From Ferroplasma acidarmanus Fer1 (GTDB taxonomy: Archaea > Thermoplasmatota > Thermoplasmata > Thermoplasmatales > Thermoplasmataceae), in assembly GCF_000152265.2 (NCBI RefSeq), contig NC_021592.1:1736001-1800000 (forward strand): a stretch of 64,000 nucleotides of DNA. The letters run 5' to 3'. The notes under the pieces are model-generated. The model did not search any database, had not been told where the DNA came from, and was given only the letters and a program-made list of their open reading frames with translations. Every line of letters begins with the position of its first letter. The stretch's first letter is position 1. Positions 1-64,000 of this stretch are shown here, piece after piece. Made by a program: the position numbers and the translations under genes.

Positions 1-1
1 A

Positions 2-142
2 GAATTTGAAAAGCAATGGAACAGCAGTGAAGAATTCAGGAATAAGTTTCTGAAGGAGAGAAAGAAAAAGGAGGAAAGAAGATTGAAAAACAGGAAAATT
101 AATATAAGCAGGAGGAATGAAAGTGTCTCAATATTACACTAA
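2..142 (+). CDS. 3' end of an unidentified gene (cut by window edge)
   Basis: An open frame enters from the left edge and stops with TAA at 140-142, giving 46 residues that are very rich in Lys, Glu and Arg (for example KERKKKEERRLKNRK). I do not recognise the family. A basic charged tail of this kind is common at the C-terminus of transposases and coiled-coil proteins. The same frame resumes after the stop as the transposase fragment at 158, so the two could be parts of one decayed element, but I cannot show it. Confidence 0.3.
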   Translation, partial: EFEKQWNSSEEFRNKFLKERKKKEERRLKNRKINISRRNESVSILH

Positions 143-147
143 AAAAC

Positions 148-174
148 TGTCCAAATTTTGGGGGAACAGATCAC
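148..174 (+). repeat. IS-end-like sequence related to the one at 63889
   Basis: The 27 bases starting TGTCCAAAT and ending AGATCAC match 63889-63915 at about 20 of 27 positions (my count by eye). The shared outer motifs are TGTCC and CAGATCAC. I read it as the terminal repeat of an insertion-sequence family present at both ends of this window. It abuts the transposase fragment. Confidence 0.35.
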
Positions 175-405
175 ACATGATTCTAAGGCTGCCAGAAAAC
201 TATTGAGTAAGATGAAAAATAATATTCTAAGAATATTTGGAGATAGGGGATATGATTCAAAATATATCTACAATATGTTTGGATATAATGCAGTAATACC
301 ACCCAGGAAAAATGCTTCTACCAAATCCAGAGGTTCATATGCAAGGGCTAAGATTGTGAGATTTATAAAAAAGAACTCCATGGAACAGTGGAAAGAGAAT
401 AATAA
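158..405 (+). pseudogene. DDE transposase fragment (IS4/IS5-superfamily-like)
   Basis: About 80 residues resemble the middle of an IS4/IS5-type transposase: ITHDSKAARKLL followed by FGDRGYDSKYIY, the usual 'GDxGYDS' catalytic-Asp segment, then a basic PPRKNAST stretch. There is no N-terminal third and no C-terminal Glu region. The frame is entered by a TTG that is probably not a real start, and it runs into transporter sequence near 403-406 before stopping at 419-421. It is a relic. Its right boundary is a scar where an IS-linked deletion fused it to the sugar transporter that follows. Confidence 0.6.
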
Positions 406-1257
406 TCTCCAAGATGGCTGATACTGCATGAAAAATACGATAAGGCAATAGCATCACTGAAACGTTTTAATGTTACGGCAAAGTTGTCTGAAATTAAAAA
501 TACACACGATTACCTTGTTGCAAAAGAAACAAAGCAAAAAGCAACACCCGGAATAAAAAGGGCTTTTGTTATAGTAGGGCTTTTTATGATGTTCCAGCAA
601 ATTACCGGTATAAACATTCCCTTCTATTATGGCCCGGTTGTTATTGCGAAACTCCACATATTCGGTTCAACAGGTGGAACTGCTATATCAAGTGCAGTTT
701 TTGGAATTGAAGCATCATCAATACTTGCCATTATAAATGTACTTGCCACACTTATCGGTTTCAGGCTTATAGATTCATACGGCAGGAGATCCCTGGCACT
801 TCTAGGATACTCTGGCATGGCATTTTTCGATGTGCTGGGTGCAGTACTGTACCTTTCACATATAGATATTGGCCTGCTCATAGGATTCGCCGGGTTCATA
901 ATATTCTTTGCTTTCGGTGTTGGTGGTACCGGCTGGATCATCCAGGGAGAATATTTCCCGACACAGTACAGGGGATTATTTGCTTCCCTTATTGCCGTTG
1001 TGGACTGGATATCAAACTTTGCAATAATTGAGCTGTTTCCTGTGATGGATCTGAAAATAGGGCTTGGATACACCATGGCTGTGTTTGCAGTGCTTTCAAT
1101 AATGGCAGTTGTTATCTTCTTCTACATAATGCCAAAAACTAAGGGCAAGAGTGTGGAGGAGATTAATGATATATTTGAAAACAATACTCTGGCAACAGTT
1201 AGAAACGCATCCATGTCGGGATATTCCGATAACTCTAAAACAGATAAAAAACAATAA
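406..1257 (+). pseudogene. Sugar-porter MFS transporter, N-terminal half missing
   Basis: The frame reads SPRWLILHEKYDKA immediately after the transposase scar. This is the PESPRWL signature that closes transmembrane helix 6 of the sugar-porter family. It is followed by the central loop, QQITGIN in helix 7, six more hydrophobic segments and a PKTKGKSVEEI C-terminal motif. Helices 1-6 are absent. A TTG at 484 would start a protein of 257 residues, but homology extends upstream of it to 406, so the gene is a 3' remnant. It would probably not transport unless a half-protein is stable. A run of eight T follows the stop. Confidence 0.85.
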
Positions 1258-1260
1258 ATA

Positions 1261-1268
1261 TTTTTTTT
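1261..1268 (+). terminator. T-run terminator
   Basis: Eight consecutive T lie just after the transporter stop (TAA at 1255-1257). Archaeal RNA polymerase commonly terminates at such T-runs without a hairpin. The position between a plus-strand gene end and the end of the convergent gene at 1316 fits. Confidence 0.5.
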
Positions 1269-1315
1269 AAAATTTATTTAAATTTAGCTAAAAATTGTAT
1301 TTTTACAGGAATAAT

Positions 1316-2101
1316 TTATCCGCCATGCCTGAAATCTGGATATATCAGCATTCCGCCATCAACGACAATTGTAGTTCCTGTTATGTATTTTGCCATATCA
1401 CTTGCTGCAAACAGGACTGCATCCGCTACATCTTCTGCATCTCCCGGGAATCCCATGGCTATTTTATCATCAAGGTCTTTAAGGGTATCCGGATTTTCCC
1501 AGACAGATTTATTTATAGCAGTTTTTATGGCACCTGGTGCAATTGATATAACTCTGATGCCCATAGTCGCCGTTTCCTGTGCCAGTGTTTTAGCCATCAT
1601 GTCCAGACCAGCTTTTGAACTGCAATATGCACTGTAACCCTGCCAGGGAATATTAACATGGTCAGAGGTAATATTGATGATTACTCCCCTATTTTTCTTC
1701 TTCATTCTCTGAATTGCCATTCTGGAACAGAAATAAGGCCCGTAAAGGTTTATAGATATTACCTTTTTCCAGTTTTCTATATCATCATCTCCTAGCATTG
1801 CACGGACACCATCTATCCCTGCTGAATTCACAAGAATATCAACAGGCCCAAGGGAAGAATCTACTTTCCTGAACATTTCCTCAACAGCCACCGGATCTGC
1901 CATATCTGCACTCACTGCGATGGCTTTCCCCCTAGCTGCCACAATTTTATTTACTACTTCATCTGCAGCATTTTTGTTCCTGCCAAAATGGACTGCAACG
2001 GAGGCGCCTGCAGATGCCAGCCCAATTGCAATAGCTTTTCCAATTCCACCACTTGCACCGGTTACAATAGCTACCTTTCCGGTTAAATCTATTTTTCCCA
2101 T
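1316..2101 (-). CDS. SDR-family dehydrogenase, glucose-1-dehydrogenase-like
   Basis: A 261-residue classical short-chain dehydrogenase/reductase. It has the nucleotide-binding TGASGGIG at residues 14-21, NSAG at 92-95, and the catalytic Asn118, Ser146, Tyr159 and Lys163 (YCSSK). The C-terminus, with VVDGGM followed by LIYPDF, closely follows the Bacillus-type glucose 1-dehydrogenase pattern, so an NAD(P)-dependent sugar dehydrogenase is the best guess. FabG-type 3-oxoacyl reductases share all these motifs and cannot be excluded. It lies between the broken sugar transporter and a broken aldose epimerase, which suggests an old sugar-oxidation locus. Start ATG at 2101. Confidence 0.85.
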   Translation of the reverse strand: MGKIDLTGKVAIVTGASGGIGKAIAIGLASAGASVAVHFGRNKNAADEVVNKIVAARGKAIAVSADMADPVAVEEMFRKVDSSLGPVDILVNSAGIDGVRAMLGDDDIENWKKVISINLYGPYFCSRMAIQRMKKKNRGVIINITSDHVNIPWQGYSAYCSSKAGLDMMAKTLAQETATMGIRVISIAPGAIKTAINKSVWENPDTLKDLDDKIAMGFPGDAEDVADAVLFAASDMAKYITGTTIVVDGGMLIYPDFRHGG

Positions 2102-2177
2102 TTCTATCAGTAAAACAATTCAATTAAAGATATAAATATATGTTATAGGATAAATAATTTCAATGAAAATACTTATT

Positions 2178-2519
2178 TTATATAACTTCTATGGAATAGG
2201 AACATACAAATTCAGCATTCTTTTCAAGTGTTACAAGCCCTACCATATTATGGTACACATCCGGTATTCCCGTCATAGGTTCAACAGCTATAGAATCATT
2301 ACCTGCATACTGGCCATTATACAGTACAAGGTATGGCATATTCTTCCTGGTTATCCTGATCGAATGTTTTTCATCTTTTAAAATTACTGTAGAATCAAGA
2401 TAAAAGCAGTTGTCAAGAGGCATCTTATTTAATTCCTTGCCGTTATAATCAACATCAACAGTGCTTCCGTCTGGAAAGTACACATTCCTGTAATTGAATT
2501 TTTTCATTCTGCTGTTATA
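2178..2519 (-). pseudogene. Aldose 1-epimerase, 3' part (separated by IS)
   Basis: This encodes the C-terminal about 109 residues of a mutarotase. Key features are the VEPMTGIPD segment carrying the catalytic Glu and the family's end pattern GLVTLEKNAEFVCSYSIEV. The ATG at 2507 is an internal Met, not the original start. Coding homology continues across it as SYNSR-MKKFNYR to the IS boundary. Joined to 3502-3977 after removal of the IS and one target copy, it gives an uninterrupted protein of about 267 residues. Confidence 0.85.
2506..2519. repeat. Target-site duplication, left copy
   Basis: ATTCTGCTGTTATA is repeated exactly at 3502-3515 on the other side of the IS element. A following T also matches, so 14 or 15 bp are duplicated. 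The exact copy indicates a recent insertion. Confidence 0.85.
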
Positions 2520-3501
2520 TATATTGTCCCGTAAATATTTCCTATATATACCCTCTAAAAATATAATAAAAGAATATAAGCCCAGAATGAAGTTAAATGA
2601 GAAAAAAATAAAATATATAATAAGGGAGAAAAATAAGAGAAGATCATCTACAGAAATAGCTAAGGAAATGAAAATAACAACAAGGTATGTAAATTACATA
2701 TACAAAAAATACAGGGATAATGGAGAATATACAATAGGTAAAAGGAAACATAGGGAATTAAACAGCAAGGATATAGAAATAGTTAAAAAAATAAGATATG
2801 AATACCCTATGTCAGGACCTGAAAGAATAAGGAAATACCTTAAAAGAAAGGGGATAATAATAGCTAAAAACAATATATACAGAATACTGTTATTATTAAA
2901 TATGGTTGATAACAGCAATAATAAGAAGAAACAGAGAAAATATATAAAATATGAGAGGAAACATAGCAACTCACTATGGCATATGGACTGGACTAAATAC
3001 AGTGACAGTGAGAAGTTAATAATAATAGAAGATGATGCTTCAAGGTTCATAGTAGGAATGGGAATATACGGTGAGGAAACAATAGATAATACAATAGAAG
3101 CACTGGAAATAGCAATAAACACTTACGGTAAGCCTGAAGAGATATTAACAGACCATGGAACACAGTTCTTTTCAAATGGTAAGAATGGAATACCTGGAGA
3201 TCACAATAAGTTCCAGGAATACTTAGATAACAGTAATATAAAACACATACTTGGAAGGGTAAAACACCCTGAAACAAATGGAAAACTGGAGAGATTAAAC
3301 TATACCATAAAACGTTTAAGGCCATATTTCAGTACCTGGGAAGAGGTAGTATACCATTACAACTATGAAAGGATGCATGACTCACTGTCAGATGGTGATA
3401 ATATAGTTACACCAGCAATGGCATATAAAAATAAAATGGTGGTAAAATGAAAAAATATAAATTCATACAGTATATAAAGGAAATAATAATGGGACAGTAC
3501 A
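2520..3501 (+). mobile_element. IS481-like insertion sequence, complete
   Basis: A 982-bp element with imperfect terminal inverted repeats. The left end, from about 2522, reads TATTGTCCC, and the reverse complement of the right end reads TACTGTCCC. The first 29 positions agree at about 24. It is flanked by the direct repeat ATTCTGCTGTTATA (2506-2519 and 3502-3515), a 14-15 bp target duplication consistent with the long duplications of the IS481 family. One transposase gene fills it. Ends are uncertain by about 1-2 bp because the flank and the repeat share bases. Confidence 0.85.
2587..3450 (+). CDS. IS481-family-like DDE transposase
   Basis: A 287-residue transposase with an N-terminal helix-turn-helix (about residues 15-45, STEIAKEMKITTRYVNYIY) and a rve/DDE integrase core: first Asp in LWHMDWTKY, second in LTDHGTQFF, and Glu in NGKLERLN. 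The order and spacing match IS481/IS3-type cores, and a single ORF without an OrfA favours IS481. An open frame extends upstream to 2494, but that part lies in the host gene and the terminal repeat, so I take ATG 2587 as the start. No frameshift or stop is seen, so it may be active. Confidence 0.85.
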   Translation: MKLNEKKIKYIIREKNKRRSSTEIAKEMKITTRYVNYIYKKYRDNGEYTIGKRKHRELNSKDIEIVKKIRYEYPMSGPERIRKYLKRKGIIIAKNNIYRILLLLNMVDNSNNKKKQRKYIKYERKHSNSLWHMDWTKYSDSEKLIIIEDDASRFIVGMGIYGEETIDNTIEALEIAINTYGKPEEILTDHGTQFFSNGKNGIPGDHNKFQEYLDNSNIKHILGRVKHPETNGKLERLNYTIKRLRPYFSTWEEVVYHYNYERMHDSLSDGDNIVTPAMAYKNKMVVK

Positions 3502-3515
3502 ATTCTGCTGTTATA
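3502..3515. repeat. Target-site duplication, right copy
   Basis: Exact copy of 2506-2519. It sits inside the aldose-epimerase reading frame, where it encodes ...YNSR on the minus strand in both copies. Confidence 0.85.
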
Positions 3516-3977
3516 TGATATTGAATAACTGCCATGTACATTGAAGTATGGATGAAATCCTATTTCAACCGGAATTCTGGACGTGAGGGATTTAACATAA
3601 AAAGACGTAACAAACATGTTTCCAGTTATTTCATATTTTACCTTAATATGAGCTTCCCCGGGGTAAAATACTGATTTAAAATGGCTTGAAAATTCTATAT
3701 AGTTATCACCGGAATTTGAATCAAATGGGAGTTCCCTGACAAGCCCATGTATGCTATTTTTCCCATCATTCTCCGGCAGCGAATACTGTTTATTGTTAAA
3801 TGAGTATTCTGCATTTTGAATTCTGTTTCCGAATGGAAATAAAACAGCGGCCCCACCATGTGTGCTATTTTTATCATTACTCTTTCTAATTATGGGGGTA
3901 CCATCCTTCTGCAAATCTTCAAGATATGCCCCAACTGGATTGAAATTCGCATGAAAACCATTATATTCTAATTTCAT
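3502..3977 (-). pseudogene. Aldose 1-epimerase, 5' part (separated by IS)
   Basis: N-terminal 158 residues of a mutarotase that would interconvert alpha and beta anomers of hexoses. Visible are LFPFGNRI (substrate loop), NSIHGLVR with the conserved His at about 77, and GFHPYF with the catalytic His at about 142. Reading beyond 3502 enters the IS and adds about 46 foreign residues to the stop at 3363. The catalytic Glu lies in the detached 3' part, so neither piece alone should be active. Start ATG 3977. Confidence 0.85.
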
Positions 3978-4063
3978 TATAAACTATTATCTTACCATGC
4001 TTAAAAAGATATCGAGCAGGTTAAAAATATATTGAATATAAAATTAAAAATATTGTTATATTT

Positions 4064-6103
4064 TTACTGAAAATTTTCTATATCTTCCAGTTTAATAGGT
4101 GTATTGACCACCCTGTTTCTTGTAACCAGTTCCACCGCACGTGCCAGCGCTGCCGGTGTTCCAATTGTTGGTGCTTCCCCCAATCCTTTTGCTTGGCTTG
4201 GTGAAGGTGATCCGTTTTCAACCCATTTTATATGGCAATTAGGTGCGTAATCCGCCGTTAGAAGCCCTGCATCAGAGATGCTTGTTGTCATTAATTGACC
4301 TTCAGGTGAATACCTTAAAGATTCAGAAAACATCTGGCCAACGCCCTCAAGTGCACCACCGGTTATCTGTGCGATAACATTTACCGGGCTCAATACATGG
4401 CCAAGGTCATAATAGCTGTACCAGTCTTTCATGGTCACAAGCCCGCTTCTGTTTCTCTCAGCGGTAATCATGTTGAAGTTTACGGAATTAACGTCGTAAT
4501 CGATTTTCAGGAAGTCATAAGCACTGTAATTTCCGGATAATAATTTCTCCGGGCTATATTTTCCATATTTTTTTATTACCTGTTCCTTTATCTGGCCAGC
4601 CACTTTCATCAGAGCCGATGCTCCGGCTATTGCAGTCCTGCTTCCCCAGCTGCCGACTCCGTTCTCCATTTCTGCTGTATCTCCATTCTCCAGGGAAATT
4701 AAATTCTGTTCAACCTGAAGTTCATTTTCCAGAATGCTCTTAACAAACAGTTCATGGCCCTGCCCATGCACATTTCCTCCAAGCTGGGCAGTAATTTTCC
4801 CATTGGAAACATCTATCCTTGCACTCTCACCGGGACGTGATGCGGGAATAAGGACAAAAAATGCAATACCTGTTTTCTCCTCTCTTGAAATTTTACGGTA
4901 ATTTACTTCTGCAAGTGCTTTTTCCAGGAATGGCCTTGTTGCCTCCTTTACTGTCAATCCGGTGGGGGATGTGAAAGGTTCAGTGGAGGCGTTGACAAGC
5001 CTTACTTCTGAAATGTCCATCTGCAATCTGTCGGCTAAGAGGTCCATCATTCTTTCCATGAAAAATGCAGCCTCTGGCCTGCCTGCTCCCCTGTATGGGC
5101 CCATAGGTGCCTTATTTGTGAGAACAGAATAAGCACGCATATACGCCTTTTCTATGTGGTATGGCCCGGTTATCTGGTATGCTATAAATCTTGATGCGAA
5201 ACCTCCTGTCCCGGCGTCATAGGCTCCTGCATCCACATACACATCTCCCTTTATGCCTGTTATTCTCCCATCATTCCTGGCATAAATTTTTATTTTGCCT
5301 TTCGCTCCACGCCCGGGATATGCAGCCTCCAGGTGCTCCTTTCTTGTTTCTATCCATTTTACTGGTTTTCCGTATTTCTTTGAAGCATATGCTGCCATTA
5401 CATATTCAGGATAAAATGAACCCTTTGAACCGAAAGCTCCCCCTGTATCTGCCTGTATTACCCTGACATCTTCAGGTTTCATACCCAACGCCTGTACTAG
5501 TCCTGCTTTAACTGATTGGACAGATTGGGTAGACACATAGAATGTTAATTTAGAATCCTTATAGTCTGCTATGCACCCCCTTGTTTCCATGGAATTAGCT
5601 ATTATCCTTTCATTGAAGAAAGTGTCTTCCATGGTAAGGTCAAAGTCAATGTCATTTTCATCAAAATCTTCTCCAAGTTCAGTTTCCGCCAGTATATTGT
5701 TTTCTGTGCCTTCATGTATGGGTGGGGCTTTAATGGCCTCGTCTATCCCGGATACTGCCTGCATTGGCTCATAATCAACGGATACTGTGTTTAGCAGGTC
5801 TTCGCTTTCATATCTGGTTTTTCCAAATACCGCAGCTATAGCCTGCCCCTCATAATTTACATTGTCTATGGCGAAAACAGGTTCAAAATAAGCCGAATTT
5901 GATTTTCCCCCCAATGAAGCCATCTCTCCCATAGAGGACTTATAAAAAAGTTTTAATTCAGAGGCATTGAGCCCGCCCTTTACATTCTTAATTTTAGCTT
6001 TCCCATAGGGGCTCCTGAAAACATTCATATAAAGCATATCATTAAAAGTCATATCATCTATGTATTTTCCTTTACCATCAACATACCGGTCTCTATAATC
6101 CAT
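4064..6103 (-). CDS. Molybdopterin-binding (large) subunit of a xanthine dehydrogenase/CoxL-family hydroxylase
   Basis: 679 residues. The N-terminal aldehyde-oxidase a/b-hammerhead domain (about 1-130, starting RYVDGKGKYIDDM) is followed by the Moco-binding domain. Family signatures are GGAFGSKG (the FGSK loop near the cofactor), GPYRGAGRPEA, GGNVHGQGH, and near the C-terminus KGLGEAPTIG with the active-site Glu. The AYRCSFR loop of true CO dehydrogenases is absent, so an aldehyde/glyceraldehyde or N-heterocycle oxidase is more likely. It is slightly short for the family (about 750). No FAD or 2Fe-2S subunit lies beside it, so partners must be encoded elsewhere. MoaB/MoaC and a MocA-like protein occur in this window. 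Confidence 0.85.
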   Translation of the reverse strand: MDYRDRYVDGKGKYIDDMTFNDMLYMNVFRSPYGKAKIKNVKGGLNASELKLFYKSSMGEMASLGGKSNSAYFEPVFAIDNVNYEGQAIAAVFGKTRYESEDLLNTVSVDYEPMQAVSGIDEAIKAPPIHEGTENNILAETELGEDFDENDIDFDLTMEDTFFNERIIANSMETRGCIADYKDSKLTFYVSTQSVQSVKAGLVQALGMKPEDVRVIQADTGGAFGSKGSFYPEYVMAAYASKKYGKPVKWIETRKEHLEAAYPGRGAKGKIKIYARNDGRITGIKGDVYVDAGAYDAGTGGFASRFIAYQITGPYHIEKAYMRAYSVLTNKAPMGPYRGAGRPEAAFFMERMMDLLADRLQMDISEVRLVNASTEPFTSPTGLTVKEATRPFLEKALAEVNYRKISREEKTGIAFFVLIPASRPGESARIDVSNGKITAQLGGNVHGQGHELFVKSILENELQVEQNLISLENGDTAEMENGVGSWGSRTAIAGASALMKVAGQIKEQVIKKYGKYSPEKLLSGNYSAYDFLKIDYDVNSVNFNMITAERNRSGLVTMKDWYSYYDLGHVLSPVNVIAQITGGALEGVGQMFSESLRYSPEGQLMTTSISDAGLLTADYAPNCHIKWVENGSPSPSQAKGLGEAPTIGTPAALARAVELVTRNRVVNTPIKLEDIENFQ

Positions 6104-6295
6104 AAATGGATATATACAGGCTCCCTTATTAAGATTTTTATAAGATAATATGCAAAACTATTTTTAAATATAATGCTATTTCTACAGCTTTTATGAATAA
6201 ATATAGTGCAAATAAGTGCAAAAACTGTTCCATGTATAAATGTGTAGATATTAATGAAACAGATAATATTATATTTCAATGAAAAATAGTCTCTT

Positions 6296-6625
6296 ATGGC
6301 TAATTGTGTTGCTTACAATATCAGGCACAGCTTAAAATCATCAACCATGTGTGTTCCACTTGCAGAATTGAATAGAAGTCTTGACGACCTCTGTGCAAAT
6401 ATCGGAAAAATACAGGCATTTATTGATAAATACGGAAAAAGTGCCGGGGTAAATAAGGATGATGCAAATGTTGGAATAATAATTGTAAATCCCGGGAAAA
6501 AAATAGTGGACATGTCATTTTCTCAGAATCTTGGAATAGATAAAATGAAGGTTAATTCATCGGCAGAAGAATTGAGGAAAAATAAATTCACTGTAACAGT
6601 CCATTTTCCTTCTACACCTTTTTAA
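6296..6625 (+). CDS. Hypothetical protein
   Basis: A 109-residue protein I do not recognise. It has no signal peptide or membrane segment. The middle (LAELNRSLDDLCANIGKIQAFIDKY) is helical and amphipathic, and the second half has beta-like alternation (NVGIIIVNPGKKIVDMSF). Codon use resembles the neighbours and there is a clear ATG. It is convergent with the glycosyltransferase that ends 17 bp downstream. Probably a genuine small lineage-specific gene. Confidence 0.5.
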   Translation: MANCVAYNIRHSLKSSTMCVPLAELNRSLDDLCANIGKIQAFIDKYGKSAGVNKDDANVGIIIVNPGKKIVDMSFSQNLGIDKMKVNSSAEELRKNKFTVTVHFPSTPF

Positions 6626-6641
6626 TATCCGAATTTGGATT

Positions 6642-7421
6642 TTATCTGTTTATACCTTTGCTCTCATTATAATATTCTGCCATATACCCATAAAATTTTG
6701 TTGATATTACAGACCAGTCATAATTATCTTTTACATAGCTGTATTCTTCACTTTTATCATGTTTTATTATACTGTTGTTATTTATTATTTCATTAACCCT
6801 GCTATACCATTGTTCTATATCCAATGGCAAATATTCCAGATACTTATTTTCAAAATCATCAAAATTGCCCTTTAGGTAATCGGAGCACATTACATATAAT
6901 CCTGATGATAATGCCTGCAAAGTAACTATAGAAAATGTATCAGCATGGCTTGGATAAATAAACACATCACATTCCCTGTATAATCTGGCAAGATCAGTAT
7001 CATTTAAAATCCCATGATATATTATTCTTTTATTTGTTTTTATTTTATCAGCTAATTCCCCACCACCTGCGATATGGAACTCCACCTCTGAATTATTCAT
7101 TTTTTCAATCAATGGCAACAATATGTCTAAACCTTTCCCACTTGAGAGCGATGCAACAAATAGGAATTTTAATTTTGTGTTTTTTACTGCATAATCAGGA
7201 TAGTACAGTATGATATCACACTGTATTTTTATCTGTTTTGAATCTTTTATCAAATCCTTAACAGCATCATCGGAAAGAATAAGTGGGTTATTTCCATGGT
7301 CATCTGTATATAAAACTGTCGCTTCTATATCTTCAGGTTTGTATTTTAACAGGTTAAATAAAACAGTTTCAGTTCCTCTACCGGCCTTTAAATCGGTAAA
7401 TGTAACGAAAGTTAATCTCAT
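6642..7421 (-). CDS. Glycosyltransferase, GT4-like, with shortened N-terminal domain
   Basis: The C-terminal GT-B nucleotide-sugar domain is intact: FLFVASLSSGKGLDILLPLI, FHIAGGGE, IIYHGIL, then CDVFIYPSHADTFSIVTLQALSSG with the conserved E/Q-type donor loop. The N-terminal acceptor domain has only about 85 residues instead of about 170-190: it starts properly (LTFVTFTDLKAGRGTETVL) and then jumps to the domain boundary. An in-frame internal deletion is likely, and activity is doubtful. Presumed role when intact: sugar transfer in glycolipid or glycoprotein assembly at the membrane's inner face. Confidence 0.75.
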   Translation of the reverse strand: MRLTFVTFTDLKAGRGTETVLFNLLKYKPEDIEATVLYTDDHGNNPLILSDDAVKDLIKDSKQIKIQCDIILYYPDYAVKNTKLKFLFVASLSSGKGLDILLPLIEKMNNSEVEFHIAGGGELADKIKTNKRIIYHGILNDTDLARLYRECDVFIYPSHADTFSIVTLQALSSGLYVMCSDYLKGNFDDFENKYLEYLPLDIEQWYSRVNEIINNNSIIKHDKSEEYSYVKDNYDWSVISTKFYGYMAEYYNESKGINR

Positions 7422-7732
7422 AGTTTAGTATAAAATAGTTATTTATAGAGTTATCGCGGAATATCATATGTGTAGAGTTAAATTTTGTAAAATATTTCTT
7501 ACCTGATATATTATTTTCCAGTTTCATAAGATTACATATACATAGAACCTATTACAAATAATACAAGGCGAATAAAAAATCATTGTAACATAAATATACC
7601 ACGTCTTTACTTTTTTTAATTTTTAATGTTGTTTTTCCACCCTTTTAAATTTCTCCCGGACAAATAGTATTGAAATTTAATTTAATCACACTTATATTAT
7701 TTGCCAGAAATCAGTATATAGCGTATTTCCCA
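7422..7732. other. Intergenic AT-rich stretch
   Basis: About 310 bp between two minus-strand genes. I find no convincing ORF, repeat or RNA. It must carry the promoter of the upstream glycosyltransferase (right to left) and the 3' end of msrA's neighbourhood. A poly-T tract at about 7612-7619 could act as a plus-strand terminator. Confidence 0.4.
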
Positions 7733-8269
7733 TTATTTTTGAAGTTTTAATATATTTCCGTGTTTCATTATAAAATCATTTACTTCAGGTTTTATTACCA
7801 TTGCACAGTACGGATTTGACTGGTTATTTGCAAAATAATTGTGGTGATAATCCTCTGCTTCGTAGAACCTATCGAGCTTTTGAACCTCTGTAACTATAGG
7901 TTTGCTGTAATTTTTCTGATGCTCCTTAAGAAAATCCTTTATCATTTTTTCTTCCGCATCATCATTATACAGTATAATTGACCTGTACTGTGTTCCAATA
8001 TCATTTCCCTGCTTATTGAGAGATGTCGGGTCGTGCGTAGCCATAAAAAGTTCAAGAAGTTTTTCAAGGCTAATTACATCAGGCTCATAGGAGACTTTAA
8101 CAACTTCGGCATGCCCGGTTTTATCAGTACATACCTCCCTGTATGTCGGATTCTCAGTATGCCCGCCTGCGTATCCAGGGACTACATTATTTACACCTTT
8201 AATCAACTTGAAAATTGCTTCGCTGCACCAGAAACACCCTGTTCCTATAACTAATACTTTTTCAGACAT
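7733..8269 (-). CDS. msrA: Peptide methionine sulfoxide reductase MsrA
   Basis: 178 residues, normal length for MsrA, which reduces the S-epimer of methionine sulfoxide in proteins with thioredoxin as electron source. GCFWC lies at residues 11-15 with nucleophilic Cys12. The family blocks PGYAGG, PTYREVCT, HAEVV and FWATHDPT-like FMATHDPTSLNKQGNDIGTQYRS follow, and a second conserved YHHNYF block (EDYHHNYF) near the end. Oxidative stress protection fits an aerobic, iron-rich acidophile. Start ATG 8269. Confidence 0.95.
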   Translation of the reverse strand: MSEKVLVIGTGCFWCSEAIFKLIKGVNNVVPGYAGGHTENPTYREVCTDKTGHAEVVKVSYEPDVISLEKLLELFMATHDPTSLNKQGNDIGTQYRSIILYNDDAEEKMIKDFLKEHQKNYSKPIVTEVQKLDRFYEAEDYHHNYFANNQSNPYCAMVIKPEVNDFIMKHGNILKLQK

Positions 8270-8351
8270 AGGAAAACATTGCCGGGTCGGTATTAAATAT
8301 TTTCAATGGCATACCAGGCAAATAATATATACAGTTGAGTATTGATTCAAT

Positions 8352-9551
8352 ATGGAAAACGCCCTGAAAGGAATAAAAATACTGGATTTAACCCAGGCTA
8401 TGTCCGGGCCATTTGCTACTATGCTGCTTGGTGACCTTGGATCCGAGATAATAAAAATTGAACCTCCCGTTGGTGATCAGACAAGGTCATGGGCACCGCC
8501 ATATATGAACGGAATTTCCTCATACTTCATGAGCACAAACAGGAATAAAAAAAGCCTGGCAATTGATCTTAAAACTGAAGAGGGCAAACAGATAATGGGG
8601 AAGCTAATTGCAGAATCAGACGTACTGGTTGAAAATTTCCGGCCAGGTGTTATAGAGAAACTTGGATTTTCATATGATATAGCAAGAACTATCAATAAGA
8701 ACATTGTGTACTGCAGCATATCAGGATACGGGCAAACTGGACCTATGAGAGATTATCCTGGATATGACCTTGCCATTCTGGCTATGAGCGGGCTTCTTGG
8801 AATCACAGGAAATCCAGGCGAATCTCCGGTGAAGTTTGCCGTTCCAATTGCGGATATTACAACTGCGTTATTTGCCACGGTATCAATACTTTCGGCACTT
8901 TATAGCAGGGAACGCACAGGTGAAGGGCAGTATATTGACCTTTCCATGTTAGATTCAAATTTCCTTGTACTGACGCATCAATTAATGTCATACCTATCAA
9001 CAGGAAAAAATCCGGAGAAACTGGGTTCTGCTCATTCCAGCATTGCACCATACCAGGCATATAAGACATCAGATAGTTAAATAGTTATAACTGTGGGTAC
9101 AGAAAAGCTCTGGAAAACATTCTGCGAAACAATAGGTCCAGAACTGGGAAGCCGCCCTGAGTTTAAAACCAATGTTGATAGGGTTTCACACCGTGAACTG
9201 TTGAAAAAGGAGATAGAAAATGTATTAAAAAATAAAACCACAGAAGATATATACAGGACGCTTATTCAAAGCGGAATTCCATGCGCGCCGGTAAACTCTG
9301 TAGCTGATGCCGTATCCAGTAGCCAGATAAAATTCAGGGAAATGATTATTGATATGGATACCGGTTATGGCAAAATTAAAATTCCAGGCACGCCATTTAA
9401 ACTATCAAAGACACCGGGGGAAATTAGATTTCCGCCACCATCTCTGGGAAGTGGAAATGATGAAATTCTAGGTAAACTGGGAATGACACCACGGCAGATA
9501 GAGGAGTTGTATAATAAAAATATTATCTTCAAAAGAATGAAAGATGAATGA
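8352..9551 (+). pseudogene. CoA-transferase family III (CaiB/BaiF), interrupted by one in-frame TAA
   Basis: The whole frame 8352-9551 encodes a normal-length family III CoA-transferase (399 residues), moving CoA between acyl-CoA and a free acid. N-terminal LDLTQAMSGPFATMLLGDLGSE, the catalytic Asp139 in YPGYDLAI, and the C-terminal GIPCAPVNSV are all present. A single TAA at 9078-9080 falls in the block ...YKTSDS-*-IVITVG, where homologues have an aromatic residue, typically Tyr. The frame is unchanged on both sides, so this is a point nonsense mutation (TAT/TAC to TAA), not a frameshift. A GTG at 9093 could restart the second part. Otherwise it is a recent pseudogene or relies on readthrough. 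Confidence 0.85.
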
Positions 9552-9557
9552 TAGCAA

Positions 9558-9743
9558 TTATTCATCGTATCTGAACTTTATCAATTTTAAATCTTTCATA
9601 TAATTTTTCATTATATATTTTGGAAGGTCCAACCCAGCTTCCTGGGCTTTCAGGCATAAATCTACAGTTTCGTCATGTGTAAGAATTACAGACCTCCCTG
9701 ATCTGTTGTATAAAATCATGTATCCCAGATCCTCACAAATCAT
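9558..9743 (-). CDS. Small hypothetical protein
   Basis: 61 residues, soluble, not recognised. The composition is normal for a protein, with regular helix-forming segments (HDETVDLCLKAQEAGLDLPKYIMKN). Upstream on the minus strand is an AT-rich TATA-like stretch (about 9750-9765). It is convergent with the CoA-transferase, whose stop is 6 bp away. Plausible but unproven. Confidence 0.45.
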   Translation of the reverse strand: MICEDLGYMILYNRSGRSVILTHDETVDLCLKAQEAGLDLPKYIMKNYMKDLKLIKFRYDE

Positions 9744-9823
9744 GTTTCTATATAATATTTAAGGATTAGAATATTTGGATTAAACTATTGTAGATAGAAT
9801 AATTGTGCAGGAAATGTTGTTCC

Positions 9824-9955
9824 ATGAAAAACGTAACTCTTATAATAAGACGTAAACCGGAAGAATTCTGTATTTATGGCAATAGGGCTGTAACTTTATT
9901 TGAGATTACACGCAGGCAAACTATTTTCCAGTTGAAGCATTTAACCAAATTTTAA
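9824..9955 (+). CDS. Possible very small ORF
   Basis: ATG to TAA encoding 43 residues, beginning MKNVTLIIRRKPEEFC. No ribosome binding site and no recognised family. It sits in the gap before the aldo-keto reductase and may be chance or a gene remnant. Confidence 0.15.
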   Translation: MKNVTLIIRRKPEEFCIYGNRAVTLFEITRRQTIFQLKHLTKF

Positions 9956-9978
9956 ATATAAAATTATGTTGTTATATT

Positions 9979-10941
9979 ATGGAGTATACTAAATTAGGAT
10001 ATACAGATTTAAAAGTGTCCCGGCTTTGCCTTGGCGGGATGTCATTTGGCAGTTCAAAATGGATGGCTGATCCAGAAACATCAGGGAAAATAATTAAAAA
10101 AGCCATAGATTACGGCATTAATTTTATTGATACGGCCAATATATATTCATCCGGTGAATCTGAGAAAATCATAGGGGAAGCTATTACAGGTTACAGGCCC
10201 CAGCTTGTTTTGAGTACGAAAGGCGGTGGAAAGGTAAATGATTTCACACAGGGATTCAGCAGGGCAATTTTATTCAATGAAATGAAAAACAGCCTTAAGA
10301 ATCTCAGAACAGATTATATAGATATTTATTTCCTGCATACTATATTTGATAATGTAGATTTCAGGGATACGGTACATACACTATCCTCTTTTATTTCATC
10401 CGGTAAAGCCGGATATATAGGGCTTAGCAATTTTATGGGATACCAGCTTGCTGAATTTTCAACAATAATGGAAATGCAGGAGAATATAAAACCTGCAATA
10501 CTACAGAACCATTATAATGCAGTTTACAGGGAAGACGAGAGGGATGCTATACCATTCTGTGAAAAACATGGAATTGCATACTCTCCATTCTCGCCTATAG
10601 CTGCCGGATTCCTCTCAGGGAAATATAAGAGAGGATTAGAGAATGAAACGGTACGGACAAAAACATATCCAGTTATGAAAGAACGGTATTTCAGTGATTC
10701 GGATTTTGATATACTTGAGAGTGTAGAGGATATAGCAAAGAAAAAAGGGGTAAAAGTGCCACAACTTGCCCTTGCATACGTGCTAAATAAAGGATTCATC
10801 CCTGTCATAGGGGCTACAAAGCCAGAATACCTGGAAGATGATATAGCTGCACTGGATGTTAAACTAGACAGGGAAGAAATGGAGGCTATAGACAGGAATT
10901 ATAAACCGCATAAAATTGTAAAAGGAACTGCCGGTTATTAG
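9979..10941 (+). CDS. Aldo/keto reductase
   Basis: 320 residues, full length for a TIM-barrel aldo-keto reductase that uses NADPH to reduce aldehydes or ketones. The tetrad is visible: Asp51 and Tyr56 (DTANIYSSGESE), Lys81 (STKGGG) and His120 (FLHTIFD). The cofactor-binding GLSNFMGYQ and the C-terminal PVIGATKPEYLEDD follow. The LSGKYK loop groups it with AKR11/12-like general stress or sugar-alcohol reductases. The substrate cannot be fixed from sequence. Upstream TATA-like TTTAAATATAAAATTA lies about 25 bp before the ATG, so the transcript is probably near-leaderless. Confidence 0.9.
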   Translation: MEYTKLGYTDLKVSRLCLGGMSFGSSKWMADPETSGKIIKKAIDYGINFIDTANIYSSGESEKIIGEAITGYRPQLVLSTKGGGKVNDFTQGFSRAILFNEMKNSLKNLRTDYIDIYFLHTIFDNVDFRDTVHTLSSFISSGKAGYIGLSNFMGYQLAEFSTIMEMQENIKPAILQNHYNAVYREDERDAIPFCEKHGIAYSPFSPIAAGFLSGKYKRGLENETVRTKTYPVMKERYFSDSDFDILESVEDIAKKKGVKVPQLALAYVLNKGFIPVIGATKPEYLEDDIAALDVKLDREEMEAIDRNYKPHKIVKGTAGY

Positions 10942-10943
10942 AT

Positions 10944-12107
10944 CTACCTATTACTGTCTTTTATAGCATCATTGAAAAGCTCTATCAGTTCTTTATCAAC
11001 AACGTCAGCATCAAACATTTTACTGGCTATTTCGCGCCTTAGCATTTTTTCCCTGTAAAAATCAGTTTTGCTTCTTTCTTTAATTATTTTTATCCTTTCT
11101 ATCTCCTTAATAAAATTTTTTGGATTTCTAGGTACAGCAACTCCAAAAATATTGTCCTGCCTTACAATGTACCTAGGGCCCATGGAAGTGGATGAAACTA
11201 TAAGGTAAAGCCCGGACGCCAGCCCTTCTATGGCAGAAATAGATAAAGACTCATTTATTGATGGGACAATCATCACATCGCTCTCCGCAAGGAGTTTTAT
11301 TTTCTCTTCAGAAGAAACGTATCCATGGATTATAGTATTCTGATTTTTCATCTGCTGGAGTTTTTCCATATAAGGCCCTTTGCCTATAATATGAAGATTT
11401 ATGTCTGCCTTCTTTTCAAGCTCGAGCAACATATCAACCCCTTTACTTTCCATCAGGCGGCCAAGGTAAACTACAGAAAAATTATCGTTATCCAGGCATT
11501 TATAGCCATTGAATTTGACATTATTGTACGGAATTTCCCTTATATATGATCGATCGCATTTTATTTTTTCATAGTACTGTGCCTGGTACTTATTCTGTAC
11601 ATGGATGTAAAATTTCATTCTGTTTTTTAAAAGCTTATGGAATATCATGGTCGTAAGTATTTTAGAATATGCTTTGGATGCAAAACCATACATATCAAGA
11701 ACTTCAAAGTATGTTCCATGATTTCCAAGTACAACTGTTTTACCTTCTTTCATTAATCTGTAACCCACATTTCTGAAAAGTAAAGTTGGTGAAACAAAAT
11801 AATAAACATCGAAATCCTTAATTTTTTCATATATGCGATTATAGGTATATATCCCTATAAGCCCCATAGATAATATATGGGAGATTTTCAAAACAGGGCC
11901 GGTTGCCATTATGTCAAAAGTAAAAGCATCAGGAACATAATTGAATGAATACTTGCCCGCTTTTGTTTCATACCCTTTCGGGATTCCTGCACCGAATAGG
12001 GTTACATCATATCCCTGCCTCACAAACAACTCTGCAATATCACGGGCATTTGCCTCGCCACCGCCTGCGAATTCAAGATTCATCGATCCTACTATAGCTA
12101 ATCTCAA
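10944..12107 (-). CDS. Glycosyltransferase family 4
   Basis: 387 residues with the GT-B fold. The N-terminal acceptor domain has GGGEANARDIAELFVRQGYDVTLFG. The C-terminal donor domain starts VVYLGRLMESKGVDMLLELE, then LHIIGKGPYMEKLQ, IIHGYVSSEEK and ESDVMIVPSINESLSISAIEGLASG with the conserved ExxxxxxIEG-type donor-binding Glu. It is probably membrane-associated and adds a sugar to a lipid-linked or protein-linked glycan. It is convergent with the aldo-keto reductase (2 bp gap) and divergent from another GT4, so it sits in a dispersed surface-glycan cluster. Confidence 0.9.
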   Translation of the reverse strand: MRLAIVGSMNLEFAGGGEANARDIAELFVRQGYDVTLFGAGIPKGYETKAGKYSFNYVPDAFTFDIMATGPVLKISHILSMGLIGIYTYNRIYEKIKDFDVYYFVSPTLLFRNVGYRLMKEGKTVVLGNHGTYFEVLDMYGFASKAYSKILTTMIFHKLLKNRMKFYIHVQNKYQAQYYEKIKCDRSYIREIPYNNVKFNGYKCLDNDNFSVVYLGRLMESKGVDMLLELEKKADINLHIIGKGPYMEKLQQMKNQNTIIHGYVSSEEKIKLLAESDVMIVPSINESLSISAIEGLASGLYLIVSSTSMGPRYIVRQDNIFGVAVPRNPKNFIKEIERIKIIKERSKTDFYREKMLRREIASKMFDADVVDKELIELFNDAIKDSNR

Positions 12108-12290
12108 CTGTAAACAGGGATGTAATTAATGAATTATATTTTAAATATTCTATGTTCTGAACTGCAAGTATTCAGAATAAATAACCATTATCTACTTTAT
12201 AAGTGAAAAACCAGCCATAGTTTATTCAGGTTAACTCTCCACGTCCCTTTAATAGGACTATTTTATATATTGGGATTAAATGAAAGTCAT

Positions 12291-13421
12291 ATGGAAAAGA
12301 AGAAAACATTAGATTACCTGTTTATTACATGGGGAAAACCATTTAGCAGTTCCTCAGGCGCTGTAAATAAGCAGATTTATTCCATAACAAATTCACTTGC
12401 CAGAGACGGAGCGACCGTGGGTATACTTTATATGTCTTACTCATATATTTCAAATTTATATGGATTTTCTAAAAAAAATAGCAGGATGGATATATTTAAA
12501 GGTATAGCTGGCAGGATCCTTTATAGTAAAATTTTAGGAAAGATATACTTAAATATATTGTGGAGGCATAGTGAAGTCTTGTTTGATGATAGAATCCATT
12601 TTTTCCTTTCAAATTATAAACTCCCGGCATTGCAGATAAAGAGGCTGGTCACAAGTTACTGGTGGGGCGTACTGGTTCCAGATAAAAGAAACATGGTAGA
12701 AAACATTTATTTTTTGCTCTATCATGATTATTCAGTTGATATACAGAATAGTAATCCTGAAAATTTAAAATATCTCTCAAAGGCCTACAGTATCAGTAGA
12801 AAAATCGCAGTAAATCCCTTAATTAATAAGAATTTTGACGAGAGCCTTCCACTGGTTAAAGAGGGAATAAATCTTGATGAATATAAATCCAGTACAGATT
12901 TTGATAGCAAAGATAAGCATCTTATGCTGGTTCCATTGCGGCTGAACCCGGCAAAAGGAGCTAAGTATGCAATAGACGCTTTAAAGCTAATACATAATAA
13001 ATACCCGGATATTTCTATAAGTGCCTTCGGTGATTATAATTTGCCATTACCAGAATACATACAGTTTCACTACAATATAAACCAGAAAAGCCTCAAAAAA
13101 CTTTACGGTGATGCAACATTCTTTATTCTGCCTTCCATTGAAGAAGGAATCCCAGAACCACTTATTGAGGCCATGGTTTCTGGATGTGTAGCCATATCAA
13201 CTGCCTGTGGTGGGCCGGAAACTGTTATCGTACATGGCCAGAATGGCTTCCTGGTACCAATAAAAGATCCAGAGAAAATATTTTTGCAATTTGCCAAATT
13301 GATGGAGGAGCGCATTGACTTAAAAAGGATTTCGGAATCAGCGAAAGCTACTGCAATGGAATATGATATTAATAAAACATATACAGAATTTCTTGACGCA
13401 ATAAAATTCTATGAAAGTTAG
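12291..13421 (+). CDS. Glycosyltransferase family 4
   Basis: 376 residues from ATG 12291. An upstream in-frame TTG at 12270 is possible but less likely. The C-terminal GT-B domain shows LMLVPLRLNPAKGAKYAIDAL, ISAFGDYN, FFILPSIEEGIPEPLIEAMVSGC (EGxPxPxxEA donor motif) and NGFLVPIKDPEKI. The N-terminal domain is recognisable from FITWGKPFSSSSGAVNKQIY. Its role is sugar transfer in surface glycan synthesis, with unknown donor. It is divergently transcribed from the GT4 at 10944. Confidence 0.85.
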   Translation: MEKKKTLDYLFITWGKPFSSSSGAVNKQIYSITNSLARDGATVGILYMSYSYISNLYGFSKKNSRMDIFKGIAGRILYSKILGKIYLNILWRHSEVLFDDRIHFFLSNYKLPALQIKRLVTSYWWGVLVPDKRNMVENIYFLLYHDYSVDIQNSNPENLKYLSKAYSISRKIAVNPLINKNFDESLPLVKEGINLDEYKSSTDFDSKDKHLMLVPLRLNPAKGAKYAIDALKLIHNKYPDISISAFGDYNLPLPEYIQFHYNINQKSLKKLYGDATFFILPSIEEGIPEPLIEAMVSGCVAISTACGGPETVIVHGQNGFLVPIKDPEKIFLQFAKLMEERIDLKRISESAKATAMEYDINKTYTEFLDAIKFYES

Positions 13422-13744
13422 AAAATAACAATGTATCTGTAATTTAGTAAATCAAAATAAGTTCCAGTTTGAGTAAATCTACTTTTATCCCCTATTTTGG
13501 GGCTCTATCCCGATTTATTTAGCTAATCACAGTTTTTTCACTGTAGTTTGAATCATGCTTATCCCTGGACTCGTGAATGATTGCTTTACAATGTGCCTAA
13601 AATTTAATTACCGCTCATTTCGTTAATAATGTTGAGTATACTTATAACGTGATTGAAAAAAATGCAGTTAGAACCATTTCTATAGATTTATTGCTATGTT
13701 ATCGGACACCGGCATAATTTAATATATTTAAATTATCAACTTCC
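13422..13744. other. Intergenic region with a small GC hairpin
   Basis: About 320 bp without a credible gene. A short inverted repeat CCCC-TATTTT-GGGG lies at about 13489-13502, in otherwise AT-rich DNA, and could mark the 3' end of the upstream transcript. An A/T-rich stretch just before 13745 (TTTAATATATTTAAATTA) is a likely promoter for the next gene. Confidence 0.35.
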
Positions 13745-14506
13745 ATGAAATATTCAATATGTACAACTGTGTATAACTCTGAAGAGATTGTAAACAAATT
13801 TTTATCAAAATTTATAGATACAGAGCACGAAATTGTAATTGTGAATAGTTGTTCAACAGATAATACAGGCAAATTATTAGCAAATTACCATGATCGAATT
13901 AAATTAATAAATAGAAAATCCACAAGAGGCATGGGTAAAAAAATAGCAATAGAAAATGCTTCTGGGGGCAATATAATTTTAATAGATTTCGATGTAGAGA
14001 TACTTAATTTAAAAGAAATTATTGATACATACGAAGCAAAATATGAGAAGGGAAAAATTGTAGTTATACATCTGAAGGGGTCTACATGCACCCCCAATAT
14101 ATTTGCAGGAGCAAGGGAAGTTTTTACAAATATAGACGCATGGCCAGATCTTAATTGTTTCGAGGACGTTTACTTTGAAAAGGTATGTGAAAGTCTGGGC
14201 ATAATTAAAACAACAGATCTCGTTACTGATTATAATTGCATGAAAATCCGGCATGTAGGCCCTGGCAGGGAAAGCAGGTATGAAAATAATATTTTTAAGA
14301 AGGCATCAAGAAGAATAAAATGCGCCGCAGATGCCATATTTGTATCAGATTTTCATTTCAATGGGTTAATGAAATACTATAAAATTACAGGATTAAAGCG
14401 ATTCTATGTAGGATTACCAGAATATACTATCGCCAGGTTTTTATCGCTTTTAATAAAGGTGAAGAAACTTGATAATAAAATACTGGAATTGAAAAATAAA
14501 TCATAA
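13745..14506 (+). CDS. Glycosyltransferase family 2
   Basis: 253 residues with a GT-A nucleotide-sugar domain: SICTTVYNSEEIV at the N-terminus, IVNSCSTDNTG (a D/NxSxDxT-type nucleotide-binding loop), NRKSTRGMGKKIAIENASGG and the metal-binding DFD (IILIDFDVEIL). The C-terminal third is basic and has an amphipathic rather than clearly spanning helix near the end (ARFLSLLIKVKKL). The composition is AT-richer than neighbours, which hints at transfer. Probable role: processive or single sugar addition in envelope glycan synthesis. Confidence 0.8.
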   Translation: MKYSICTTVYNSEEIVNKFLSKFIDTEHEIVIVNSCSTDNTGKLLANYHDRIKLINRKSTRGMGKKIAIENASGGNIILIDFDVEILNLKEIIDTYEAKYEKGKIVVIHLKGSTCTPNIFAGAREVFTNIDAWPDLNCFEDVYFEKVCESLGIIKTTDLVTDYNCMKIRHVGPGRESRYENNIFKKASRRIKCAADAIFVSDFHFNGLMKYYKITGLKRFYVGLPEYTIARFLSLLIKVKKLDNKILELKNKS

Positions 14507-14509
14507 AAT

Positions 14510-14779
14510 TTATAGAGGTGGCACATTGCTTAAAGTATAATTTTCCATTCCACATTGAACGGAATTTAGTTCATACGCGCGGTATTCTATAGAATATAGA
14601 GACTTCGTAAAATAAATGTTATTGCAAATTTTTGTATTATCGAATATACTTAATAGAACAACATTTTGAAAATTTTGTTGATCAAAAACCATATAATTTG
14701 AATTATTATAAATTCTATTATTAATATAAAAATTAATATTCAAGTTATGTTTAATATTTAATTCCTGAATATAATACAA
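14510..14779 (-). CDS. Doubtful ORF in a very AT-rich gap
   Basis: 89 residues dominated by Asn, Ile, Tyr and Phe, with no recognised motif. It lies tail-to-tail with the GT2 gene (3 bp gap). The composition is what random AT-rich DNA would give, but it fills a 340-bp gap exactly. It may be a decayed gene fragment from the glycan cluster. Confidence 0.2.
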   Translation of the reverse strand: MYYIQELNIKHNLNINFYINNRIYNNSNYMVFDQQNFQNVVLLSIFDNTKICNNIYFTKSLYSIEYRAYELNSVQCGMENYTLSNVPPL

Positions 14780-14846
14780 GTATCAATGTTTAATTAAAAA
14801 AACTTATATTTTGTAATCCTATGGGAGATTCAGAGAAACGATAATT

Positions 14847-16370
14847 ATGCTAGGTTATACAATTTTCAATAAATCACTGAAAAATATGAAACTATTTCCT
14901 GTTTTTGGAAATCCCGGAACTACAGAAATACCGATGCTGGAAGGTGTATCCAGTGATGAGTATATTCTAACACTCCATGATTCTATTTCTGTTGGCATGG
15001 CAGATGGAAGGGCACAGTTAACCAGGAAGCCATCATTTGTAAATCTACACAGCATTCTTGGAGTCGGTAATTCCATGGCATTTATTTATTCCGCATTTGT
15101 GCATAGGGTGCCGGTTATAATTACCGCAGGTGAACAGGATTCAAGGCATATATTCTATGATCCTCTCCTCTCAGGAAATATAAGCGATATGATTTCACCT
15201 TATGTTAAATACAAATTTGAAGTAAATTCTGCAAATGACATAGAAAGGTCAATTAGAAGGGCATATATCAGTTCAATGACACCACCATACTCTCTCTCCT
15301 TCCTGGGTTTTCCAATGGATATAATGGAGGAGGAAGGAAAATATTCTGGATTAAACATGCCTGATAGCAATTCAAATATCGTGGATATGAATGCGGTCAA
15401 ATCTATTGTAGAAATAATTAATAATTCAAAGAACCCTGTTATGGTAACCGGGTATGAACTGGATATGTATGAGGGGATAGAGTACGCAAAGGATTTTGCT
15501 GGCAAACTTGGAATTCCGGTATTTGCAGAGCCATTTGCAAGCAGGGCACCCTTTGACTCTGGCGATAGAAACTACGCCGGCGATCTCCCGCCTGTTGCGG
15601 CTGTAATAAATGACAAACTTTCAGAATATGACCTTATTATTATCGTTGGCGGTGATATTAATCTATATCCATATAGCAAGGCCGACCTCCTTGAAGGCAA
15701 AGAGATAATAAAGATAGGAATGGATATATCCGGAAAAATTGGAGATTCCTATTTCATGAACCCTGCTGCTTTCCTTCAAAGTGCAATAGAGTACATTAAG
15801 CCCAGGAAGCCTTCTGTGATACCGGGTAAACCTTCAATTGATAAAAATTCCCAGATTCAAAGAGTTATGCTTAAAATATCAAAAAACTTCGGTGATTATA
15901 CCATATCAGACGAATCCATATCAGCATCTCCTTTCCTGAGAAACATTGTAGGATATAAGCCGGATTCATATTTCATAGGGAAATCAGGCCAGATTGGCTG
16001 GGCTCTTCCTGCCGCTGCGGGCATGGCAACGGTAAAGGATAAGGTATTATGTGTTATAGGTGATGGTGCATTCATGTATACAAGCCAGACGCTGTGGACA
16101 ATACAGAACTATAACCTCCCTGTAAAAATTATAATACTGGACAATCATGGATACGGGATACTCAAAAAATTCTCTGATGTCAATTATAACGAAAGCAAGA
16201 AATACCTTTCATTTTCCATTGAATTAAAGAAAGTACTGGATTCCTTTAATATAGAATCAAGGGAGAACGATGAAACCATGGAAGATATTGAATGGCTCAG
16301 GAATATTAAAGGCCCCGCTGCACTTATTGTAAATGTGGATAAACCATATGGTTATAATCTGTTCGGGTAA
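14847..16370 (+). CDS. ThDP-dependent 2-oxoacid decarboxylase, benzoylformate-decarboxylase-like
   Basis: 507 residues with the three-domain ThDP-enzyme layout. The Pyr domain carries GNPGTTE with the cofactor-activating Glu27. HSILGVGNSM and the middle TPP_enzyme_M domain (about 185-320) follow. The C-terminal PP domain has GDG at about 405-407 and IIILDN near 432, which bind Mg-diphosphate. The pattern is closest to benzoylformate decarboxylase, with acetolactate synthase or other 2-oxoacid decarboxylases as alternatives. No small regulatory subunit is nearby, which argues against acetolactate synthase. Soluble. A 7-codon ORF (14821-14844) precedes it. Confidence 0.8.
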   Translation: MLGYTIFNKSLKNMKLFPVFGNPGTTEIPMLEGVSSDEYILTLHDSISVGMADGRAQLTRKPSFVNLHSILGVGNSMAFIYSAFVHRVPVIITAGEQDSRHIFYDPLLSGNISDMISPYVKYKFEVNSANDIERSIRRAYISSMTPPYSLSFLGFPMDIMEEEGKYSGLNMPDSNSNIVDMNAVKSIVEIINNSKNPVMVTGYELDMYEGIEYAKDFAGKLGIPVFAEPFASRAPFDSGDRNYAGDLPPVAAVINDKLSEYDLIIIVGGDINLYPYSKADLLEGKEIIKIGMDISGKIGDSYFMNPAAFLQSAIEYIKPRKPSVIPGKPSIDKNSQIQRVMLKISKNFGDYTISDESISASPFLRNIVGYKPDSYFIGKSGQIGWALPAAAGMATVKDKVLCVIGDGAFMYTSQTLWTIQNYNLPVKIIILDNHGYGILKKFSDVNYNESKKYLSFSIELKKVLDSFNIESRENDETMEDIEWLRNIKGPAALIVNVDKPYGYNLFG

Positions 16371-16428
16371 AGAGAATTTGATATTTTCCAGACTATCCAC
16401 ATTGATATAAATTTATGATTTTATCTGG

Positions 16429-17628
16429 CTACAGGCTTTCAACAGTCCTTTTCAACACAGAATATCCATTAATTAAATCCTGATCAGATGAGTATTCTTC
16501 CCTTGTATGGCTCCTTCCATTATGTGATGGAATAAAGATCATGGCAGTGGGAACTACCCTGTTCATATACTGTGCGTCATGCCCTGGCCAGCTATATAAT
16601 TCTTTATATTTCAGGTTGAGCGATTTGCAGGATTTTATTATTTCCTTTCTCATATCCTCATCGAAGATTGTAGTTTCCGTAGTCCACTGGTTTTTGAAAT
16701 CTACCGGTACACCTTCCTCTGAGGCTATTTTTTCTGATATTTCCTTTGCCATTTTTGAATACTCTTCTGCAGTTTTTTTATCCGGGCTCCTGGTATCAAG
16801 GTTCATCGTTACTTTTCCAGGTATAACATTGTATGCATTGGGGAAATTATTAATTTTTCCCACCGTCATTGTTAATTCCTTTCCTGATGATTTTGCCATG
16901 TCCCTTACTGCTACAGTAAACCTTGATGCGGCTACCAGTGCATCTTTTCTTACCTTCATGGGTGTTGGCCCCGCCTGGTTAGATTCACCGGTAAAGGATA
17001 CATTGTCAACAACCATTGTTACTATGCCTTTTGGTATTCCTACCTGGTAATTTTCCAGTTCCAGAACAGGGCCCTGCTCAATATGCAGTTCCAGGTACCG
17101 TGTTATGTCCTGGTTTTTAACCCGGTTCTGTTCTTCTCCCATGTATCCAGACTTCTCCAAGGCCTCTTCAAATGTAATTCCATCGCTGTCTTTCCGGGAA
17201 TAGGCGAATTCCTTTGTGAATACGCCTGTTGACATTCCAGAGCCTAAAAGTGATGGCTGGAACCTGGCACCCTCTTCGTTGGTAAAATCTATAGCTGTAA
17301 TTTTCCTGTTTTTTAATGTGCTTCCAAGATCCTTTAAAAGCTGCATGCCGGACATTACACCATAGAAGCCATCAAACCTTCCCCCATTGGGTACGGAATC
17401 CATGTGTGAACCTATGGCTGTATTGTCATTACCGGAACCCAGCGTTCCAAATATTAAACCGGCATCATCTTGCTTTATATCTGCTTTTACTGCCCTCATT
17501 TCATCTTCAAGGTTTTTCCTGGCCTGTATATCATATTCATTAAGTGCAAGCCGGTTCACTCCATTTTCCTCAGACCATCCTACTGATGTAAGCCTGTGGA
17601 ACATTGTTAAAAAATCTTCATTAACCAT
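16429..17628 (-). CDS. Zn-dependent amidohydrolase, allantoate/N-carbamoyl-amino-acid hydrolase type (M20)
   Basis: 399 residues. The di-metal site is visible as GSHMDSVPNGGRFDG (His and bridging Asp) and FTNEEGARF (catalytic EE), then LELHIEQGPVLE and a late His in SWPGHDAQYM. GRFDG and HIEQGP separate this group (AllC, HyuC, beta-ureidopropionase) from ordinary M20 peptidases. It would release ammonia and CO2 from N-carbamoyl compounds or allantoate. A purine-related link with the molybdenum hydroxylase at 4-6 kb is possible but only inferred. Start ATG 17628. Confidence 0.85.
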   Translation of the reverse strand: MVNEDFLTMFHRLTSVGWSEENGVNRLALNEYDIQARKNLEDEMRAVKADIKQDDAGLIFGTLGSGNDNTAIGSHMDSVPNGGRFDGFYGVMSGMQLLKDLGSTLKNRKITAIDFTNEEGARFQPSLLGSGMSTGVFTKEFAYSRKDSDGITFEEALEKSGYMGEEQNRVKNQDITRYLELHIEQGPVLELENYQVGIPKGIVTMVVDNVSFTGESNQAGPTPMKVRKDALVAASRFTVAVRDMAKSSGKELTMTVGKINNFPNAYNVIPGKVTMNLDTRSPDKKTAEEYSKMAKEISEKIASEEGVPVDFKNQWTTETTIFDEDMRKEIIKSCKSLNLKYKELYSWPGHDAQYMNRVVPTAMIFIPSHNGRSHTREEYSSDQDLINGYSVLKRTVESL

Positions 17629-17894
17629 TTTCTCTACCCTCTAAATTTATTATTCATTAATATGTTACACACTTAACTTTTTTTGTATTTCGAGATAAAT
17701 ACTGTTATAAATGGTTATAAATAATTATTGCACCCTGGGTCTTATGAAACATCATAAAAATTAAATGGCAAATCACAGAATAAAAGCATTCAACTATATT
17801 TTATATGTGAATGAAATCATTAATTACTACAGAAATCCAGTTTGGATTTTTGTCCTCCACATCTATTTTAAATATTAACACATAATTATCAGAT

Positions 17895-18317
17895 ATGGTG
17901 CTTTATGCAGAGGACATAATGAGGAAAAATTGCCAGATTATAAACGGGAATACCAGTGCACTTGAAGGTTCAAAACATATGGCAGCGAATAGGGAAGGGT
18001 ATATTATTGTTGGAGATGGAAAAATCCCTGAGGGAATAGTTACAGAATGGGATTATATTAACAAAGTCTTATCGCTTGAAGCTGACCCGTCCAGAGTTCT
18101 CCTGAAAGATATTATGACTGCCCCGCTAACCTCTGTCACATCCGATACACCTATGGAAAAAGTTGCAAGCCTGATGGCAAAGAAAGCTATAAGGCGGCTG
18201 CTGGTCATAGATAACAATAAGCTTTCAGGGATAATCACATCCAGGGATATAATTAAGTTTTTCAATGAATATGTAGAAGACATGGTTGAAATAGCATCAA
18301 AGTTCGGGACAAGATAA
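17895..18317 (+). CDS. Two-CBS-domain protein
   Basis: 140 residues making one Bateman module. CBS1 covers about residues 5-60 (AEDIMRKNCQIINGNTSALE...GIVTEWDYINKVL). CBS2 covers 70-130 (LKDIMTAPLTSVTSDTPMEKVA...RRLLVIDNNKLSGIITSRDIIKFF). Such free-standing modules bind adenine nucleotides and sense energy state. The partner protein is unknown. It stands alone, 65 bp before the hydroxyacyl-CoA dehydrogenase, in the same direction, so it could share a transcript. Confidence 0.9.
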   Translation: MVLYAEDIMRKNCQIINGNTSALEGSKHMAANREGYIIVGDGKIPEGIVTEWDYINKVLSLEADPSRVLLKDIMTAPLTSVTSDTPMEKVASLMAKKAIRRLLVIDNNKLSGIITSRDIIKFFNEYVEDMVEIASKFGTR

Positions 18318-18381
18318 AAATACTGCCCCCAACAAATTGTTCAACTGTCAAAGTTTTTATCATTTCAATGTATAAAGCATT

Positions 18382-19251
18382 ATGGCAAAAAAAGTAGCTG
18401 TAATAGGTTCAGGAATAATGGGCCAGGGCATAGCCCAGGTTTTTATGAGAAACGGAATGGATACACTTTTAATTGATATAAATGACCGTATACTGGAAAA
18501 TGCTAAAAATAGCATTGCAGATGGAAAATTCGGGCTTTCAAGGCTTGTTGACCGTGGAACAATCACGGAAGGCCAGAAAGCAGAGTATATGAAAAATCTA
18601 TCTGTATCCACAGACTATGGAATGTTAAACGACAGGGAATTTGCAATAGAAGCTGTGCCGGAAATAATGCCGTTGAAATTAAAAGTAATGGAAAGCATTG
18701 AAAAAAATATACCTGAAAGGTCCGTAATAGCATCAAATACCTCCGGAATTATGATATCTGAAATTGGAATGAATATTAAAGACAAGTCAAGGCTTATAGG
18801 AATGCACTGGTTCAATCCGGCACCGGTGATGAAGCTTATTGAGGTGGTTAAAACACGTTTCACATCAGGTGATACAGTAAATATGGTACTTGATATGGCA
18901 AGGTCAATGGGCAAAGAGCCGGTAGTGGTAAACGATTATCCGGGATTTTTCACAACAAATTTTGTCCATTCATGGCTTGTTGAATCCCTCAGATTGTATG
19001 AAAAAGGAATTGCCGGGAAAGAGGATATAGATAAAATGGTAAAACTGGGATTTGGTTTTCCCATGGGGCCCTTTGAGCTCATGGATACTATCGGCCTGGA
19101 TACCATGAAAGAAATAGGCGATTACCTTTATTCTGAAACCGGAGACATGAGAATACTGCCACCACCCATACTGAAAGAAATGGTGTACGCAGGTTATAAG
19201 GGAAGCAAAAAGGTAAAAATGGACAGCAAAGGCGGCTGGTACGATTTATAA
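18382..19251 (+). CDS. 3-hydroxyacyl-CoA dehydrogenase
   Basis: 289 residues, the length of a stand-alone 3-hydroxyacyl (or 3-hydroxybutyryl) CoA dehydrogenase. The N-terminal Rossmann domain has GSGIMGQGIA at residues 9-18. The catalytic His lies in GMHWFNPAPVMKLIEVV, preceded by NTSGI. The C-terminal helical domain has GFPMGPFELMD. It oxidises L-3-hydroxyacyl-CoA with NAD in beta-oxidation or the reverse route. No thiolase or enoyl hydratase is adjacent, but a CoA-transferase remnant lies at 8.3 kb. Confidence 0.9.
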   Translation: MAKKVAVIGSGIMGQGIAQVFMRNGMDTLLIDINDRILENAKNSIADGKFGLSRLVDRGTITEGQKAEYMKNLSVSTDYGMLNDREFAIEAVPEIMPLKLKVMESIEKNIPERSVIASNTSGIMISEIGMNIKDKSRLIGMHWFNPAPVMKLIEVVKTRFTSGDTVNMVLDMARSMGKEPVVVNDYPGFFTTNFVHSWLVESLRLYEKGIAGKEDIDKMVKLGFGFPMGPFELMDTIGLDTMKEIGDYLYSETGDMRILPPPILKEMVYAGYKGSKKVKMDSKGGWYDL

Positions 19252-19253
19252 TT

Positions 19254-20150
19254 TTATAAATTTGCTTTTATAACACGGAATGCATTGTTGAAAAGCACAT
19301 CCTCTGAATGGAGTCCTATCATTTCCTTTAATTTTTCTATTGCATTAACATCAGCGAAGCCATCAGGAGGTTCAGGTATGCCCAGGAAATCGGTGCCGAG
19401 GCTCACATGCTTCCATCCAAAGTTATCTCCAAGATAAGTAATACTCTCTAACATTCCATTTATATCAGGTGTATGCAGGGAAGGCCTTATTCCCGTTATG
19501 CCCATAACACCGCCTGTATCCACTATGGCTTTAATTGAATCCTCATCTATGTTCCTTGGGTGGTCTTTCAAAACCTTAAAATTTGTATGTGAATCCAGTA
19601 TAGGTTTTGACGCAATATTGCACGTATCAAGTATTGTCCTTTTGCCTGCGTGTGCTAGATCTATAATTATTCCGGAACTGTTACATATTTTTACCAGTTC
19701 CTCCCCGGAACCGGTAAGTCCGTAGTCCTTCTTAGAGTAACATGATGATGCAAATTTTGTATCATAATTCCATGTTAATCCAAGGTTTCTCAGCCCCATG
19801 GAATAAAATATGTCTATATCCTGCGGCCTGTTTAGAACATCAGTTCCTTCCATGGATATTAGAAAATTTAGTTCTGAATCCACATACTTATTTCCCTCTA
19901 TAAGGTTAATGCCATATTTTTTAGATATTTCCCTGTAATAATTGAATTGCTGGTATGCAAGGGTTGTGTTAGGTATTGACGTTCCATATTCTTCCCCATA
20001 CTGCATATTGACATGGGGAAAAACTACCGAAAAAATAATTGATCCCGGAAATCTCTTCAGCATATCCACTCCGGATTGACCTGTTCCGTGAATAACATCC
20101 CGGTACATGGAAGAATAAGCTATATCCTCGTGTAAATCTATAAATTTCAT
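19254..20150 (-). CDS. Membrane-dipeptidase-like hydrolase (peptidase M19)
   Basis: 298 residues, shorter than the renal dipeptidase but typical of microbial M19. The metal ligands are recognisable: DLHEDI at the N-terminus (HxD), the bridging Glu in SMEGTDVL, and later His residues in DLAHAGKRT and LDSHTNF. The C-terminal GTDFLG also fits. It hydrolyses dipeptides, including some with D-residues. There is no signal peptide, so it is cytosolic here. It is convergent with the dehydrogenase (2 bp gap). Start ATG 20150. Confidence 0.85.
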
Positions 20151-20180
20151 AAAAATGCAATTGGCGAATTGTTAATAAAA

Positions 20181-20651
20181 TTATTCCTTCGTTATTTCAT
20201 GGTAGAGATGCGGTACCATCTCTTTTATTATACTATATGCTATTTCCTGGGCATCTTCAGACCCTGGAAGTGTAAATATTATTTTTTCCCTGTAGATGAA
20301 TAGTGAAGCATTGGACAGGTACGGGAATACGCCACCCGACTTTTGCCTGAATAGTTCCCCGAATCCAGGCATTTCTTTATCAGCTATTTTTCTCAGTACC
20401 AGTGACGTCCTGTCAAGCCGGGAAACTCCTGTTCCCCCGATATATATAAAAATATCAGAATCGCTATAATTGAGGAAAAACTCTGAAAGTATTTCCTTCT
20501 CATCGTCCCTGATCAGTGACCTGGAAGACTTGTTGCCAATATAACTCTCCATTTTGTCCCCAGAAATATCAGTATCGGGAGTCCTTGTTGATGATACAGT
20601 GATTATTCTGTACCTGAGACTGTATTCATGATCCTCATGATGTATATGCAT
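20181..20651 (-). CDS. moaB: Molybdenum cofactor biosynthesis protein MoaB
   Basis: 156 residues from the ATG at 20651. A longer frame reaches 20717, but those codons lie inside moaC and lack homology. Motifs of the MoaB/Mog fold: SSTRTPDTDISG, YIGGTGVSRLDRT (the GGTG active-site loop) and MPGFGELFR. It adenylylates molybdopterin before metal insertion, as archaeal MoaB does. The start overlaps the end of moaC by 17 bp, so the two are translated from one message. Confidence 0.9.
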   Translation of the reverse strand: MHIHHEDHEYSLRYRIITVSSTRTPDTDISGDKMESYIGNKSSRSLIRDDEKEILSEFFLNYSDSDIFIYIGGTGVSRLDRTSLVLRKIADKEMPGFGELFRQKSGGVFPYLSNASLFIYREKIIFTLPGSEDAQEIAYSIIKEMVPHLYHEITKE

Positions 20652-21075
20652 CACCTTTTCTTTTATACACGACAGTAACATTGCCAATGGAGGTATCCGG
20701 GTAGTTACCTGTTTCATCCTTTTCCAGATATTTAACCATGTCCCATATAGTTAGAAGAGCTACCTGCACACCATTTATTGCCTCCATTTCCACGCCTGTC
20801 CTGTAGATTGCCTTTACCCTGCAGGTGACAATAATTTTCGAATCTTCAACCTCAAAATTGAAATCTATGGACATTACAGGCACCGGATGGCAATAGGGTA
20901 TCATTCCGGACGTATTTTTAACTGCAATGGTGCCTGCAATTTTCGCAGTCTCTATGACATCTCCTTTCTTTACCTGCTTTTCCCGGATAAGTTTTATTGT
21001 TTCTTTATTCAGTTTTATTGTCCCGGTAGCCATAGCTTCACGCTTAACTGTATTTTTATCGGTAATGTCAATCAT
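20635..21075 (-). CDS. moaC: Cyclic pyranopterin monophosphate synthase MoaC
   Basis: 146 residues, full length. DITDKNTVKREAMATGTI at the N-terminus, AGTIAVKNTSGMIPYCHPVPV (substrate-binding HP) and the family's YRTGVEMEAINGV followed by WDMVKYLEKD are all present. It makes cPMP in the first committed step of Moco synthesis together with MoaA, which is not in this window. It is the first gene of a moaC-moaB operon. Its cofactor product would serve the hydroxylase at 4-6 kb. Confidence 0.95.
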   Translation of the reverse strand: MIDITDKNTVKREAMATGTIKLNKETIKLIREKQVKKGDVIETAKIAGTIAVKNTSGMIPYCHPVPVMSIDFNFEVEDSKIIVTCRVKAIYRTGVEMEAINGVQVALLTIWDMVKYLEKDETGNYPDTSIGNVTVVYKRKGDAYTS

Positions 21076-21260
21076 ATAGATAATATGCTATTTTTCTAAA
21101 TCAACCTATCGATTTTGTATACAGGTTTCAGCCGGTATTTGTGTTATCAATAAGGGAAAAACCATCTGTGATATCTGTTTTTTCTTGATATTTAAAATAA
21201 ACGTTAATTGTTGCCTCAAAAGCAAATATAAATTTATAAGCATTTATTCTATTTCCCCAG

Positions 21261-22061
21261 ATGAGTCAGACAAATTATAAGGCAGATTATAAAAAAGCCT
21301 ATGTAAATTACAGGCATGTAAAACTCGATCTTGCCACAAAGAAGGAGCATATAAAGATAATTGCAAGGAACGGCAAAGATTCTTTCTGGAACAGGCAAAA
21401 GACCTATCTGTATGCAATCTGTGTAGAAAACGGACTGTGCAACGGGAATTTGGATTTTTTTACATTCGAAAATTCAATTGTTCCAGGATGCATGAATTTC
21501 AAGTATAAATCAGGGCAGCTATTTATGTGCAATATGGACCAGAATCATAATTTCCTTGGTACATTTGGAGCCGATGAATATGCATTTTTAAAAGTTGCTG
21601 GCGAAATTGTACTGGATATTGGCAGCAAAGTAGGCGATTCACCGATATACTTCACATTAAACGAGGCTAAAAATGTTATATCTGTTCCAGAAGACTCTTT
21701 CTACGAAATACTGATGAAAAATGTTAAGGCAAATGACCTGGAAAAAAGAATAGCTATTTCTAATGCTACTTACTGCGGTGGGAAAAAGGATTTATCACTT
21801 AAGGAACTTGCAGAAAAATACGGGATTGACAGTGGTGTATTGAAAATAGATGGAGAAAACTCCATAAAGAAACTGCTGGCTGAGGACAATGAAAGCCTGA
21901 AGATTTTTAAAAGAATTCAGATACTGTATGAAGGCAGTTACGCCGATATAGAAAAGAAGCTGCAGGAAGCAGGGTTCAAAACACATATAGAGAAGAGGGC
22001 TTTGCAAAATGTGACCGGGGATACAGGATTTATCTGCGCCGAATACGCCAATCCCTCATAA
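21261..22061 (+). CDS. FkbM-like SAM-dependent methyltransferase
   Basis: 266 residues. The Rossmann core is seen as EIVLDIGSKVGDSPIYFTLNEAKNVISVPEDSFYEILMKNVKAN, which follows the FkbM pattern (VDIGANIGDSSIYFALKGA...). The usual acidic ribose-binding VEP is replaced by SVPED, so SAM binding may be weakened. The N-terminal 90 residues are unassigned. FkbM enzymes often O-methylate sugars in surface glycans, in line with the glycosyltransferases and heptose genes here. Preceded by a TATA-like stretch at about 21230-21240. Confidence 0.7.
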   Translation: MSQTNYKADYKKAYVNYRHVKLDLATKKEHIKIIARNGKDSFWNRQKTYLYAICVENGLCNGNLDFFTFENSIVPGCMNFKYKSGQLFMCNMDQNHNFLGTFGADEYAFLKVAGEIVLDIGSKVGDSPIYFTLNEAKNVISVPEDSFYEILMKNVKANDLEKRIAISNATYCGGKKDLSLKELAEKYGIDSGVLKIDGENSIKKLLAEDNESLKIFKRIQILYEGSYADIEKKLQEAGFKTHIEKRALQNVTGDTGFICAEYANPS

Positions 22062-22213
22062 ATAGGCCGGCTCTTATAATTAATTTTACATTTAAACATT
22101 TATTTTTTCATTCTAAAACATTGTTATTCGTATAAATTAAAATTTATGCCATCACTATTTGAAAAATAAAGGAAATTGGGAAAATATTTTAATACATTAT
22201 AGATACCACGATA

Positions 22214-22672
22214 ATGGCAGGCAAAAGAAAAGCTGTTTTTGTTGACAGGGATGGTACCCTGAATTATGATACTGGATATACACATAAATTATCTGACCTC
22301 AAAATTTATGATGATATAATTCCCATTTTAAAAGAATATTACGATCAAAATTATATTATCATAGTAGTAACAAACCAATCAGGTATTGGCAGGGAGTATT
22401 ATACTGTAGAAGACATGGAAGCGTTCAATAATAAACTGGCAGAGGAATTAATGAAATATGGCGTTAAAATAGAAGAGTTCTTTTATTGCCCGCACCTTCC
22501 TGATCAGGGATGCAAATGCAGGAAACCCGGAACCGGAATGATAGAGGAAGCAGCAAAAAAATATAATATTGATATTAAAAATTCTGTTGTAATAGGAGAC
22601 AGAACAAGTGTTGATGGTACGATGGCGAGAAAACTGGGGATAAAATTTATTAAAGTCCACGGATACGATTAA
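22214..22672 (+). CDS. gmhB: D-glycero-D-manno-heptose 1,7-bisphosphate phosphatase (GmhB-type HAD)
   Basis: 152 residues, a compact HAD phosphatase without cap. Nucleophile and acid are in DRDGTLN (Asp11, Asp13), motif II is in VVTNQSGIGR, and the final Asp lies in IGDR (129). A Zn loop specific to GmhB/HisB-N is complete: Cys92, His94, Cys100, Cys102 (CPHLPDQGCKCRKP). With the HddA-like kinase at 41464 it would form the middle steps of GDP-D-glycero-D-manno-heptose synthesis. Histidinol-phosphatase is the alternative. It overlaps the convergent gene by 4 bp. Confidence 0.85.
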   Translation: MAGKRKAVFVDRDGTLNYDTGYTHKLSDLKIYDDIIPILKEYYDQNYIIIVVTNQSGIGREYYTVEDMEAFNNKLAEELMKYGVKIEEFFYCPHLPDQGCKCRKPGTGMIEEAAKKYNIDIKNSVVIGDRTSVDGTMARKLGIKFIKVHGYD

Positions 22673-23949
22673 TTTTTAATAATTTCAAATCCGTTGCCTT
22701 CACTTTCATTCGAGGCTTTAAGAATATAATCCGTGTAAAGTCTTAAAGCATCCTGGTTCCCATCCTTAAGGAATATTATGCCCATGCCATTGCTTCCGGC
22801 ATCATAATACTTGAAAAAACTGCCCCATAGTTCATTTTCATAAGCCGGTGACCCCCCGGGCGATAGTGGTACAATATCATTAGCCGAGTTAATTACTATC
22901 AATGGATTGCGAAGTGATTCGGTTCCAGTGACTATTGCAGCCCACAGTTTAGAGGCAAGGGCAGCCGCATCAGCAGCTGAATCTACAATCCTCTGATCGT
23001 AATATTCCTGGCTGATATCAAATCTTTTAATGCTGAAGCTAGAGTTTCCGTTTATTATACTTTTGAACGGGTCGAACTTTCCGGTATTCAGTATTGCTAT
23101 TTCCCGGCCGGTTTTTTCTGCACTTGACATTATTTTTGCAGCCAGGCCAATTTTGCCGTCACCAGCAGGTCCTGTAATCAGTGTTGTTTTTTCTCCACCT
23201 GCTATAGCATTAATTGTTTCTGTCTTTGTATCCAGTATCATTCCTGTAGGTGATTCATCACGCTGAAAATCTATAAATTCCTGTGCTGTCTGCTGTGGTG
23301 CCGCGAGTTTGGGCTCTTTCAAGCTGTAATCCAGTTCCAGGAAATCTTCAATTTTTGCCTTATAGGTGTAGAGTATTTTTTTGTTTCCAACAAGAAGGGG
23401 TTTCCTAAAATTCCCGGAATACAGGCTATATTTTTTCCCCTTTATCTCTTTCCAGTTAATGTCAGCCCTGATGCAATCCTGAATCTTTCCAAGGATAACA
23501 TTGTTTAAATCTTCATCTGGCCTTTTTTTCATATATTTGTCATTTCGTTGCATGAAGATTATCTTCACAAGGTATTTATCCTCCTGGAGAACATACTGGT
23601 CTTTATCCGGTTTCCTATTGTAATACAGAAACCAGAACATCATACCCTGCCCATCAGCAAGTTTTTCAATCACATCCTTTATGTTGGTAAATTCAACCCC
23701 CGTATCATAATAATCTTTTTCCTTCCTGCTTTCAGACACAAAATAATGATTCATCACAGGCATGGCATCAATAGGGTCAAGCTCAACAGATTGTTTTATA
23801 AATGAATATCTGGTGTTTGTGTTTAAAAATATATGAATACGATTTTCTTTATTAAAATAGAATAGGCCAAATTTCTGCCCCATAATACTATAAAGCTTCT
23901 TATTATACACGGAATCTGCAGAACCGTTAATTACTTCATACCATGCCAT
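22669..23949 (-). CDS. Unknown protein with degenerate P-loop-like motif
   Basis: 426 residues, not recognised. The N-terminal half (1-220) is rich in aromatic and charged residues. The C-terminal half looks like a P-loop NTPase: LITGPAGDGKIGLA at about residues 250-263 resembles Walker A, but the Ser/Thr after Lys is Ile. A hydrophobic strand NPLIVINSAND at about 350 could be a Walker-B equivalent lacking Asp-Glu. It is divergent from the Hsp70 gene across a 124-bp shared promoter region, which suggests a functional link. No membrane segments. Confidence 0.7.
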   Translation of the reverse strand: MAWYEVINGSADSVYNKKLYSIMGQKFGLFYFNKENRIHIFLNTNTRYSFIKQSVELDPIDAMPVMNHYFVSESRKEKDYYDTGVEFTNIKDVIEKLADGQGMMFWFLYYNRKPDKDQYVLQEDKYLVKIIFMQRNDKYMKKRPDEDLNNVILGKIQDCIRADINWKEIKGKKYSLYSGNFRKPLLVGNKKILYTYKAKIEDFLELDYSLKEPKLAAPQQTAQEFIDFQRDESPTGMILDTKTETINAIAGGEKTTLITGPAGDGKIGLAAKIMSSAEKTGREIAILNTGKFDPFKSIINGNSSFSIKRFDISQEYYDQRIVDSAADAAALASKLWAAIVTGTESLRNPLIVINSANDIVPLSPGGSPAYENELWGSFFKYYDAGSNGMGIIFLKDGNQDALRLYTDYILKASNESEGNGFEIIKN

Positions 23950-24017
23950 TTAAATGCACAATACTTATAATATGTAATTGTACTTAAATTTTGTCATCCA
24001 TCTGTCATACAACAATC

Positions 24018-24027
24018 TTTATAAAAG
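24018..24027 (+). promoter_or_regulatory. TATA-box candidate of the Hsp70 gene
   Basis: TTTATAAAAG lies about 50 bp upstream of the ATG in the 124-bp divergent intergenic space shared with the minus-strand gene. AAAGGTG at 24061-24067 is a ribosome-binding-site candidate for the same gene. Confidence 0.4.
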
Positions 24028-24073
24028 CATATATTATTAATCTCTATTTATGTATAATATAAAGGTGTTTTAA

Positions 24074-25771
24074 ATGTTTTCCATTGGAATTGATCTTGGC
24101 ACCAGCAATACATCAGCAGCTGTAGCCCTAGTTACCGGCGGAGAATATAAAACCATTGCAATTCCACTATCCGGTAAGAAAACTGGAAGTTCCCTGAAAA
24201 GTTCTATAACATTTGGCGGGTCAGATATAATGTTTACAGGAGCCGATGCCGACAGGATGCTCAAGAAATACCCAGGTGGAAACGTTTCTGGTTTTAAAAC
24301 AAGAATGGGAAGCGAGTACCTGTATCGTACAGGGGAAAAATTCCATTCACCCGTAGAACTGAGTGCAATTATTCTTGCAAGGGTCAAAAACATTGCTGAA
24401 GAATATATGCATGACAGGGTAAAAGATGCTGTAATAGCTGTACCGGCTTATTTCAACAATAATCAGAGGAACGCCACCCGTGAAGCCGCAGCAATAGCCG
24501 GAATAAAGGTAAAACAATTTGTCAGCGAACCTGCTGCAGTAGCAATATCTTACTGGAATCGTGCATCAAAGGCAGAGGCAAAAAATATACTGGTTTTTGA
24601 TATGGGTTCAGGAACAACAGATGTGAGCATTGTAAGGGCACAGGGGAAGGATTTCAGGGTTATTGCAACATCCGGAAACACGGGACTCGGTGGTACCGAT
24701 ATGGATAGGCGTATAGAGGAAATGATGAAATCTTTTCTCCGGATTAATGGTATATCCCCATATCCTCCAGACCTTAGAAAAGACGCAGAAAAATTGAAAA
24801 TTTACCTCTCAAATCATGAAACAGGGGATTCACTGTTAGGGAGTACAAAAATTAAATACACTATGGATTCAAAACAGCTTGATAGCATAGTATCTGACAT
24901 GTTACCTGAAATTTACAGATGCATAGATACAGCCATATTGAATTCAGGCATAAAGAGAAATGAACTGGACACAGTTATAATTACAGGAGGCCCTACTAAA
25001 ATTCCTTTTTTATTTCATTCCATTGAAAACTATCTTTCCACCAGGGCGGTAAAACAGGGGAAGTTTGACACAGCTGTGTCTACAGGGGCAGCAATACTTG
25101 CCTCAGGATTTATCCATATGGGTACCGGTGAGATATCTAAAATTAAGGTTAGTGATGTTGTGCCCATATCACTGGGCAGTGTCACACGCAACGATATTGT
25201 AGTTACCATGATACCTGCAAATACGCCGGTGCCCTGTAAAGCAACAAGACCCTTTACCACGATAAGGGACTACCAGAGCGAAATAGAGGTAAAGGTAGTC
25301 CAGGGCGAACGGCCACTTGGCACAGATAATATTGTGCTAGGGCATTTTACACTTTCAGGCATAAAACCGGCACCCAGGGGGGAAGTTGCTATTGATGTGA
25401 CATACAGTGTTGATAAAAATGGCATACTGACAGTCTCCGCCAGGGACAATGATACCGCGGCAATAAAAGAGATTAAGATAAGTGAGACTATGCAGCACAG
25501 CCAGGAAGAAATAAAAGAAATGAAGGAAGCGGTAAAGAAATATTTTAAAGTAGATTCAGAGCGGAAGAAGATGGCAGAAATTATGAACAGATCAGAGCAG
25601 CTTCTGCACGAATTAAAAGGCATAGCAAATAAGCAACTTTCAACTGAAACAAAATACTATAATATCAATACAGATATATTAATGGTAAGCAGAGCTATTA
25701 AAAATAATAATATTAAACTTCTATCCCAGTTATTAACAAAAACGGATAAAGAATATTCATTGAAAAATTGA
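24074..25771 (+). CDS. Divergent Hsp70-family chaperone
   Basis: 565 residues. The ATPase domain is intact: phosphate-1 loop GIDLGTSNTS (residues 5-14), AVPAYFNNNQRNATREAA, phosphate-2 loop FDMGSGTTDVSIV (about 176-188) and adenosine motif IITGGPTKIPF. A substrate-binding beta domain follows (TRPFTTIRDYQSEIEVKVVQGE, DKNGILTVSARD). The lid is short, ending at 565 rather than about 610-640, without a Gly-rich tail. No grpE or dnaJ is adjacent, so this is probably a specialised Hsp70 and not the housekeeping DnaK. The divergent neighbour is a candidate partner. Confidence 0.85.
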   Translation: MFSIGIDLGTSNTSAAVALVTGGEYKTIAIPLSGKKTGSSLKSSITFGGSDIMFTGADADRMLKKYPGGNVSGFKTRMGSEYLYRTGEKFHSPVELSAIILARVKNIAEEYMHDRVKDAVIAVPAYFNNNQRNATREAAAIAGIKVKQFVSEPAAVAISYWNRASKAEAKNILVFDMGSGTTDVSIVRAQGKDFRVIATSGNTGLGGTDMDRRIEEMMKSFLRINGISPYPPDLRKDAEKLKIYLSNHETGDSLLGSTKIKYTMDSKQLDSIVSDMLPEIYRCIDTAILNSGIKRNELDTVIITGGPTKIPFLFHSIENYLSTRAVKQGKFDTAVSTGAAILASGFIHMGTGEISKIKVSDVVPISLGSVTRNDIVVTMIPANTPVPCKATRPFTTIRDYQSEIEVKVVQGERPLGTDNIVLGHFTLSGIKPAPRGEVAIDVTYSVDKNGILTVSARDNDTAAIKEIKISETMQHSQEEIKEMKEAVKKYFKVDSERKKMAEIMNRSEQLLHELKGIANKQLSTETKYYNINTDILMVSRAIKNNNIKLLSQLLTKTDKEYSLKN

Positions 25772-25772
25772 T

Positions 25773-26867
25773 TTATATTGATCGAAAATACTCTTCTGAT
25801 TCTTTACGGAATTCATTTTCCCTTTTTTTATGGTCTTTGGGGTGGTGGGAACCTACTATTTTTGGATCATCTACAGTGTCAAGGAACTGGTTTAAAAGCG
25901 TTTTATCTCCGGACATAACCATTAATGACGGGCCTGTATCACCTGTTATGTAAATTCCTTCATGTTTTTTTGAAAATTCTATAAAATTCTTCAATAAAAT
26001 GATGCTTTCGGCTGTCTGGATAACATTTCCCCTTGATAGAAGTACAGCATTAAGGGCAAACATATCCTCCATTGCACGGTTCATCATCAGTTCAATGTTA
26101 AAATCTTCATCAATGATTTCATTTAATTTGTTATATTTCTCATTTAACCAGGAATTATAAAATATAGATTTTACAGCTTCTATATGTGCATTAGAGGTCC
26201 TGTAATCTATATTTTTAGGAAATATGGCATAGTTTATTTTATCAACATCAGCTGGAATCTTTACAGCGAATGAATTCTGTTCCTGCATCCCTGGATAAGA
26301 TAGCCATATGGATGGCCCATTAATTGCTGCCCTTGTACCGGATCCGGATACCAGCCTTGCATACCTGGATACAAAGCTATCATCCTTAGCGCCCATTTCA
26401 CCAAAAACATTTTTTATCAAACTCCTGGCGACAGCGGAAGCCACAGCGGATGATTCGCTCAAGCCTTTAGCTTCACTGTATTTTCTATATCTTTTAATGT
26501 AAAATATAAAGCTACCCCTTATGCCGGTATTTTTTCTGAATATTTCAAGTGGTTTTTCATACCTATCAACGTATCCTGTTGCAGGTTTTCCATCAAGAAT
26601 AGCCATATCAGAGTTTTCTTTTTTAGTGTACATGCAGGCACTGTAGACAAATGAGAAATCTGTGTTGAATGATGTTGAGGGATTATTTGCAATTTTGTAG
26701 TAATCATCGTAATAACCCAGAAATTTCTCGAAGGCCTTAATAGGATAACTGTGACCGGTTGAAACCTTTCCTGGTTCCAGCTCAGTATCGTAATTTATCA
26801 GTTCCTTGTACAGGTCCATATCTACCAGTTTGTGTTTTATATTTTCTCCCTCAAATTTAAAATCCAT
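25773..26867 (-). CDS. Mevalonate-3,5-bisphosphate decarboxylase (GHMP-fold)
   Basis: 364 residues with the diphosphomevalonate-decarboxylase fold. The substrate loop is AKGLSESSAVASAVARSL, SGSGTRAAINGPSIW replaces the SGSACRSLFGG block, and the decarboxylation Asp lies in ITGDTGPSLMVMS near the C-terminus. Thermoplasmatales use such a protein to turn mevalonate 3,5-bisphosphate into isopentenyl phosphate. The partner 3-kinase is at 50708. A plain diphosphomevalonate decarboxylase is the alternative, but the diverged N-terminus and the presence of the 3-kinase favour the bisphosphate enzyme. Confidence 0.8.
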   Translation of the reverse strand: MDFKFEGENIKHKLVDMDLYKELINYDTELEPGKVSTGHSYPIKAFEKFLGYYDDYYKIANNPSTSFNTDFSFVYSACMYTKKENSDMAILDGKPATGYVDRYEKPLEIFRKNTGIRGSFIFYIKRYRKYSEAKGLSESSAVASAVARSLIKNVFGEMGAKDDSFVSRYARLVSGSGTRAAINGPSIWLSYPGMQEQNSFAVKIPADVDKINYAIFPKNIDYRTSNAHIEAVKSIFYNSWLNEKYNKLNEIIDEDFNIELMMNRAMEDMFALNAVLLSRGNVIQTAESIILLKNFIEFSKKHEGIYITGDTGPSLMVMSGDKTLLNQFLDTVDDPKIVGSHHPKDHKKRENEFRKESEEYFRSI

Positions 26868-26923
26868 ATAAGGTTATAATAGCATAAAATAAAAACCTAA
26901 CATAAATATGCAATACTTTTAAC

Positions 26924-27661
26924 TTATTTTTTATTTTCAAGGAAGTTAACCTTCTGTATATTGAGGTTTTCTTCACGCAACCTCTGCTCTCTTGCTTTTG
27001 AATAATCTGATGTATCGAATTGATATACAATATCATCACTTTTTGATGTGACGGCATTTATTCTAACACCACCTACTCCTTCTTCCGGTGCCACCACGAT
27101 TGAGTCGCCCTGAAAATCATCTGAAATTGAATTTACAGAAATAATTGGTATCCTGTTTTCAAGTGCCCTTGTTTTAACATATAGATGCCATTCACTGTGG
27201 AAATCTCTTCTAATCAGGGAAGGATTAAAAATAACATCGCAATGCTTCCTGAAAAGTATTCGTGCATAATCGGGGAAATCCAGATCGTAGCATACCAGTA
27301 TGCCAATTTTAAGTCCACCAATATTAAACAGTTTTAACTGGTTGCCTGAGGTATATTTTGTGCTTTCTGCCTTATATAAATTTATTTTATCCTGCCAGCC
27401 TATTATCTCTCTGTTCTGGATCAGGAAAGACCTGTTATATACAAACCGGTCAACATATGAAAGGCTGCCAAGTATAATCATATTTTTTATTTTAATAGAA
27501 TTCAGGAGCCTGCTAAATGAATTCACGTCTACCTTTGTTGTTATAAATTTCTCAGGGAAAACAATGATTTCATTTTCCGGAAAATTTAAAGAAGAAATAT
27601 ACTGCATTGCTGATTCCAACGGCATTCTACGTAATTGCAAAGCCCTGATAGCTATTTTCAT
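26924..27661 (-). CDS. Carbon-nitrogen hydrolase (nitrilase superfamily)
   Basis: 245 residues, alpha-beta-beta-alpha fold. The Glu-Lys-Cys triad is complete: Glu37 in VFPEKF, Lys92 in WQDKINLY, and Cys124 in GILVCYDLDFPDYAR. The sequence after Cys fits amidases that act on small amides (omega-amidase or carbamoylputrescine-type). Cytosolic, probably a multimer. The substrate is undetermined. Same strand and close to the MocA-like gene (24 bp), so they may be cotranscribed. Confidence 0.85.
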   Translation of the reverse strand: MKIAIRALQLRRMPLESAMQYISSLNFPENEIIVFPEKFITTKVDVNSFSRLLNSIKIKNMIILGSLSYVDRFVYNRSFLIQNREIIGWQDKINLYKAESTKYTSGNQLKLFNIGGLKIGILVCYDLDFPDYARILFRKHCDVIFNPSLIRRDFHSEWHLYVKTRALENRIPIISVNSISDDFQGDSIVVAPEEGVGGVRINAVTSKSDDIVYQFDTSDYSKAREQRLREENLNIQKVNFLENKK

Positions 27662-27685
27662 GTTTTTCTATTGCCGTACATTATT

Positions 27686-28279
27686 TTAATTTTTATGTTT
27701 TATTAAGTTTTTAAATTTTAAAGCGTCATCCATTGTATCTATATCTATAAGCAGGTCTCCAGAAATTATCATGCCAGAAAAATCATCGTAGTGTTTCATA
27801 ATAATTGATTTCGCACCTTTGTCTCCACTGAGTCCTGTAAGTTCACTGAAATACTTTCTGGCAAATATTACAGGGCTGATTATAGTCCCATTATATTCAA
27901 ATCCAGATATCCCCTTACTTGAGGATTTAAAATGCTCTATTAATCCATTCAATGTGTCATTATCCAGGAGTGGCATATCTCCAGGGATAATCATGGCTGC
28001 ATCAATTTCAGGAGAAACATTTTCAATTCCATGTACAATTGAAGCTGACATGCCATTTTCGAAATCTTTATTCCACACAACCTTCAACCCTAATTGCTTT
28101 GAATAATCTGATATTTCAGGGCTCCTCAATACTATTATGCGCTGCTGGAAATTAGACATTGCAACATTATCTATTACATAATATATAATTGGTTTAGAGT
28201 TTACTTCATATAGAAGTTTATTTGATTTGAATCTCAGGGCTTTGCCGGAAGCCAGAACAATAGCTGTAATTTTATCCAT
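27686..28279 (-). CDS. mocA: MobA-like nucleotidyltransferase, probable Moco cytidylyltransferase
   Basis: 197 residues with the GT-A-like NTP-transferase fold. It has LASGKALRFKSNKLL (the LAxGxSxRFGxxK loop), NGMSASIVHGI, MIIPGDMPLL (metal-binding GDMP), SPVIFARKYFSELTGLSGDKGAKSI and the terminal DIDTMDD. The LxGDKGA plus DIDTxED combination is characteristic of MocA rather than MobA. MocA attaches CMP to make the MCD cofactor used by the xanthine dehydrogenase family, so the likely client is the hydroxylase at 4064. Start ATG 28279. Confidence 0.8.
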   Translation of the reverse strand: MDKITAIVLASGKALRFKSNKLLYEVNSKPIIYYVIDNVAMSNFQQRIIVLRSPEISDYSKQLGLKVVWNKDFENGMSASIVHGIENVSPEIDAAMIIPGDMPLLDNDTLNGLIEHFKSSSKGISGFEYNGTIISPVIFARKYFSELTGLSGDKGAKSIIMKHYDDFSGMIISGDLLIDIDTMDDALKFKNLIKHKN

Positions 28280-28647
28280 ATCGTGTGTATATAATAATGT
28301 AAAGATAATTGTTTCGGGTGAATTTAATATAAATTATTCCGCAGTATTAACCAGAATAGCATTACCAGGAAATAATGCAGTGTCTTAAATTAACAGGTAA
28401 AGAGCATGGAATCACCTGGTACAGAATACGATAGAAAGAAAGTATTCTATTTCCATGACACTGGATATCGGAATATAAGAAAAATTTACCTGCTATATAT
28501 CAATCCGTCCTTTGGGCAGTTATATAAAGAAACCTGCTGGCTATATTGAATCAATTTTCTATGCACTATCAAATTATAAGATGATAAAACAATATACCTG
28601 TGATTGCATTAAATCATTTTATAAATTATAATAAGTTTAGCAAAACA
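28280..28647. other. Intergenic region without recognised gene
   Basis: About 370 bp, AT-rich, between two minus-strand genes. Only tiny ORFs and weak inverted repeats (for example ATAGAA...TTCTAT near 28430-28450) are seen. It should include the promoter of mocA. I see no RNA gene, IS end or attachment site. Confidence 0.4.
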
Positions 28648-30138
28648 TTATCCAAATATTTTCCTGTATAAATCCATTCCATAACCTGTTATTGACGGGC
28701 TTCCATCAACTATTCTATATGTATGTTCACCGTTATCCGCCCGTTCCGCTATTAAGAATACTGAACTCTCGTTATTCTGCTCCATCATTGCCGAAGCAAA
28801 TTCAAAGAGATGTGACACAAAGAATATTTTTATTCCACTTTCCAGCAAAGCCTTTGTAATTCCCATTGCCACTTCTGCACCTTCACGTGTGTTGGTCGAT
28901 GAAAATGACTCATTAAACAGTATCAAACTATTTCTTCTAATGTGATCGGCAATAAGATTCATTGTTGACAATTCATCATCAAATTTTCCCCTTTCCATTG
29001 TTTTGTCCTCTTCATGCTTGAAATGTGTAAATATACCGGAAACCACGCTTCCAGAATAGCTTTCAGCTGCAACAAACATTCCTGCCTGCATCATCAACTG
29101 TGCCTGCCCTATACTCCTCAAAAAGGTTGATTTTCCTCCACGATTGGTTCCTGTTATTACAAATAAATTCTTTCCATCTCCATCCAGGTTGTTAGGAACA
29201 ATTTTAGAATTCGTAGTAAGCATGAGCCCCAGATCGTACAATCCTGAAAATTCAAGTGCAGTGCTTTCTGTTTCCTGAGGTTCAGGAAAACAGTATTGGC
29301 CGGATCTGGATTTTAAATGTTCCAGAAGGTTAATTGATGATATATAGAACCCAATTTCACACCTTAACTCTTTAAAAAATTCCATGCAATTCTGGGCAGA
29401 CCTTTTCAAAACCATTGCCGTTTTTTTCACACCCCTGTTCCTTATATCTGTTATTTCTTCTCCACCGCTAATATCCCGCTCTGGAAGTGTATATGTATAA
29501 TGCTGCCCGATTTTATCACCAACGATCTGTTTGATATTCTTTTTTCCCGTATCCGGTTTATGGAGTATGTAATCTTTCCCTTCGTTGCCCATTCCCAGAG
29601 ATACGCTCATTGTTATGCCGTCTTTAAACTGCAGCCTTTCAAGATTCTCCAGTATTGTTGCCATATACTCCGGGCCAAATGTATCAGATACAGTACTGTA
29701 AAATTTCTTTAATCCCGTAGATTTTGCTTCCCCAATCATATTGCCTATTATTTCCCTGATCTCAGCAATCTTTTCTGAAAACAGTTTTATTATTCCTATA
29801 GATATCTGCATGGACAGTGAAGCGTTATCGCTGAACCAGAAAAATTGCTTCTGTGCCTCTGTTATGAATGAAACGGTGATGTTATATATTTTATCTGCGT
29901 AATCACGGTGTTCTATAAAATCCTGCATTACCTGTTGCCTGTACTTTATATTTTCTATGGAATTCAGGCTATTGAGAATGAACGTGGTTGAATTTTTCAG
30001 GAGAAATTGATCGCCGGAAGACATTGCATTTAATATTGGATTTAACCCGAGGTCGCCTATTAGTGAATCGCTATTCCATGGCAAATCCTCTTTATATCTG
30101 TCAACTCCATCACTGTCAAGCAAATATGTTTTTATCAT
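28648..30138 (-). CDS. MutS-like ATPase, second of a coupled pair
   Basis: 496 residues with only the MutS core/lever and ATPase domains. The N-terminal mismatch-recognition domain (with Phe-x-Glu) is absent. Walker A GTNRGGKS is at 330-337, THFKHEED follows, and SLILFNESFSSTN stands at the Walker-B/signature position, where MutS has DE. Here it is Asn409-Glu410. A C-terminal SHLFEFA matches the MutS H-loop. Its ATG overlaps the stop of the upstream paralogue (ATGA) with a GGGAGGA site before it, so the two are made together and may form a heterodimer. The substrate (DNA junction, RNA or ribosome) is unknown. Confidence 0.85.
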   Translation of the reverse strand: MIKTYLLDSDGVDRYKEDLPWNSDSLIGDLGLNPILNAMSSGDQFLLKNSTTFILNSLNSIENIKYRQQVMQDFIEHRDYADKIYNITVSFITEAQKQFFWFSDNASLSMQISIGIIKLFSEKIAEIREIIGNMIGEAKSTGLKKFYSTVSDTFGPEYMATILENLERLQFKDGITMSVSLGMGNEGKDYILHKPDTGKKNIKQIVGDKIGQHYTYTLPERDISGGEEITDIRNRGVKKTAMVLKRSAQNCMEFFKELRCEIGFYISSINLLEHLKSRSGQYCFPEPQETESTALEFSGLYDLGLMLTTNSKIVPNNLDGDGKNLFVITGTNRGGKSTFLRSIGQAQLMMQAGMFVAAESYSGSVVSGIFTHFKHEEDKTMERGKFDDELSTMNLIADHIRRNSLILFNESFSSTNTREGAEVAMGITKALLESGIKIFFVSHLFEFASAMMEQNNESSVFLIAERADNGEHTYRIVDGSPSITGYGMDLYRKIFG

Positions 30139-31649
30139 GATATCCTCCCTTTCAATATTTCATATGTAAGGTTATATTTCCTCGCAAGTGCCATTGCATA
30201 TGCCATACCGTTAGATTTCATTGGAAGAACCTTATATGTCCTTTTCTCAGGGTATTTCCTGTCAACCTGGCTTACGTAGCTAACCACTCCGGGCAAATCA
30301 GACAATTCATGAATAAAGGTGACATACATGCAAATAGATTTCATTTTCTTTATTTTATCTATTATATTCCTGCCTATTTCAATTCCATCCTTAAGCGTGG
30401 TTGAACTCAACATTTCATTAATAATAATGAGGCTCCTTTCCGTTGCCTTTTCAAGTATGCCATGTAATCTTTCCAGTTCCTCTTCAAGCCTGCCCATATT
30501 ATTTTCTGGATTTTCAGATATTTCAAAATGTGAAAATATATTATCAACATGAAGTATAGTTGCCTCTTTCCCGGGAACCGGACATCCCAGCAGGGCAAGA
30601 TAATGTAACTGCCCGAATGACCTGGCAAATGTTGTTTTACCACCATTATTTGGCCCGGTAACTATAATCACGGATGAATTTCTATTTACAATAATATTGT
30701 TAGTAACAGGAATTTGCTTGCGTTCATTAAGTTTGGCAGCAAGTGCAAGATCAAAAAATTCCAGGCAATATATTCTATCCGTTTCACCTTTAATCTCCGG
30801 TATGCAGAACTGCAATCCGGATTCCTCAAGTGGAGTTATATACTGTAAATACTTCAAATAAAAAAAGATTTCATGAAGAAATCTGGAAATTACAGGATCC
30901 ATGAAATTTAACCTTCTTTTATAAAAGTCCTTTAATCTATTGAATTGCTCTGGATAGAATTTTGCCACCAGTTCCACTACAGCAGCTTCTACATGGCCAA
31001 AACCCGGAGTAGAATCATATCCCGGGATTGTTTCATCCTCATCCAGGAACCTTGAAAATGCCTCTTTAACCTCAGATGCATAATCTTTCGAATCCCGGTC
31101 CTCCCTTACAGTTATTTTCACGCCTTTGATATTTATGAGATATCTTATTGATGATAGTTCCTCCTCAAGTTGTTCTGCGTCATTTTTAAGTGATTTAAAT
31201 TCATCCGAGGCAACATAAGCATCCAGATAGTTTATGAACCCGGTGAATCCTCTTGATTTTGCTCCTGCTTTTCGCATATTGTCTAACATATTTTCAATTG
31301 ATCGGGAATACATATAAACGGAGTCCAGTAACCACCGTTCACGCTGCAGGTCATAAAGATCTTTTAACCTTTTGATATTATAAAATATCTGTGACCCTGT
31401 GCCAGCAAATTGTGTAATAATCCTGTATATCTCTGGATTTTCCAGGTCTTTAAAGATTTCCTGCCTGTAGAAAATGTCATCAATGTTCCTCAATGGCATG
31501 TAGAGGAGCCTTTCCAGTTCATCATTCCGGGTATTTCCCATGAATCCTGAAAAAATATTTCTCAAAGAAAAATCGTCAAATATTGTATTATTCCTGTCCA
31601 GCTCCTGCAGATTTATGGAACTACTGAATGTTATGCTTTTAAACTCCAT
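30135..31649 (-). CDS. MutS-like ATPase, first of a coupled pair
   Basis: 504 residues, paralogous to the downstream protein and of the same reduced architecture. A helical N-terminal region covers about 1-300, with a clamp-like acidic coiled segment at about 150-170 (LKNDAEQLEEELSS). Walker A is TGPNNGGKTT (331-340), NIFSHFEISENP follows, and SLIIINEMLSSTT has Asn-Glu at the Walker-B position, as in its partner. It has a strong ribosome site, AAGGAG at 31658-31663, eight bases before ATG 31649. Members of this group are widespread but uncharacterised. Confidence 0.85.
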   Translation of the reverse strand: MEFKSITFSSSINLQELDRNNTIFDDFSLRNIFSGFMGNTRNDELERLLYMPLRNIDDIFYRQEIFKDLENPEIYRIITQFAGTGSQIFYNIKRLKDLYDLQRERWLLDSVYMYSRSIENMLDNMRKAGAKSRGFTGFINYLDAYVASDEFKSLKNDAEQLEEELSSIRYLINIKGVKITVREDRDSKDYASEVKEAFSRFLDEDETIPGYDSTPGFGHVEAAVVELVAKFYPEQFNRLKDFYKRRLNFMDPVISRFLHEIFFYLKYLQYITPLEESGLQFCIPEIKGETDRIYCLEFFDLALAAKLNERKQIPVTNNIIVNRNSSVIIVTGPNNGGKTTFARSFGQLHYLALLGCPVPGKEATILHVDNIFSHFEISENPENNMGRLEEELERLHGILEKATERSLIIINEMLSSTTLKDGIEIGRNIIDKIKKMKSICMYVTFIHELSDLPGVVSYVSQVDRKYPEKRTYKVLPMKSNGMAYAMALARKYNLTYEILKGRIS

Positions 31650-31657
31650 TAACTCAT

Positions 31658-31663
31658 CTCCTT
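31658..31663 (-). promoter_or_regulatory. Shine-Dalgarno site of the MutS-like operon
   Basis: Minus-strand AAGGAG, eight bases before ATG 31649. Clear sites like this are the exception in the window, since many neighbours look leaderless. It supports this start. Confidence 0.6.
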
Positions 31664-31946
31664 TTATAGCAAACAGGAGTCATTAGCACGATTGCAATCA
31701 ATGGAACTCCATCCATTCATTATATTGATTGATACTTAGGATTTAACATTTCCTAATGTTAATTTATAATTATAAGCTGCAAAGGCAATTGAATTCTACG
31801 GGTGATTCAGTAAGAGAAAGGTTTTTGTTTATAATATGAAGAAACAATCCTTTGTGTTATCCGAAAATCCCGAAATTATTAGATAAGAATAATCCATTTC
31901 AATGAGATAATACATAGGTTTATATGCACTTTCAAATTTTGAATGT

Positions 31947-32357
31947 ATGTCTAATGAAATGGATTCTTTTGAGAACGAAGCAAAGAAAAATTATGATAAA
32001 ATAGGCGAAGATTTTCCCAGGGGCAGCATTAAAATTCTTTCCCCTGATATTATAAATATTTTGATAACAAATGCCAGAAAATCAAAAACTGTGAATTATA
32101 AGGCCGGAGATACTGTATACACGGCCACATTTAGCAGCTATACATTGCTTGATAAGGATGGAATGGTAGGTGTATATTCAGACGTTCCGGAAGATACCAA
32201 TATCAGGGAAATAACTTTTATTGTAACTGGATTTCATGCCAAATGGGATACAGAAGTCACATTCTCCGGAGAGTATATGACTGTAATGCCCGATAGGGAA
32301 CTTAAGCACCTTGTTAATTTCCAACGGGCAATAATGAAGACAGGGATATCCAGGTAA
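31947..32357 (+). CDS. Hypothetical protein
   Basis: 136 residues, unknown family. An acidic start (NEMDSFENEAKKNYDKIGEDFP) is followed by alternating beta-type segments (DTVYTATFSSYTLLDKDGMVGVY, REITFIVTGFHAKWDTEVTFSG), suggesting a small beta-barrel-like fold. No membrane segment, metal motif or signal is seen. It stands alone between the MutS-like pair and a convergent MFS gene. Codon use is normal, so it is probably real. Confidence 0.55.
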   Translation: MSNEMDSFENEAKKNYDKIGEDFPRGSIKILSPDIINILITNARKSKTVNYKAGDTVYTATFSSYTLLDKDGMVGVYSDVPEDTNIREITFIVTGFHAKWDTEVTFSGEYMTVMPDRELKHLVNFQRAIMKTGISR

Positions 32358-32417
32358 AATACTAATAGGGCTTTTATACTTGTTAATAGATATGATATTT
32401 TATATGTCACGGTTGAA

Positions 32418-33632
32418 CTAAAACAGTTCCGGATTTTCCTTTTCTATTTTCTCCATGGCAGAGTTGAAACCTTCCATTATTTTTATTACGGTAAAAGATG
32501 AAAGTAGCATTATTACACCAACTACGGTGATTATGTAGGGAAAATAAAGAAATCTTGAAAGCTCTCCAAATACGAATGCCATTACAGGAGACGAACTTAC
32601 AGAAAACATTGCGGTAAGTGCGTTAAATTTCCCGGTAATGCTGCTCGGTATGGAATTTATTATCATAGTCTCAATATAAACATTGATAAATGCCAGTATA
32701 ACCCCGGAAAGAAATGTCAGTATTCCATCCATCACCGGGAGCCTGTTAAAAGATATCAGGATAAATATGACACCCGTCATAAATATGTAAAATGCCATCA
32801 TTCGTTTATTTCTCTGATATGGACGGTAAAAACCATGCATGGAAATAAGCCCGCCTGCAAGCATACCCGCAGGGAAGCCAGCTATAAAAAATGTGTAATA
32901 GATGGATGATGCATGCATTATTATGTTTATGAGCCCGGAGGCAAACACGTCTATAGCAACAAACATGCCATTTAATAGCAAGGTAAGCAAAAGAAATGGA
33001 AGTATATTTTTCATTATCTTTACAGTACTCCTGAATCCATTCTTAACGATGCTCCTGTGGGAAACTTTTATAGTTCGGGGAACAAAAATAATTGCAAGGG
33101 CGAAAATAGAGATGCCTATCAGGGCAACATACACCGTTGAATATCTCATAAAAATGAAGGCACCACCGAGAATTATCCCTGCAAGGGTGAATATTCCTGA
33201 ACTTAACTGGTCTGCAGACTGGGCTTTTGCCATATGGTCAGCTGGCATGATCTCCTTGGTCAATGCCCTGAAATCATCGGAGACAACCCACATAAATGTT
33301 GAGGACAGAAAATCTACTGCATATATAATAAACAGGCTACGCCCGAAGAAGAGGATAGAGTAAGTTAAAACCATCAATATATTTATGCCAATATAAATCA
33401 GGTGCCTGTCGTACCTGTCAATTATGCTTCCCTCCGGAATAGCTATAATAAGATAACCGAGAAATGAAAACCCGGGAATAAGGCTTACAAGCAATACAGA
33501 ATGGTAGTTTGCAATTATTTCCCACATGAAATATATATAATATGCTGTGTTGGAGAATCTCGCTATATTCCTTGAAATAAGGTATCTGGCATAGGCATTC
33601 CTGTTATGCCTGTATAAGTCTGATGTTAACAT
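32418..33632 (-). CDS. MFS transporter
   Basis: 404 residues with about 12 hydrophobic segments. The loop 2-3 motif is degenerate but visible as AIPEGSIIDRYDRHLIYIG. The second half repeats it as ISMHGFYRPYQRNKRM. The overall pattern is that of the macrolide/enterobactin-type exporters (MFS_3 group). The substrate is unknown. It is divergent from an ArsR-type regulator 50 bp away, the usual arrangement of an efflux pump with its local repressor. Confidence 0.8.
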   Translation of the reverse strand: MLTSDLYRHNRNAYARYLISRNIARFSNTAYYIYFMWEIIANYHSVLLVSLIPGFSFLGYLIIAIPEGSIIDRYDRHLIYIGINILMVLTYSILFFGRSLFIIYAVDFLSSTFMWVVSDDFRALTKEIMPADHMAKAQSADQLSSGIFTLAGIILGGAFIFMRYSTVYVALIGISIFALAIIFVPRTIKVSHRSIVKNGFRSTVKIMKNILPFLLLTLLLNGMFVAIDVFASGLINIIMHASSIYYTFFIAGFPAGMLAGGLISMHGFYRPYQRNKRMMAFYIFMTGVIFILISFNRLPVMDGILTFLSGVILAFINVYIETMIINSIPSSITGKFNALTAMFSVSSSPVMAFVFGELSRFLYFPYIITVVGVIMLLSSFTVIKIMEGFNSAMEKIEKENPELF

Positions 33633-33682
33633 ATAATTAGTGCTTATACGTATATTTATATCTTATATATAGATTTATCCAG

Positions 33683-34267
33683 ATGGATGAAAAATACCGG
33701 GAGATACTGGAAGCTTTTCGGAACCCCACTAAAATGAAAATCATTACATTGCTGGTTAACAACAATAAAATGACGGTTACAGGGATGTCAAAATACATAA
33801 AGACAACCCGTTCCAACCTGTATCAGGTAGTTTCGAATCTTGTCTCCAGTGGAATAGTAAATGAACCGGAAATCAGGCCAAAAAAGAATTACGTTGAAAA
33901 ATATTACAGTTTGAATGAGGATTATTTTGCTTTTCATGATGAAAATATAGATGATGAAATTACAGGGCTCCCGGATAACGAGTACAGGGAAATTTTGAGT
34001 TCATTCTTTATGGCACAATCCTTGAACCTGGAAATTATAGGAAAGTCTATTGAGGCTATGACGCAGAAAGAAATTCAAAATATGAGAAAACATGAAAAAT
34101 ATACAGTTTTTTCCTATGGAACATGTTCAAATTCAGTTTTTGAAAAACTTTCAATTGCTGTAAAAAACGAGCTTAAAAAATCGGTGGATGATTCAGGAAA
34201 TGAGGGAATGTTTCTATTTCTAATGCTTCCATCACTTTTTCCGGATACATTGAACCGGAAGAAATAA
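33683..34267 (+). CDS. ArsR-type winged-helix regulator
   Basis: 194 residues. The N-terminal winged helix (about 5-75) reads ILEAFRNPTKMKIITLLVNNNKMTV..., with recognition helix TTRSNLYQVVSNLVSSGIV. Residues 80-194 are a helical domain without Cys/His metal ligands in the usual ArsR places, so a non-metal effector is likely. It probably represses the divergent MFS gene, binding in the 50-bp intergenic region. Confidence 0.8.
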   Translation: MDEKYREILEAFRNPTKMKIITLLVNNNKMTVTGMSKYIKTTRSNLYQVVSNLVSSGIVNEPEIRPKKNYVEKYYSLNEDYFAFHDENIDDEITGLPDNEYREILSSFFMAQSLNLEIIGKSIEAMTQKEIQNMRKHEKYTVFSYGTCSNSVFEKLSIAVKNELKKSVDDSGNEGMFLFLMLPSLFPDTLNRKK

Positions 34268-34364
34268 ATGTTCACGATCAAGTGGCAGGGAAGCACATTT
34301 GTTTTATGAAGGAATTGAGACACGATTACATACTATTCTGTTATTAATTTTATAATAAAAACCT

Positions 34365-34543
34365 TCCGACTCACATGGATTGTGTCTTAGGTTGCCCGAC
34401 TTGCGAGGGCAATGTTATCATTTGAAAGGACTGGTAAGGGTTGTTCCCTGCAGTCAACCTGCCTATTGCGCTCCGTTCCCGCAGGGGGTTGCCATGCCAG
34501 TAAATCTGGAAGTGCAAGCTCACTGCTTTGATGTGTAGTTTAC
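34365..34543 (+). mobile_element. Decayed right end of an IS200/IS605-type (TnpB) element, omega-RNA-like
   Basis: A block of clearly higher GC than its surroundings. On the plus strand, 34478-34531 reads PAGGCHASKSGSASSLL and stops, like the ...NEAGSxxxL tail of TnpB. The next bases (ATG-TG-TAGTTTAC, ending 34543) resemble the right end of the intact TnpB element at 41385-41398 (ATGAGGTAGTTCAC). Inside are stable stems such as TTGCCC (34392-34397) with GGGCAA (34407-34412). The rest of tnpB is gone. This is the place and character of an omega-RNA scaffold. Confidence 0.45.
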
Positions 34544-34559
34544 ATAGTATTCTACACAT
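34531..34559. repeat. Perfect inverted repeat at the IS605-like right end
   Basis: ATGTGTAG (34531-34538) and CTACACAT (34552-34559) form an 8-bp perfect stem around a 13-base loop. IS200/IS605 ends carry such subterminal hairpins as TnpA recognition sites, although this one straddles the proposed end, so it may also be a transcript terminator. Confidence 0.5.
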
Positions 34560-34834
34560 TCAGCTTAACACAGGCATCCTGTGCATAGTATAATGAAAAA
34601 TACTACATTTCTTTGCAATATAAGGCAGATGCGTATAACGTTACTAGTCCTCCGTATAACAGGCAAATCAAGCTAACATTCAGCATAGTTTTGATAGCAC
34701 GGATTTATATAATTGAAGTTTATGCATCGAATGTATGGCGGTTACAAAAACGCAATATTAAAATGGCTGCCTGGACGTATAATACAATATGTAATGACAC
34801 AAAAAATAATATATATTATTCGTATAGTTTCGGT

Positions 34835-36373
34835 ATGCCTAATAAATCTATTCAACCAGCTGCATCTAAAAATATGGAAAAAGCCATTGGTTTAATGGAA
34901 AATTATGATTATTCAGATGCAAAAAAGAGAATAGATATGGCCTTAGCACTTGACCCTTTAAATTACGAATATCATTATATTAAGGTAAATCTTTTAATTG
35001 AGCGAAGGGACTATGAAGGCGCATTGAAGGAATTGCATGTTATGGAAAAACTTGTCCCGGACAAAGCTTCTGTTTATTCCCTGGAAAGCAGATGTTTAAT
35101 AAATCTAGGGAAGAACTTTGACGCAGTTGGTAAAGCCGATGAAGCACTTGAGCATGACAGAAATTATATGCAAGCTTATGAAAATAAATTAATCGCATTG
35201 CAGAATATAGGTCTAATAAATGACGCATTTGATGTATATTACAGTGCGTTGAAAGTTGATCCACAGGATGCGGAATCCTATGCTGTCCTCTCGGAGCTAC
35301 ATATGGAAATGAAAAATTTTGATGCTGCACATGAATCAGCTAAAAAGGCTATAAACATTGAAAAAGATAACATCAAGGCCAATAACATGCTTGTTTCCAT
35401 AGCGAGGGTTGATGGTGGCATTGAGGATTACATCAAGGCACTTTCGGACGCATATGTAAATACCCATTATGAGGGGTATATAGTACAACTTACTAACTGC
35501 TTATATGAGTCGGGAAACCGTGAAGATGCTGTAAAAATTGCTGAGAAATTTTATAAAATCAATCCGGGAAATATGAATTTCGCCCATAATCTTGCACACA
35601 TATTTATCCTCGAAAATAGAATACAGGATGCAGGGAAAGTCTATAAAAATTCAATTAAGTTAAACAAAAGTGAATTTACCAATTTGCAGTATATTACATT
35701 CCTTAACGAAACTGAACAGTATGCAGCAGTACTGAAGAATGTAGATGAGTTAATAGCGAGGTATCCTGATAATGACGGGTTTTTGTATAACAAGTTCTAT
35801 GCACTTTCCAGGGGTGGAGACCATAAGGATGCATTAATTATCATTAAACTGTTATATGGCCAGAATAAGGATTCAATTCTGTATAAAGTTGAATATGCAC
35901 TTGAACTGGCGTTAACAGGAAATTCTGACGAATCCCTCAGGATACTGGAAAATTTTGAAGAGTTATACATTGACCCGTGGATTTCAATGTCTTTATGGAG
36001 TTTATACTCTATGCTCAATCAGTATGACCGTGCTAATGAATACGCCATATTAGCCATGGAAAATGGAATCGGCGATGAGTTTCTTGGTTCATTTCCACTT
36101 GAGGTAATAGAAACTTATCTTGAAAAAGGGTGGAAAATACAGGCAATAAAATTTATTGATGCCTTAATAGAACGGGCAGAAGGCGAATTGCAGGATATAT
36201 GTATTGCCTGCAAGGGATGTATTCTTGGAATAGACGACTACGATAAAGGACGTGATATTTTAGAACAAATCGGTTCAGCTGAGAAAATACGATATTTACT
36301 GTTGTTTAAACTTAAATTCACAGATGTAGAAATCAATAATTTCATTAACAGGTATAAAAATGAGAAATTATGA
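34835..36373 (+). CDS. TPR-repeat protein
   Basis: 512 residues from ATG 34835. The frame is open up to 34613, but that segment has no repeat character. Consecutive 34-residue tetratricopeptide units run from about residue 14 to 400 (for example YDYSDAKKRIDMALALDPLNYEYHYIKVNLL, then RRDYEGALKELHVMEKLVPDKAS). There is no membrane segment. TPR solenoids scaffold protein complexes, and the partner is not indicated. The gene starts next to the IS605 remnant. Confidence 0.85.
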   Translation: MPNKSIQPAASKNMEKAIGLMENYDYSDAKKRIDMALALDPLNYEYHYIKVNLLIERRDYEGALKELHVMEKLVPDKASVYSLESRCLINLGKNFDAVGKADEALEHDRNYMQAYENKLIALQNIGLINDAFDVYYSALKVDPQDAESYAVLSELHMEMKNFDAAHESAKKAINIEKDNIKANNMLVSIARVDGGIEDYIKALSDAYVNTHYEGYIVQLTNCLYESGNREDAVKIAEKFYKINPGNMNFAHNLAHIFILENRIQDAGKVYKNSIKLNKSEFTNLQYITFLNETEQYAAVLKNVDELIARYPDNDGFLYNKFYALSRGGDHKDALIIIKLLYGQNKDSILYKVEYALELALTGNSDESLRILENFEELYIDPWISMSLWSLYSMLNQYDRANEYAILAMENGIGDEFLGSFPLEVIETYLEKGWKIQAIKFIDALIERAEGELQDICIACKGCILGIDDYDKGRDILEQIGSAEKIRYLLLFKLKFTDVEINNFINRYKNEKL

Positions 36374-36454
36374 AATAAACGACATTATAATATTCGCCAA
36401 TTGACGTATTCAATATTCACAAATTATATATACCATGGTATTGATTCACATATA

Positions 36455-36619
36455 ATGCCTGAAATATTTGTAAGAGATGAAATATATAAGAATATAGCGG
36501 ATAGCCATAGTGATGTTTCCAAATTTGTAAACAACGTTCTGGGTCAGTACCTGGATGCCTTTAAACCAGAAAGCAGAGATGTTATGGACCATTACACAAA
36601 ACACGGAAACGGAGACTGA
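36455..36619 (+). CDS. Small protein, possible ribbon-helix-helix antitoxin-like regulator
   Basis: 54 residues from ATG 36455. A longer frame begins at 36401 without support. MPEIFVRDEIYKNIADSHSDVSKFVNNVLGQYL has the strand-helix-helix pattern and the 'S.FVN..L..YL' helix of RHH antitoxins. No toxin gene is adjacent. Treat the family as a guess. The gap 36620-36864 that follows has no gene. Confidence 0.45.
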   Translation: MPEIFVRDEIYKNIADSHSDVSKFVNNVLGQYLDAFKPESRDVMDHYTKHGNGD

Positions 36620-36864
36620 ATACAGAAGTTCAGTTTCAGGAAATATCCTGGCATTTTTAATTATATACCATATTTTTGAAATGTACAAACTTTTCAAGTT
36701 CTCAGAGTAATATCGGCCAGAACGTGAAAGACTAACCTATGTACTTCTAACAGTATTTTTCAGTTTCCTTTAATCCGGCGCCATATATTTTATAATGACC
36801 CGCTTAAATATAATAATCCTGCGTTATATGTTTTTGTTAATGGCATATATGGTATGTTTATAAT

Positions 36865-37890
36865 ATGATAAAAGGATTCAACCGCATGGCTAAACAAATA
36901 TATATTCTCGGTGGAGGATTGTCCGGAATTTATGCTAAACTTACAAATCCCGATGCCATGTTAATTGATAGGGATGACCATATTACAATATCAACAAGAT
37001 TAATCACTATAATAGGCGGTATGGAGAATTCCTATGCATACAAGCCGAGAAATATTGATCTGAAAGAAAATGTTAAGGATATAAATTTTGAAAACAGGGA
37101 AATTGTTACTGATAATGGAAAGCACGAATATTCAAAGTTAATAATTGCACTCGGGCACAGCTATAACGTTAACAATATCAAAGGTTCAACCAACATAGCC
37201 AAACTTGAAACTATAGATGACGCCGTTAATATACGTAAAAGATTGCAAACTTCAAAAAACGTTACAATCATAGGCGGTGGATACCTTGGTGTCGAGATTG
37301 CATCACTGATAAATGGAAAAAAAGTTACAATAATAGACCCGCATGACAGGTTGCTGAACCATTCATCTCCTGAAGCTTCAGAGTATGTTAATAATATGTT
37401 GCTGGCAAGGAATGTAAATATAACGAAAGGTACAAAGGTTATGGAAGTGACAGGGAAATCTGTAATCACAGATAACGAAGAAATAACATCAGATTTAACA
37501 ATATATGCAGGTGGAATTTATGGCAATTCAATAATTTCAGATTTGCCAATAAAAACTAAAAATTCAAAGATTCTCGTTAACAGCAAAATGCGATCACTAT
37601 CATATGATGACGTATTTGCCTGTGGCGATTCAATGGCCATAGATGGGAAATCATTTCCCGCAACGGCATTCACTGGAAGAAAATCGGCGGTTGTAGCCAT
37701 GAAAAATGCTATGGGGAATGATATAGAATTTAAATATGAAAATAACGGAAATATATTAAATATAGACAATAATTACATATTTGTTAAGAAAAATGGATAC
37801 AGGAAAAGTTTCATGGTTAACCTGATAAAAAAATATGTCAATGGGAAAACAGACAAATCCTTAAATAAACTTGCCAGGTTAAAATCCTGA
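36865..37890 (+). CDS. FAD/NAD(P)-dependent oxidoreductase, NDH-2/sulfide-quinone-reductase-like
   Basis: 341 residues, or 334 if ATG 36886 is used, which gives MAKQIYILGGG directly and is the likelier start. It has two dinucleotide folds: IYILGGGLSGIYA (FAD) and VTIIGGGYLGVEIA (NAD(P)H) near residue 135. The second FAD motif is DDVFACGDSMAI. The short C-terminal part (VNLIKKYVNGK) may form a membrane-surface helix as in type II NADH dehydrogenases. SQR-type Cys residues are absent, so NADH:quinone or ferredoxin-type reduction is more likely. Confidence 0.75.
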   Translation: MIKGFNRMAKQIYILGGGLSGIYAKLTNPDAMLIDRDDHITISTRLITIIGGMENSYAYKPRNIDLKENVKDINFENREIVTDNGKHEYSKLIIALGHSYNVNNIKGSTNIAKLETIDDAVNIRKRLQTSKNVTIIGGGYLGVEIASLINGKKVTIIDPHDRLLNHSSPEASEYVNNMLLARNVNITKGTKVMEVTGKSVITDNEEITSDLTIYAGGIYGNSIISDLPIKTKNSKILVNSKMRSLSYDDVFACGDSMAIDGKSFPATAFTGRKSAVVAMKNAMGNDIEFKYENNGNILNIDNNYIFVKKNGYRKSFMVNLIKKYVNGKTDKSLNKLARLKS

Positions 37891-38015
37891 GTGCTAACAT
37901 TTCATGCCAGTTCCAATTTTTGTATAGTTAAGTGAAGTGATAACCGCACACATCCGCAGGCTAACATAAAATCATGAAATACAAAAAATAATATACACTG
38001 AAAACATAATTTTTT

Positions 38016-38576
38016 ATGGCAAAAATATTAATTCTAACAGGGGACGCAGGTGAATCACTGGAAGTTATGTACCCATTGCAAAGAATGAAGGAAGAAGGAT
38101 TCGATGTGGATCTGGCTGCACCGGAAAAGAAGAAAATCCAGCTGGTTGTACATGATTTTGAAGATGGTTTTGATACATATACTGAAAAGTTAGGTTATAA
38201 GGTTCAGGCAGACATTGCGTTTAAGGATGTTGACCCATCCCAATATGATGCACTTATAATACCTGGCGGGAGGGCACCTGAATATATAAGGAATGATAAA
38301 GATTTTATCAGAATTGTACAATATTTCTTTGAAAAGAATGCACCGGTTGCTGAACTTTGCCATGCACCATTGGGATTAGCTGCAGCAGGTGTTTTGCATG
38401 GGAGAAAAACGGCCGCATATCCTGCACTTGCTCCAGACGTAACAATAGCAGGCGGGACGTTCGTAGATGCTGCCGTGGTAGTTGATGGGAATCTAATCTC
38501 TTCAAGGGCATGGCCTGATCACCCACAATGGATGAGGGAGTTTATAAAATTATTGCATGAAAGAGATATAAAATAA
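38016..38576 (+). CDS. DJ-1/PfpI-family protein
   Basis: 186 residues. The nucleophile elbow is AELCHAPLG with Cys115-His116, and the supporting acid is Glu13 in GDAGESLE, as in PfpI and YhbO/DJ-1 proteins (glyoxalase-like or deglycase activity, or intracellular protease I). The 'LIIPGGRAPEYIR' and 'AGGTFVDAAVVVDGNLISSRAWPDHP' blocks are typical of PfpI. Cytosolic oligomer, probably for carbonyl or protein-damage stress. Confidence 0.9.
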   Translation: MAKILILTGDAGESLEVMYPLQRMKEEGFDVDLAAPEKKKIQLVVHDFEDGFDTYTEKLGYKVQADIAFKDVDPSQYDALIIPGGRAPEYIRNDKDFIRIVQYFFEKNAPVAELCHAPLGLAAAGVLHGRKTAAYPALAPDVTIAGGTFVDAAVVVDGNLISSRAWPDHPQWMREFIKLLHERDIK

Positions 38577-38696
38577 TTAGCACACATCTTTTTGTATTAT
38601 ACCTTTGTAATTATTATCCATATTTTCCTATAAATTCTACAAATCAGTGTTGTTTCCATGTAACTAAATTTATAATGTGAATTGAAATGTATTATA

Positions 38697-39515
38697 ATGA
38701 AAAATCAGATAGTTATCCACGGTGGTGCTAATAGCCCCTCAACGCTCAATGAAAAGCTTCAAAATATACTGGATAATCTGGATGTGAATGGTTCTTCCCT
38801 GGATTTAGCAGTAAAATCTGTTGTAATGATGGAGGATGATCCCACATTCAATGCAGGAACCGGTTCTGTGCCGAGGATTGATGGTTCCATACAGATGGAT
38901 GCCGCAGTAATGTCGGATTCGGGCTTCGGCTCTGTTATGTGCATAGAAAATGTGAAACACCCGGTTATGGTTGCAAGGGATGTAATGGAGAAAAGCCCAC
39001 ATATAATGCTCGCCGGGGAAGGAGCTGTTGAGTTCGCACGCAAGCTTGGATATGAATATTATAACCCTGAAACAGAGAAAAGCAGGGAGATGATGGATAA
39101 ACTTAAAGCTTCTATTAAAAACAATACACTTCCTGAAAAATTTAAGTTTATGGTTAAAAGTTCCAGTGATACAGTTGGGGCTGTGGCAAGGATTGATGAT
39201 AAATTTGCTGCTGCAGTTTCGACAGGTGGAGCTTTTCCCATGTTAAGGGGAAGGGTGGGCGATTCTCCGGTTATCGGTGCAGGCATATACCAGGGCGAAA
39301 AAGGTGCTGTTGTGGCTACCGGCATAGGTGAGGACATAGCAAAGGACCTATTATCCTTCAGAATATACCAGCAAATTGGAACAGATGACCTGAACGAAAT
39401 AGTTAAAAAAGAAATAGATAAATTTAAAGTTTCTGTGGGAATCATAGCAATCAGCGATAATGAATATTCTGTATATGCCAATACGGATATGGCACATGCA
39501 GAAAGAGAATTATGA
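38697..39515 (+). CDS. Isoaspartyl peptidase/L-asparaginase (Ntn hydrolase)
   Basis: 272 residues from ATG 38697. An in-frame TTG at 38682 is less likely. The plant-type asparaginase signature is HGGA at the N-terminus, NAGTGSVPR, and the autoprocessing Thr159 in SSDTVGAVA, after which the chain splits into alpha and beta subunits. GGAFPMLRGRVGDSPVIGAGIY binds substrate. It removes isoaspartyl dipeptides or hydrolyses asparagine. Its stop overlaps the start of a kinase fragment. Confidence 0.9.
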   Translation: MKNQIVIHGGANSPSTLNEKLQNILDNLDVNGSSLDLAVKSVVMMEDDPTFNAGTGSVPRIDGSIQMDAAVMSDSGFGSVMCIENVKHPVMVARDVMEKSPHIMLAGEGAVEFARKLGYEYYNPETEKSREMMDKLKASIKNNTLPEKFKFMVKSSSDTVGAVARIDDKFAAAVSTGGAFPMLRGRVGDSPVIGAGIYQGEKGAVVATGIGEDIAKDLLSFRIYQQIGTDDLNEIVKKEIDKFKVSVGIIAISDNEYSVYANTDMAHAEREL

Positions 39516-39651
39516 CATACCTGCAATAAGGTATTATCCTACTGTTTCAGCAACTACTGGAAGCGGGGATATTTTTTATTATACCATATTTCAATTGGTG
39601 GAATATCCTTTACTCAACCTTAAACGTATGGTGATGCAATTATATACTTAA
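39511..39651 (+). pseudogene. PfkB-family sugar kinase, 3' fragment
   Basis: The frame reads YDIPAIRYYPTVSATTGSGDIFYYTIFQLVE and stops at 39649-39651. ATTGSGDIF matches the PfkB second signature (DTTGAGDxF) with its anion-hole and catalytic Asp. Everything upstream of the signature is missing, and it sits immediately after the asparaginase. A relic, but recognisable only by one motif. Confidence 0.4.
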
Positions 39652-39674
39652 AATTGATAAAATCTTTAATTATC

Positions 39675-39884
39675 TCAATTTCTATTCATTGATCTCTTTC
39701 TGTTATTACTGGTATCATTTTCAATTGTGTTTGCTTCTTCCTCGCTTAAAATTCCAATACAATTATCCAGTATTTGTGGATTCCCCTTTTGATTGTTCAG
39801 GAGTTCTTCTAAAATGGCTGGAAAGGATTTATCTCCATTCAATGCTTTTAATTCTGCATAAATATCATGGGTAATAGAAATTAC
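39675..39884 (-). pseudogene. VapB-like (DUF217) antitoxin, main part, separated from its start by a TnpB element
   Basis: 69 codons plus stop, reading VISITHDIYAELKALNGD, KSFPAILEELL and an acidic/Asn-rich tail. This is the pattern of the DUF217 antitoxins (IsISddvYekLkxLKgxxSFsxvI). No ATG, GTG or TTG lies at its 5' end: upstream of codon GTA (39884) come TTT and a TGA. The missing codons ATG-GTA-AAA are found at 41399-41407, just past the right end of the TnpB element, and complete a 72-residue protein. No vapC-like PIN gene is seen downstream. Confidence 0.75.
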
Positions 39885-40005
39885 AAATCATTCTACCAGA
39901 AAGAAAGACACTGAGTTTAAGATGTGGATGAATTTCTGGAAATAAAGAAATAAATGGAAATAATTTATATATTAAATTGATATAATAAAATTAATAGAAG
40001 GAAGT

Positions 40006-41388
40006 ATGATAGAAGAAAAGAGGAACAAAATTAAAAATTCGTTAAGAATAACAAAAGAAAGAAGAAAAACGCAGGATGTAATAATACTTAAACTAAAAAT
40101 AGACAATGATAAATTAAATAATAATACTATAAAGGCATTAAACACAATCTTTTTAGAAGCTAAATGGCTATATAATTATGTTATAAACAAAGAATTCAAC
40201 AATGATATTTTTAATATAGATCCTAAAATAAAGAATGTACAGGTGTATGTAATAGACCATTATGAAACAAGGAAATTAAAATATTTATCATCACAGATGA
40301 AGGAGGAAATTATTAACAGGGCAATGGACAATATAAGAGGCCTCCATAAATTAAAAGAAAAGGGACTTAAGATAGGAAAATTGAAATTTAAATCATTTAT
40401 AACATCAATACCATTGAATCAATATACTATAACATATAAAATAATAAACAATAATTATATTAAAATACAGAATATAAAGCAGTTGTTAAAAGTAAATGGC
40501 CTGGATAACTTAGAATGCTATTATGAACCGGCAAGTGCATTGTTAATCAATAAAAACAGTAATTATTATATCAACATAACAGCATACAAAAATAAATACA
40601 TTTTAGAAAAACCTGTCAATAATCAAAAAATAATATCATTTGACTTAGGAATAAAGAACCAGTTGACATGCTCTAATGGATCAATATTAAACTATAATAT
40701 ACCAAAATCCAGAAAAGAAATAAGATTGCAAAGGTCATTGTCAAGGAAAGCTAAATATGCAGAAGGAACTAAAAAACTAAGCAGAGGGCAATCCAGGAAT
40801 TATTATAAAAATAAAAACAAATTAAACAAAGAACAGAATAAGACAATGAACAAAAGAAAAGATACTATTAACAAAATAACCCATTATCTAACATCCAATT
40901 ATGATATAGTAGTAACACAGAATGACAATATAAGAGGATGGAAGTATCTCTTTGGCAAAAGGATAGAGTCTACAGGCATAGGTGGAATAATAGATGCACT
41001 TAAACATAAGGCATCAACACTTATACTTATAGATCGTTTTATTCCTACCACAAAGGAATGCTCTAAATGCCATAATAAATATGATATAAAATTAGATGAA
41101 AGAATATATCAATGCCATAACTGTGGTTTTATAATTGATAGGGATTATAATTCTTCATTGAATATGATTTATTATGGAACAATAAAATTAAATGAATTAT
41201 TAAAAATTAAAAATAAAAAATTAAATAATTATTTTAAGAAATATAATATAAATTTAAATGTACCTATGGAGCGTAGGGAACTAACGCCTGTGGAGATTAT
41301 TGCCTCTGGCTTTGAAGGGCTTAATATAAGCCCCTATGTGAAGTTAAGCATGGTCAATGAAGCAGGAAGCCTCTATGCTTTAGCATGA
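40006..41388 (+). CDS. tnpB: TnpB RNA-guided nuclease-like protein
   Basis: 460 residues. An N-terminal basic region, then the RuvC parts: Asp213 in ISFDLGIKN, the RuvC-II segment VVTQNDNIRGW (305-312), a four-Cys zinc ribbon (CSKCH...CHNC) and Asp378 in IIDRDYNSS. The usual Glu of RuvC-II is not at its place: Gln305 and Asp307 stand there, and the nearest Glu is 321 in GKRIEST. It may be inactive or have a shifted catalytic Glu. The C-terminal tail RRELTPVEIIASG...NEAGSLYALA is typical of archaeal TnpB. Very AT-rich coding. Confidence 0.9.
   Translation: MIEEKRNKIKNSLRITKERRKTQDVIILKLKIDNDKLNNNTIKALNTIFLEAKWLYNYVINKEFNNDIFNIDPKIKNVQVYVIDHYETRKLKYLSSQMKEEIINRAMDNIRGLHKLKEKGLKIGKLKFKSFITSIPLNQYTITYKIINNNYIKIQNIKQLLKVNGLDNLECYYEPASALLINKNSNYYINITAYKNKYILEKPVNNQKIISFDLGIKNQLTCSNGSILNYNIPKSRKEIRLQRSLSRKAKYAEGTKKLSRGQSRNYYKNKNKLNKEQNKTMNKRKDTINKITHYLTSNYDIVVTQNDNIRGWKYLFGKRIESTGIGGIIDALKHKASTLILIDRFIPTTKECSKCHNKYDIKLDERIYQCHNCGFIIDRDYNSSLNMIYYGTIKLNELLKIKNKKLNNYFKKYNINLNVPMERRELTPVEIIASGFEGLNISPYVKLSMVNEAGSLYALA
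41317..41333 (+). ncRNA. Hairpin in the tnpB 3' end (possible omega-RNA element)
   Basis: GGGCTTA (41317-41323) and TAAGCCC (41327-41333) form a perfect 7-bp stem with a 3-base loop, within codons of the TnpB tail and about 65 bases before the element's right end. Omega RNAs span exactly this part (tnpB 3' end to right end, then guide). Extent beyond the hairpin not determined. Confidence 0.4.
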
Positions 41389-41398
41389 GGTAGTTCAC

Positions 41399-41407
41399 TT
41401 TTACCAT
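41399..41407 (-). pseudogene. Displaced start codons of the split antitoxin
   Basis: On the minus strand these nine bases read ATG-GTA-AAA (Met-Val-Lys), the expected N-terminus in front of VISITHDIY. They now lie 1.5 kb from the rest of the gene, at the outer edge of the TnpB element. The antitoxin promoter should lie to the right (about 41410-41450). Confidence 0.75.
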
Positions 41408-41463
41408 ACATATTATACGGGCATATATTTCATTTTTCCATCTTCTTCTTTCTCCTAGCCTGG

Positions 41464-42453
41464 CTAAATATAGTTATTTATTACCCTCGTTCCGCAGTTG
41501 TCAAAACGGACGCGGATTACAAAATCAGATTTTAACATCATTTTCCTCTGAAGTGAATCTATGCCATTCTTTTCTCCAATTAAAAGAATAAAACCTTCAG
41601 AACCTCCGCCAAGCAATTTGGCTGATTTTGCCCCATTTTCCTTTGCATAGCTTATTATTTCATCTATGCGCTGGTTTGTTACATTTGCTCCAAGAGATTT
41701 TTTAATATTCCACCCCTCATTAATTATATTGCATACCTCATTTCTATTATGCGCGCTAATGGCTTTACTCATTTCCAGTGCAAGGTGTTTGATTTTATTC
41801 AAATTTTCCATTGTTTGCTCATCACCATGTTCAGATTTAGTTACCTGATCCTGAAGGCTTCTGGAACTTTCCCGCGTATTGCCTGTATAAACCAGCAATA
41901 TGGAACTCTGGAGATCTTTCACGAATGGATCCGACAGGTCAAATTTCTGTGTACTATCAACGTTTTCTCGAAATTCCATATACTTTAAACCACCAATAGA
42001 GATTGCATATGGATCCTGTTTGCCCAGTATAATGTTAAATTTATCCTTTTCAGTAAGATATGATTCTTTTGCCAGTTCATAGGGGTCTACATTCCTTTTT
42101 TTTATTGCATTTATCATTTTTAATATTCCATTTATGAGTGCAGAACTGGAGCCAAGCCCTGAACCTGGAGGGACATCACTATTCATTATTACCCTGCCGG
42201 TGTTTATGCCGTTTTCCATGAACATGTCAATAATTTTGTTTTCCATAGTTCTGTTATTTGTTGAAATAAGCGCAGTTCTCAGGAAATCTCTGGATGAAAC
42301 CTCAAGCGAGCTACCATCATCCTCATAACGTATCATAATTCCCCGATCTATTGTAGTGTTCAGGACTGCACCACCGTACCTTTCGTAAAATGGGCTAATA
42401 TCTGTGCCTCCTCCTGCAAAACTGATTCTCAAAGGGCTGTAAACCGTTATCAT
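41464..42453 (-). CDS. hddA: GHMP kinase, D-glycero-D-manno-heptose 7-phosphate kinase-like
   Basis: 329 residues from ATG 42453. An upstream GTG at 42471 is possible. The N-terminal YSPLRISFAGGGTDISPFYERYGG is the HddA/heptokinase signature, the ATP loop is DVPPGSGLGSSSALI, and the C-terminal motif is AKLLGGGSEGFILL. It would phosphorylate heptose 7-phosphate at C1. The GmhB-type phosphatase at 22214 would do the next step toward GDP-heptose for surface glycans. Fucokinase-like activity is the alternative. Confidence 0.8.
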   Translation of the reverse strand: MITVYSPLRISFAGGGTDISPFYERYGGAVLNTTIDRGIMIRYEDDGSSLEVSSRDFLRTALISTNNRTMENKIIDMFMENGINTGRVIMNSDVPPGSGLGSSSALINGILKMINAIKKRNVDPYELAKESYLTEKDKFNIILGKQDPYAISIGGLKYMEFRENVDSTQKFDLSDPFVKDLQSSILLVYTGNTRESSRSLQDQVTKSEHGDEQTMENLNKIKHLALEMSKAISAHNRNEVCNIINEGWNIKKSLGANVTNQRIDEIISYAKENGAKSAKLLGGGSEGFILLIGEKNGIDSLQRKMMLKSDFVIRVRFDNCGTRVINNYI

Positions 42454-42569
42454 ATAATTATATATGAACACGTCCTATTAAAATATTGATATTGCCATTA
42501 TAGTTGACATACAAAGTTAAATATGTACATTGTGTATACGGTACAAAATTAAAAATACTGGTGCAAATA

Positions 42570-42884
42570 ATGATAGATTTCAATATAAATTCGGGCAAAA
42601 TACAAATTCAGGAAAATCTGAAAGATATCCTGAGCAAAAAAATTCTGGTAATGAGGGATAACGAGGAGACTGTATCATGTGATGGCGGGTTCTGTGAGAC
42701 AATACATGATATTTCTATAAAGGTAAAAAGGCATTGCAATGAGCCTAAAATGTATTATTTTATCAATGATGATATTGAAATAGCTATGGATGAGCACATA
42801 TTTGACCTGCTTGCCCGGGAAAACATTCTTATAAAAAAAGAAAAATACCTTGTTGTTGAAAGAGTAAAGCATAATCCGGTATAA
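42570..42884 (+). CDS. Hypothetical protein
   Basis: 104 residues from ATG 42570. An open frame extends to 42504 without support. Soluble, mixed alpha/beta, with an unusual Cys pair VSCDGGFCETIHD near residue 37-41. No family recognised. It sits alone before the exporter gene. Confidence 0.5.
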   Translation: MIDFNINSGKIQIQENLKDILSKKILVMRDNEETVSCDGGFCETIHDISIKVKRHCNEPKMYYFINDDIEIAMDEHIFDLLARENILIKKEKYLVVERVKHNPV

Positions 42885-42970
42885 TTCCAGAAATTATTGC
42901 CCGCACATCTGTTTTAATACCAAGGGAATTCCAGTATTATTTTCCAATCAGGTAAGTAATTTATAGGTTT

Positions 42971-44380
42971 GTGGCATGTCCAGAAATGGATCACAGGTAT
43001 GGAATTCTGACGGTGACCACACTGAGTACATTGATGGCCGCTATAGATTCTACTATCGTATATCTTGCCCTCCCGGCCATGGGGCAAACATTCCACTCCG
43101 GGATATCATACCTGACACTTGTAGTGGCTGCATATATAATTTCAACAACGGTTATGCTGGTACCTGCAATAGAGATCACAAAGAGGATCGGCAACAGGAA
43201 TTTCTATATAATCGGTTTTTCTATATTTACCGTTTCTTCACTTATTATTGCAGTGTCATTGAATATTGCAATGGTTATAATTTTCAGGTTTGTGGAAGGC
43301 ATTGGGGCCGGAATAATGACATCTTCAGATATACCAATAATCCTGGGAGCTTTCAGGAAAGGCGAAAGGGGCAAAGCCATAGGGTTGAATTCTATTGCAT
43401 GGTCTATAGGAACTCTTATCGGCCCTGTTCTTGGAGGATTCCTTGTTGCAATTAACTGGAGATATATTTTTCTCATAAATGTCCCAATAGGCATAGGCAC
43501 AATATTTGCCGGTTATAAAATAATAAAGAAAGATAAAGTAAATAAACTGCCAATCAAATACAAATCTACAATTTCAATGGCATTGTTTTTAATACCGTTA
43601 ATTATGGGAATCGCACTGATAAATGAATACTATCTACTTATTGCCCTTATTATCCTGCCAGTATTTATATATGTTCAGATAAAGCAACCTGTAATAGACA
43701 GAAAATTGCTGGGAAATATAAGGTTCTCCCTGATAACCCTTGCATCTTTCCTGGAATCTTTTGTCTTTTTCTCTGTATTATTCGCTCTGAGCCTTTATTT
43801 CCAGAGTGATCTGGGATTAAGCAGCATAGATACCGGGCTTATAATATTTACATATCCGGTAGCTTCTATAGTTTCAAGCCCCATAGGAGGGATATTATAC
43901 GACCGGTATAGACATCCCGAGACAATTATGGCAATAGGGACAATACTTGAATGTGTGCCTGTACTTATAATTGGAATTTATCTAAAATATATACCTGAAC
44001 TACTGCTTATAGCAGGATTTGGCGGTTCATTTTTCTGGTCTCCTTCCACAACAATGATAACGGATGCCCTTGGAGAGAAATTCCGTGTCCAGGCGAACAA
44101 TGCAATGTTCATATTGAGAAACATTGGAATTATTACTGCAATTTCAATTTTGCCACTGTTTATTCTTCACTTTTCAAGAATCAATGTTAGCATTGGTGAA
44201 ATATTTGTATCAAAAGCCAGGATAGATATTTCAGCCGGCATCGGCGCATATCTTGTTTTTACCGCGATAATCTCCCTATCATCACTGATTTTTATATTTG
44301 TATATCATCGCAGGGCAAGGAGCAGCAATACTATGGATACAGCAGGTGTTGTAGACCTGCAACATCGAACTATTAAATAA
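42971..44380 (+). CDS. MFS drug exporter, DHA2 (14-helix) family
   Basis: 469 residues and about 14 hydrophobic segments. TLMAAIDSTIVYLALPAMG is the DHA2 motif D1 (LDxTVVNVALP). The motif A loop is degenerate (ITKRIGNRNFYIIG), and motif C is SIGTLIGPVLGGFLV. It expels drugs or metabolites by proton antiport. The GTG at 42971 or ATG 42986 may be the start. tRNA-Arg follows 20 bp after the stop. Confidence 0.85.
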   Translation: MACPEMDHRYGILTVTTLSTLMAAIDSTIVYLALPAMGQTFHSGISYLTLVVAAYIISTTVMLVPAIEITKRIGNRNFYIIGFSIFTVSSLIIAVSLNIAMVIIFRFVEGIGAGIMTSSDIPIILGAFRKGERGKAIGLNSIAWSIGTLIGPVLGGFLVAINWRYIFLINVPIGIGTIFAGYKIIKKDKVNKLPIKYKSTISMALFLIPLIMGIALINEYYLLIALIILPVFIYVQIKQPVIDRKLLGNIRFSLITLASFLESFVFFSVLFALSLYFQSDLGLSSIDTGLIIFTYPVASIVSSPIGGILYDRYRHPETIMAIGTILECVPVLIIGIYLKYIPELLLIAGFGGSFFWSPSTTMITDALGEKFRVQANNAMFILRNIGIITAISILPLFILHFSRINVSIGEIFVSKARIDISAGIGAYLVFTAIISLSSLIFIFVYHRRARSSNTMDTAGVVDLQHRTIK

Positions 44381-44400
44381 CAAATTAGCAATATACATAA

Positions 44401-44474
44401 GGATCCGTGGGGTAGTTAGGATATCCTGCTGGCCTTCGAAGCCGATGACCCGGGTTCAAATCCCGGCGGGTCCG
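44401..44474 (+). tRNA. tRNA-Arg (anticodon TCG)
   Basis: Cloverleaf drawn by hand. Acceptor GGATCCG pairs with CGGGTCC with one G-T, the D arm contains GGGGTAG..GGATATCC, and the anticodon loop CTTCGAA gives anticodon TCG (reads CGA and related Arg codons). The T arm CCGGG-TTCAAAT-CCCGG is perfect. The top of the anticodon stem has a C-A mismatch (27-43) and a T-G. No encoded CCA and no intron. Confidence 0.9.
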
Positions 44475-44577
44475 TCTTGTATATTTCCATGGAATCATGG
44501 ATGCAATAAACAGTACTAACCTTTTGTTTATTCTACCCATTTGAAAATCTTATAATAGAATTAGATTATTATGAAAT

Positions 44578-45687
44578 ATGGAACATGACGTATTCCAGTA
44601 TTACAGAAAAATGAGAAAGGAAAGCCCTGTGCATTTCAATAATGATACCGGTTCATGGGATGTATTTGATTATAAATCAGTTTATTTTGTTCTAATGAAC
44701 CCTGACATATACTCATCAGATCCATCATATGCCGGAAATATCCCGGAAAACAGGCAGGGCCCCGGGGCAAGTTTTATTACAATGGACAACCCTGACCATA
44801 AAGAACTCCGCAATGTAACGACACCATATTTCCTTACATCTAAAATAACTGGATACCGGGATATGATAGAATCCACATCAAAGAGGCTTATGGAAGGCAT
44901 TAATAAAAATTCAGACTTCATCAGGGACTATGCAGTTATGTTGCCGGTAACTGTAATCTCAGAATTGCTCGGAGTTCCTGAGAACGATCGCAGCAAATTC
45001 AAGGAATGGTCGGATTATATAATTGGAAACAGGTCAGATGCGGGATTCCAGGATCTGAACAGGTACATGTATTCTACAATGGCAGAAATTTTCAAAACCA
45101 ACACTGAAGACAATATTATTTCAACAATCAATAAAGGGTTATTTCACTCAGAGCCCCTATCAATTAACCAGAAAATAGGCTATGTTATGCTGCTTGTAAT
45201 AGGGGGAAATGAAACAACCACAAATTTAATAGGAAACATGGTTAAGGTTCTTTCAGAACATCCTGAAATTGCAGATAAGTTGAGGCAAGAACCAGAACTT
45301 AAAAAGGGATTCATTGAAGAAACACTGAGATACTACTCTCCCATACAGTTCCTCCCGCATAGATTTGCCGCACGGGATTCTGTTCTCAATGGACAGGAAA
45401 TTAAAAAAGGCCAGAGGCTATCCATATGGCTGGGATCAGCAAACCGTGACGGAGCAAAATTTGAAGACCCAGACACCTTTAACATGGAAAGGCAGAACAA
45501 TGACCATCTTGCTTTTGGCATGGGAATACATATGTGCCTTGGTTCACCACTTGCCCGCCTGGAAGCAGAAATTGCCCTTAATGATATTCTCAATAAATTC
45601 AAGCATGTAAAGATCAATGCAGAAAAAACTTCCATGTTGAAAAATCCCATGGTTTACGGATTCAGCACCATGCAACTGGATGATTAA
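44578..45687 (+). CDS. Cytochrome P450, CYP119/CYP231-like
   Basis: 369 residues, compact as in thermoacidophile P450s. The I-helix oxygen-binding motif is GGNETTT (209-215), ExxR is Glu248-Arg251, and the heme loop AFGMGIHMCLGSPLAR carries the proximal Cys320. There is no membrane anchor, so it is soluble. The substrate is unknown, and ferredoxin partners are not in the window. Start ATG 44578, 104 bp after the tRNA. Confidence 0.95.
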   Translation: MEHDVFQYYRKMRKESPVHFNNDTGSWDVFDYKSVYFVLMNPDIYSSDPSYAGNIPENRQGPGASFITMDNPDHKELRNVTTPYFLTSKITGYRDMIESTSKRLMEGINKNSDFIRDYAVMLPVTVISELLGVPENDRSKFKEWSDYIIGNRSDAGFQDLNRYMYSTMAEIFKTNTEDNIISTINKGLFHSEPLSINQKIGYVMLLVIGGNETTTNLIGNMVKVLSEHPEIADKLRQEPELKKGFIEETLRYYSPIQFLPHRFAARDSVLNGQEIKKGQRLSIWLGSANRDGAKFEDPDTFNMERQNNDHLAFGMGIHMCLGSPLARLEAEIALNDILNKFKHVKINAEKTSMLKNPMVYGFSTMQLDD

Positions 45688-45746
45688 TCTATTCATTATC
45701 CATTATTTTTTCCAAAGTTATATATAAAAATTGAAAATAAAGTTTA

Positions 45747-46427
45747 ATGTATCCATTTATAGAGAGGGAACCGGGATATGTTGTTGCAAAATTTCCGAAC
45801 CTTATTGAAGCAAAAGTTGTCTCCCGTCCAAATAGATTCATGGTAAAAGCAATGGTAGATGATAAGGAAGTGGATGTTCATATACACGATCCAGGAAGGC
45901 TTGAAGAACTTATATTTCCCGGGAATTCAATACTGATAAGGGAAACTAATGGTACAAAAACACATTATTCTGTAACTTTTTGCAAAAATGATGATATCTG
46001 GACATTTAACGATTCTAGATACCATTCCGGTATAGCCTCTATGTTTATCCAGGAAGGGTGGCAGAGGGAGGTTAAAGTGGGAAACAGCAGATTGGATTTC
46101 AGGCTTAACAATGCATACATAGAAGTAAAGTCTGCAACACTTGTAGAAAATGGGATTGCCAGATTTCCCGATGCACCCACCCTGAGGGGAAAAAAGCATC
46201 TTGAAACCCTTATGGATCTTATAGCCTCGGGTTATGAATCATTTGTTTTATTTCTCATTTTCAATGAGAATGCCAAATGTTTTCTTCCAAATACTGCCAG
46301 GGACCCTGAATTTTCACATGCATATTATTCAACTCTGGAACACGGGGTAAAATTCCAGTACCTGGTATTTTCATCCAGTGGTGGTGAAATTGTTTTAAAA
46401 GATTCAATATCCATGTGCAATCCCTGA
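45747..46427 (+). CDS. sfsA: SfsA-family protein
   Basis: 226 residues, standard length. It contains FPNRFMVKAMVDDKEVDVHIHDPGRL (N-terminal OB-like nucleic-acid-binding part) and the C-terminal nuclease-like core YIEVKSATLVENGIARFPDAPTLRG (PD-(D/E)xK-type E-x-K). Known in E. coli as sugar fermentation stimulation protein, a DNA-binding protein. The function in archaea is unknown. Short 34-bp gap to the M20 peptidase, same strand. Confidence 0.9.
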   Translation: MYPFIEREPGYVVAKFPNLIEAKVVSRPNRFMVKAMVDDKEVDVHIHDPGRLEELIFPGNSILIRETNGTKTHYSVTFCKNDDIWTFNDSRYHSGIASMFIQEGWQREVKVGNSRLDFRLNNAYIEVKSATLVENGIARFPDAPTLRGKKHLETLMDLIASGYESFVLFLIFNENAKCFLPNTARDPEFSHAYYSTLEHGVKFQYLVFSSSGGEIVLKDSISMCNP

Positions 46428-46461
46428 AAAACTCTTATATCATTCAAATGTATGACAAGGC

Positions 46462-47655
46462 ATGGAACTGGTTAAAGCATCAGATAGGGAATTTATAGTT
46501 GCAGTTGCACAGAGACTATTAGCCATTAAATCTATTTCACCACAATCCGGTGGAGAAGGCGAACTTAAAAAATCTCTGGAATTAAAAAAAATCCTGAACG
46601 AACTTGGCTATGACAGTTATAACGAGTATAATACCACGGACAATACCGGGACAATAAGGCCGAATATTGTATTAAAATTAGGGAGTTCCAGTAAAACCTT
46701 ATGGGTCATATGCCATATGGACACTGTTCCTGTGGGGGATATATCACTCTGGAAGCATGAGCCTTTTAAGGCTACCATAGAAGGAGATAGAATTTATGGC
46801 AGGGGGTCAGAAGATAATGGCCAATCAATATTTACCATGCTTCTTTTGCTCAAGCATATTAAAAGAGAGCAAATGAAAATGAACCTTAACGTAGCATTCG
46901 TATCGGATGAGGAAACAGGAAATGATTACGGAATTAAATACCTTATCTCGAAAGGCATATTCGCTAAAGATGATCTTATTATCGTTCCTGATGCAGGAAC
47001 AGAGGGCGGCTTTATTATAGAAACAGCAGAGAAATCCACCATGCAGTTAAAGTTTGAAATAAATGGCATTCAGGGCCATGCCAGCATGCCTGAAAATTCA
47101 TTGAATGCCTTCCGTGTAGCGTGCAAATTCATAGACCTGATGGATTTCAACCTGCATGATCAGTTCGGGAAGACAAATAAATTGTTCGTGCCGCCATATT
47201 CCACATTTGAACCAACAAAGCACGAACAGAATATTGATAACATTAACACTATACCGGGCAGGGATGTTTTTTACTGGGATTTTAGAATACTTCCCCAGTA
47301 TCCTGCAGACGAAATATTAAAAAGCATAGATGGTCTCATAGAGAAATTTTCCAAAACATCCGGTGCCAAAATTAAATACACTGTTATTGACAGGGTTGAT
47401 GCACCGGACCCAACACCTGATGGTGCTGAGATAGTAGTATTGTTAAAAAAGGCAATAAAATCTGTTATCGGGAAAGATGCCTTTACGGTAGGAATTGGTG
47501 GTGAGACATTTGCATCTTTTCTAAGGGGAAAGGGGTTTTCTGTTGCCGTATGGTCAACCACCGTAATTGAGAGTGCGCACATGCCGGATGAATACTGCCT
47601 TATACCACATATATTGCAGGATATTGAGGTCTACAAATATATTCTTTATAAATAA
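46462..47655 (+). CDS. M20 family metallopeptidase (ArgE/DapE-type)
   Basis: 397 residues. Metal site pieces are ICHMDTVPVGDISLW (His and Asp), GRGSEDNGQS (bridging Asp), FVSDEETGND (catalytic Glu pair) and VPDAGTEGG. A dimerisation domain follows at about 195-310, and a late His occurs in ESAHMPDEY. It deacylates an N-acyl amino acid or a dipeptide such as succinyl-diaminopimelate. The substrate is not set by sequence. T-run after the stop. Confidence 0.9.
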   Translation: MELVKASDREFIVAVAQRLLAIKSISPQSGGEGELKKSLELKKILNELGYDSYNEYNTTDNTGTIRPNIVLKLGSSSKTLWVICHMDTVPVGDISLWKHEPFKATIEGDRIYGRGSEDNGQSIFTMLLLLKHIKREQMKMNLNVAFVSDEETGNDYGIKYLISKGIFAKDDLIIVPDAGTEGGFIIETAEKSTMQLKFEINGIQGHASMPENSLNAFRVACKFIDLMDFNLHDQFGKTNKLFVPPYSTFEPTKHEQNIDNINTIPGRDVFYWDFRILPQYPADEILKSIDGLIEKFSKTSGAKIKYTVIDRVDAPDPTPDGAEIVVLLKKAIKSVIGKDAFTVGIGGETFASFLRGKGFSVAVWSTTVIESAHMPDEYCLIPHILQDIEVYKYILYK

Positions 47656-47662
47656 TAAGTTA

Positions 47663-47669
47663 TTTTTTT
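47663..47669 (+). terminator. T-run terminator after M20 peptidase
   Basis: Seven T in a row, 8 bp downstream of the TAA, in the convergent gap with threonine synthase. Confidence 0.45.
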
Positions 47670-47707
47670 AATTCCATCATGAAAATATAGTTAATAGATT
47701 TTAACTT

Positions 47708-48871
47708 TTATTGAAATATATCCTGTATACTCAATGTCTTATGTTCAGGAACCAGGCTAACGTCCTTCAATATGTTTCCTGTTAGTATGGATGCCACTGT
47801 ATCTCCCCTGCTTATTATTCCAGATTCCTTCAGTTTTTTTACGCCGGCTACAGATGCAGCGGAAGCCGGTTCACACCCGATTCCCGACCTGTCTATTTCT
47901 CTTTTTGCTTCCATTATCTGTTCATCCGTAACCTTTTCAACTATTCCCTTTGTAAACTCTATGGCCCTTTTAGCCTTTTTATAATTTACCGGATTTCCAA
48001 TTTTAATTGCACTTGCTATGGTTTCTGCCTTAACCGGATGAATAGTGTCTTCTTTTCCATTGATATAATCATAAAATGGTGACGCGCCTGAAGCCTGGAT
48101 TGCAACAAGCTTTGGCACATAGTCTATAACTCCGAGGGCTCTAAGGTCCATGAGGGCTTTGCCAAATGCAGATGTATTCCCGAGGTTTCCGGCAGGGAAC
48201 GTTATAAAATCCGGTTTAATCTTTTCCATGATCTCGTATATTATTGTTTTTTGCCCCTCTATTCTCCATGGATTTAATGAATTGAGAATATAAAAATCAT
48301 TCCGTTTAGCTATAGCTTTCTTCACATTCTCCATGGCGGTGTCAAAATCACCTTCAATATCCACTATGTTTGCACCGTATGCAATAGCCTGGAATAATTT
48401 ATTTGCCGAGACATTTTTGCCAGGAATCATTACATAACTCTCTATGCCACCAAAAGCACTATAGCTTGCAGCAGCCGCTGATGTATTTCCGGTAGAGGCA
48501 CAGAGGGTTTTATTAAAGTTAAGTCTTACAGCTTCAGAAACAGCTACTGTCATTCCCCTGTCCTTGAACGACCCGGTTGGATTTTCACCCTCGTGTTTGA
48601 GGAATATTTTATCAACTCCGGAGTAATTTGAAATTCTGGCATTGCGGTAAAGCATTGTATTGCCTTCTCCCCTTGTAATTATAGCTTTTTCCGGGATTTC
48701 GGGATGTATAAGATTCTTATATTTCCATACCCCCTTCATATTTGTTAATGAGTATTCCATATTATGATGGAACACATCAAGTATGTTTCCACATTTCCCG
48801 CATATATATATGTTGCTGTCTATGGTATATTCGGCATTGCAGGAAGGGCATTTCAAAACAGAATGAGTCAT
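47708..48871 (-). CDS. thrC: Threonine synthase
   Basis: 387 residues, PLP fold type II. It has an N-terminal zinc-ribbon-like segment, Cys8-x2-Cys11 and Cys24-x2-Cys27, then ITRGEGNT, and the PLP Lys103 in NPTGSFKDRGM. The phosphate-binding loop is PAGNLGNTSAFG. It makes threonine from O-phosphohomoserine. No hom or thrB beside it. Start ATG 48871. Confidence 0.95.
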   Translation of the reverse strand: MTHSVLKCPSCNAEYTIDSNIYICGKCGNILDVFHHNMEYSLTNMKGVWKYKNLIHPEIPEKAIITRGEGNTMLYRNARISNYSGVDKIFLKHEGENPTGSFKDRGMTVAVSEAVRLNFNKTLCASTGNTSAAAASYSAFGGIESYVMIPGKNVSANKLFQAIAYGANIVDIEGDFDTAMENVKKAIAKRNDFYILNSLNPWRIEGQKTIIYEIMEKIKPDFITFPAGNLGNTSAFGKALMDLRALGVIDYVPKLVAIQASGASPFYDYINGKEDTIHPVKAETIASAIKIGNPVNYKKAKRAIEFTKGIVEKVTDEQIMEAKREIDRSGIGCEPASAASVAGVKKLKESGIISRGDTVASILTGNILKDVSLVPEHKTLSIQDIFQ

Positions 48872-48961
48872 CTATTGGTTAATATAAAGTTATATAAATT
48901 ATTTGTCAAAACAGAAATGAAAAATATCCATGGAACTGGTTATTGATAATAATTAATAAAT

Positions 48962-49129
48962 CTAGACTGGCCAGAATACCTTTGCAAGTTCAACTATTAC
49001 TCCCATGGCTATTCCAATATAAATAATTAATTTCGGGTCTATGGCAGGACCTTTAATTTCCTCTTCATTGAAATAACGTATTAAACCTGCTCCTGACTGG
49101 AAGTTTTCATTCTGGTTGTCCTTTGCCAT
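48962..49129 (-). CDS. Preprotein translocase subunit Sec61-beta (SecG)
   Basis: A 55-residue ORF (58 if the ATG at 49138 is used). The text AKDNQNENFQSGAGLIRYFNEEE, then GPAIDPKLIIYIGIAMGVIVELAKV, matches the archaeal Sec61-beta layout: a cytosolic 'SxAGLIRYFxEE' block, the KGPxIDP turn, and one C-terminal transmembrane helix (about residues 34-52). It is the small accessory subunit of the SecYE(beta) protein channel. Just downstream of the membrane protein at 49192 on the same strand and near the signal peptidase. Confidence 0.9.
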   Translation of the reverse strand: MAKDNQNENFQSGAGLIRYFNEEEIKGPAIDPKLIIYIGIAMGVIVELAKVFWPV

Positions 49130-49191
49130 ACTTGTCATTAATTTAACACTATAATTTAAGTGTTTTGGTATGGTTGTAAAAGTAAACCCAT

Positions 49192-49788
49192 TTAGCTTTT
49201 CCTTGAATTCTGTATAGCGTCTATGAATCTGTCCGTGCTTATCTGGAGAACTATAATCTTGTATATTCCCGAATCCGTTAATATTTCAAAGTAATTGCAT
49301 TTAATCATGGATGGCAGTTCAGGATTAATAATAGAGTGGCTTTTTTTCCCCTGCCTTATTCCTGTTATGGAAAGGGAATTTATTTTTAGAAATGGTATAT
49401 ATGATAGCACATATGGATGTGAGTACTGATAAAATTCTATGAAATGGCCAACAAAAGCAACCTTTGCATCAATATATTTTTCATGTTCCAGTCCCTGAAT
49501 AATGTCAAAATTATTATTCTTTATTGATACATTAAATGTTGCTGTAGCATCCATAATATTGATAATCTGGCCCGGAGGGTATTTAGGTATTTTGCTAAGT
49601 ACTCTCAATTCCGAAAAATGGTTGTAATAGACGAATGGAAAAACGGTAAATGAAACACCGAGAATGAAAAATATGGCAGTGTAAAGAAGGAAAACTGCAA
49701 TAAAGTTCCTGGAGCTAAGTGAAACTATCAGGCCCAGTACAATTGACCCGGCAAATACTGACAGAAAGTAATATAGTTTCCTTATCAT
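49192..49788 (-). CDS. Membrane protein of unknown function
   Basis: 198 residues. Two N-terminal transmembrane helices (about 4-26 and 30-54, a tight hairpin) are followed by a soluble beta-rich domain of about 140 residues (INIMDATATFNVSI, YFEILTDSGIYKIIVLQIS). No family recognised. It lies between Sec61-beta and the divergent signal peptidase, so an envelope or export role is possible, but this is inference from position. Confidence 0.6.
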   Translation of the reverse strand: MIRKLYYFLSVFAGSIVLGLIVSLSSRNFIAVFLLYTAIFFILGVSFTVFPFVYYNHFSELRVLSKIPKYPPGQIINIMDATATFNVSIKNNNFDIIQGLEHEKYIDAKVAFVGHFIEFYQYSHPYVLSYIPFLKINSLSITGIRQGKKSHSIINPELPSMIKCNYFEILTDSGIYKIIVLQISTDRFIDAIQNSRKS

Positions 49789-49872
49789 ATATTTATAATA
49801 GTTCAGAATAAATAATAATTTTGTTACTATTTAAAAAACCCACCAATAAGCAAAATATTTTAATATATAAAA

Positions 49873-50721
49873 ATGCCATTACTGCATATGGGAAACGCAG
49901 GAAATAAAAGGAAATACAGGGTACTTACTATCATTTTCATTGCAGCAGTGATTATTGCCCTGGTAGGCATAACTGTATATTCCGGCGTTTTCCCTCCTGC
50001 ATCAGTTGTGGAATCGTACAGTATGGAACATTCAGCTCAATGGCAGTATGGAATTATAGATGAGGGAACTGTAGTGCTGGTAAAAAAAGTCAATAATATA
50101 AACGATATAGTAACCTATGTCCAGGGAAGAAGCAGCAATATTAGTACATACGGCGAATATGGAAATGTAATACTATACCACAACAGTGCACTGAATGTTG
50201 TGACCATACACAGGGCTATATTCTATCTGGAATGGAATGGAACCAGCCCGGAAATAGCAGGATACCATAACCAATCCTATATCCATTTTTATAAAGACAA
50301 TATAGTTCTGGATGGCATAGGATATGCACATAGAAATCTTATAGTCAATGTATCCGGTTACGCAGGCGATTCTGGATTTATAACTGTTGGCGACCACAAC
50401 CTAGCGTGCCTTTCTTATAATTCTGGCTACTATAACAGGACATACAATGCATATTATGCTTCTGACCAGAATATCTGGGGAATCAAGCCAGTGTCACTGA
50501 ACCAGATAGTTGGCAAAGCTTATGGGTATGTACCATGGTTCGGGCTGGTAAAGCTAAATATTCTAAGGCTAGAGGGTGAGTGGCCAAGGCAATATTACAC
50601 ACATGTTCCTGAGTATTCATATGCCGGGCTATTTCTCTCCATTGCAGCCATACTGACAATTATCCTGTTCCCCTATGGAAAGGTATACAATAAAGTCAAA
50701 AGAAAGACTAGAAATTCTTAG
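49873..50721 (+). CDS. Archaeal type I signal peptidase (S26B)
   Basis: 282 residues. The N-terminal membrane anchor is at about 17-36 and a second hydrophobic segment at about 245-262. The catalytic Ser50 is in ESYSMEHS, the His113 in VVTIHRAIF, and the Asp in VGDHN (174). The Ser-His-Asp arrangement (no Lys) is that of archaeal and ER-type peptidases. It cleaves signal peptides on the outer face of the membrane. Larger than usual (about 180-200), with an inserted region at 55-100. Its end overlaps the convergent kinase by 14 bp. Confidence 0.85.
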   Translation: MPLLHMGNAGNKRKYRVLTIIFIAAVIIALVGITVYSGVFPPASVVESYSMEHSAQWQYGIIDEGTVVLVKKVNNINDIVTYVQGRSSNISTYGEYGNVILYHNSALNVVTIHRAIFYLEWNGTSPEIAGYHNQSYIHFYKDNIVLDGIGYAHRNLIVNVSGYAGDSGFITVGDHNLACLSYNSGYYNRTYNAYYASDQNIWGIKPVSLNQIVGKAYGYVPWFGLVKLNILRLEGEWPRQYYTHVPEYSYAGLFLSIAAILTIILFPYGKVYNKVKRKTRNS

Positions 50722-51676
50722 ATATAACGTCCGGTTTCCCTGCTACCTTAAGATACACCGGTGTACACTTAAACTCCATTGCCGCATTTTTCATCTTTTC
50801 CATATTCTTCCTTTCCACTGCAACAAATACATTGGTTCCACCGGTCACTATATACGCATTCCAGAATTCAGCTTTCAGCTCCTCAACTTTCTCTATAAGC
50901 CTCTGCATTTCATCGGTAATTATAGACACACCAACTTCCCTTAGCATGGAGTGGTATTCCTGCGTATCTTTTTCACCTGCTTCAAATATGCCTTTAATAT
51001 CGCCGCTATCGGCCATTTTTTCAAGTTCCTTCGCCCTCAATTCAGAGTTTTTTACCCTTTCCGCATATTTTTCATGATTTATGATATTGCTGTGTATGGT
51101 ATCAGACGGTTTTCTATCCTCCGAAAATTTGCATGCAACTATTACAAAATCCTCAAAGTCCTCAGGCCCCAGGATTTCATCTGTTAATGATTCCTTTCCG
51201 TTGGCATGATTTATTGTAAAGCCGCCGAACATGCTTCTTCCAGCACTTTCAGATATCTGCTGCAGGTCGTTTTCGAAATTAAATATATTTATATTGTATT
51301 CAAATATAGATTGTATGCACTCGCCAATTGCGGCAGCACCTGCATCAGAACTCCCGCTGATCACGTTTTTGTTTTCAGATACAAATGAAACTTCAGAATA
51401 TTCCGGATGGCGCATAAGAATCTCATGCCTGTATTTGTCTATGACAACAAAGGGGGATCGTGGAGAATCGGGTGAAACCTCCTTTCCGTTTATAATGCCT
51501 GATTTCTGGTTAGAAAGGTACAGATCAGTTTTGACATATATATCATCATCAAGCCCTGTATATGCTATTCCTGCAGTTGTATGCCTGGGGAGGCGTTTCT
51601 TATTGTCCGATACTCCACCCAGAAGTAATATCCCTATAGTAGGATATGCCTTAACTTCAACGTAATATTTTTCCAT
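50708..51676 (-). CDS. Mevalonate 3-kinase
   Basis: 322 residues that resemble Thermoplasma mevalonate 3-kinase throughout: YPTIGILLLGGVSD, LPRHTTAGIAYT, the ATP/substrate loop VISGSSDAGAAAIGE, SAGRSMFGGFTI and AYIVTGGTNVFVAVE. At that last motif the catalytic Asp of decarboxylases (as in GDTGP at 25.9 kb) is missing, consistent with a kinase that phosphorylates C3 without eliminating. It starts the Thermoplasma-type pathway, whose decarboxylase is at 25773. Confidence 0.9.
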   Translation of the reverse strand: MEKYYVEVKAYPTIGILLLGGVSDNKKRLPRHTTAGIAYTGLDDDIYVKTDLYLSNQKSGIINGKEVSPDSPRSPFVVIDKYRHEILMRHPEYSEVSFVSENKNVISGSSDAGAAAIGECIQSIFEYNINIFNFENDLQQISESAGRSMFGGFTINHANGKESLTDEILGPEDFEDFVIVACKFSEDRKPSDTIHSNIINHEKYAERVKNSELRAKELEKMADSGDIKGIFEAGEKDTQEYHSMLREVGVSIITDEMQRLIEKVEELKAEFWNAYIVTGGTNVFVAVERKNMEKMKNAAMEFKCTPVYLKVAGKPDVISKNF

Positions 51677-51814
51677 ATTCTGAAATCAACTATAAGATAA
51701 AACCATTTTGTCTTAAATGGTAAAAATATTGCCACAGTACCGGTGTAATTTCCTTTTAAATGAATATAAAAAGAACCACCTAAACAATTATCTATAAGAA
51801 AAACATTACCTCAC

Positions 51815-52660
51815 ATGGATTATAAAGTCTCAGACATTATGACAAGAGACCCGCTTTGCTATACTGTTCCCAGTGCAATTTCAGACGTAATACAGGTACT
51901 TATTAAAAATAATATAACAGGCATACCGGTAAAGGATAATCAGAATCATTATCAGGGCGTAATAACGAGAAGGGATATTTTTTATAATCCGGATGAGACA
52001 CAGACAGCACTGGTGATGAGAAAAGCTCCTACTGTCAATGAAAACGATTCCATTAACACAGCAGCCAGGCAGCTTTATACGCAGAAAAAAAGGCATCTTG
52101 TAGTGGTTAATGATAAAAATGAAGTAACAGGCATACTCACACCGCAGAATTTTTTAAACATTATAAAGGAAAAATACGGGAAAGTAAAGGTTAAGGAGGT
52201 TCTGGAGTACATATCAGTGCCCATATGGGAGGATACACCTTTATCTGTTGCACTTCTTACTATGAACCTGTCCCAGATTTATTCCTTCCCTGTTGTAAAC
52301 AGGGGAGGCAAATTCACTGGCCTTGTAACGGACCGTGATATATTTGACAAGGTTAAAATGTACCAGACCATAGAATCCTCGGAATCAGGAATAGCAGATG
52401 ATGAAGACCCCTGGTCATGGGATGGAATAAAGAATGTGTTTACATATTTTATAGCAAAATCAAATATTACAGTTCCTGACATACCTGTAAAAAAACTTAT
52501 GGTGGGTTCACCTAAAGTAATTTACCTGGAATCTGACCTGGAGGACGCCGTTAAACTGATGTCAAGCGAAAATTATAACCAGCTACCAGTCCTTACAGGC
52601 CATGGTGAGATTTACGGTATGCTATACGATATAGAAATCATGAAAATTTTCAAGGATTAA
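51815..52660 (+). CDS. Four-CBS-domain protein
   Basis: 281 residues with four CBS domains (about 5-55, 65-120, 130-185 and 225-280), so two Bateman modules and no effector domain. Each shows the typical 'GIxT/DRDI' end (VITRRDIF, GILTPQNFL, GLVTDRDIF, GMLYDIEI). Likely an adenine-nucleotide-sensing regulator of unknown target. The stop is one base before the ATG of glycyl-tRNA synthetase, so they form an operon. Confidence 0.9.
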   Translation: MDYKVSDIMTRDPLCYTVPSAISDVIQVLIKNNITGIPVKDNQNHYQGVITRRDIFYNPDETQTALVMRKAPTVNENDSINTAARQLYTQKKRHLVVVNDKNEVTGILTPQNFLNIIKEKYGKVKVKEVLEYISVPIWEDTPLSVALLTMNLSQIYSFPVVNRGGKFTGLVTDRDIFDKVKMYQTIESSESGIADDEDPWSWDGIKNVFTYFIAKSNITVPDIPVKKLMVGSPKVIYLESDLEDAVKLMSSENYNQLPVLTGHGEIYGMLYDIEIMKIFKD

Positions 52661-52661
52661 T

Positions 52662-54086
52662 ATGTACGATGATATAGTTGAACTGGCAAAAAGGCGGGGA
52701 TTTTTCTGGCCATCATTTTCAATATACGGTGGGTTCGCTGGTTTTTATGATTATGGCCCCCTTGGCGTATTATTAAAAGACAATATTATACGTACATGGA
52801 AGGAATCCTACATGGAGGATGGGGCAATATTCCTTGATTCGCCGAATATAACTCCTGAACCTGTCTTCAGGGCATCCGGACATCTTGCAAGATTTTCAGA
52901 TCTGGCTGCTGAATGTGAAAAGTGCAAGAGCAAATTTAAATTTGAATCAGTGCTGGCATTCAATAAACAGGATATTATCCCTGCAAATCTTGAGGAAGCA
53001 AAGGAAATGGCATCCGATACATATCTCAAATGCCCTGTATGCGGGAGCCGCATAACAAACATTTATGATTTTAACCTTATGTACAAAGTATCTGGCGATT
53101 ATTATCTGAGGCCGGAAACTGCACAGGGAATATTTGTAAATTTTAAATTGCTTTTCAATTATAACAGGGGGAAGCTACCAATGATTGTGGGGCAGGCAGG
53201 GAAAGGCTTCAGAAATGAAATTTCGCCCAGGCAAAGCCTTATCCGGCTCAGGGAATTTAATCAGTGTGAAATCGAGGTTTTTCTTGACCCTGAAAACCTT
53301 GAGTTTAAAAGCCTCTACGATTATAAAAAAATTAAAATAAAGCCAAATACCGGAGAGGAGCTGGATATTACTGTAAAGGAAGCATTTGAGAGAGGATTAA
53401 TCAGCAGCCAGGCATTTGCATATTTTGTACTTAAAACCCAGAACATACTTGAAAATATCGGCATTGAAAGCAGCAAACTGAGATTCAGGCAACATGATCC
53501 AGATGAAAGGGCGCACTATGCTTCTGATTCATGGGATGCTGAAGGGTTAATAGACAATGAATGGTTCGAAATTGTAGGGATTGCAAACAGGACAGATTTC
53601 GATTTGAACAACCACCAGTCAAGTTCCGGTGAGACCATGACAACAAAAATAGAGGAAAGAGAATTCATTCCATATGTCATAGAGCCGTCATACGGGATAG
53701 ACAGGATTCTTCTCACACTGATGGCACAGTCACTTGAAACCAGGGATGGAAAGAATGTCCTTAAAATCCCTTATCCTGTAGCCCCATATCATTTTGCAGT
53801 GTTTCCACTGATGAAAAAAGAAAATTTGAAGGAAAAGGCAGAATATATTTATGAAAATATGAAAAAACAGGATAAATATATAGTATACGATGAGGCGGGC
53901 ACAATAGGAAAAAGATACGCCAGGCAGGATGAGATTGGAACCCCATACTGCATAACCGTTGATTACCAGACACTTGAAGACAATACAGTAACGGTAAGGT
54001 CAAGGGATACGGCAGAACAAAAAAGAATAAAAATAGAAGAACTGCTGGATCTGGATTTTATAAATTCATATATTTATAAAAAATAA
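52662..54086 (+). CDS. glyS: Glycyl-tRNA synthetase (archaeal/eukaryotic type)
   Basis: 474 residues, class II. It begins at the GFFWPSFSIYGG motif. Class II motif 2 lies around GKGFRNEISPRQSLIRLREFNQCE, motif 3 is EPSYGIDRILL, and the C-terminal anticodon domain begins at VAPYHFAVFPL. An inserted CxxC...CxxC zinc-binding pair (CEKCKSKF, CPVCGSR) is present. Attaches Gly to tRNA-Gly. Second gene of a CBS-glyS operon. Confidence 0.95.
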   Translation: MYDDIVELAKRRGFFWPSFSIYGGFAGFYDYGPLGVLLKDNIIRTWKESYMEDGAIFLDSPNITPEPVFRASGHLARFSDLAAECEKCKSKFKFESVLAFNKQDIIPANLEEAKEMASDTYLKCPVCGSRITNIYDFNLMYKVSGDYYLRPETAQGIFVNFKLLFNYNRGKLPMIVGQAGKGFRNEISPRQSLIRLREFNQCEIEVFLDPENLEFKSLYDYKKIKIKPNTGEELDITVKEAFERGLISSQAFAYFVLKTQNILENIGIESSKLRFRQHDPDERAHYASDSWDAEGLIDNEWFEIVGIANRTDFDLNNHQSSSGETMTTKIEEREFIPYVIEPSYGIDRILLTLMAQSLETRDGKNVLKIPYPVAPYHFAVFPLMKKENLKEKAEYIYENMKKQDKYIVYDEAGTIGKRYARQDEIGTPYCITVDYQTLEDNTVTVRSRDTAEQKRIKIEELLDLDFINSYIYKK

Positions 54087-54091
54087 AATTT

Positions 54092-55054
54092 TTATGCATC
54101 CAGTATTTCTATACGTTTTTTAGTTTCCTTCTTATATTCTATGGTTGTCCTGTATTTTGAACCTCCGCGGATAAATATAACATCTGTGTTGCCTTTCATC
54201 TCAGCTACACCTTTAATAAGGTCTCTCATAGATTTTACAGGTTTTCCGGCAAATTCTGTAATCACATCCCCTGGCCTCAACCCGGCATCGTAAGCAGGTG
54301 AATATCTGTCTATTCTTGCAACCATAACACCATTTTCCAGTTTGACGCCATATCTTCCCTGGGATGATTCATTGATCTCAATTCCGGAGATGCCTATATA
54401 ATTCCTTTTAACTTTGCCGGTATTTATTATATCATTCAGTTCCTTTTTAATGGTGTTTACCGGAATGGAAAATCCTATTCCATTTGCCTGTGCTATCATT
54501 GCCGTATTTATTCCAACAGCTTTGCCTGTTAAGTCTACCAGAGGGCCGCCACTGTTTCCTGGATTTATTGCAGCATCTGTTTGCAATAGCCCTTCAAATA
54601 TGAAGTCTGCCCATGGCATTGGCCTGTTTTTGGCACTTATTACGCCCATTGATACAGTATGCCCGCCGGGAAGCCCCAGCGCATTGCCTATAGCCAGTAC
54701 TATTGAACCTACCCTTATCTTTTCAGAGTCTCCAAGTTCTATTACGGGAAAGTCATCTCCCGGGATTTTCACAAGTGCCACATCGGTCTGGGGGTCTGTT
54801 CCGGCTATTTCCCCCTTGAATTTTCTTCCGTCATTGAGTACCACATCAACGGTTTCGGCTCCTTCAATAACATGGTTGTTTGTAAGTATATACCCATCAT
54901 GGCTGATAATAAAGCCTGACCCTGCTCCCTTCACAGGTGTTATGCCATAGCCAAAATTGCCGCTGTAGATTGTGCTGTTTATGCTTACCACAGCCCTGCT
55001 TGCTTTTTCTGCTATCTCTACTGTGTTGTTGTTTAATTCTTCTATGTTGTTCAT
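54092..55054 (-). CDS. HtrA/DegP-like serine protease
   Basis: 320 residues. A trypsin-like domain with His61 (TNNHVIEGA), Asp91 (PQTDVALVKI) and Ser168 (NPGNSGGPLV) is followed by one PDZ domain (about 205-305, with GLRPGDVITEFAGKPVKSMRDL). There is no signal peptide or membrane helix, so it is probably cytosolic, unlike most bacterial HtrA proteins. It degrades or holds unfolded proteins. Convergent with glyS (5-bp gap) and divergent from the HxlR regulator, which might control it. Confidence 0.9.
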   Translation of the reverse strand: MNNIEELNNNTVEIAEKASRAVVSINSTIYSGNFGYGITPVKGAGSGFIISHDGYILTNNHVIEGAETVDVVLNDGRKFKGEIAGTDPQTDVALVKIPGDDFPVIELGDSEKIRVGSIVLAIGNALGLPGGHTVSMGVISAKNRPMPWADFIFEGLLQTDAAINPGNSGGPLVDLTGKAVGINTAMIAQANGIGFSIPVNTIKKELNDIINTGKVKRNYIGISGIEINESSQGRYGVKLENGVMVARIDRYSPAYDAGLRPGDVITEFAGKPVKSMRDLIKGVAEMKGNTDVIFIRGGSKYRTTIEYKKETKKRIEILDA

Positions 55055-55107
55055 GATATGTTAATTATATTCAAGTTTAAATATTAGAAAGTATTATTAA
55101 AACGATC

Positions 55108-55113
55108 AGGTGA
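55108..55113 (+). promoter_or_regulatory. Ribosome binding site for TTG start
   Basis: AGGTGA, seven bases before TTG 55121, decides the start of the HxlR gene, since no ATG is near. Confidence 0.5.
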
Positions 55114-55120
55114 AGTTGAA

Positions 55121-55444
55121 TTGACCTACTTGGAATTAAAGGAGATAGGTTCAGGAAAAGAGTTCCTGGATAAATATTCTGATATTATGCGCATGTGGAC
55201 AGTACCTATTATGCTGGCTATAGAAAGGCACGGGGAAGCTGGTTTTAACCAGATTAAAAAGGATGTTAGGGGCATAAATTCCACAACACTCTCAACTACC
55301 CTGGGAATGCTGGAAAAGTATGGCCTGCTGGAGAGAGTTATAATACCGGCAAAACCTGTGCGTGTAAAATACTCATTGACAGATAAGGGAAAGGAATTGT
55401 ATAAAATATCATTAAACCTTGCAACGCTTATAGACGATCTTTGA
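55121..55444 (+). CDS. HxlR-family winged-helix regulator
   Basis: 107 residues. The TTG start at 55121 is supported by AGGTGA at 55108-55113. The HxlR pattern is ERHGEAGFNQIKKDVRGINSTTLSTTLGMLEKYGLLERVI, then wing and LTDKGKELY. The N-terminal Cys used for redox/aldehyde sensing in bacterial HxlR is absent. It is divergent from the HtrA gene with a 66-bp gap, so autoregulation or control of the protease is possible. Confidence 0.8.
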   Translation: MTYLELKEIGSGKEFLDKYSDIMRMWTVPIMLAIERHGEAGFNQIKKDVRGINSTTLSTTLGMLEKYGLLERVIIPAKPVRVKYSLTDKGKELYKISLNLATLIDDL

Positions 55445-55506
55445 TTGAATATTTTTAAAATTTTATTCTTTTAATATAGATAAATTAAAAAATAAATATT
55501 GTGTTT

Positions 55507-56466
55507 CTACAGGGAAATTCTTCCTGGAACCTTTGGAAATGTTGTAACATCCTCTATTTTTTCAACGCCACAGACGAACCTGGTGAACCTTTCTATGCCA
55601 ATTCCAAATCCGGCTGTATATTTTATGCCCTGTTTTGCAAGCTCGATAAACCATTTAAACTGCTCCTCTGTCTGCCCTTTCTTCTGGATTCTATCCAGTA
55701 TCTGTGACAATTCGTATTCCCTTTCACCACCGGAAGATGCCTCCTCAAACCCTTCAGGCCATATAAGGTCCATATCTCTCAATATTCCCGGCTTTTCAGG
55801 ATATTCACGGTCGTAGAATTCCCTCTCTTTCAATGGGATATCTACAACCCATACAGGCGTGCTGCTCTCCTTTGATAATGGTGTTTCAAATCCTTTTCCA
55901 TATTTCTTTTCCGCTTCCTCGAATGTTATCACAGGGAATGGCTTTGCATAATCTGGCAGTGTTCTGTGGAAGTATTCCAGCTCTTCCTTATGTTCTTTCT
56001 TCAACCTTGATATTGTATATATTATCATATCCTCTGCAAGTGACATCATCTCCTCTCTTGATTTCTCTAGGGCCTCAACATCAATCTGGGTAAATTCATA
56101 GAGGTGCCGCCCGGATTTTGATTTTTCCTCTGTTTCAAGCCTTACGTTTGGTGACATGATAAAAATTTTTTTAAGTTCCTGGACAGCTATCTGCTTATGG
56201 AATATCATGCTCTGGGTAATCCACATATCGCCGCCGTAAGCATGGATTTTCGGGTCATAAACCGGATGGTTCAGTGGGTCTGTCAATGGAGAAATAATAA
56301 TCGGTGCAATTTCAATATATCCTGCTTCCCTCAGGAAATCTGTCACATATGACCGTATATAGCTCTGTACTTTTATTGCATGCTGCACACGCTTATCAGA
56401 AAGGTGTTGCATTGATCTTGTAATTTCTTCCTTTACATACTCTTCATTTTTGTTTATCGTTTCCAT
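55507..56466 (-). CDS. Asparagine synthetase related to asparaginyl-tRNA synthetase (archaeal AS-AR type)
   Basis: 319 residues: a class II synthetase core with motif 2 region RLETEEKSKSGRHLYEFTQIDVE and motif 3 GFGIGIERF, but no anticodon-binding OB domain (about 110 residues shorter than AsnRS). Such proteins in archaea make asparagine from aspartate, ATP and ammonia. It is divergent from an Lrp/AsnC regulator, which parallels asnA-asnC in bacteria. A truncated AsnRS is the alternative, but the intact start and normal length for AS-AR argue against it. Confidence 0.8.
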   Translation of the reverse strand: METINKNEEYVKEEITRSMQHLSDKRVQHAIKVQSYIRSYVTDFLREAGYIEIAPIIISPLTDPLNHPVYDPKIHAYGGDMWITQSMIFHKQIAVQELKKIFIMSPNVRLETEEKSKSGRHLYEFTQIDVEALEKSREEMMSLAEDMIIYTISRLKKEHKEELEYFHRTLPDYAKPFPVITFEEAEKKYGKGFETPLSKESSTPVWVVDIPLKEREFYDREYPEKPGILRDMDLIWPEGFEEASSGGEREYELSQILDRIQKKGQTEEQFKWFIELAKQGIKYTAGFGIGIERFTRFVCGVEKIEDVTTFPKVPGRISL

Positions 56467-56559
56467 AACATATTAATTAAATCACAATTTATAAACATTT
56501 TACATGGTTTTCCGTGTTTAAAACAAATCTTTTATATACTGCTATATCATTTTGCCTTA

Positions 56560-57003
56560 ATGTTAGAGAATATCGATAAAAAGGACATGAAAATAATTGA
56601 ATATTTGAAGGAACACGGCAGGGATAAAATTTCTGATATTTCCAACGCACTTCAAATTCCCCGTGCTACTATTTTCGAGAGGATGGAACGCCTGAGGAAG
56701 GACGGCTTTATTAAAAAGTATACAGTTGACCTTAATTATGACAAACTCGGGTATTCTGTTATGTCATATATTATGATACAGTATAACCCCAAAGCATCCA
56801 TAGACCAGAGGACACTGTGTTTAAATTTATCAAAAATGGACAATGTCATATCGGCCTCAATTGTAACCGGTGACTGGGATATAGTGCTGCTTACCGCACA
56901 GAAATCAATGAGGGATCTATCAAAATTTGTGCTTGAACAGCTAAGGACAATGGATGGGATAGAGAAAAGTGTAACCATTCCATTATTCGAAAGGGTATTA
57001 TAA
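56560..57003 (+). CDS. Lrp/AsnC-family transcription regulator
   Basis: 147 residues. An N-terminal HTH (3-60: DKKDMKIIEYLKEHGRDKISDISNALQIPRATIFERMERL) is followed by the RAM effector domain (about 65-145, with VTGDWDIVLLTAQKSMRDL). The Gly-rich effector-binding loop is kept as VTGDWD. It is divergent from the asparagine synthetase across 93 bp with a shared promoter region, so asparagine or another amino acid is a likely effector. Confidence 0.9.
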   Translation: MLENIDKKDMKIIEYLKEHGRDKISDISNALQIPRATIFERMERLRKDGFIKKYTVDLNYDKLGYSVMSYIMIQYNPKASIDQRTLCLNLSKMDNVISASIVTGDWDIVLLTAQKSMRDLSKFVLEQLRTMDGIEKSVTIPLFERVL

Positions 57004-57025
57004 GAAAAATCTATTAAGGGTTAAA

Positions 57026-57109
57026 GCTGGGATAGCCTAGCCTGGTAAGACGCAGGTCTGGAAAACCTGTGCACGTAAGTGCCCGGGAGTTCAAATCTCC
57101 CTCCCAGCG
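57026..57109 (+). tRNA. tRNA-Ser (anticodon GGA)
   Basis: Class II tRNA. Acceptor GCTGGGA pairs with TCCCAGC, and the anticodon stem CAGGT/ACCTG encloses CTGGAAA with anticodon GGA (reads TCC/TCT). The long variable arm is GCAC-GTAA-GTGC. The T arm is GGGAG-TTCAAAT-CTCCC. Discriminator G, no CCA. Starts 23 bp after the Lrp gene. Its last 19 bases overlap the 3' coding end of the helicase on the other strand. Confidence 0.95.
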
Positions 57110-60100
57110 CTTTTTGCATTTTCGCCATTTCCAAGCCTACCAACCGAGTTAATTAAATCATGCAATACTTTTTCAGGGTTTTTCATATAGTCAATAGACC
57201 ATATACGGTACAGGTTCCATCCCCTGTCTGTAAGGATTTTCTTCCTTATGCGCTCACGCTCCGATGCGGTTTTCATACTATTGTATATTTTTCCATCCGT
57301 CTCTATGCCAAGTATGTAATGGTCCTGATCATCCGGGTCTATAATGGCCAGTGGTATATTGTTCCTTGAATAACCTACATTTTTAGCTACTTTGAATCCT
57401 TCCTGCTCCAATTTCAATGCAATATCGTTTATAATTGCATCATTATTCTTGAATTCTTCAAGATGCTCATTGTTTCCCTCATTTTTTGCATAAATCATGT
57501 ACTGCTTCAAAAGGTCAGGGCCTTTGCCAGAATTTGCCGGAACCCTTATATCTTCAGGATCCATGGACGACACAACTATGAATTTTTTCCGTGCCCTTGT
57601 TATGGCCACGTTCAGCCGTTTTTCACCCCCAGTCGTATTGATGGGGCCAAAATTCATTGTTATTTTTCCATTTTCATCCCTTCCATAGCCGGTACTGAGT
57701 ATAATGACATCCTTTTCATCTCCCTGCACATTTTCCAGATTTTTTATGAAAATTGTATCATTATTAAGAAGTTCAGCCAGAACCGGGTCGTGGCGCGAAT
57801 AGGAATTTAATGTATCCTCCACGGCAACTCTCTGTGATTCGCTGAGTGTAACGACGCCGATGGAATCTGTATTTGAAAGTTCCTCTTTTATTACCCTTAC
57901 AACCTCATTCGCCTCGGCTTTGTTTGTCTTGCTTTTGCCTCTGGTATACACTCCCTCAACCCGGACAAACTGTATTCCAGACTCCTTTGACTTTCTATAG
58001 GAAGAAGGAAATGTCTCAAGCAAATTATCATAGAAATACCTGTTGGAGAAAGCTATCAAACGGTCATCGACGCTTCTGTAATGCCATTTGAGCCATATTT
58101 TGGAGAGCCCTATGGCATCGAACTGGTCAAGTATATTATCAAGAACCACATAGTCATCTTCATACTTTGATGGATTAACATACTCAAAAAATGTGGTGGG
58201 TGGCAACTGCTGCGTATCCCCGGATATTATTGCCTGTTTTGCCCTTATGAGGGAACCAACAGCATCCGGCGGGGTGAGCTGGGATGCTTCGTCAAATATA
58301 AGCAAATCAAAGCTCGCATCATTTTCCAGATAAGCAGCAACATTATCCGGGCTCATCATAATGCATGGCTTCAATCCGGGCAGTATATCTTTTAATTCCG
58401 AAAATAAAACTTTTAACGGTTTTTGAAGCCTTTTTTTGGCATTTTCAGTTTTGATCACCATGGCTGACCCCGGATATCTGGAAAGTGCTTCTTTCCTCCG
58501 GGCTGATAACTCAACAACAAGGTTTGCACTGTTTATTTCTATTCTCTTCCGATCAAAATCTATAAACATGCCTATGAGCCTTTCGTGTGAAGATGCTCTG
58601 AAATTCTTTAATTCGGGATCATTTCTTACATAATAGGTGGCGAATTCATGGTTAAAAATGTACCTGAAGGAATGGAGAATAGAATTCATGTGCACCCTTG
58701 TATTTAAAAGTGGGGCAATATCAATTCCGGAAGTTTTTACCCCCTCGTATAGTTCCCTGAATTTAACATACCTGTCAATATCAAAGGAGGAAGCCGCATC
58801 AATTGCCTGCCGCATCTGTTCCATGGTGGCTGTGTTTAATCCACTGTAGGACGGGAATATATCCGAGAGGTAATTTATTCCATCTATGAGTGAGCTGTGA
58901 ATTGATTTTATGTCCTCAATATATTCTGGGTCAACAGGATGGGATATAAGCTCTCTCAGGCCATCCTTCAATGCATTTTCCGGAAATATTGAAATTAATT
59001 TTCTGGCATACCTTATTTTTTCTGATACATTGGAAGCGCCAATATCTCTGGACGAAATTTCTTTTTCTACAACGGAGAGTTCATCCTGTTTTGCCTTTAT
59101 TTTTAATGCAAATGTAATGTCTTCCAATATCTCTTCGTATTGTTTCCTGGACTTGTCCTCTGTATTTTCCATGATTTCATTCAGGAGTTTTTTGTATTCT
59201 CCTGAATGTCTTTTCCATCTTGATGAATAGGTTTCCTCCATGTCCTTCCTGATGGAATTCAGGTTCATGTCCAGAAATTGCTTTTTCCTTTTTTTCAGGA
59301 ATATCCCCATCATGTAATCCAGTTCAGACCTGATTTTATCCCCGGAATCCAGCAAGGCAGCAGTTTCTTTAATGAAATCCGGGTTCGTATATGCTTCATC
59401 CAGGGTTATTCCAGCGTTAAGGACATTTACGAATCTGTATAGCATATTGATATCTTCCATTGACTGTATATCTACCCCAGTTGTGGTGAGTATAGCTGGA
59501 GCTATTTCTTCAATTCGATCCAGCGCGTTCTGAATTAACTCCAATCCTCTGTAGTAATGCTCGGGGTCTTCACGGTATCTGTCAAGCCTGAAATTCTCAG
59601 GTATCTTGCCATAATTTTCTATGATGTCAAGGTAATCGTTGAATTCGGAAATTTGGAACTCGAGGGAATCAAGTTCTTCACCTGTAAGGTCAAGAAGGCG
59701 CCTGTCTATTTTTATATCCAGATTTCCCTTATTTTTGAGCTCTATCTGGCATGCGTCATAGATGGACCGCCCGAGCTTTCCTCTTTTTTCATGTATTGCA
59801 CGTACATAGGAATTCAGTGTTCCTGAATACCTGTCTGTTGGCACAAGGGTTCTCTGGGCATGTGTGTCATTTTCCACCGAACGGTGAAGTGATTTAATTA
59901 TTTCGGATTTAGGGGTATTTCCATGAAAATTTAAAATGAAATCCCCCAGGCCAACCTCTTCCAGCCTCCTTTTTACCACTTCAATAGCTGCATTTTTCTC
60001 ACTAACAAATAATACGCTTTTATTATTTTTCATTGAATCCGCTATGATATTCGCAATGGTCTGGCTCTTGCCTGTTCCAGGAGGGCCGTTAAGAATAAAA

Positions 60101-60915
60101 CTCGAGCCGCTTCTGGCTGCATATATAGCCATAAGCTGGCTTGAATCGGCATCCATAACTGTATTGATATTATAATCTATTTCAGCCGGCATTTTATCGT
60201 TAAGTTTCTTAATTACCTCAAAGTCCCCGGCGAGTGCTCTTGTCAGGTCGTTCTTTTTTATTGCGTCGTGGTTTCCTTTAATATCATTATAAATGGTGTT
60301 ATTTGTGAATGAGACTATGCCAAGATAGGAATTCCTCCCAACTGTCCATTTAGAATCCTTTACCGTGAGCCTGAAAGTTTTGATTGCTTCAGACAGGTTA
60401 AGGTTATCATCAAAGTTGAAATCAAACTTTATACCGAACTGTTCCAGTTTTTCCCTGAGAACCGGATTAAAAAATATATCGCCTTCCATGGATTCTATTG
60501 AATAGTTATTATACATTTTCCTGTTAAGCGTGACAGGGACAAAGAAAAGCTGTGTTTCCACCTCTTTACCATTTTCATCGCTCCATTTGAGGACACCGAA
60601 TGATATATACAGTACATTTGAACCGTGTTCCTTTAATGACGCATTAGCCTGGTAAAACAAATTACCTAAAGATTTCGATATATCTTCATTCTTCGAAAAT
60701 ATGAGCTCGTCTTTCTTCCTGTTTTCCTCTGCGCCTGAGAGGTGTATTTTCATTTTTTTGTCCTTGTTAACAAGGTCATCAAAGAGGAATAACATTGATG
60801 GCGTAGTTATTTTAAGAAATGATTCTGGATTAAAATAAAGCAGCCTGTTGTTTTTTGATGTGTCTATAACATCTTTTTCCCATTTTTTAATACTCTCGTC
60901 TATATCTATATCCAT
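57091..60915 (-). CDS. Large superfamily-1 helicase with C-terminal nuclease domain (DUF4011-helicase-REase_MTES_1575 type)
   Basis: 1274 residues in one chain. The N-terminal domain (1-250) starts WEKDVIDTSKNNRLLYFNPE, the DUF4011 pattern. Walker A is GPPGTGKSQT at about 276, helical insert at 450-720, Walker B LLIFDEASQLTPPDA at about 872, and motif VI VAITRARKK near 1105. The last 100 residues (NIPLAIIDPDD...GIETDGKIY..., RGWNLYRIWSIDY) match the DUF559/MTES_1575 endonuclease-like fold with IETDG as active-site strand. Proteins of this make-up occur in antiphage-type loci. No methylase or partner lies nearby. The end overlaps tRNA-Ser by 19 bp. Confidence 0.85.
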   Translation of the reverse strand: MDIDIDESIKKWEKDVIDTSKNNRLLYFNPESFLKITTPSMLFLFDDLVNKDKKMKIHLSGAEENRKKDELIFSKNEDISKSLGNLFYQANASLKEHGSNVLYISFGVLKWSDENGKEVETQLFFVPVTLNRKMYNNYSIESMEGDIFFNPVLREKLEQFGIKFDFNFDDNLNLSEAIKTFRLTVKDSKWTVGRNSYLGIVSFTNNTIYNDIKGNHDAIKKNDLTRALAGDFEVIKKLNDKMPAEIDYNINTVMDADSSQLMAIYAARSGSSFILNGPPGTGKSQTIANIIADSMKNNKSVLFVSEKNAAIEVVKRRLEEVGLGDFILNFHGNTPKSEIIKSLHRSVENDTHAQRTLVPTDRYSGTLNSYVRAIHEKRGKLGRSIYDACQIELKNKGNLDIKIDRRLLDLTGEELDSLEFQISEFNDYLDIIENYGKIPENFRLDRYREDPEHYYRGLELIQNALDRIEEIAPAILTTTGVDIQSMEDINMLYRFVNVLNAGITLDEAYTNPDFIKETAALLDSGDKIRSELDYMMGIFLKKRKKQFLDMNLNSIRKDMEETYSSRWKRHSGEYKKLLNEIMENTEDKSRKQYEEILEDITFALKIKAKQDELSVVEKEISSRDIGASNVSEKIRYARKLISIFPENALKDGLRELISHPVDPEYIEDIKSIHSSLIDGINYLSDIFPSYSGLNTATMEQMRQAIDAASSFDIDRYVKFRELYEGVKTSGIDIAPLLNTRVHMNSILHSFRYIFNHEFATYYVRNDPELKNFRASSHERLIGMFIDFDRKRIEINSANLVVELSARRKEALSRYPGSAMVIKTENAKKRLQKPLKVLFSELKDILPGLKPCIMMSPDNVAAYLENDASFDLLIFDEASQLTPPDAVGSLIRAKQAIISGDTQQLPPTTFFEYVNPSKYEDDYVVLDNILDQFDAIGLSKIWLKWHYRSVDDRLIAFSNRYFYDNLLETFPSSYRKSKESGIQFVRVEGVYTRGKSKTNKAEANEVVRVIKEELSNTDSIGVVTLSESQRVAVEDTLNSYSRHDPVLAELLNNDTIFIKNLENVQGDEKDVIILSTGYGRDENGKITMNFGPINTTGGEKRLNVAITRARKKFIVVSSMDPEDIRVPANSGKGPDLLKQYMIYAKNEGNNEHLEEFKNNDAIINDIALKLEQEGFKVAKNVGYSRNNIPLAIIDPDDQDHYILGIETDGKIYNSMKTASERERIRKKILTDRGWNLYRIWSIDYMKNPEKVLHDLINSVGRLGNGENAKSAGREI
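57111..57115 (+). terminator. T-run after tRNA-Ser
   Basis: Five T directly behind the tRNA 3' end, which is a typical short archaeal tRNA terminator. Confidence 0.5.
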
Positions 60916-61227
60916 TAAAGGTCTTATCTTAATAAAGAAAAGTATATATTAATTTTCGTGTGCTATTGTCAAATCAGTTTTTACTTAAAAAATAGAATAT
61001 TTTTCCCAGAATATCACGGGGATTTTTATAAAAAAAGACTCACAAAATCAAAATATGTCAGCTTATCTGTTCAGATTTCAGTTTCTAATAGATATTATTA
61101 AATTGAACATTCCTCAGGCCTTTGTTATCTGTATAAATGATTCATATTCATATGCGGAGTTTATGTATCTATGGGACTATTGTTTTTAAAGGTGGCTTTA
61201 ACTTATCTGAGAAACTATAATCCCGAT
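60916..61227. other. Intergenic region without recognised gene
   Basis: About 310 bp, AT-rich. It should hold the helicase promoter near 60930-60960 (a TATATTAATTTTC-like stretch on the minus strand). No structured RNA, repeat or credible ORF is seen. Confidence 0.4.
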
Positions 61228-62463
61228 TCAGGCTTCCGGATAATCTATATTGACCTTAGCCGTCTCAATTCCATAGTGGTGCCATACTATAGCTGCTATG
61301 AATCCAAGTAGCCACAGGCCTACATTTATGATTATAAACACTCTAATTGAGACATTGCTTGTAAGATACACAAGCAAGGGATATACAATCATAGGTGCAA
61401 GCCTTACGGTACCCATAAAAATTCCACGTATCCGTGTTGGCGAGAGTTCCGGCTCCAGGGTAGTTCTTGAAGCCCAGGCAAATTCACTCATCATCATATT
61501 AAAAAACAGAAGCGGGTAGAATATCAAAACGTTATTGAGAAGTGGAATAACGAGGAAAATAGCAACAGTTGATATAAACCCAAGCCCGTATGAATATAAT
61601 GTATATTTTTTCCTTCCCCTTGTAATAAGCGGTGCAGCAATAAATCCTGCAACAGAGGCACCTAGAAGTGCAACGAATATAATCATGTCGTCCGTAAAAA
61701 CTCCGGGAAATTCATACGGCCCTATTATATATGCCATAAGCCCGAACGTTGTATACTGTGAGATTGCCATAGCCATAAGCACGGAAAGGGTCAATGTGTA
61801 GGATGGTTTTTTAACAGTTTCCCCGGCAGAATCTATATAAAGGCTGGATCTGGTTTTTATTGAATTTTCGACTTTTCCATGGATATTTTCCCATTTGAAC
61901 GATTCCGGCAAGGATAGCCGGGAAAATATCATTACAATAATCAGAAAAGATGCCGCTAAAAGCAGTACAACCCTATCTGCAAAGGAAGTTACCAGAACCA
62001 GGAAAAGCCCTGCAATTATGGCACTTCCAATATTGTCAAAATCAGATATTATTGTTAGCCATTTTGCTCTCTGGGATATTGGGGAATCCTCAGAAACGAG
62101 GGAAAGGGAAGGAATTTCTTCTCCACCAACCCCGAATTCAGCAAGCATAAGCCCTATAATAAGAGGGATAAATGTATAGCTTAAAGATATTATTACAATG
62201 CCGATGCCATACATAATCATGGTGATTAAAAAAATCTTCTTTCTTCCAATACGATCTGTGAGTATCCCCATTGTAAAGTTTCCGAAGGGCACAAACAATG
62301 GGCCTATGAGAAGAACAAGAACCTTATAACTATGTGGAAGAACACCTATGATGGAACCAGCCGCAGCCAGTGGCCCCAATGTAGCGACTATGCCCCAGAA
62401 AGTAAGTCCGGATGCGCTTGACATTAACATGAAGCGCTGCTTCGAACTTAGCGTATTATACAC
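61228..62463 (-). CDS. MFS transporter, probable thiamine or thiamine-precursor uptake (TPP-riboswitch controlled)
   Basis: 411 residues, about 12 membrane segments. The motif A loop is GILTDRIGRKKIFLI at about residue 67, with EIPSLSLVSEDSP in the middle of the N-half. The start is GTG 62463; no in-frame ATG lies between it and an upstream TGA. A TPP riboswitch lies 30 bp upstream on the same strand, so expression should fall when thiamine diphosphate is abundant. Uptake of thiamine or its pyrimidine precursor is therefore inferred. Sequence alone would only say MFS. Confidence 0.8.
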   Translation of the reverse strand: MYNTLSSKQRFMLMSSASGLTFWGIVATLGPLAAAGSIIGVLPHSYKVLVLLIGPLFVPFGNFTMGILTDRIGRKKIFLITMIMYGIGIVIISLSYTFIPLIIGLMLAEFGVGGEEIPSLSLVSEDSPISQRAKWLTIISDFDNIGSAIIAGLFLVLVTSFADRVVLLLAASFLIIVMIFSRLSLPESFKWENIHGKVENSIKTRSSLYIDSAGETVKKPSYTLTLSVLMAMAISQYTTFGLMAYIIGPYEFPGVFTDDMIIFVALLGASVAGFIAAPLITRGRKKYTLYSYGLGFISTVAIFLVIPLLNNVLIFYPLLFFNMMMSEFAWASRTTLEPELSPTRIRGIFMGTVRLAPMIVYPLLVYLTSNVSIRVFIIINVGLWLLGFIAAIVWHHYGIETAKVNIDYPEA

Positions 62464-62495
62464 CTTTCATTTATAAACTGTTTATTCGTATCCAT
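62448..62495 (-). CDS. Candidate 15-codon leader ORF between riboswitch and transporter
   Basis: ATG 62495 lies five bases after a GGAGG, which is part of the 3' strand of the riboswitch. The ORF reads MDTNKQFINERCIIR and stops with TAA at 62450-62448, 14-16 bases inside the transporter gene, in another frame. It could couple translation of the transporter to riboswitch-controlled access to the GGAGG. The peptide itself has no known family. Confidence 0.4.
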   Translation of the reverse strand: MDTNKQFINERCIIR

Positions 62496-62571
62496 CTCCC
62501 TCCGCCGGTATTGTCCGGATCAGGTTGCACGGGTCGATCCTTATCCTCTCAGCATTTTAGCTCCCCGGTAT
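62486..62571 (-). ncRNA. TPP riboswitch (THI element)
   Basis: Read on the minus strand the element has all conserved blocks in order: CGGGGAGC, GCTGAGA, then GACCCGTGCAACCTGATC, the stem CCGGACAATACCGG and GCGGAGGGA. The consensus is well known in bacteria, archaea and eukaryotes. It lies directly upstream of the MFS gene. The 3' block contains GGAGG, which suggests ribosome-site sequestration rather than termination (no T-run follows). Confidence 0.95.
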
Positions 62572-62700
62572 AACTCTATTTTTAGAAAATATAAATATTT
62601 ATCCATTGATACTAGGGTAATTATATTCCATTAACTAATTATTTTTTATACCATTTTATAGTATATAGGTTGTGTATGTAATTTTGTGTAAATATAAACC

Positions 62701-62737
62701 CCCTGTTATCAATGAATTTAATCATTAAATAACAGGG
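62701..62737. repeat. 9-bp inverted repeat upstream of the transposase
   Basis: CCCTGTTAT (62701-62709) and ATAACAGGG (62729-62737), loop 19 bases. It lies between the element's left end and the transposase start, so it may block readthrough translation or transcription from outside, as such hairpins do in other IS elements. Confidence 0.5.
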
Positions 62738-62757
62738 AAGGATACCTCTTTTGATCA

Positions 62758-62763
62758 GGGAGG
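62758..62763 (+). promoter_or_regulatory. Shine-Dalgarno site of IS256-like transposase
   Basis: GGGAGG, nine bases before ATG 62773. It is stronger than most sites in the window and fixes the start. Confidence 0.6.
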
Positions 62764-62772
62764 TAATAAAAT

Positions 62773-63759
62773 ATGGAAAATACACATATAAACATATCGG
62801 CTCTTGATAATGTAGATATAGATAAAATACTGAAGCAAACAATAAAAGAGAAAATAGAGAAATTAATGGAAATAGAGTTAAATGCATATTTAGAGGAGAA
62901 TCCAGGAGTAAAGAATGGAAAATATAAGAGAGACCTAAAAACAAAGTATGGTGAAATAAAACAATTAAATATCCCAAGGGACAGGGATAGCAATTTCCAT
63001 ACACAGGTAATAGAACCATATAACAGGTCTATAGGAATGGAAGATCTTATAGTATCAATGTATTCCAATGGCATATCTACAAGGAGAATAGCAGGTATAC
63101 TTGAAGATATTTTAGGAAATAAATATTCTAAATCCACAGTATCAAGAATAACAGATTTAACCATGGAAGAGGTTTATAAGTTTATTAACAGGCCACTGGA
63201 TAAAAGGTATATAGCAGTATTTTTAGATGGTTTATTCTTCTATTTAAGAAGGGGGAATGTAGATAAAGAACCCGTAATATTTGCATTAGGAATTAAAGAA
63301 ACAGGAGAGTATGAGTTATTAGGATTCTATTTAACAGTTAAAGAATCACATAATGCATATAAGGATGTACTGGAAGACCTCTATAATAGAGGATTAAAGG
63401 AGCCATTGTTAATTGTAGCAGATGGAATAAAGAATTTAGATGAAGAAGTAATGGAAATATATCCCGGATCAGAGTTCCAGCTATGTACAATACACTATGC
63501 AAGAGGATTAAAATCCAATGTAAGGGAGAAAGATATTGAGGAAATAACTATAGACGCAAATAAGATGTTTAAATGTGATAATAAGGAAGAAGCTATAATA
63601 AGATTCAATGATTTTAAATACAAATGGGAGAATAAGTATAGTGCGCCCCACTTACATTTGGACACTTTGAATGATATAGTTAGATTAATGAAATCCTTTA
63701 TTTTACTATATCTACATAGGCAAACACTATCATCATATTTTTGCAGTATATCCTTGTGA
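62773..63759 (+). pseudogene. IS256-family (mutator-type) transposase, C-terminally truncated
   Basis: 328 codons, of which about the first 290 are homologous in character. DRDSNFHTQVIEPYNRS, the first catalytic Asp in AVFLDGLFF and the second in IVADGIKNL, and the CTIHYAR block typical of IS256 are present. From about NKYSAPHLH onwards the sequence is foreign. The usual remaining 90-100 residues with the third acid (Glu, in the 'TTNxIE' helix) are gone, so it should be inactive. Confidence 0.8.
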
Positions 63760-63905
63760 TTTTTACTGGGTTGCCAGATATTTTAAGTTCCTAGAATGGT
63801 TAACCTGCATATTCTATATATGGCAATAATCATTAATATAGCAGACTCTTAGGATATTGTCATATCTTTATATATTCTCAATGATAACTGTCCTAAATTA
63901 AGTGG
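63648..63905. mobile_element. Possible MITE-like unit bounded by inverted repeats
   Basis: CCACTTACATTTGGACA (63648-63664) and, inverted, TGTCCTAAATTAAGTGG (63889-63905) agree at 14 of 17 positions. The 258 bp between them has no credible gene. The left arm begins exactly where the IS256-like transposase loses homology. The right arm and next bases also resemble 148-174 at the left of the window. The sequence right of 63905 is not the continuation of the transposase, so it may be an IS remnant rather than a clean insertion. Confidence 0.4.
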
Positions 63906-64000
63906 TGCAGATCACCTTTATAAATACACAGAATTCTGGACACAATCAAACAATTCTCAATTTCAGGTAATCATATACAAATATATGAAATTATGAAGCA
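63906..64000. other. Window end, unassigned
   Basis: About 95 bp. An open frame of 29 codons (beginning ADHLYKYTEFW) ends at TGA near 63995. Nothing in it is recognised. It may belong to an IS that continues beyond the window. Confidence 0.3.

Follow-up and report, generated by a model that had tools for sequence, protein, structure and literature searches.

Hsp70s specialised for work with dedicated partners are known, the partners usually being J-proteins, GrpE-like factors or a defined client. Divergent second Hsp70s of the HscA and Hsp110 types are of this kind, and the linkers of Hsp110 proteins also differ from the canonical Hsp70 linker. An Hsp70 can also be genetically tied to a single NTPase-type partner, as in the conflict systems comprising a GAP1-N2 GTPase, an Hsp70 and GrpE (PMC7159879) and in the CoCoNuTs (CnuD; PMC11090510), systems in which inactive NTPases occur as components. 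The TraG/VirD4-type coupling ATPases are encoded on Sulfolobales plasmids such as pNOB8, pARN3, pTC and pKEF9 (PMC4390865, PMC9899855), and transfer reportedly cannot proceed without TraG (PMC9899855). In Ferroplasma acidarmanus Fer1 an Hsp70 gene lies divergently beside the gene of a protein, PL, that appears from its sequence to be a derived relative of the TraG/VirD4-type conjugation ATPases of archaeal plasmids. No description of such a pair was found in the literature. Its features are collected in Table 1, with positions counted in the window, the stretch of 64,000 nucleotides that was analysed.

Table 1. Features of the PL/Hsp70 locus, in window coordinates
Feature	Position	Strand	Basis or remark
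Partner gene PL (426 aa)	22669..23949	-	Apparently TraG/VirD4-derived protein with degenerate P-loop domain; homology to Sulfolobales plasmid TraG, dN/dS
Putative Walker B remnant of PL, LIVINSANDIVP	22867..22902	-	Matched to the TraG/HerA 'hhhDE' strand by eye on context, unscored
Invariant 'DP', PL residues 293-294	23068..23073	-	Co-linear with the DPHGD/DPNGD motif of TraG/HerA
Degenerate Walker A GPAGDGKI, PL residues 260-267	23149..23172	-	In-register alignment with TraG GGTGAGKT
PL N-terminal domain, residues 1-200	23350..23949	-	Homologous region in Sulfolobales conjugative-plasmid TraG: residues ~7-200
Divergent promoter spacer, 124 bp	23950..24073	.	Between PL and Hsp70 starts
17-bp block TACTTAAATTTTGTCAT (+ strand reading)	23981..23997	-	Identical in all 11 aligned loci
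TGTCAT direct repeat, 11-bp period, TTGTCATCCATCTGTCAT	23991..24008	+	Adjoins/overlaps the 17-bp block
Probable TATA box of the Hsp70 gene, TTTATAAAA	24018..24026	+	Inferred from sequence
Second Hsp70 (565 aa)	24074..25771	+	ATPase residues kept, short lid
Interdomain linker IKVSD, Hsp70 residues 357-361, where DnaK has VLLLD	25142..25156	+	Alignment

The coordinates, strands, product lengths (426 and 565 residues) and shared 124-bp spacer given in a preliminary description of the locus proved exact on rechecking. Both open reading frames are conserved under strong purifying selection, with dN/dS of ~0.035 for PL and 0.08-0.09 for the Hsp70, and are therefore real genes. As that description also held, the Hsp70 gene stands outside a grpE-dnaK-dnaJ operon. 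The canonical operon lies elsewhere in the F. acidarmanus genome (locus L067; grpE 9552-10067, dnaK 10074-11960, dnaJ 11967-13070), so that the Hsp70 of the pair is a second Hsp70 and not the sole DnaK of the genome.

The second Hsp70 (Pfam HSP70, PF00012, E 4.5e-106) shares the fold of DnaK and is 36% identical to the DnaK of its own genome. The substrate-binding core with VQGERP is conserved, as are all the ATPase residues checked, equivalents of D8, T11, K70, E171, D194, T199 and D201 being kept in 11 of 11 pair Hsp70s. Alignment with DnaK covers the beta-subdomain of the substrate-binding domain and a shortened helical lid; the short lid noticed earlier is borne out, the protein ending ~95 residues past the beta-subdomain without the disordered tail of the genome's DnaK. 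Despite these likenesses, its score of 360 bits falls far below the NCBIfam DnaK equivalog cut-offs of 648 and 823, and in a tree the pair Hsp70s group together in a single clade (100/100), which sits on a long stem and is separate from canonical DnaKs. The M404-G405-G406 arch of DnaK is altered, GG having become ND in all 11 sequences. Judged from the alignment, the hydrophobic VLLL linker of canonical DnaK is lost: the 390-equivalent is charged (K/R) in 10 of the 11 proteins and the 392-equivalent is polar in every one. L391, L392 and R167 have been reported to contact the J-domain (PMC13012618). Amongst the pair Hsp70s R167 is lost in six of 11 and N170 in five, the loss falling in the F. 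acidarmanus clade. In those of Acidiplasma and of two Ferroplasma MAGs, R167, N170 and the YFND loop are all still present, and J-protein independence is thus at best partial. The protein also differs from the other specialised Hsp70s. Against the HscA equivalog it scores 321 bits (cut-off 709), and its gene has unrelated neighbours, with no Fe-S assembly genes adjoining; from Hsp110 it differs in having no long acidic insertion. Every Ferroplasma genome carries one GrpE and two J-proteins, except for a single fragmented MAG in which a partial J match adds a third. These counts indicate that there is no dedicated extra co-chaperone, and the genus-wide search found no additional J-protein or GrpE accompanying the second Hsp70.

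PL had been described as belonging to no recognised family. It reaches the cut-off of no model in Pfam, NCBIfam, PHROGs or PADLOC, its profile matches no PDB sequence, and no relatives were found in viral contigs and phages. Nevertheless the earlier statement no longer holds, because PL is related to the TraG/VirD4-type ATPases. Its N-terminus matches Sulfolobales plasmid TraG in tblastn (E 5e-5), and the reverse search from TraG gives E 2e-10 to 2e-4 in nine Ferroplasma/Acidiplasma genomes. Profile-profile alignment of the N-terminal domain with TraG by hhalign yields E 1.3e-11 (probability 97.4%), and an HMM of the domain recovers seven of nine TraGs at E 1.8e-12 to 3e-4, the best shuffle reaching 0.03. 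The homologues are TraGs of pNOB8/pARN/pTC-type plasmids, and PL shares with them both the ~200-residue N-terminal domain and the order of P-loop and DP motif. The C-terminal half is not significant by itself against TraG alone (hhalign E 0.04). Against HerA-like ATPases it gives E 6e-4, a weak similarity confined to the P-loop. The ~640-residue HerA-type ATPases of the Thermoplasmatales have both Walker motifs intact (A, GKTGTGKS; B, VDEAQ) and were rejected as the direct parent of PL, since they do not have its N-terminal domain. AlphaFold models of PL and of its N-terminal domain, built from 10-sequence alignments, are of low confidence (mean pLDDT 42 and 40). A Foldseek search with the PL model gave weak, mildly suggestive matches of RecA/KaiC type (best E 0.013), whilst matches of the N-terminal domain model to carbonic anhydrase were rejected as noise.

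PL is much reduced relative to TraG, having 426 residues against ~1,030 and neither the all-alpha insertion nor the C-terminal part. Its Walker A motif reads GDGK or GEGK followed by Ile or Leu instead of Ser/Thr in 11 of 11 sequences, with three residues deleted in two relatives. At the Walker B position, matched by eye, Asp is replaced by Asn or Tyr and Glu by Ser, Thr or Asn, again in 11 of 11. Since no sequence retains the Ser/Thr of Walker A or the acids of Walker B, PL is predicted to be a pseudo-ATPase without catalytic residues. The initial label 'P-loop-like' was right as to the P-loop, but the motif is degenerate (GDGK and I or L, without Ser/Thr). PL is further set apart from TraG by its chromosomal location and its pairing with an Hsp70; inspection of the neighbouring genes revealed no conjugation gene cluster beside the pair. 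The GAP1-N2 and CoCoNuT systems employ other NTPase families in larger operons with nucleases or effectors. Furthermore, in CoCoNuTs it is the Hsp70 that has degenerate motifs, whereas here it is the partner.

The two genes are adjacent and divergent in all 12 genomes having either, which belong to Ferroplasma and Acidiplasma, and amongst the surveyed genomes of the order they are present or absent together (the motif and spacer comparisons rest on 11 aligned sequences or loci, the linkage count on 12 genomes). The pair is nearly universal in these two genera, not patchy, and its flanking genes differ completely between them. It was found in no other genus of the order; with two of 33 genera carrying it, the pair is not general to the order. 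Separation of the two genes in most relatives, named earlier as grounds for rejecting the idea, is thus not seen. The idea of a two-gene system around a specialised Hsp70 survives as a conserved unit with a second Hsp70, albeit one not general to the group. In one Ferroplasma MAG (G067) the pair is absent. The neighbouring decarboxylase-like gene, which all the other Ferroplasma loci of sufficient length contain, is missing there too, so this absence is uninformative. An apparently split PL gene in MAG UBA567 reflects a scaffold gap (NN), and a frameshift was rejected.

Together, the linkage despite changed flanking genes, the separate Hsp70 clade, the TraG homology and the invariant promoter block support a dedicated pair. 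We regard as evenly balanced the proposal that Ferroplasma and Acidiplasma possess here a dedicated two-gene unit, in which a remodelled second Hsp70 is joined by PL, a non-catalytic TraG/VirD4-type descendant serving as private client or adaptor. What PL retains of TraG, the N-terminal domain and a reduced ATPase core, would provide a platform for binding, and PL would be both the private client and the adaptor of the Hsp70. The latter would still hydrolyse ATP, with an altered linker and J-domain sites that reduce its need for the general J-protein machinery, and its cycle may load, unload or remodel the pseudo-TraG and its cargo at the membrane or on DNA. Both proteins would be made from one conserved divergent promoter.

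It is conceivable, though doubtful, that this promoter is all the genes share: both would answer the same stress or signal and their products would never cooperate. The single divergent promoter with its conserved element is in keeping with this, as is the retained substrate-binding core of the Hsp70, which may therefore serve general clients. However, linkage has outlasted a complete change of flanking genes between the genera, the genes are present or absent jointly, and those sites of the Hsp70 that general co-chaperones use are strongly remodelled. Read by eye on the minus strand, the 17-bp block resembles a BRE/TATA element, ACAAAATTTAAG, whose distance from the PL start varies little across loci, and the TGTCAT direct repeat is a possible operator. 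The block has a single genome copy within 2 mismatches; a heat-shock regulon acting through it was rejected on this ground and on its absence upstream of the canonical grpE operon. In one Ferroplasma MAG, degenerate copies of the block stand in front of IS-like transposase genes.

A role in excluding plasmids seems quite improbable. The pseudo-TraG would then act as a dominant-negative fragment, poisoning the coupling ATPase of plasmids that enter the cell, whilst the Hsp70 keeps it assembled or sets a threshold. This would suit a protein resembling the N-terminal domain and core of TraG without the catalytic residues, in a genome where a search found no intact plasmid TraG relative, only HerA-type ATPases; described conflict systems likewise pair an Hsp70 or inactive NTPases with effectors (PMC7159879, PMC11090510). 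Yet PADLOC gives no match to PL, the locus lies outside any recognisable defence island, and its presence in the two genera is near-universal, not patchy. There is very little likelihood that PL is an autoregulator which binds the DNA of the divergent promoter and has its activity controlled by the Hsp70 in a heat-shock-like feedback loop. The divergent layout, the perfectly conserved block with its TGTCAT repeats and the handling of DNA by TraG/HerA proteins would fit, but the block resembles the core archaeal promoter of the PL gene itself, no DNA-binding domain is recognised in PL, and the motif does not recur before the grpE operon. Least probable of all is the original suggestion that PL is a nucleotide-exchange or J-like co-chaperone: the lack of an extra GrpE or J-protein means that some other factor may regulate the second Hsp70, but Pfam scans of all 11 members and genus-wide searches at the locus found no J-domain (PF00226) or GrpE (PF01025) in PL, it has no homology to other known exchange factors, nothing in its sequence makes it one, and its origin is that of a conjugation ATPase.

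Within the proposal of a dedicated pair, an unlikely but more far-reaching version is that an acidophile lineage domesticated a conjugation ATPase, which is no longer an active enzyme and now serves an Hsp70 independent of J-proteins as its private co-factor, possibly blocking or controlling DNA transfer. The only conserved partner of the second Hsp70 seems to be related to DNA-translocating ATPases but catalytically dead. Loss of parts of the standard J-protein interface, together with an apparently TraG-derived partner, raises the sharp question of whether a single non-J partner can run an Hsp70, or be what it is run for; if so, this would be a new way to run an Hsp70. PL also gives the archaeal TraG N-terminal domain a second context, molecular studies of the Sulfolobus transfer apparatus being reported as lacking (PMC9899855). 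Both genera to which the pair is restricted are acidophiles that can be cultured, so the question is open to direct test.

The preliminary description proposed divergent open reading frames with a 124-bp gap between their start codons, and the coordinates are exact. As claimed, the plus-strand protein is an Hsp70 (Pfam E 4.5e-106) with a short lid, and it lies outside a grpE-dnaK-dnaJ operon; its tail is absent. The canonical operon, with a separate canonical DnaK, sits elsewhere in the genome (1.94 Mb, single contig), and the Hsp70 of the pair is therefore a second copy. The partner had been placed in no recognised family; it is indeed named by none of the libraries scanned, though its N-terminus proves to be related to TraG. 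Also in the window (28648-31649), two neighbouring MutS-like ATPases (496 and 504 aa) are encoded by reading frames which by eye share 4 bp.

Features of the pair locus (window positions) and of compared stretches (L-numbers, own coordinates)
Feature	Stretch	Position	Strand	Length or remark
Partner gene	window	22669-23949	-	426 aa
TACTTAAATTTTGTCAT block	window	23981-23997		identical in 11/11 loci
Second Hsp70 gene	window	24074-25771	+	565 aa
Asn-rich predicted surface protein	L056	11626-15135		1160-1174 aa
Asn-rich predicted surface protein	L057	11533-15057		1160-1174 aa
Asn-rich predicted surface protein	L058	4473-7955		1160-1174 aa
Region with second protein having partner's N-terminal domain, GT2 glycosyltransferase and 845-aa protein	L062 (Acidiplasma-genus MAG G042)	8237-14319		protein with the domain: 646 aa
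OLD/AAA_15-type ATPase with partner's C-terminal module	L063	5521-8223		900 aa
OLD/AAA_15-type ATPase with partner's C-terminal module	L064	8959-11661		900 aa
Region with protein carrying partner's C-terminal module and GT2 glycosyltransferase	L065 (genome G001)	1761-4057		protein with the module: 276 aa; P-loop GTGKLE

The two genes are strictly linked and under selection. Full-length partner relatives occur in 12 of the 117 genomes of the order, all Ferroplasma or Acidiplasma, and the divergent second Hsp70 is found in the same 12, always adjacent and divergent across a spacer of about 100-320 bp; genomes of the order without the pair have canonical DnaK only. Searching across the phylum (390 genomes) and scanning genome contigs brought up no further full-length partner relatives. 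Flanking genes differ in Acidiplasma, where an amino-acid permease flanks the Hsp70, and the conserved unit is therefore the pair rather than a syntenic block. One Ferroplasma MAG (G067) lacks both genes together with a neighbour present at the other Ferroplasma loci, so that the region is probably missing from the assembly. The pair Hsp70s form one clade on a long stem (support 100/100). Comparison with two near-identical relatives (G060 and G064) gives the partner a dN/dS of about 0.035 and the Hsp70 one of 0.08-0.09. Genome G064, a MAG listed with 5% contamination, has another pair-type Hsp70 (60% identical) at the start of contig C68 (stretch L068), which probably comes from a different Ferroplasma strain. 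Three Ferroplasma MAGs encode, immediately downstream of the pair Hsp70 gene, a predicted surface protein that is rich in Asn and carries a membrane helix and basic tail at its C-terminus, its gene overlapping that of the Hsp70 by 4 bp in L057; it has no Pfam match and is not present in F. acidarmanus or Acidiplasma.

The second Hsp70 falls well below the equivalog cut-offs for DnaK (360 bits against 648 and 823) and HscA (321 against 709). The ATPase residues checked (equivalents of D8, T11, K70, E171, D194, T199 and D201) are invariant across pair Hsp70s and the core of the beta-subdomain is kept. The interdomain linker reads IKVSD, as against VLLLD in DnaK, with position 390 charged in 10/11 and position 392 polar in 11/11 pair Hsp70s, all of which also carry Asn-Asp for the arch Gly405-Gly406. 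J-domains contact L391, L392 and R167 (PMC13012618). In the F. acidarmanus clade (five sequences) two J-domain contacts are replaced, R167 by Gln and N170 by Ser, and D148 is changed; outside it, most of these are kept. As read from these residues, the second Hsp70 combines intact ATPase residues with altered coupling and J-domain sites. Ferroplasma genomes with or without the pair have one GrpE and two J-proteins, the exception being a fragmented MAG where a third J-protein is matched in part, so no dedicated standard co-chaperone arrived with the second Hsp70.

A tblastn search of plasmids with the partner gave two significant matches, spanning residues 3-195 (E 5e-5) and 3-107 (E 6e-4), both to Sulfolobus tengchongensis plasmid proteins annotated 'type IV secretion system DNA-binding'; partner relatives from two other clades retrieved these and nothing else. 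Conversely, the plasmid protein retrieved from the order the pair partners of nine Ferroplasma and Acidiplasma genomes (E 2e-10 to 2e-4), through the same N-terminal region. Its family is the TraG/VirD4-like one of pNOB8, pARN3, pTC and pKEF9 type plasmids (PMC4390865); traG deletion in S. islandicus lowers conjugation and biases marker transfer (PMC9899855). Profile-profile comparison aligned the partner with TraG over residues 2-354 (probability 97.4%, E 1.3e-11), the P-loops and a later 'DP' motif being in register, and a partner-family HMM recovered 7/9 TraGs at E 1.8e-12 to 3e-4, the best of 1,800 shuffled sequences reaching 0.03. The C-terminal half alone matches TraG without significance (E 0.04) and HerA-type ATPases around the P-loop only (E 6e-4); a low-confidence model weakly resembles RecA/KaiC folds. 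Descent of the whole partner from TraG is likely, relationship being established for the N-terminal domain only. In 11/11 partners Ile or Leu follows the P-loop Lys in place of Ser/Thr, and Asn/Tyr and Ser/Thr/Asn stand where Walker B, positioned by eye, would have its acids; two relatives have also lost three P-loop residues. With these catalytic residues gone, the partner is predicted to be a pseudo-ATPase, a TraG relative whose catalytic motifs are degraded.

Modules of the partner occur elsewhere. The 646-aa protein of L062 neighbours a GT2 glycosyltransferase and an apparently VWA-like 845-aa protein, which by eye has a C-terminal module in common with it and found no matches among 41 relatives searched. 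An OLD/AAA_15-type ATPase which matches several defence models ends in a fused copy of the partner's C-terminal module. In L065 the gene carrying this module overlaps a GT2 gene; the association of the module with GT2 recurs.

A conserved promoter is common to both genes of the pair. Across 11 loci little of the spacer is conserved beyond the TACTTAAATTTTGTCAT block and a TATAAT; the block lies a near-constant ~30 bp from the partner start codon and at widely variable distances from that of the Hsp70. The minus strand of the block includes ACAAAATTTAAG, by eye near an archaeal BRE/TATA and flanked by TGTCAT direct repeats. No further copy within two mismatches exists in this genome, and the block is not found upstream of the grpE operon. 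In genome G062 (stretches L118, L127, L131 and L133), copies of an IS-like transposase gene have just upstream a TACTTAAAT[A/C]TTGTCAT...GTCAT-like sequence resembling the block. Given the common promoter, the two genes might be co-regulated without their products interacting, which we consider possible though rather unlikely. That the pair acts against conjugation, as the TraG kinship of the partner might suggest, is doubtful, and autoregulation of the promoter is less probable still.

A literature search limited to open-licence papers found no earlier description of the pair. Conflict systems tying Hsp70 to an NTPase are comparable in spirit, although their families and architecture are unlike those seen here (PMC7159879, PMC11090510). 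On the reading that we favour, with moderate confidence, the partner and the second Hsp70 would interact, and the degenerate TraG relative would serve as private client or adaptor of the chaperone.
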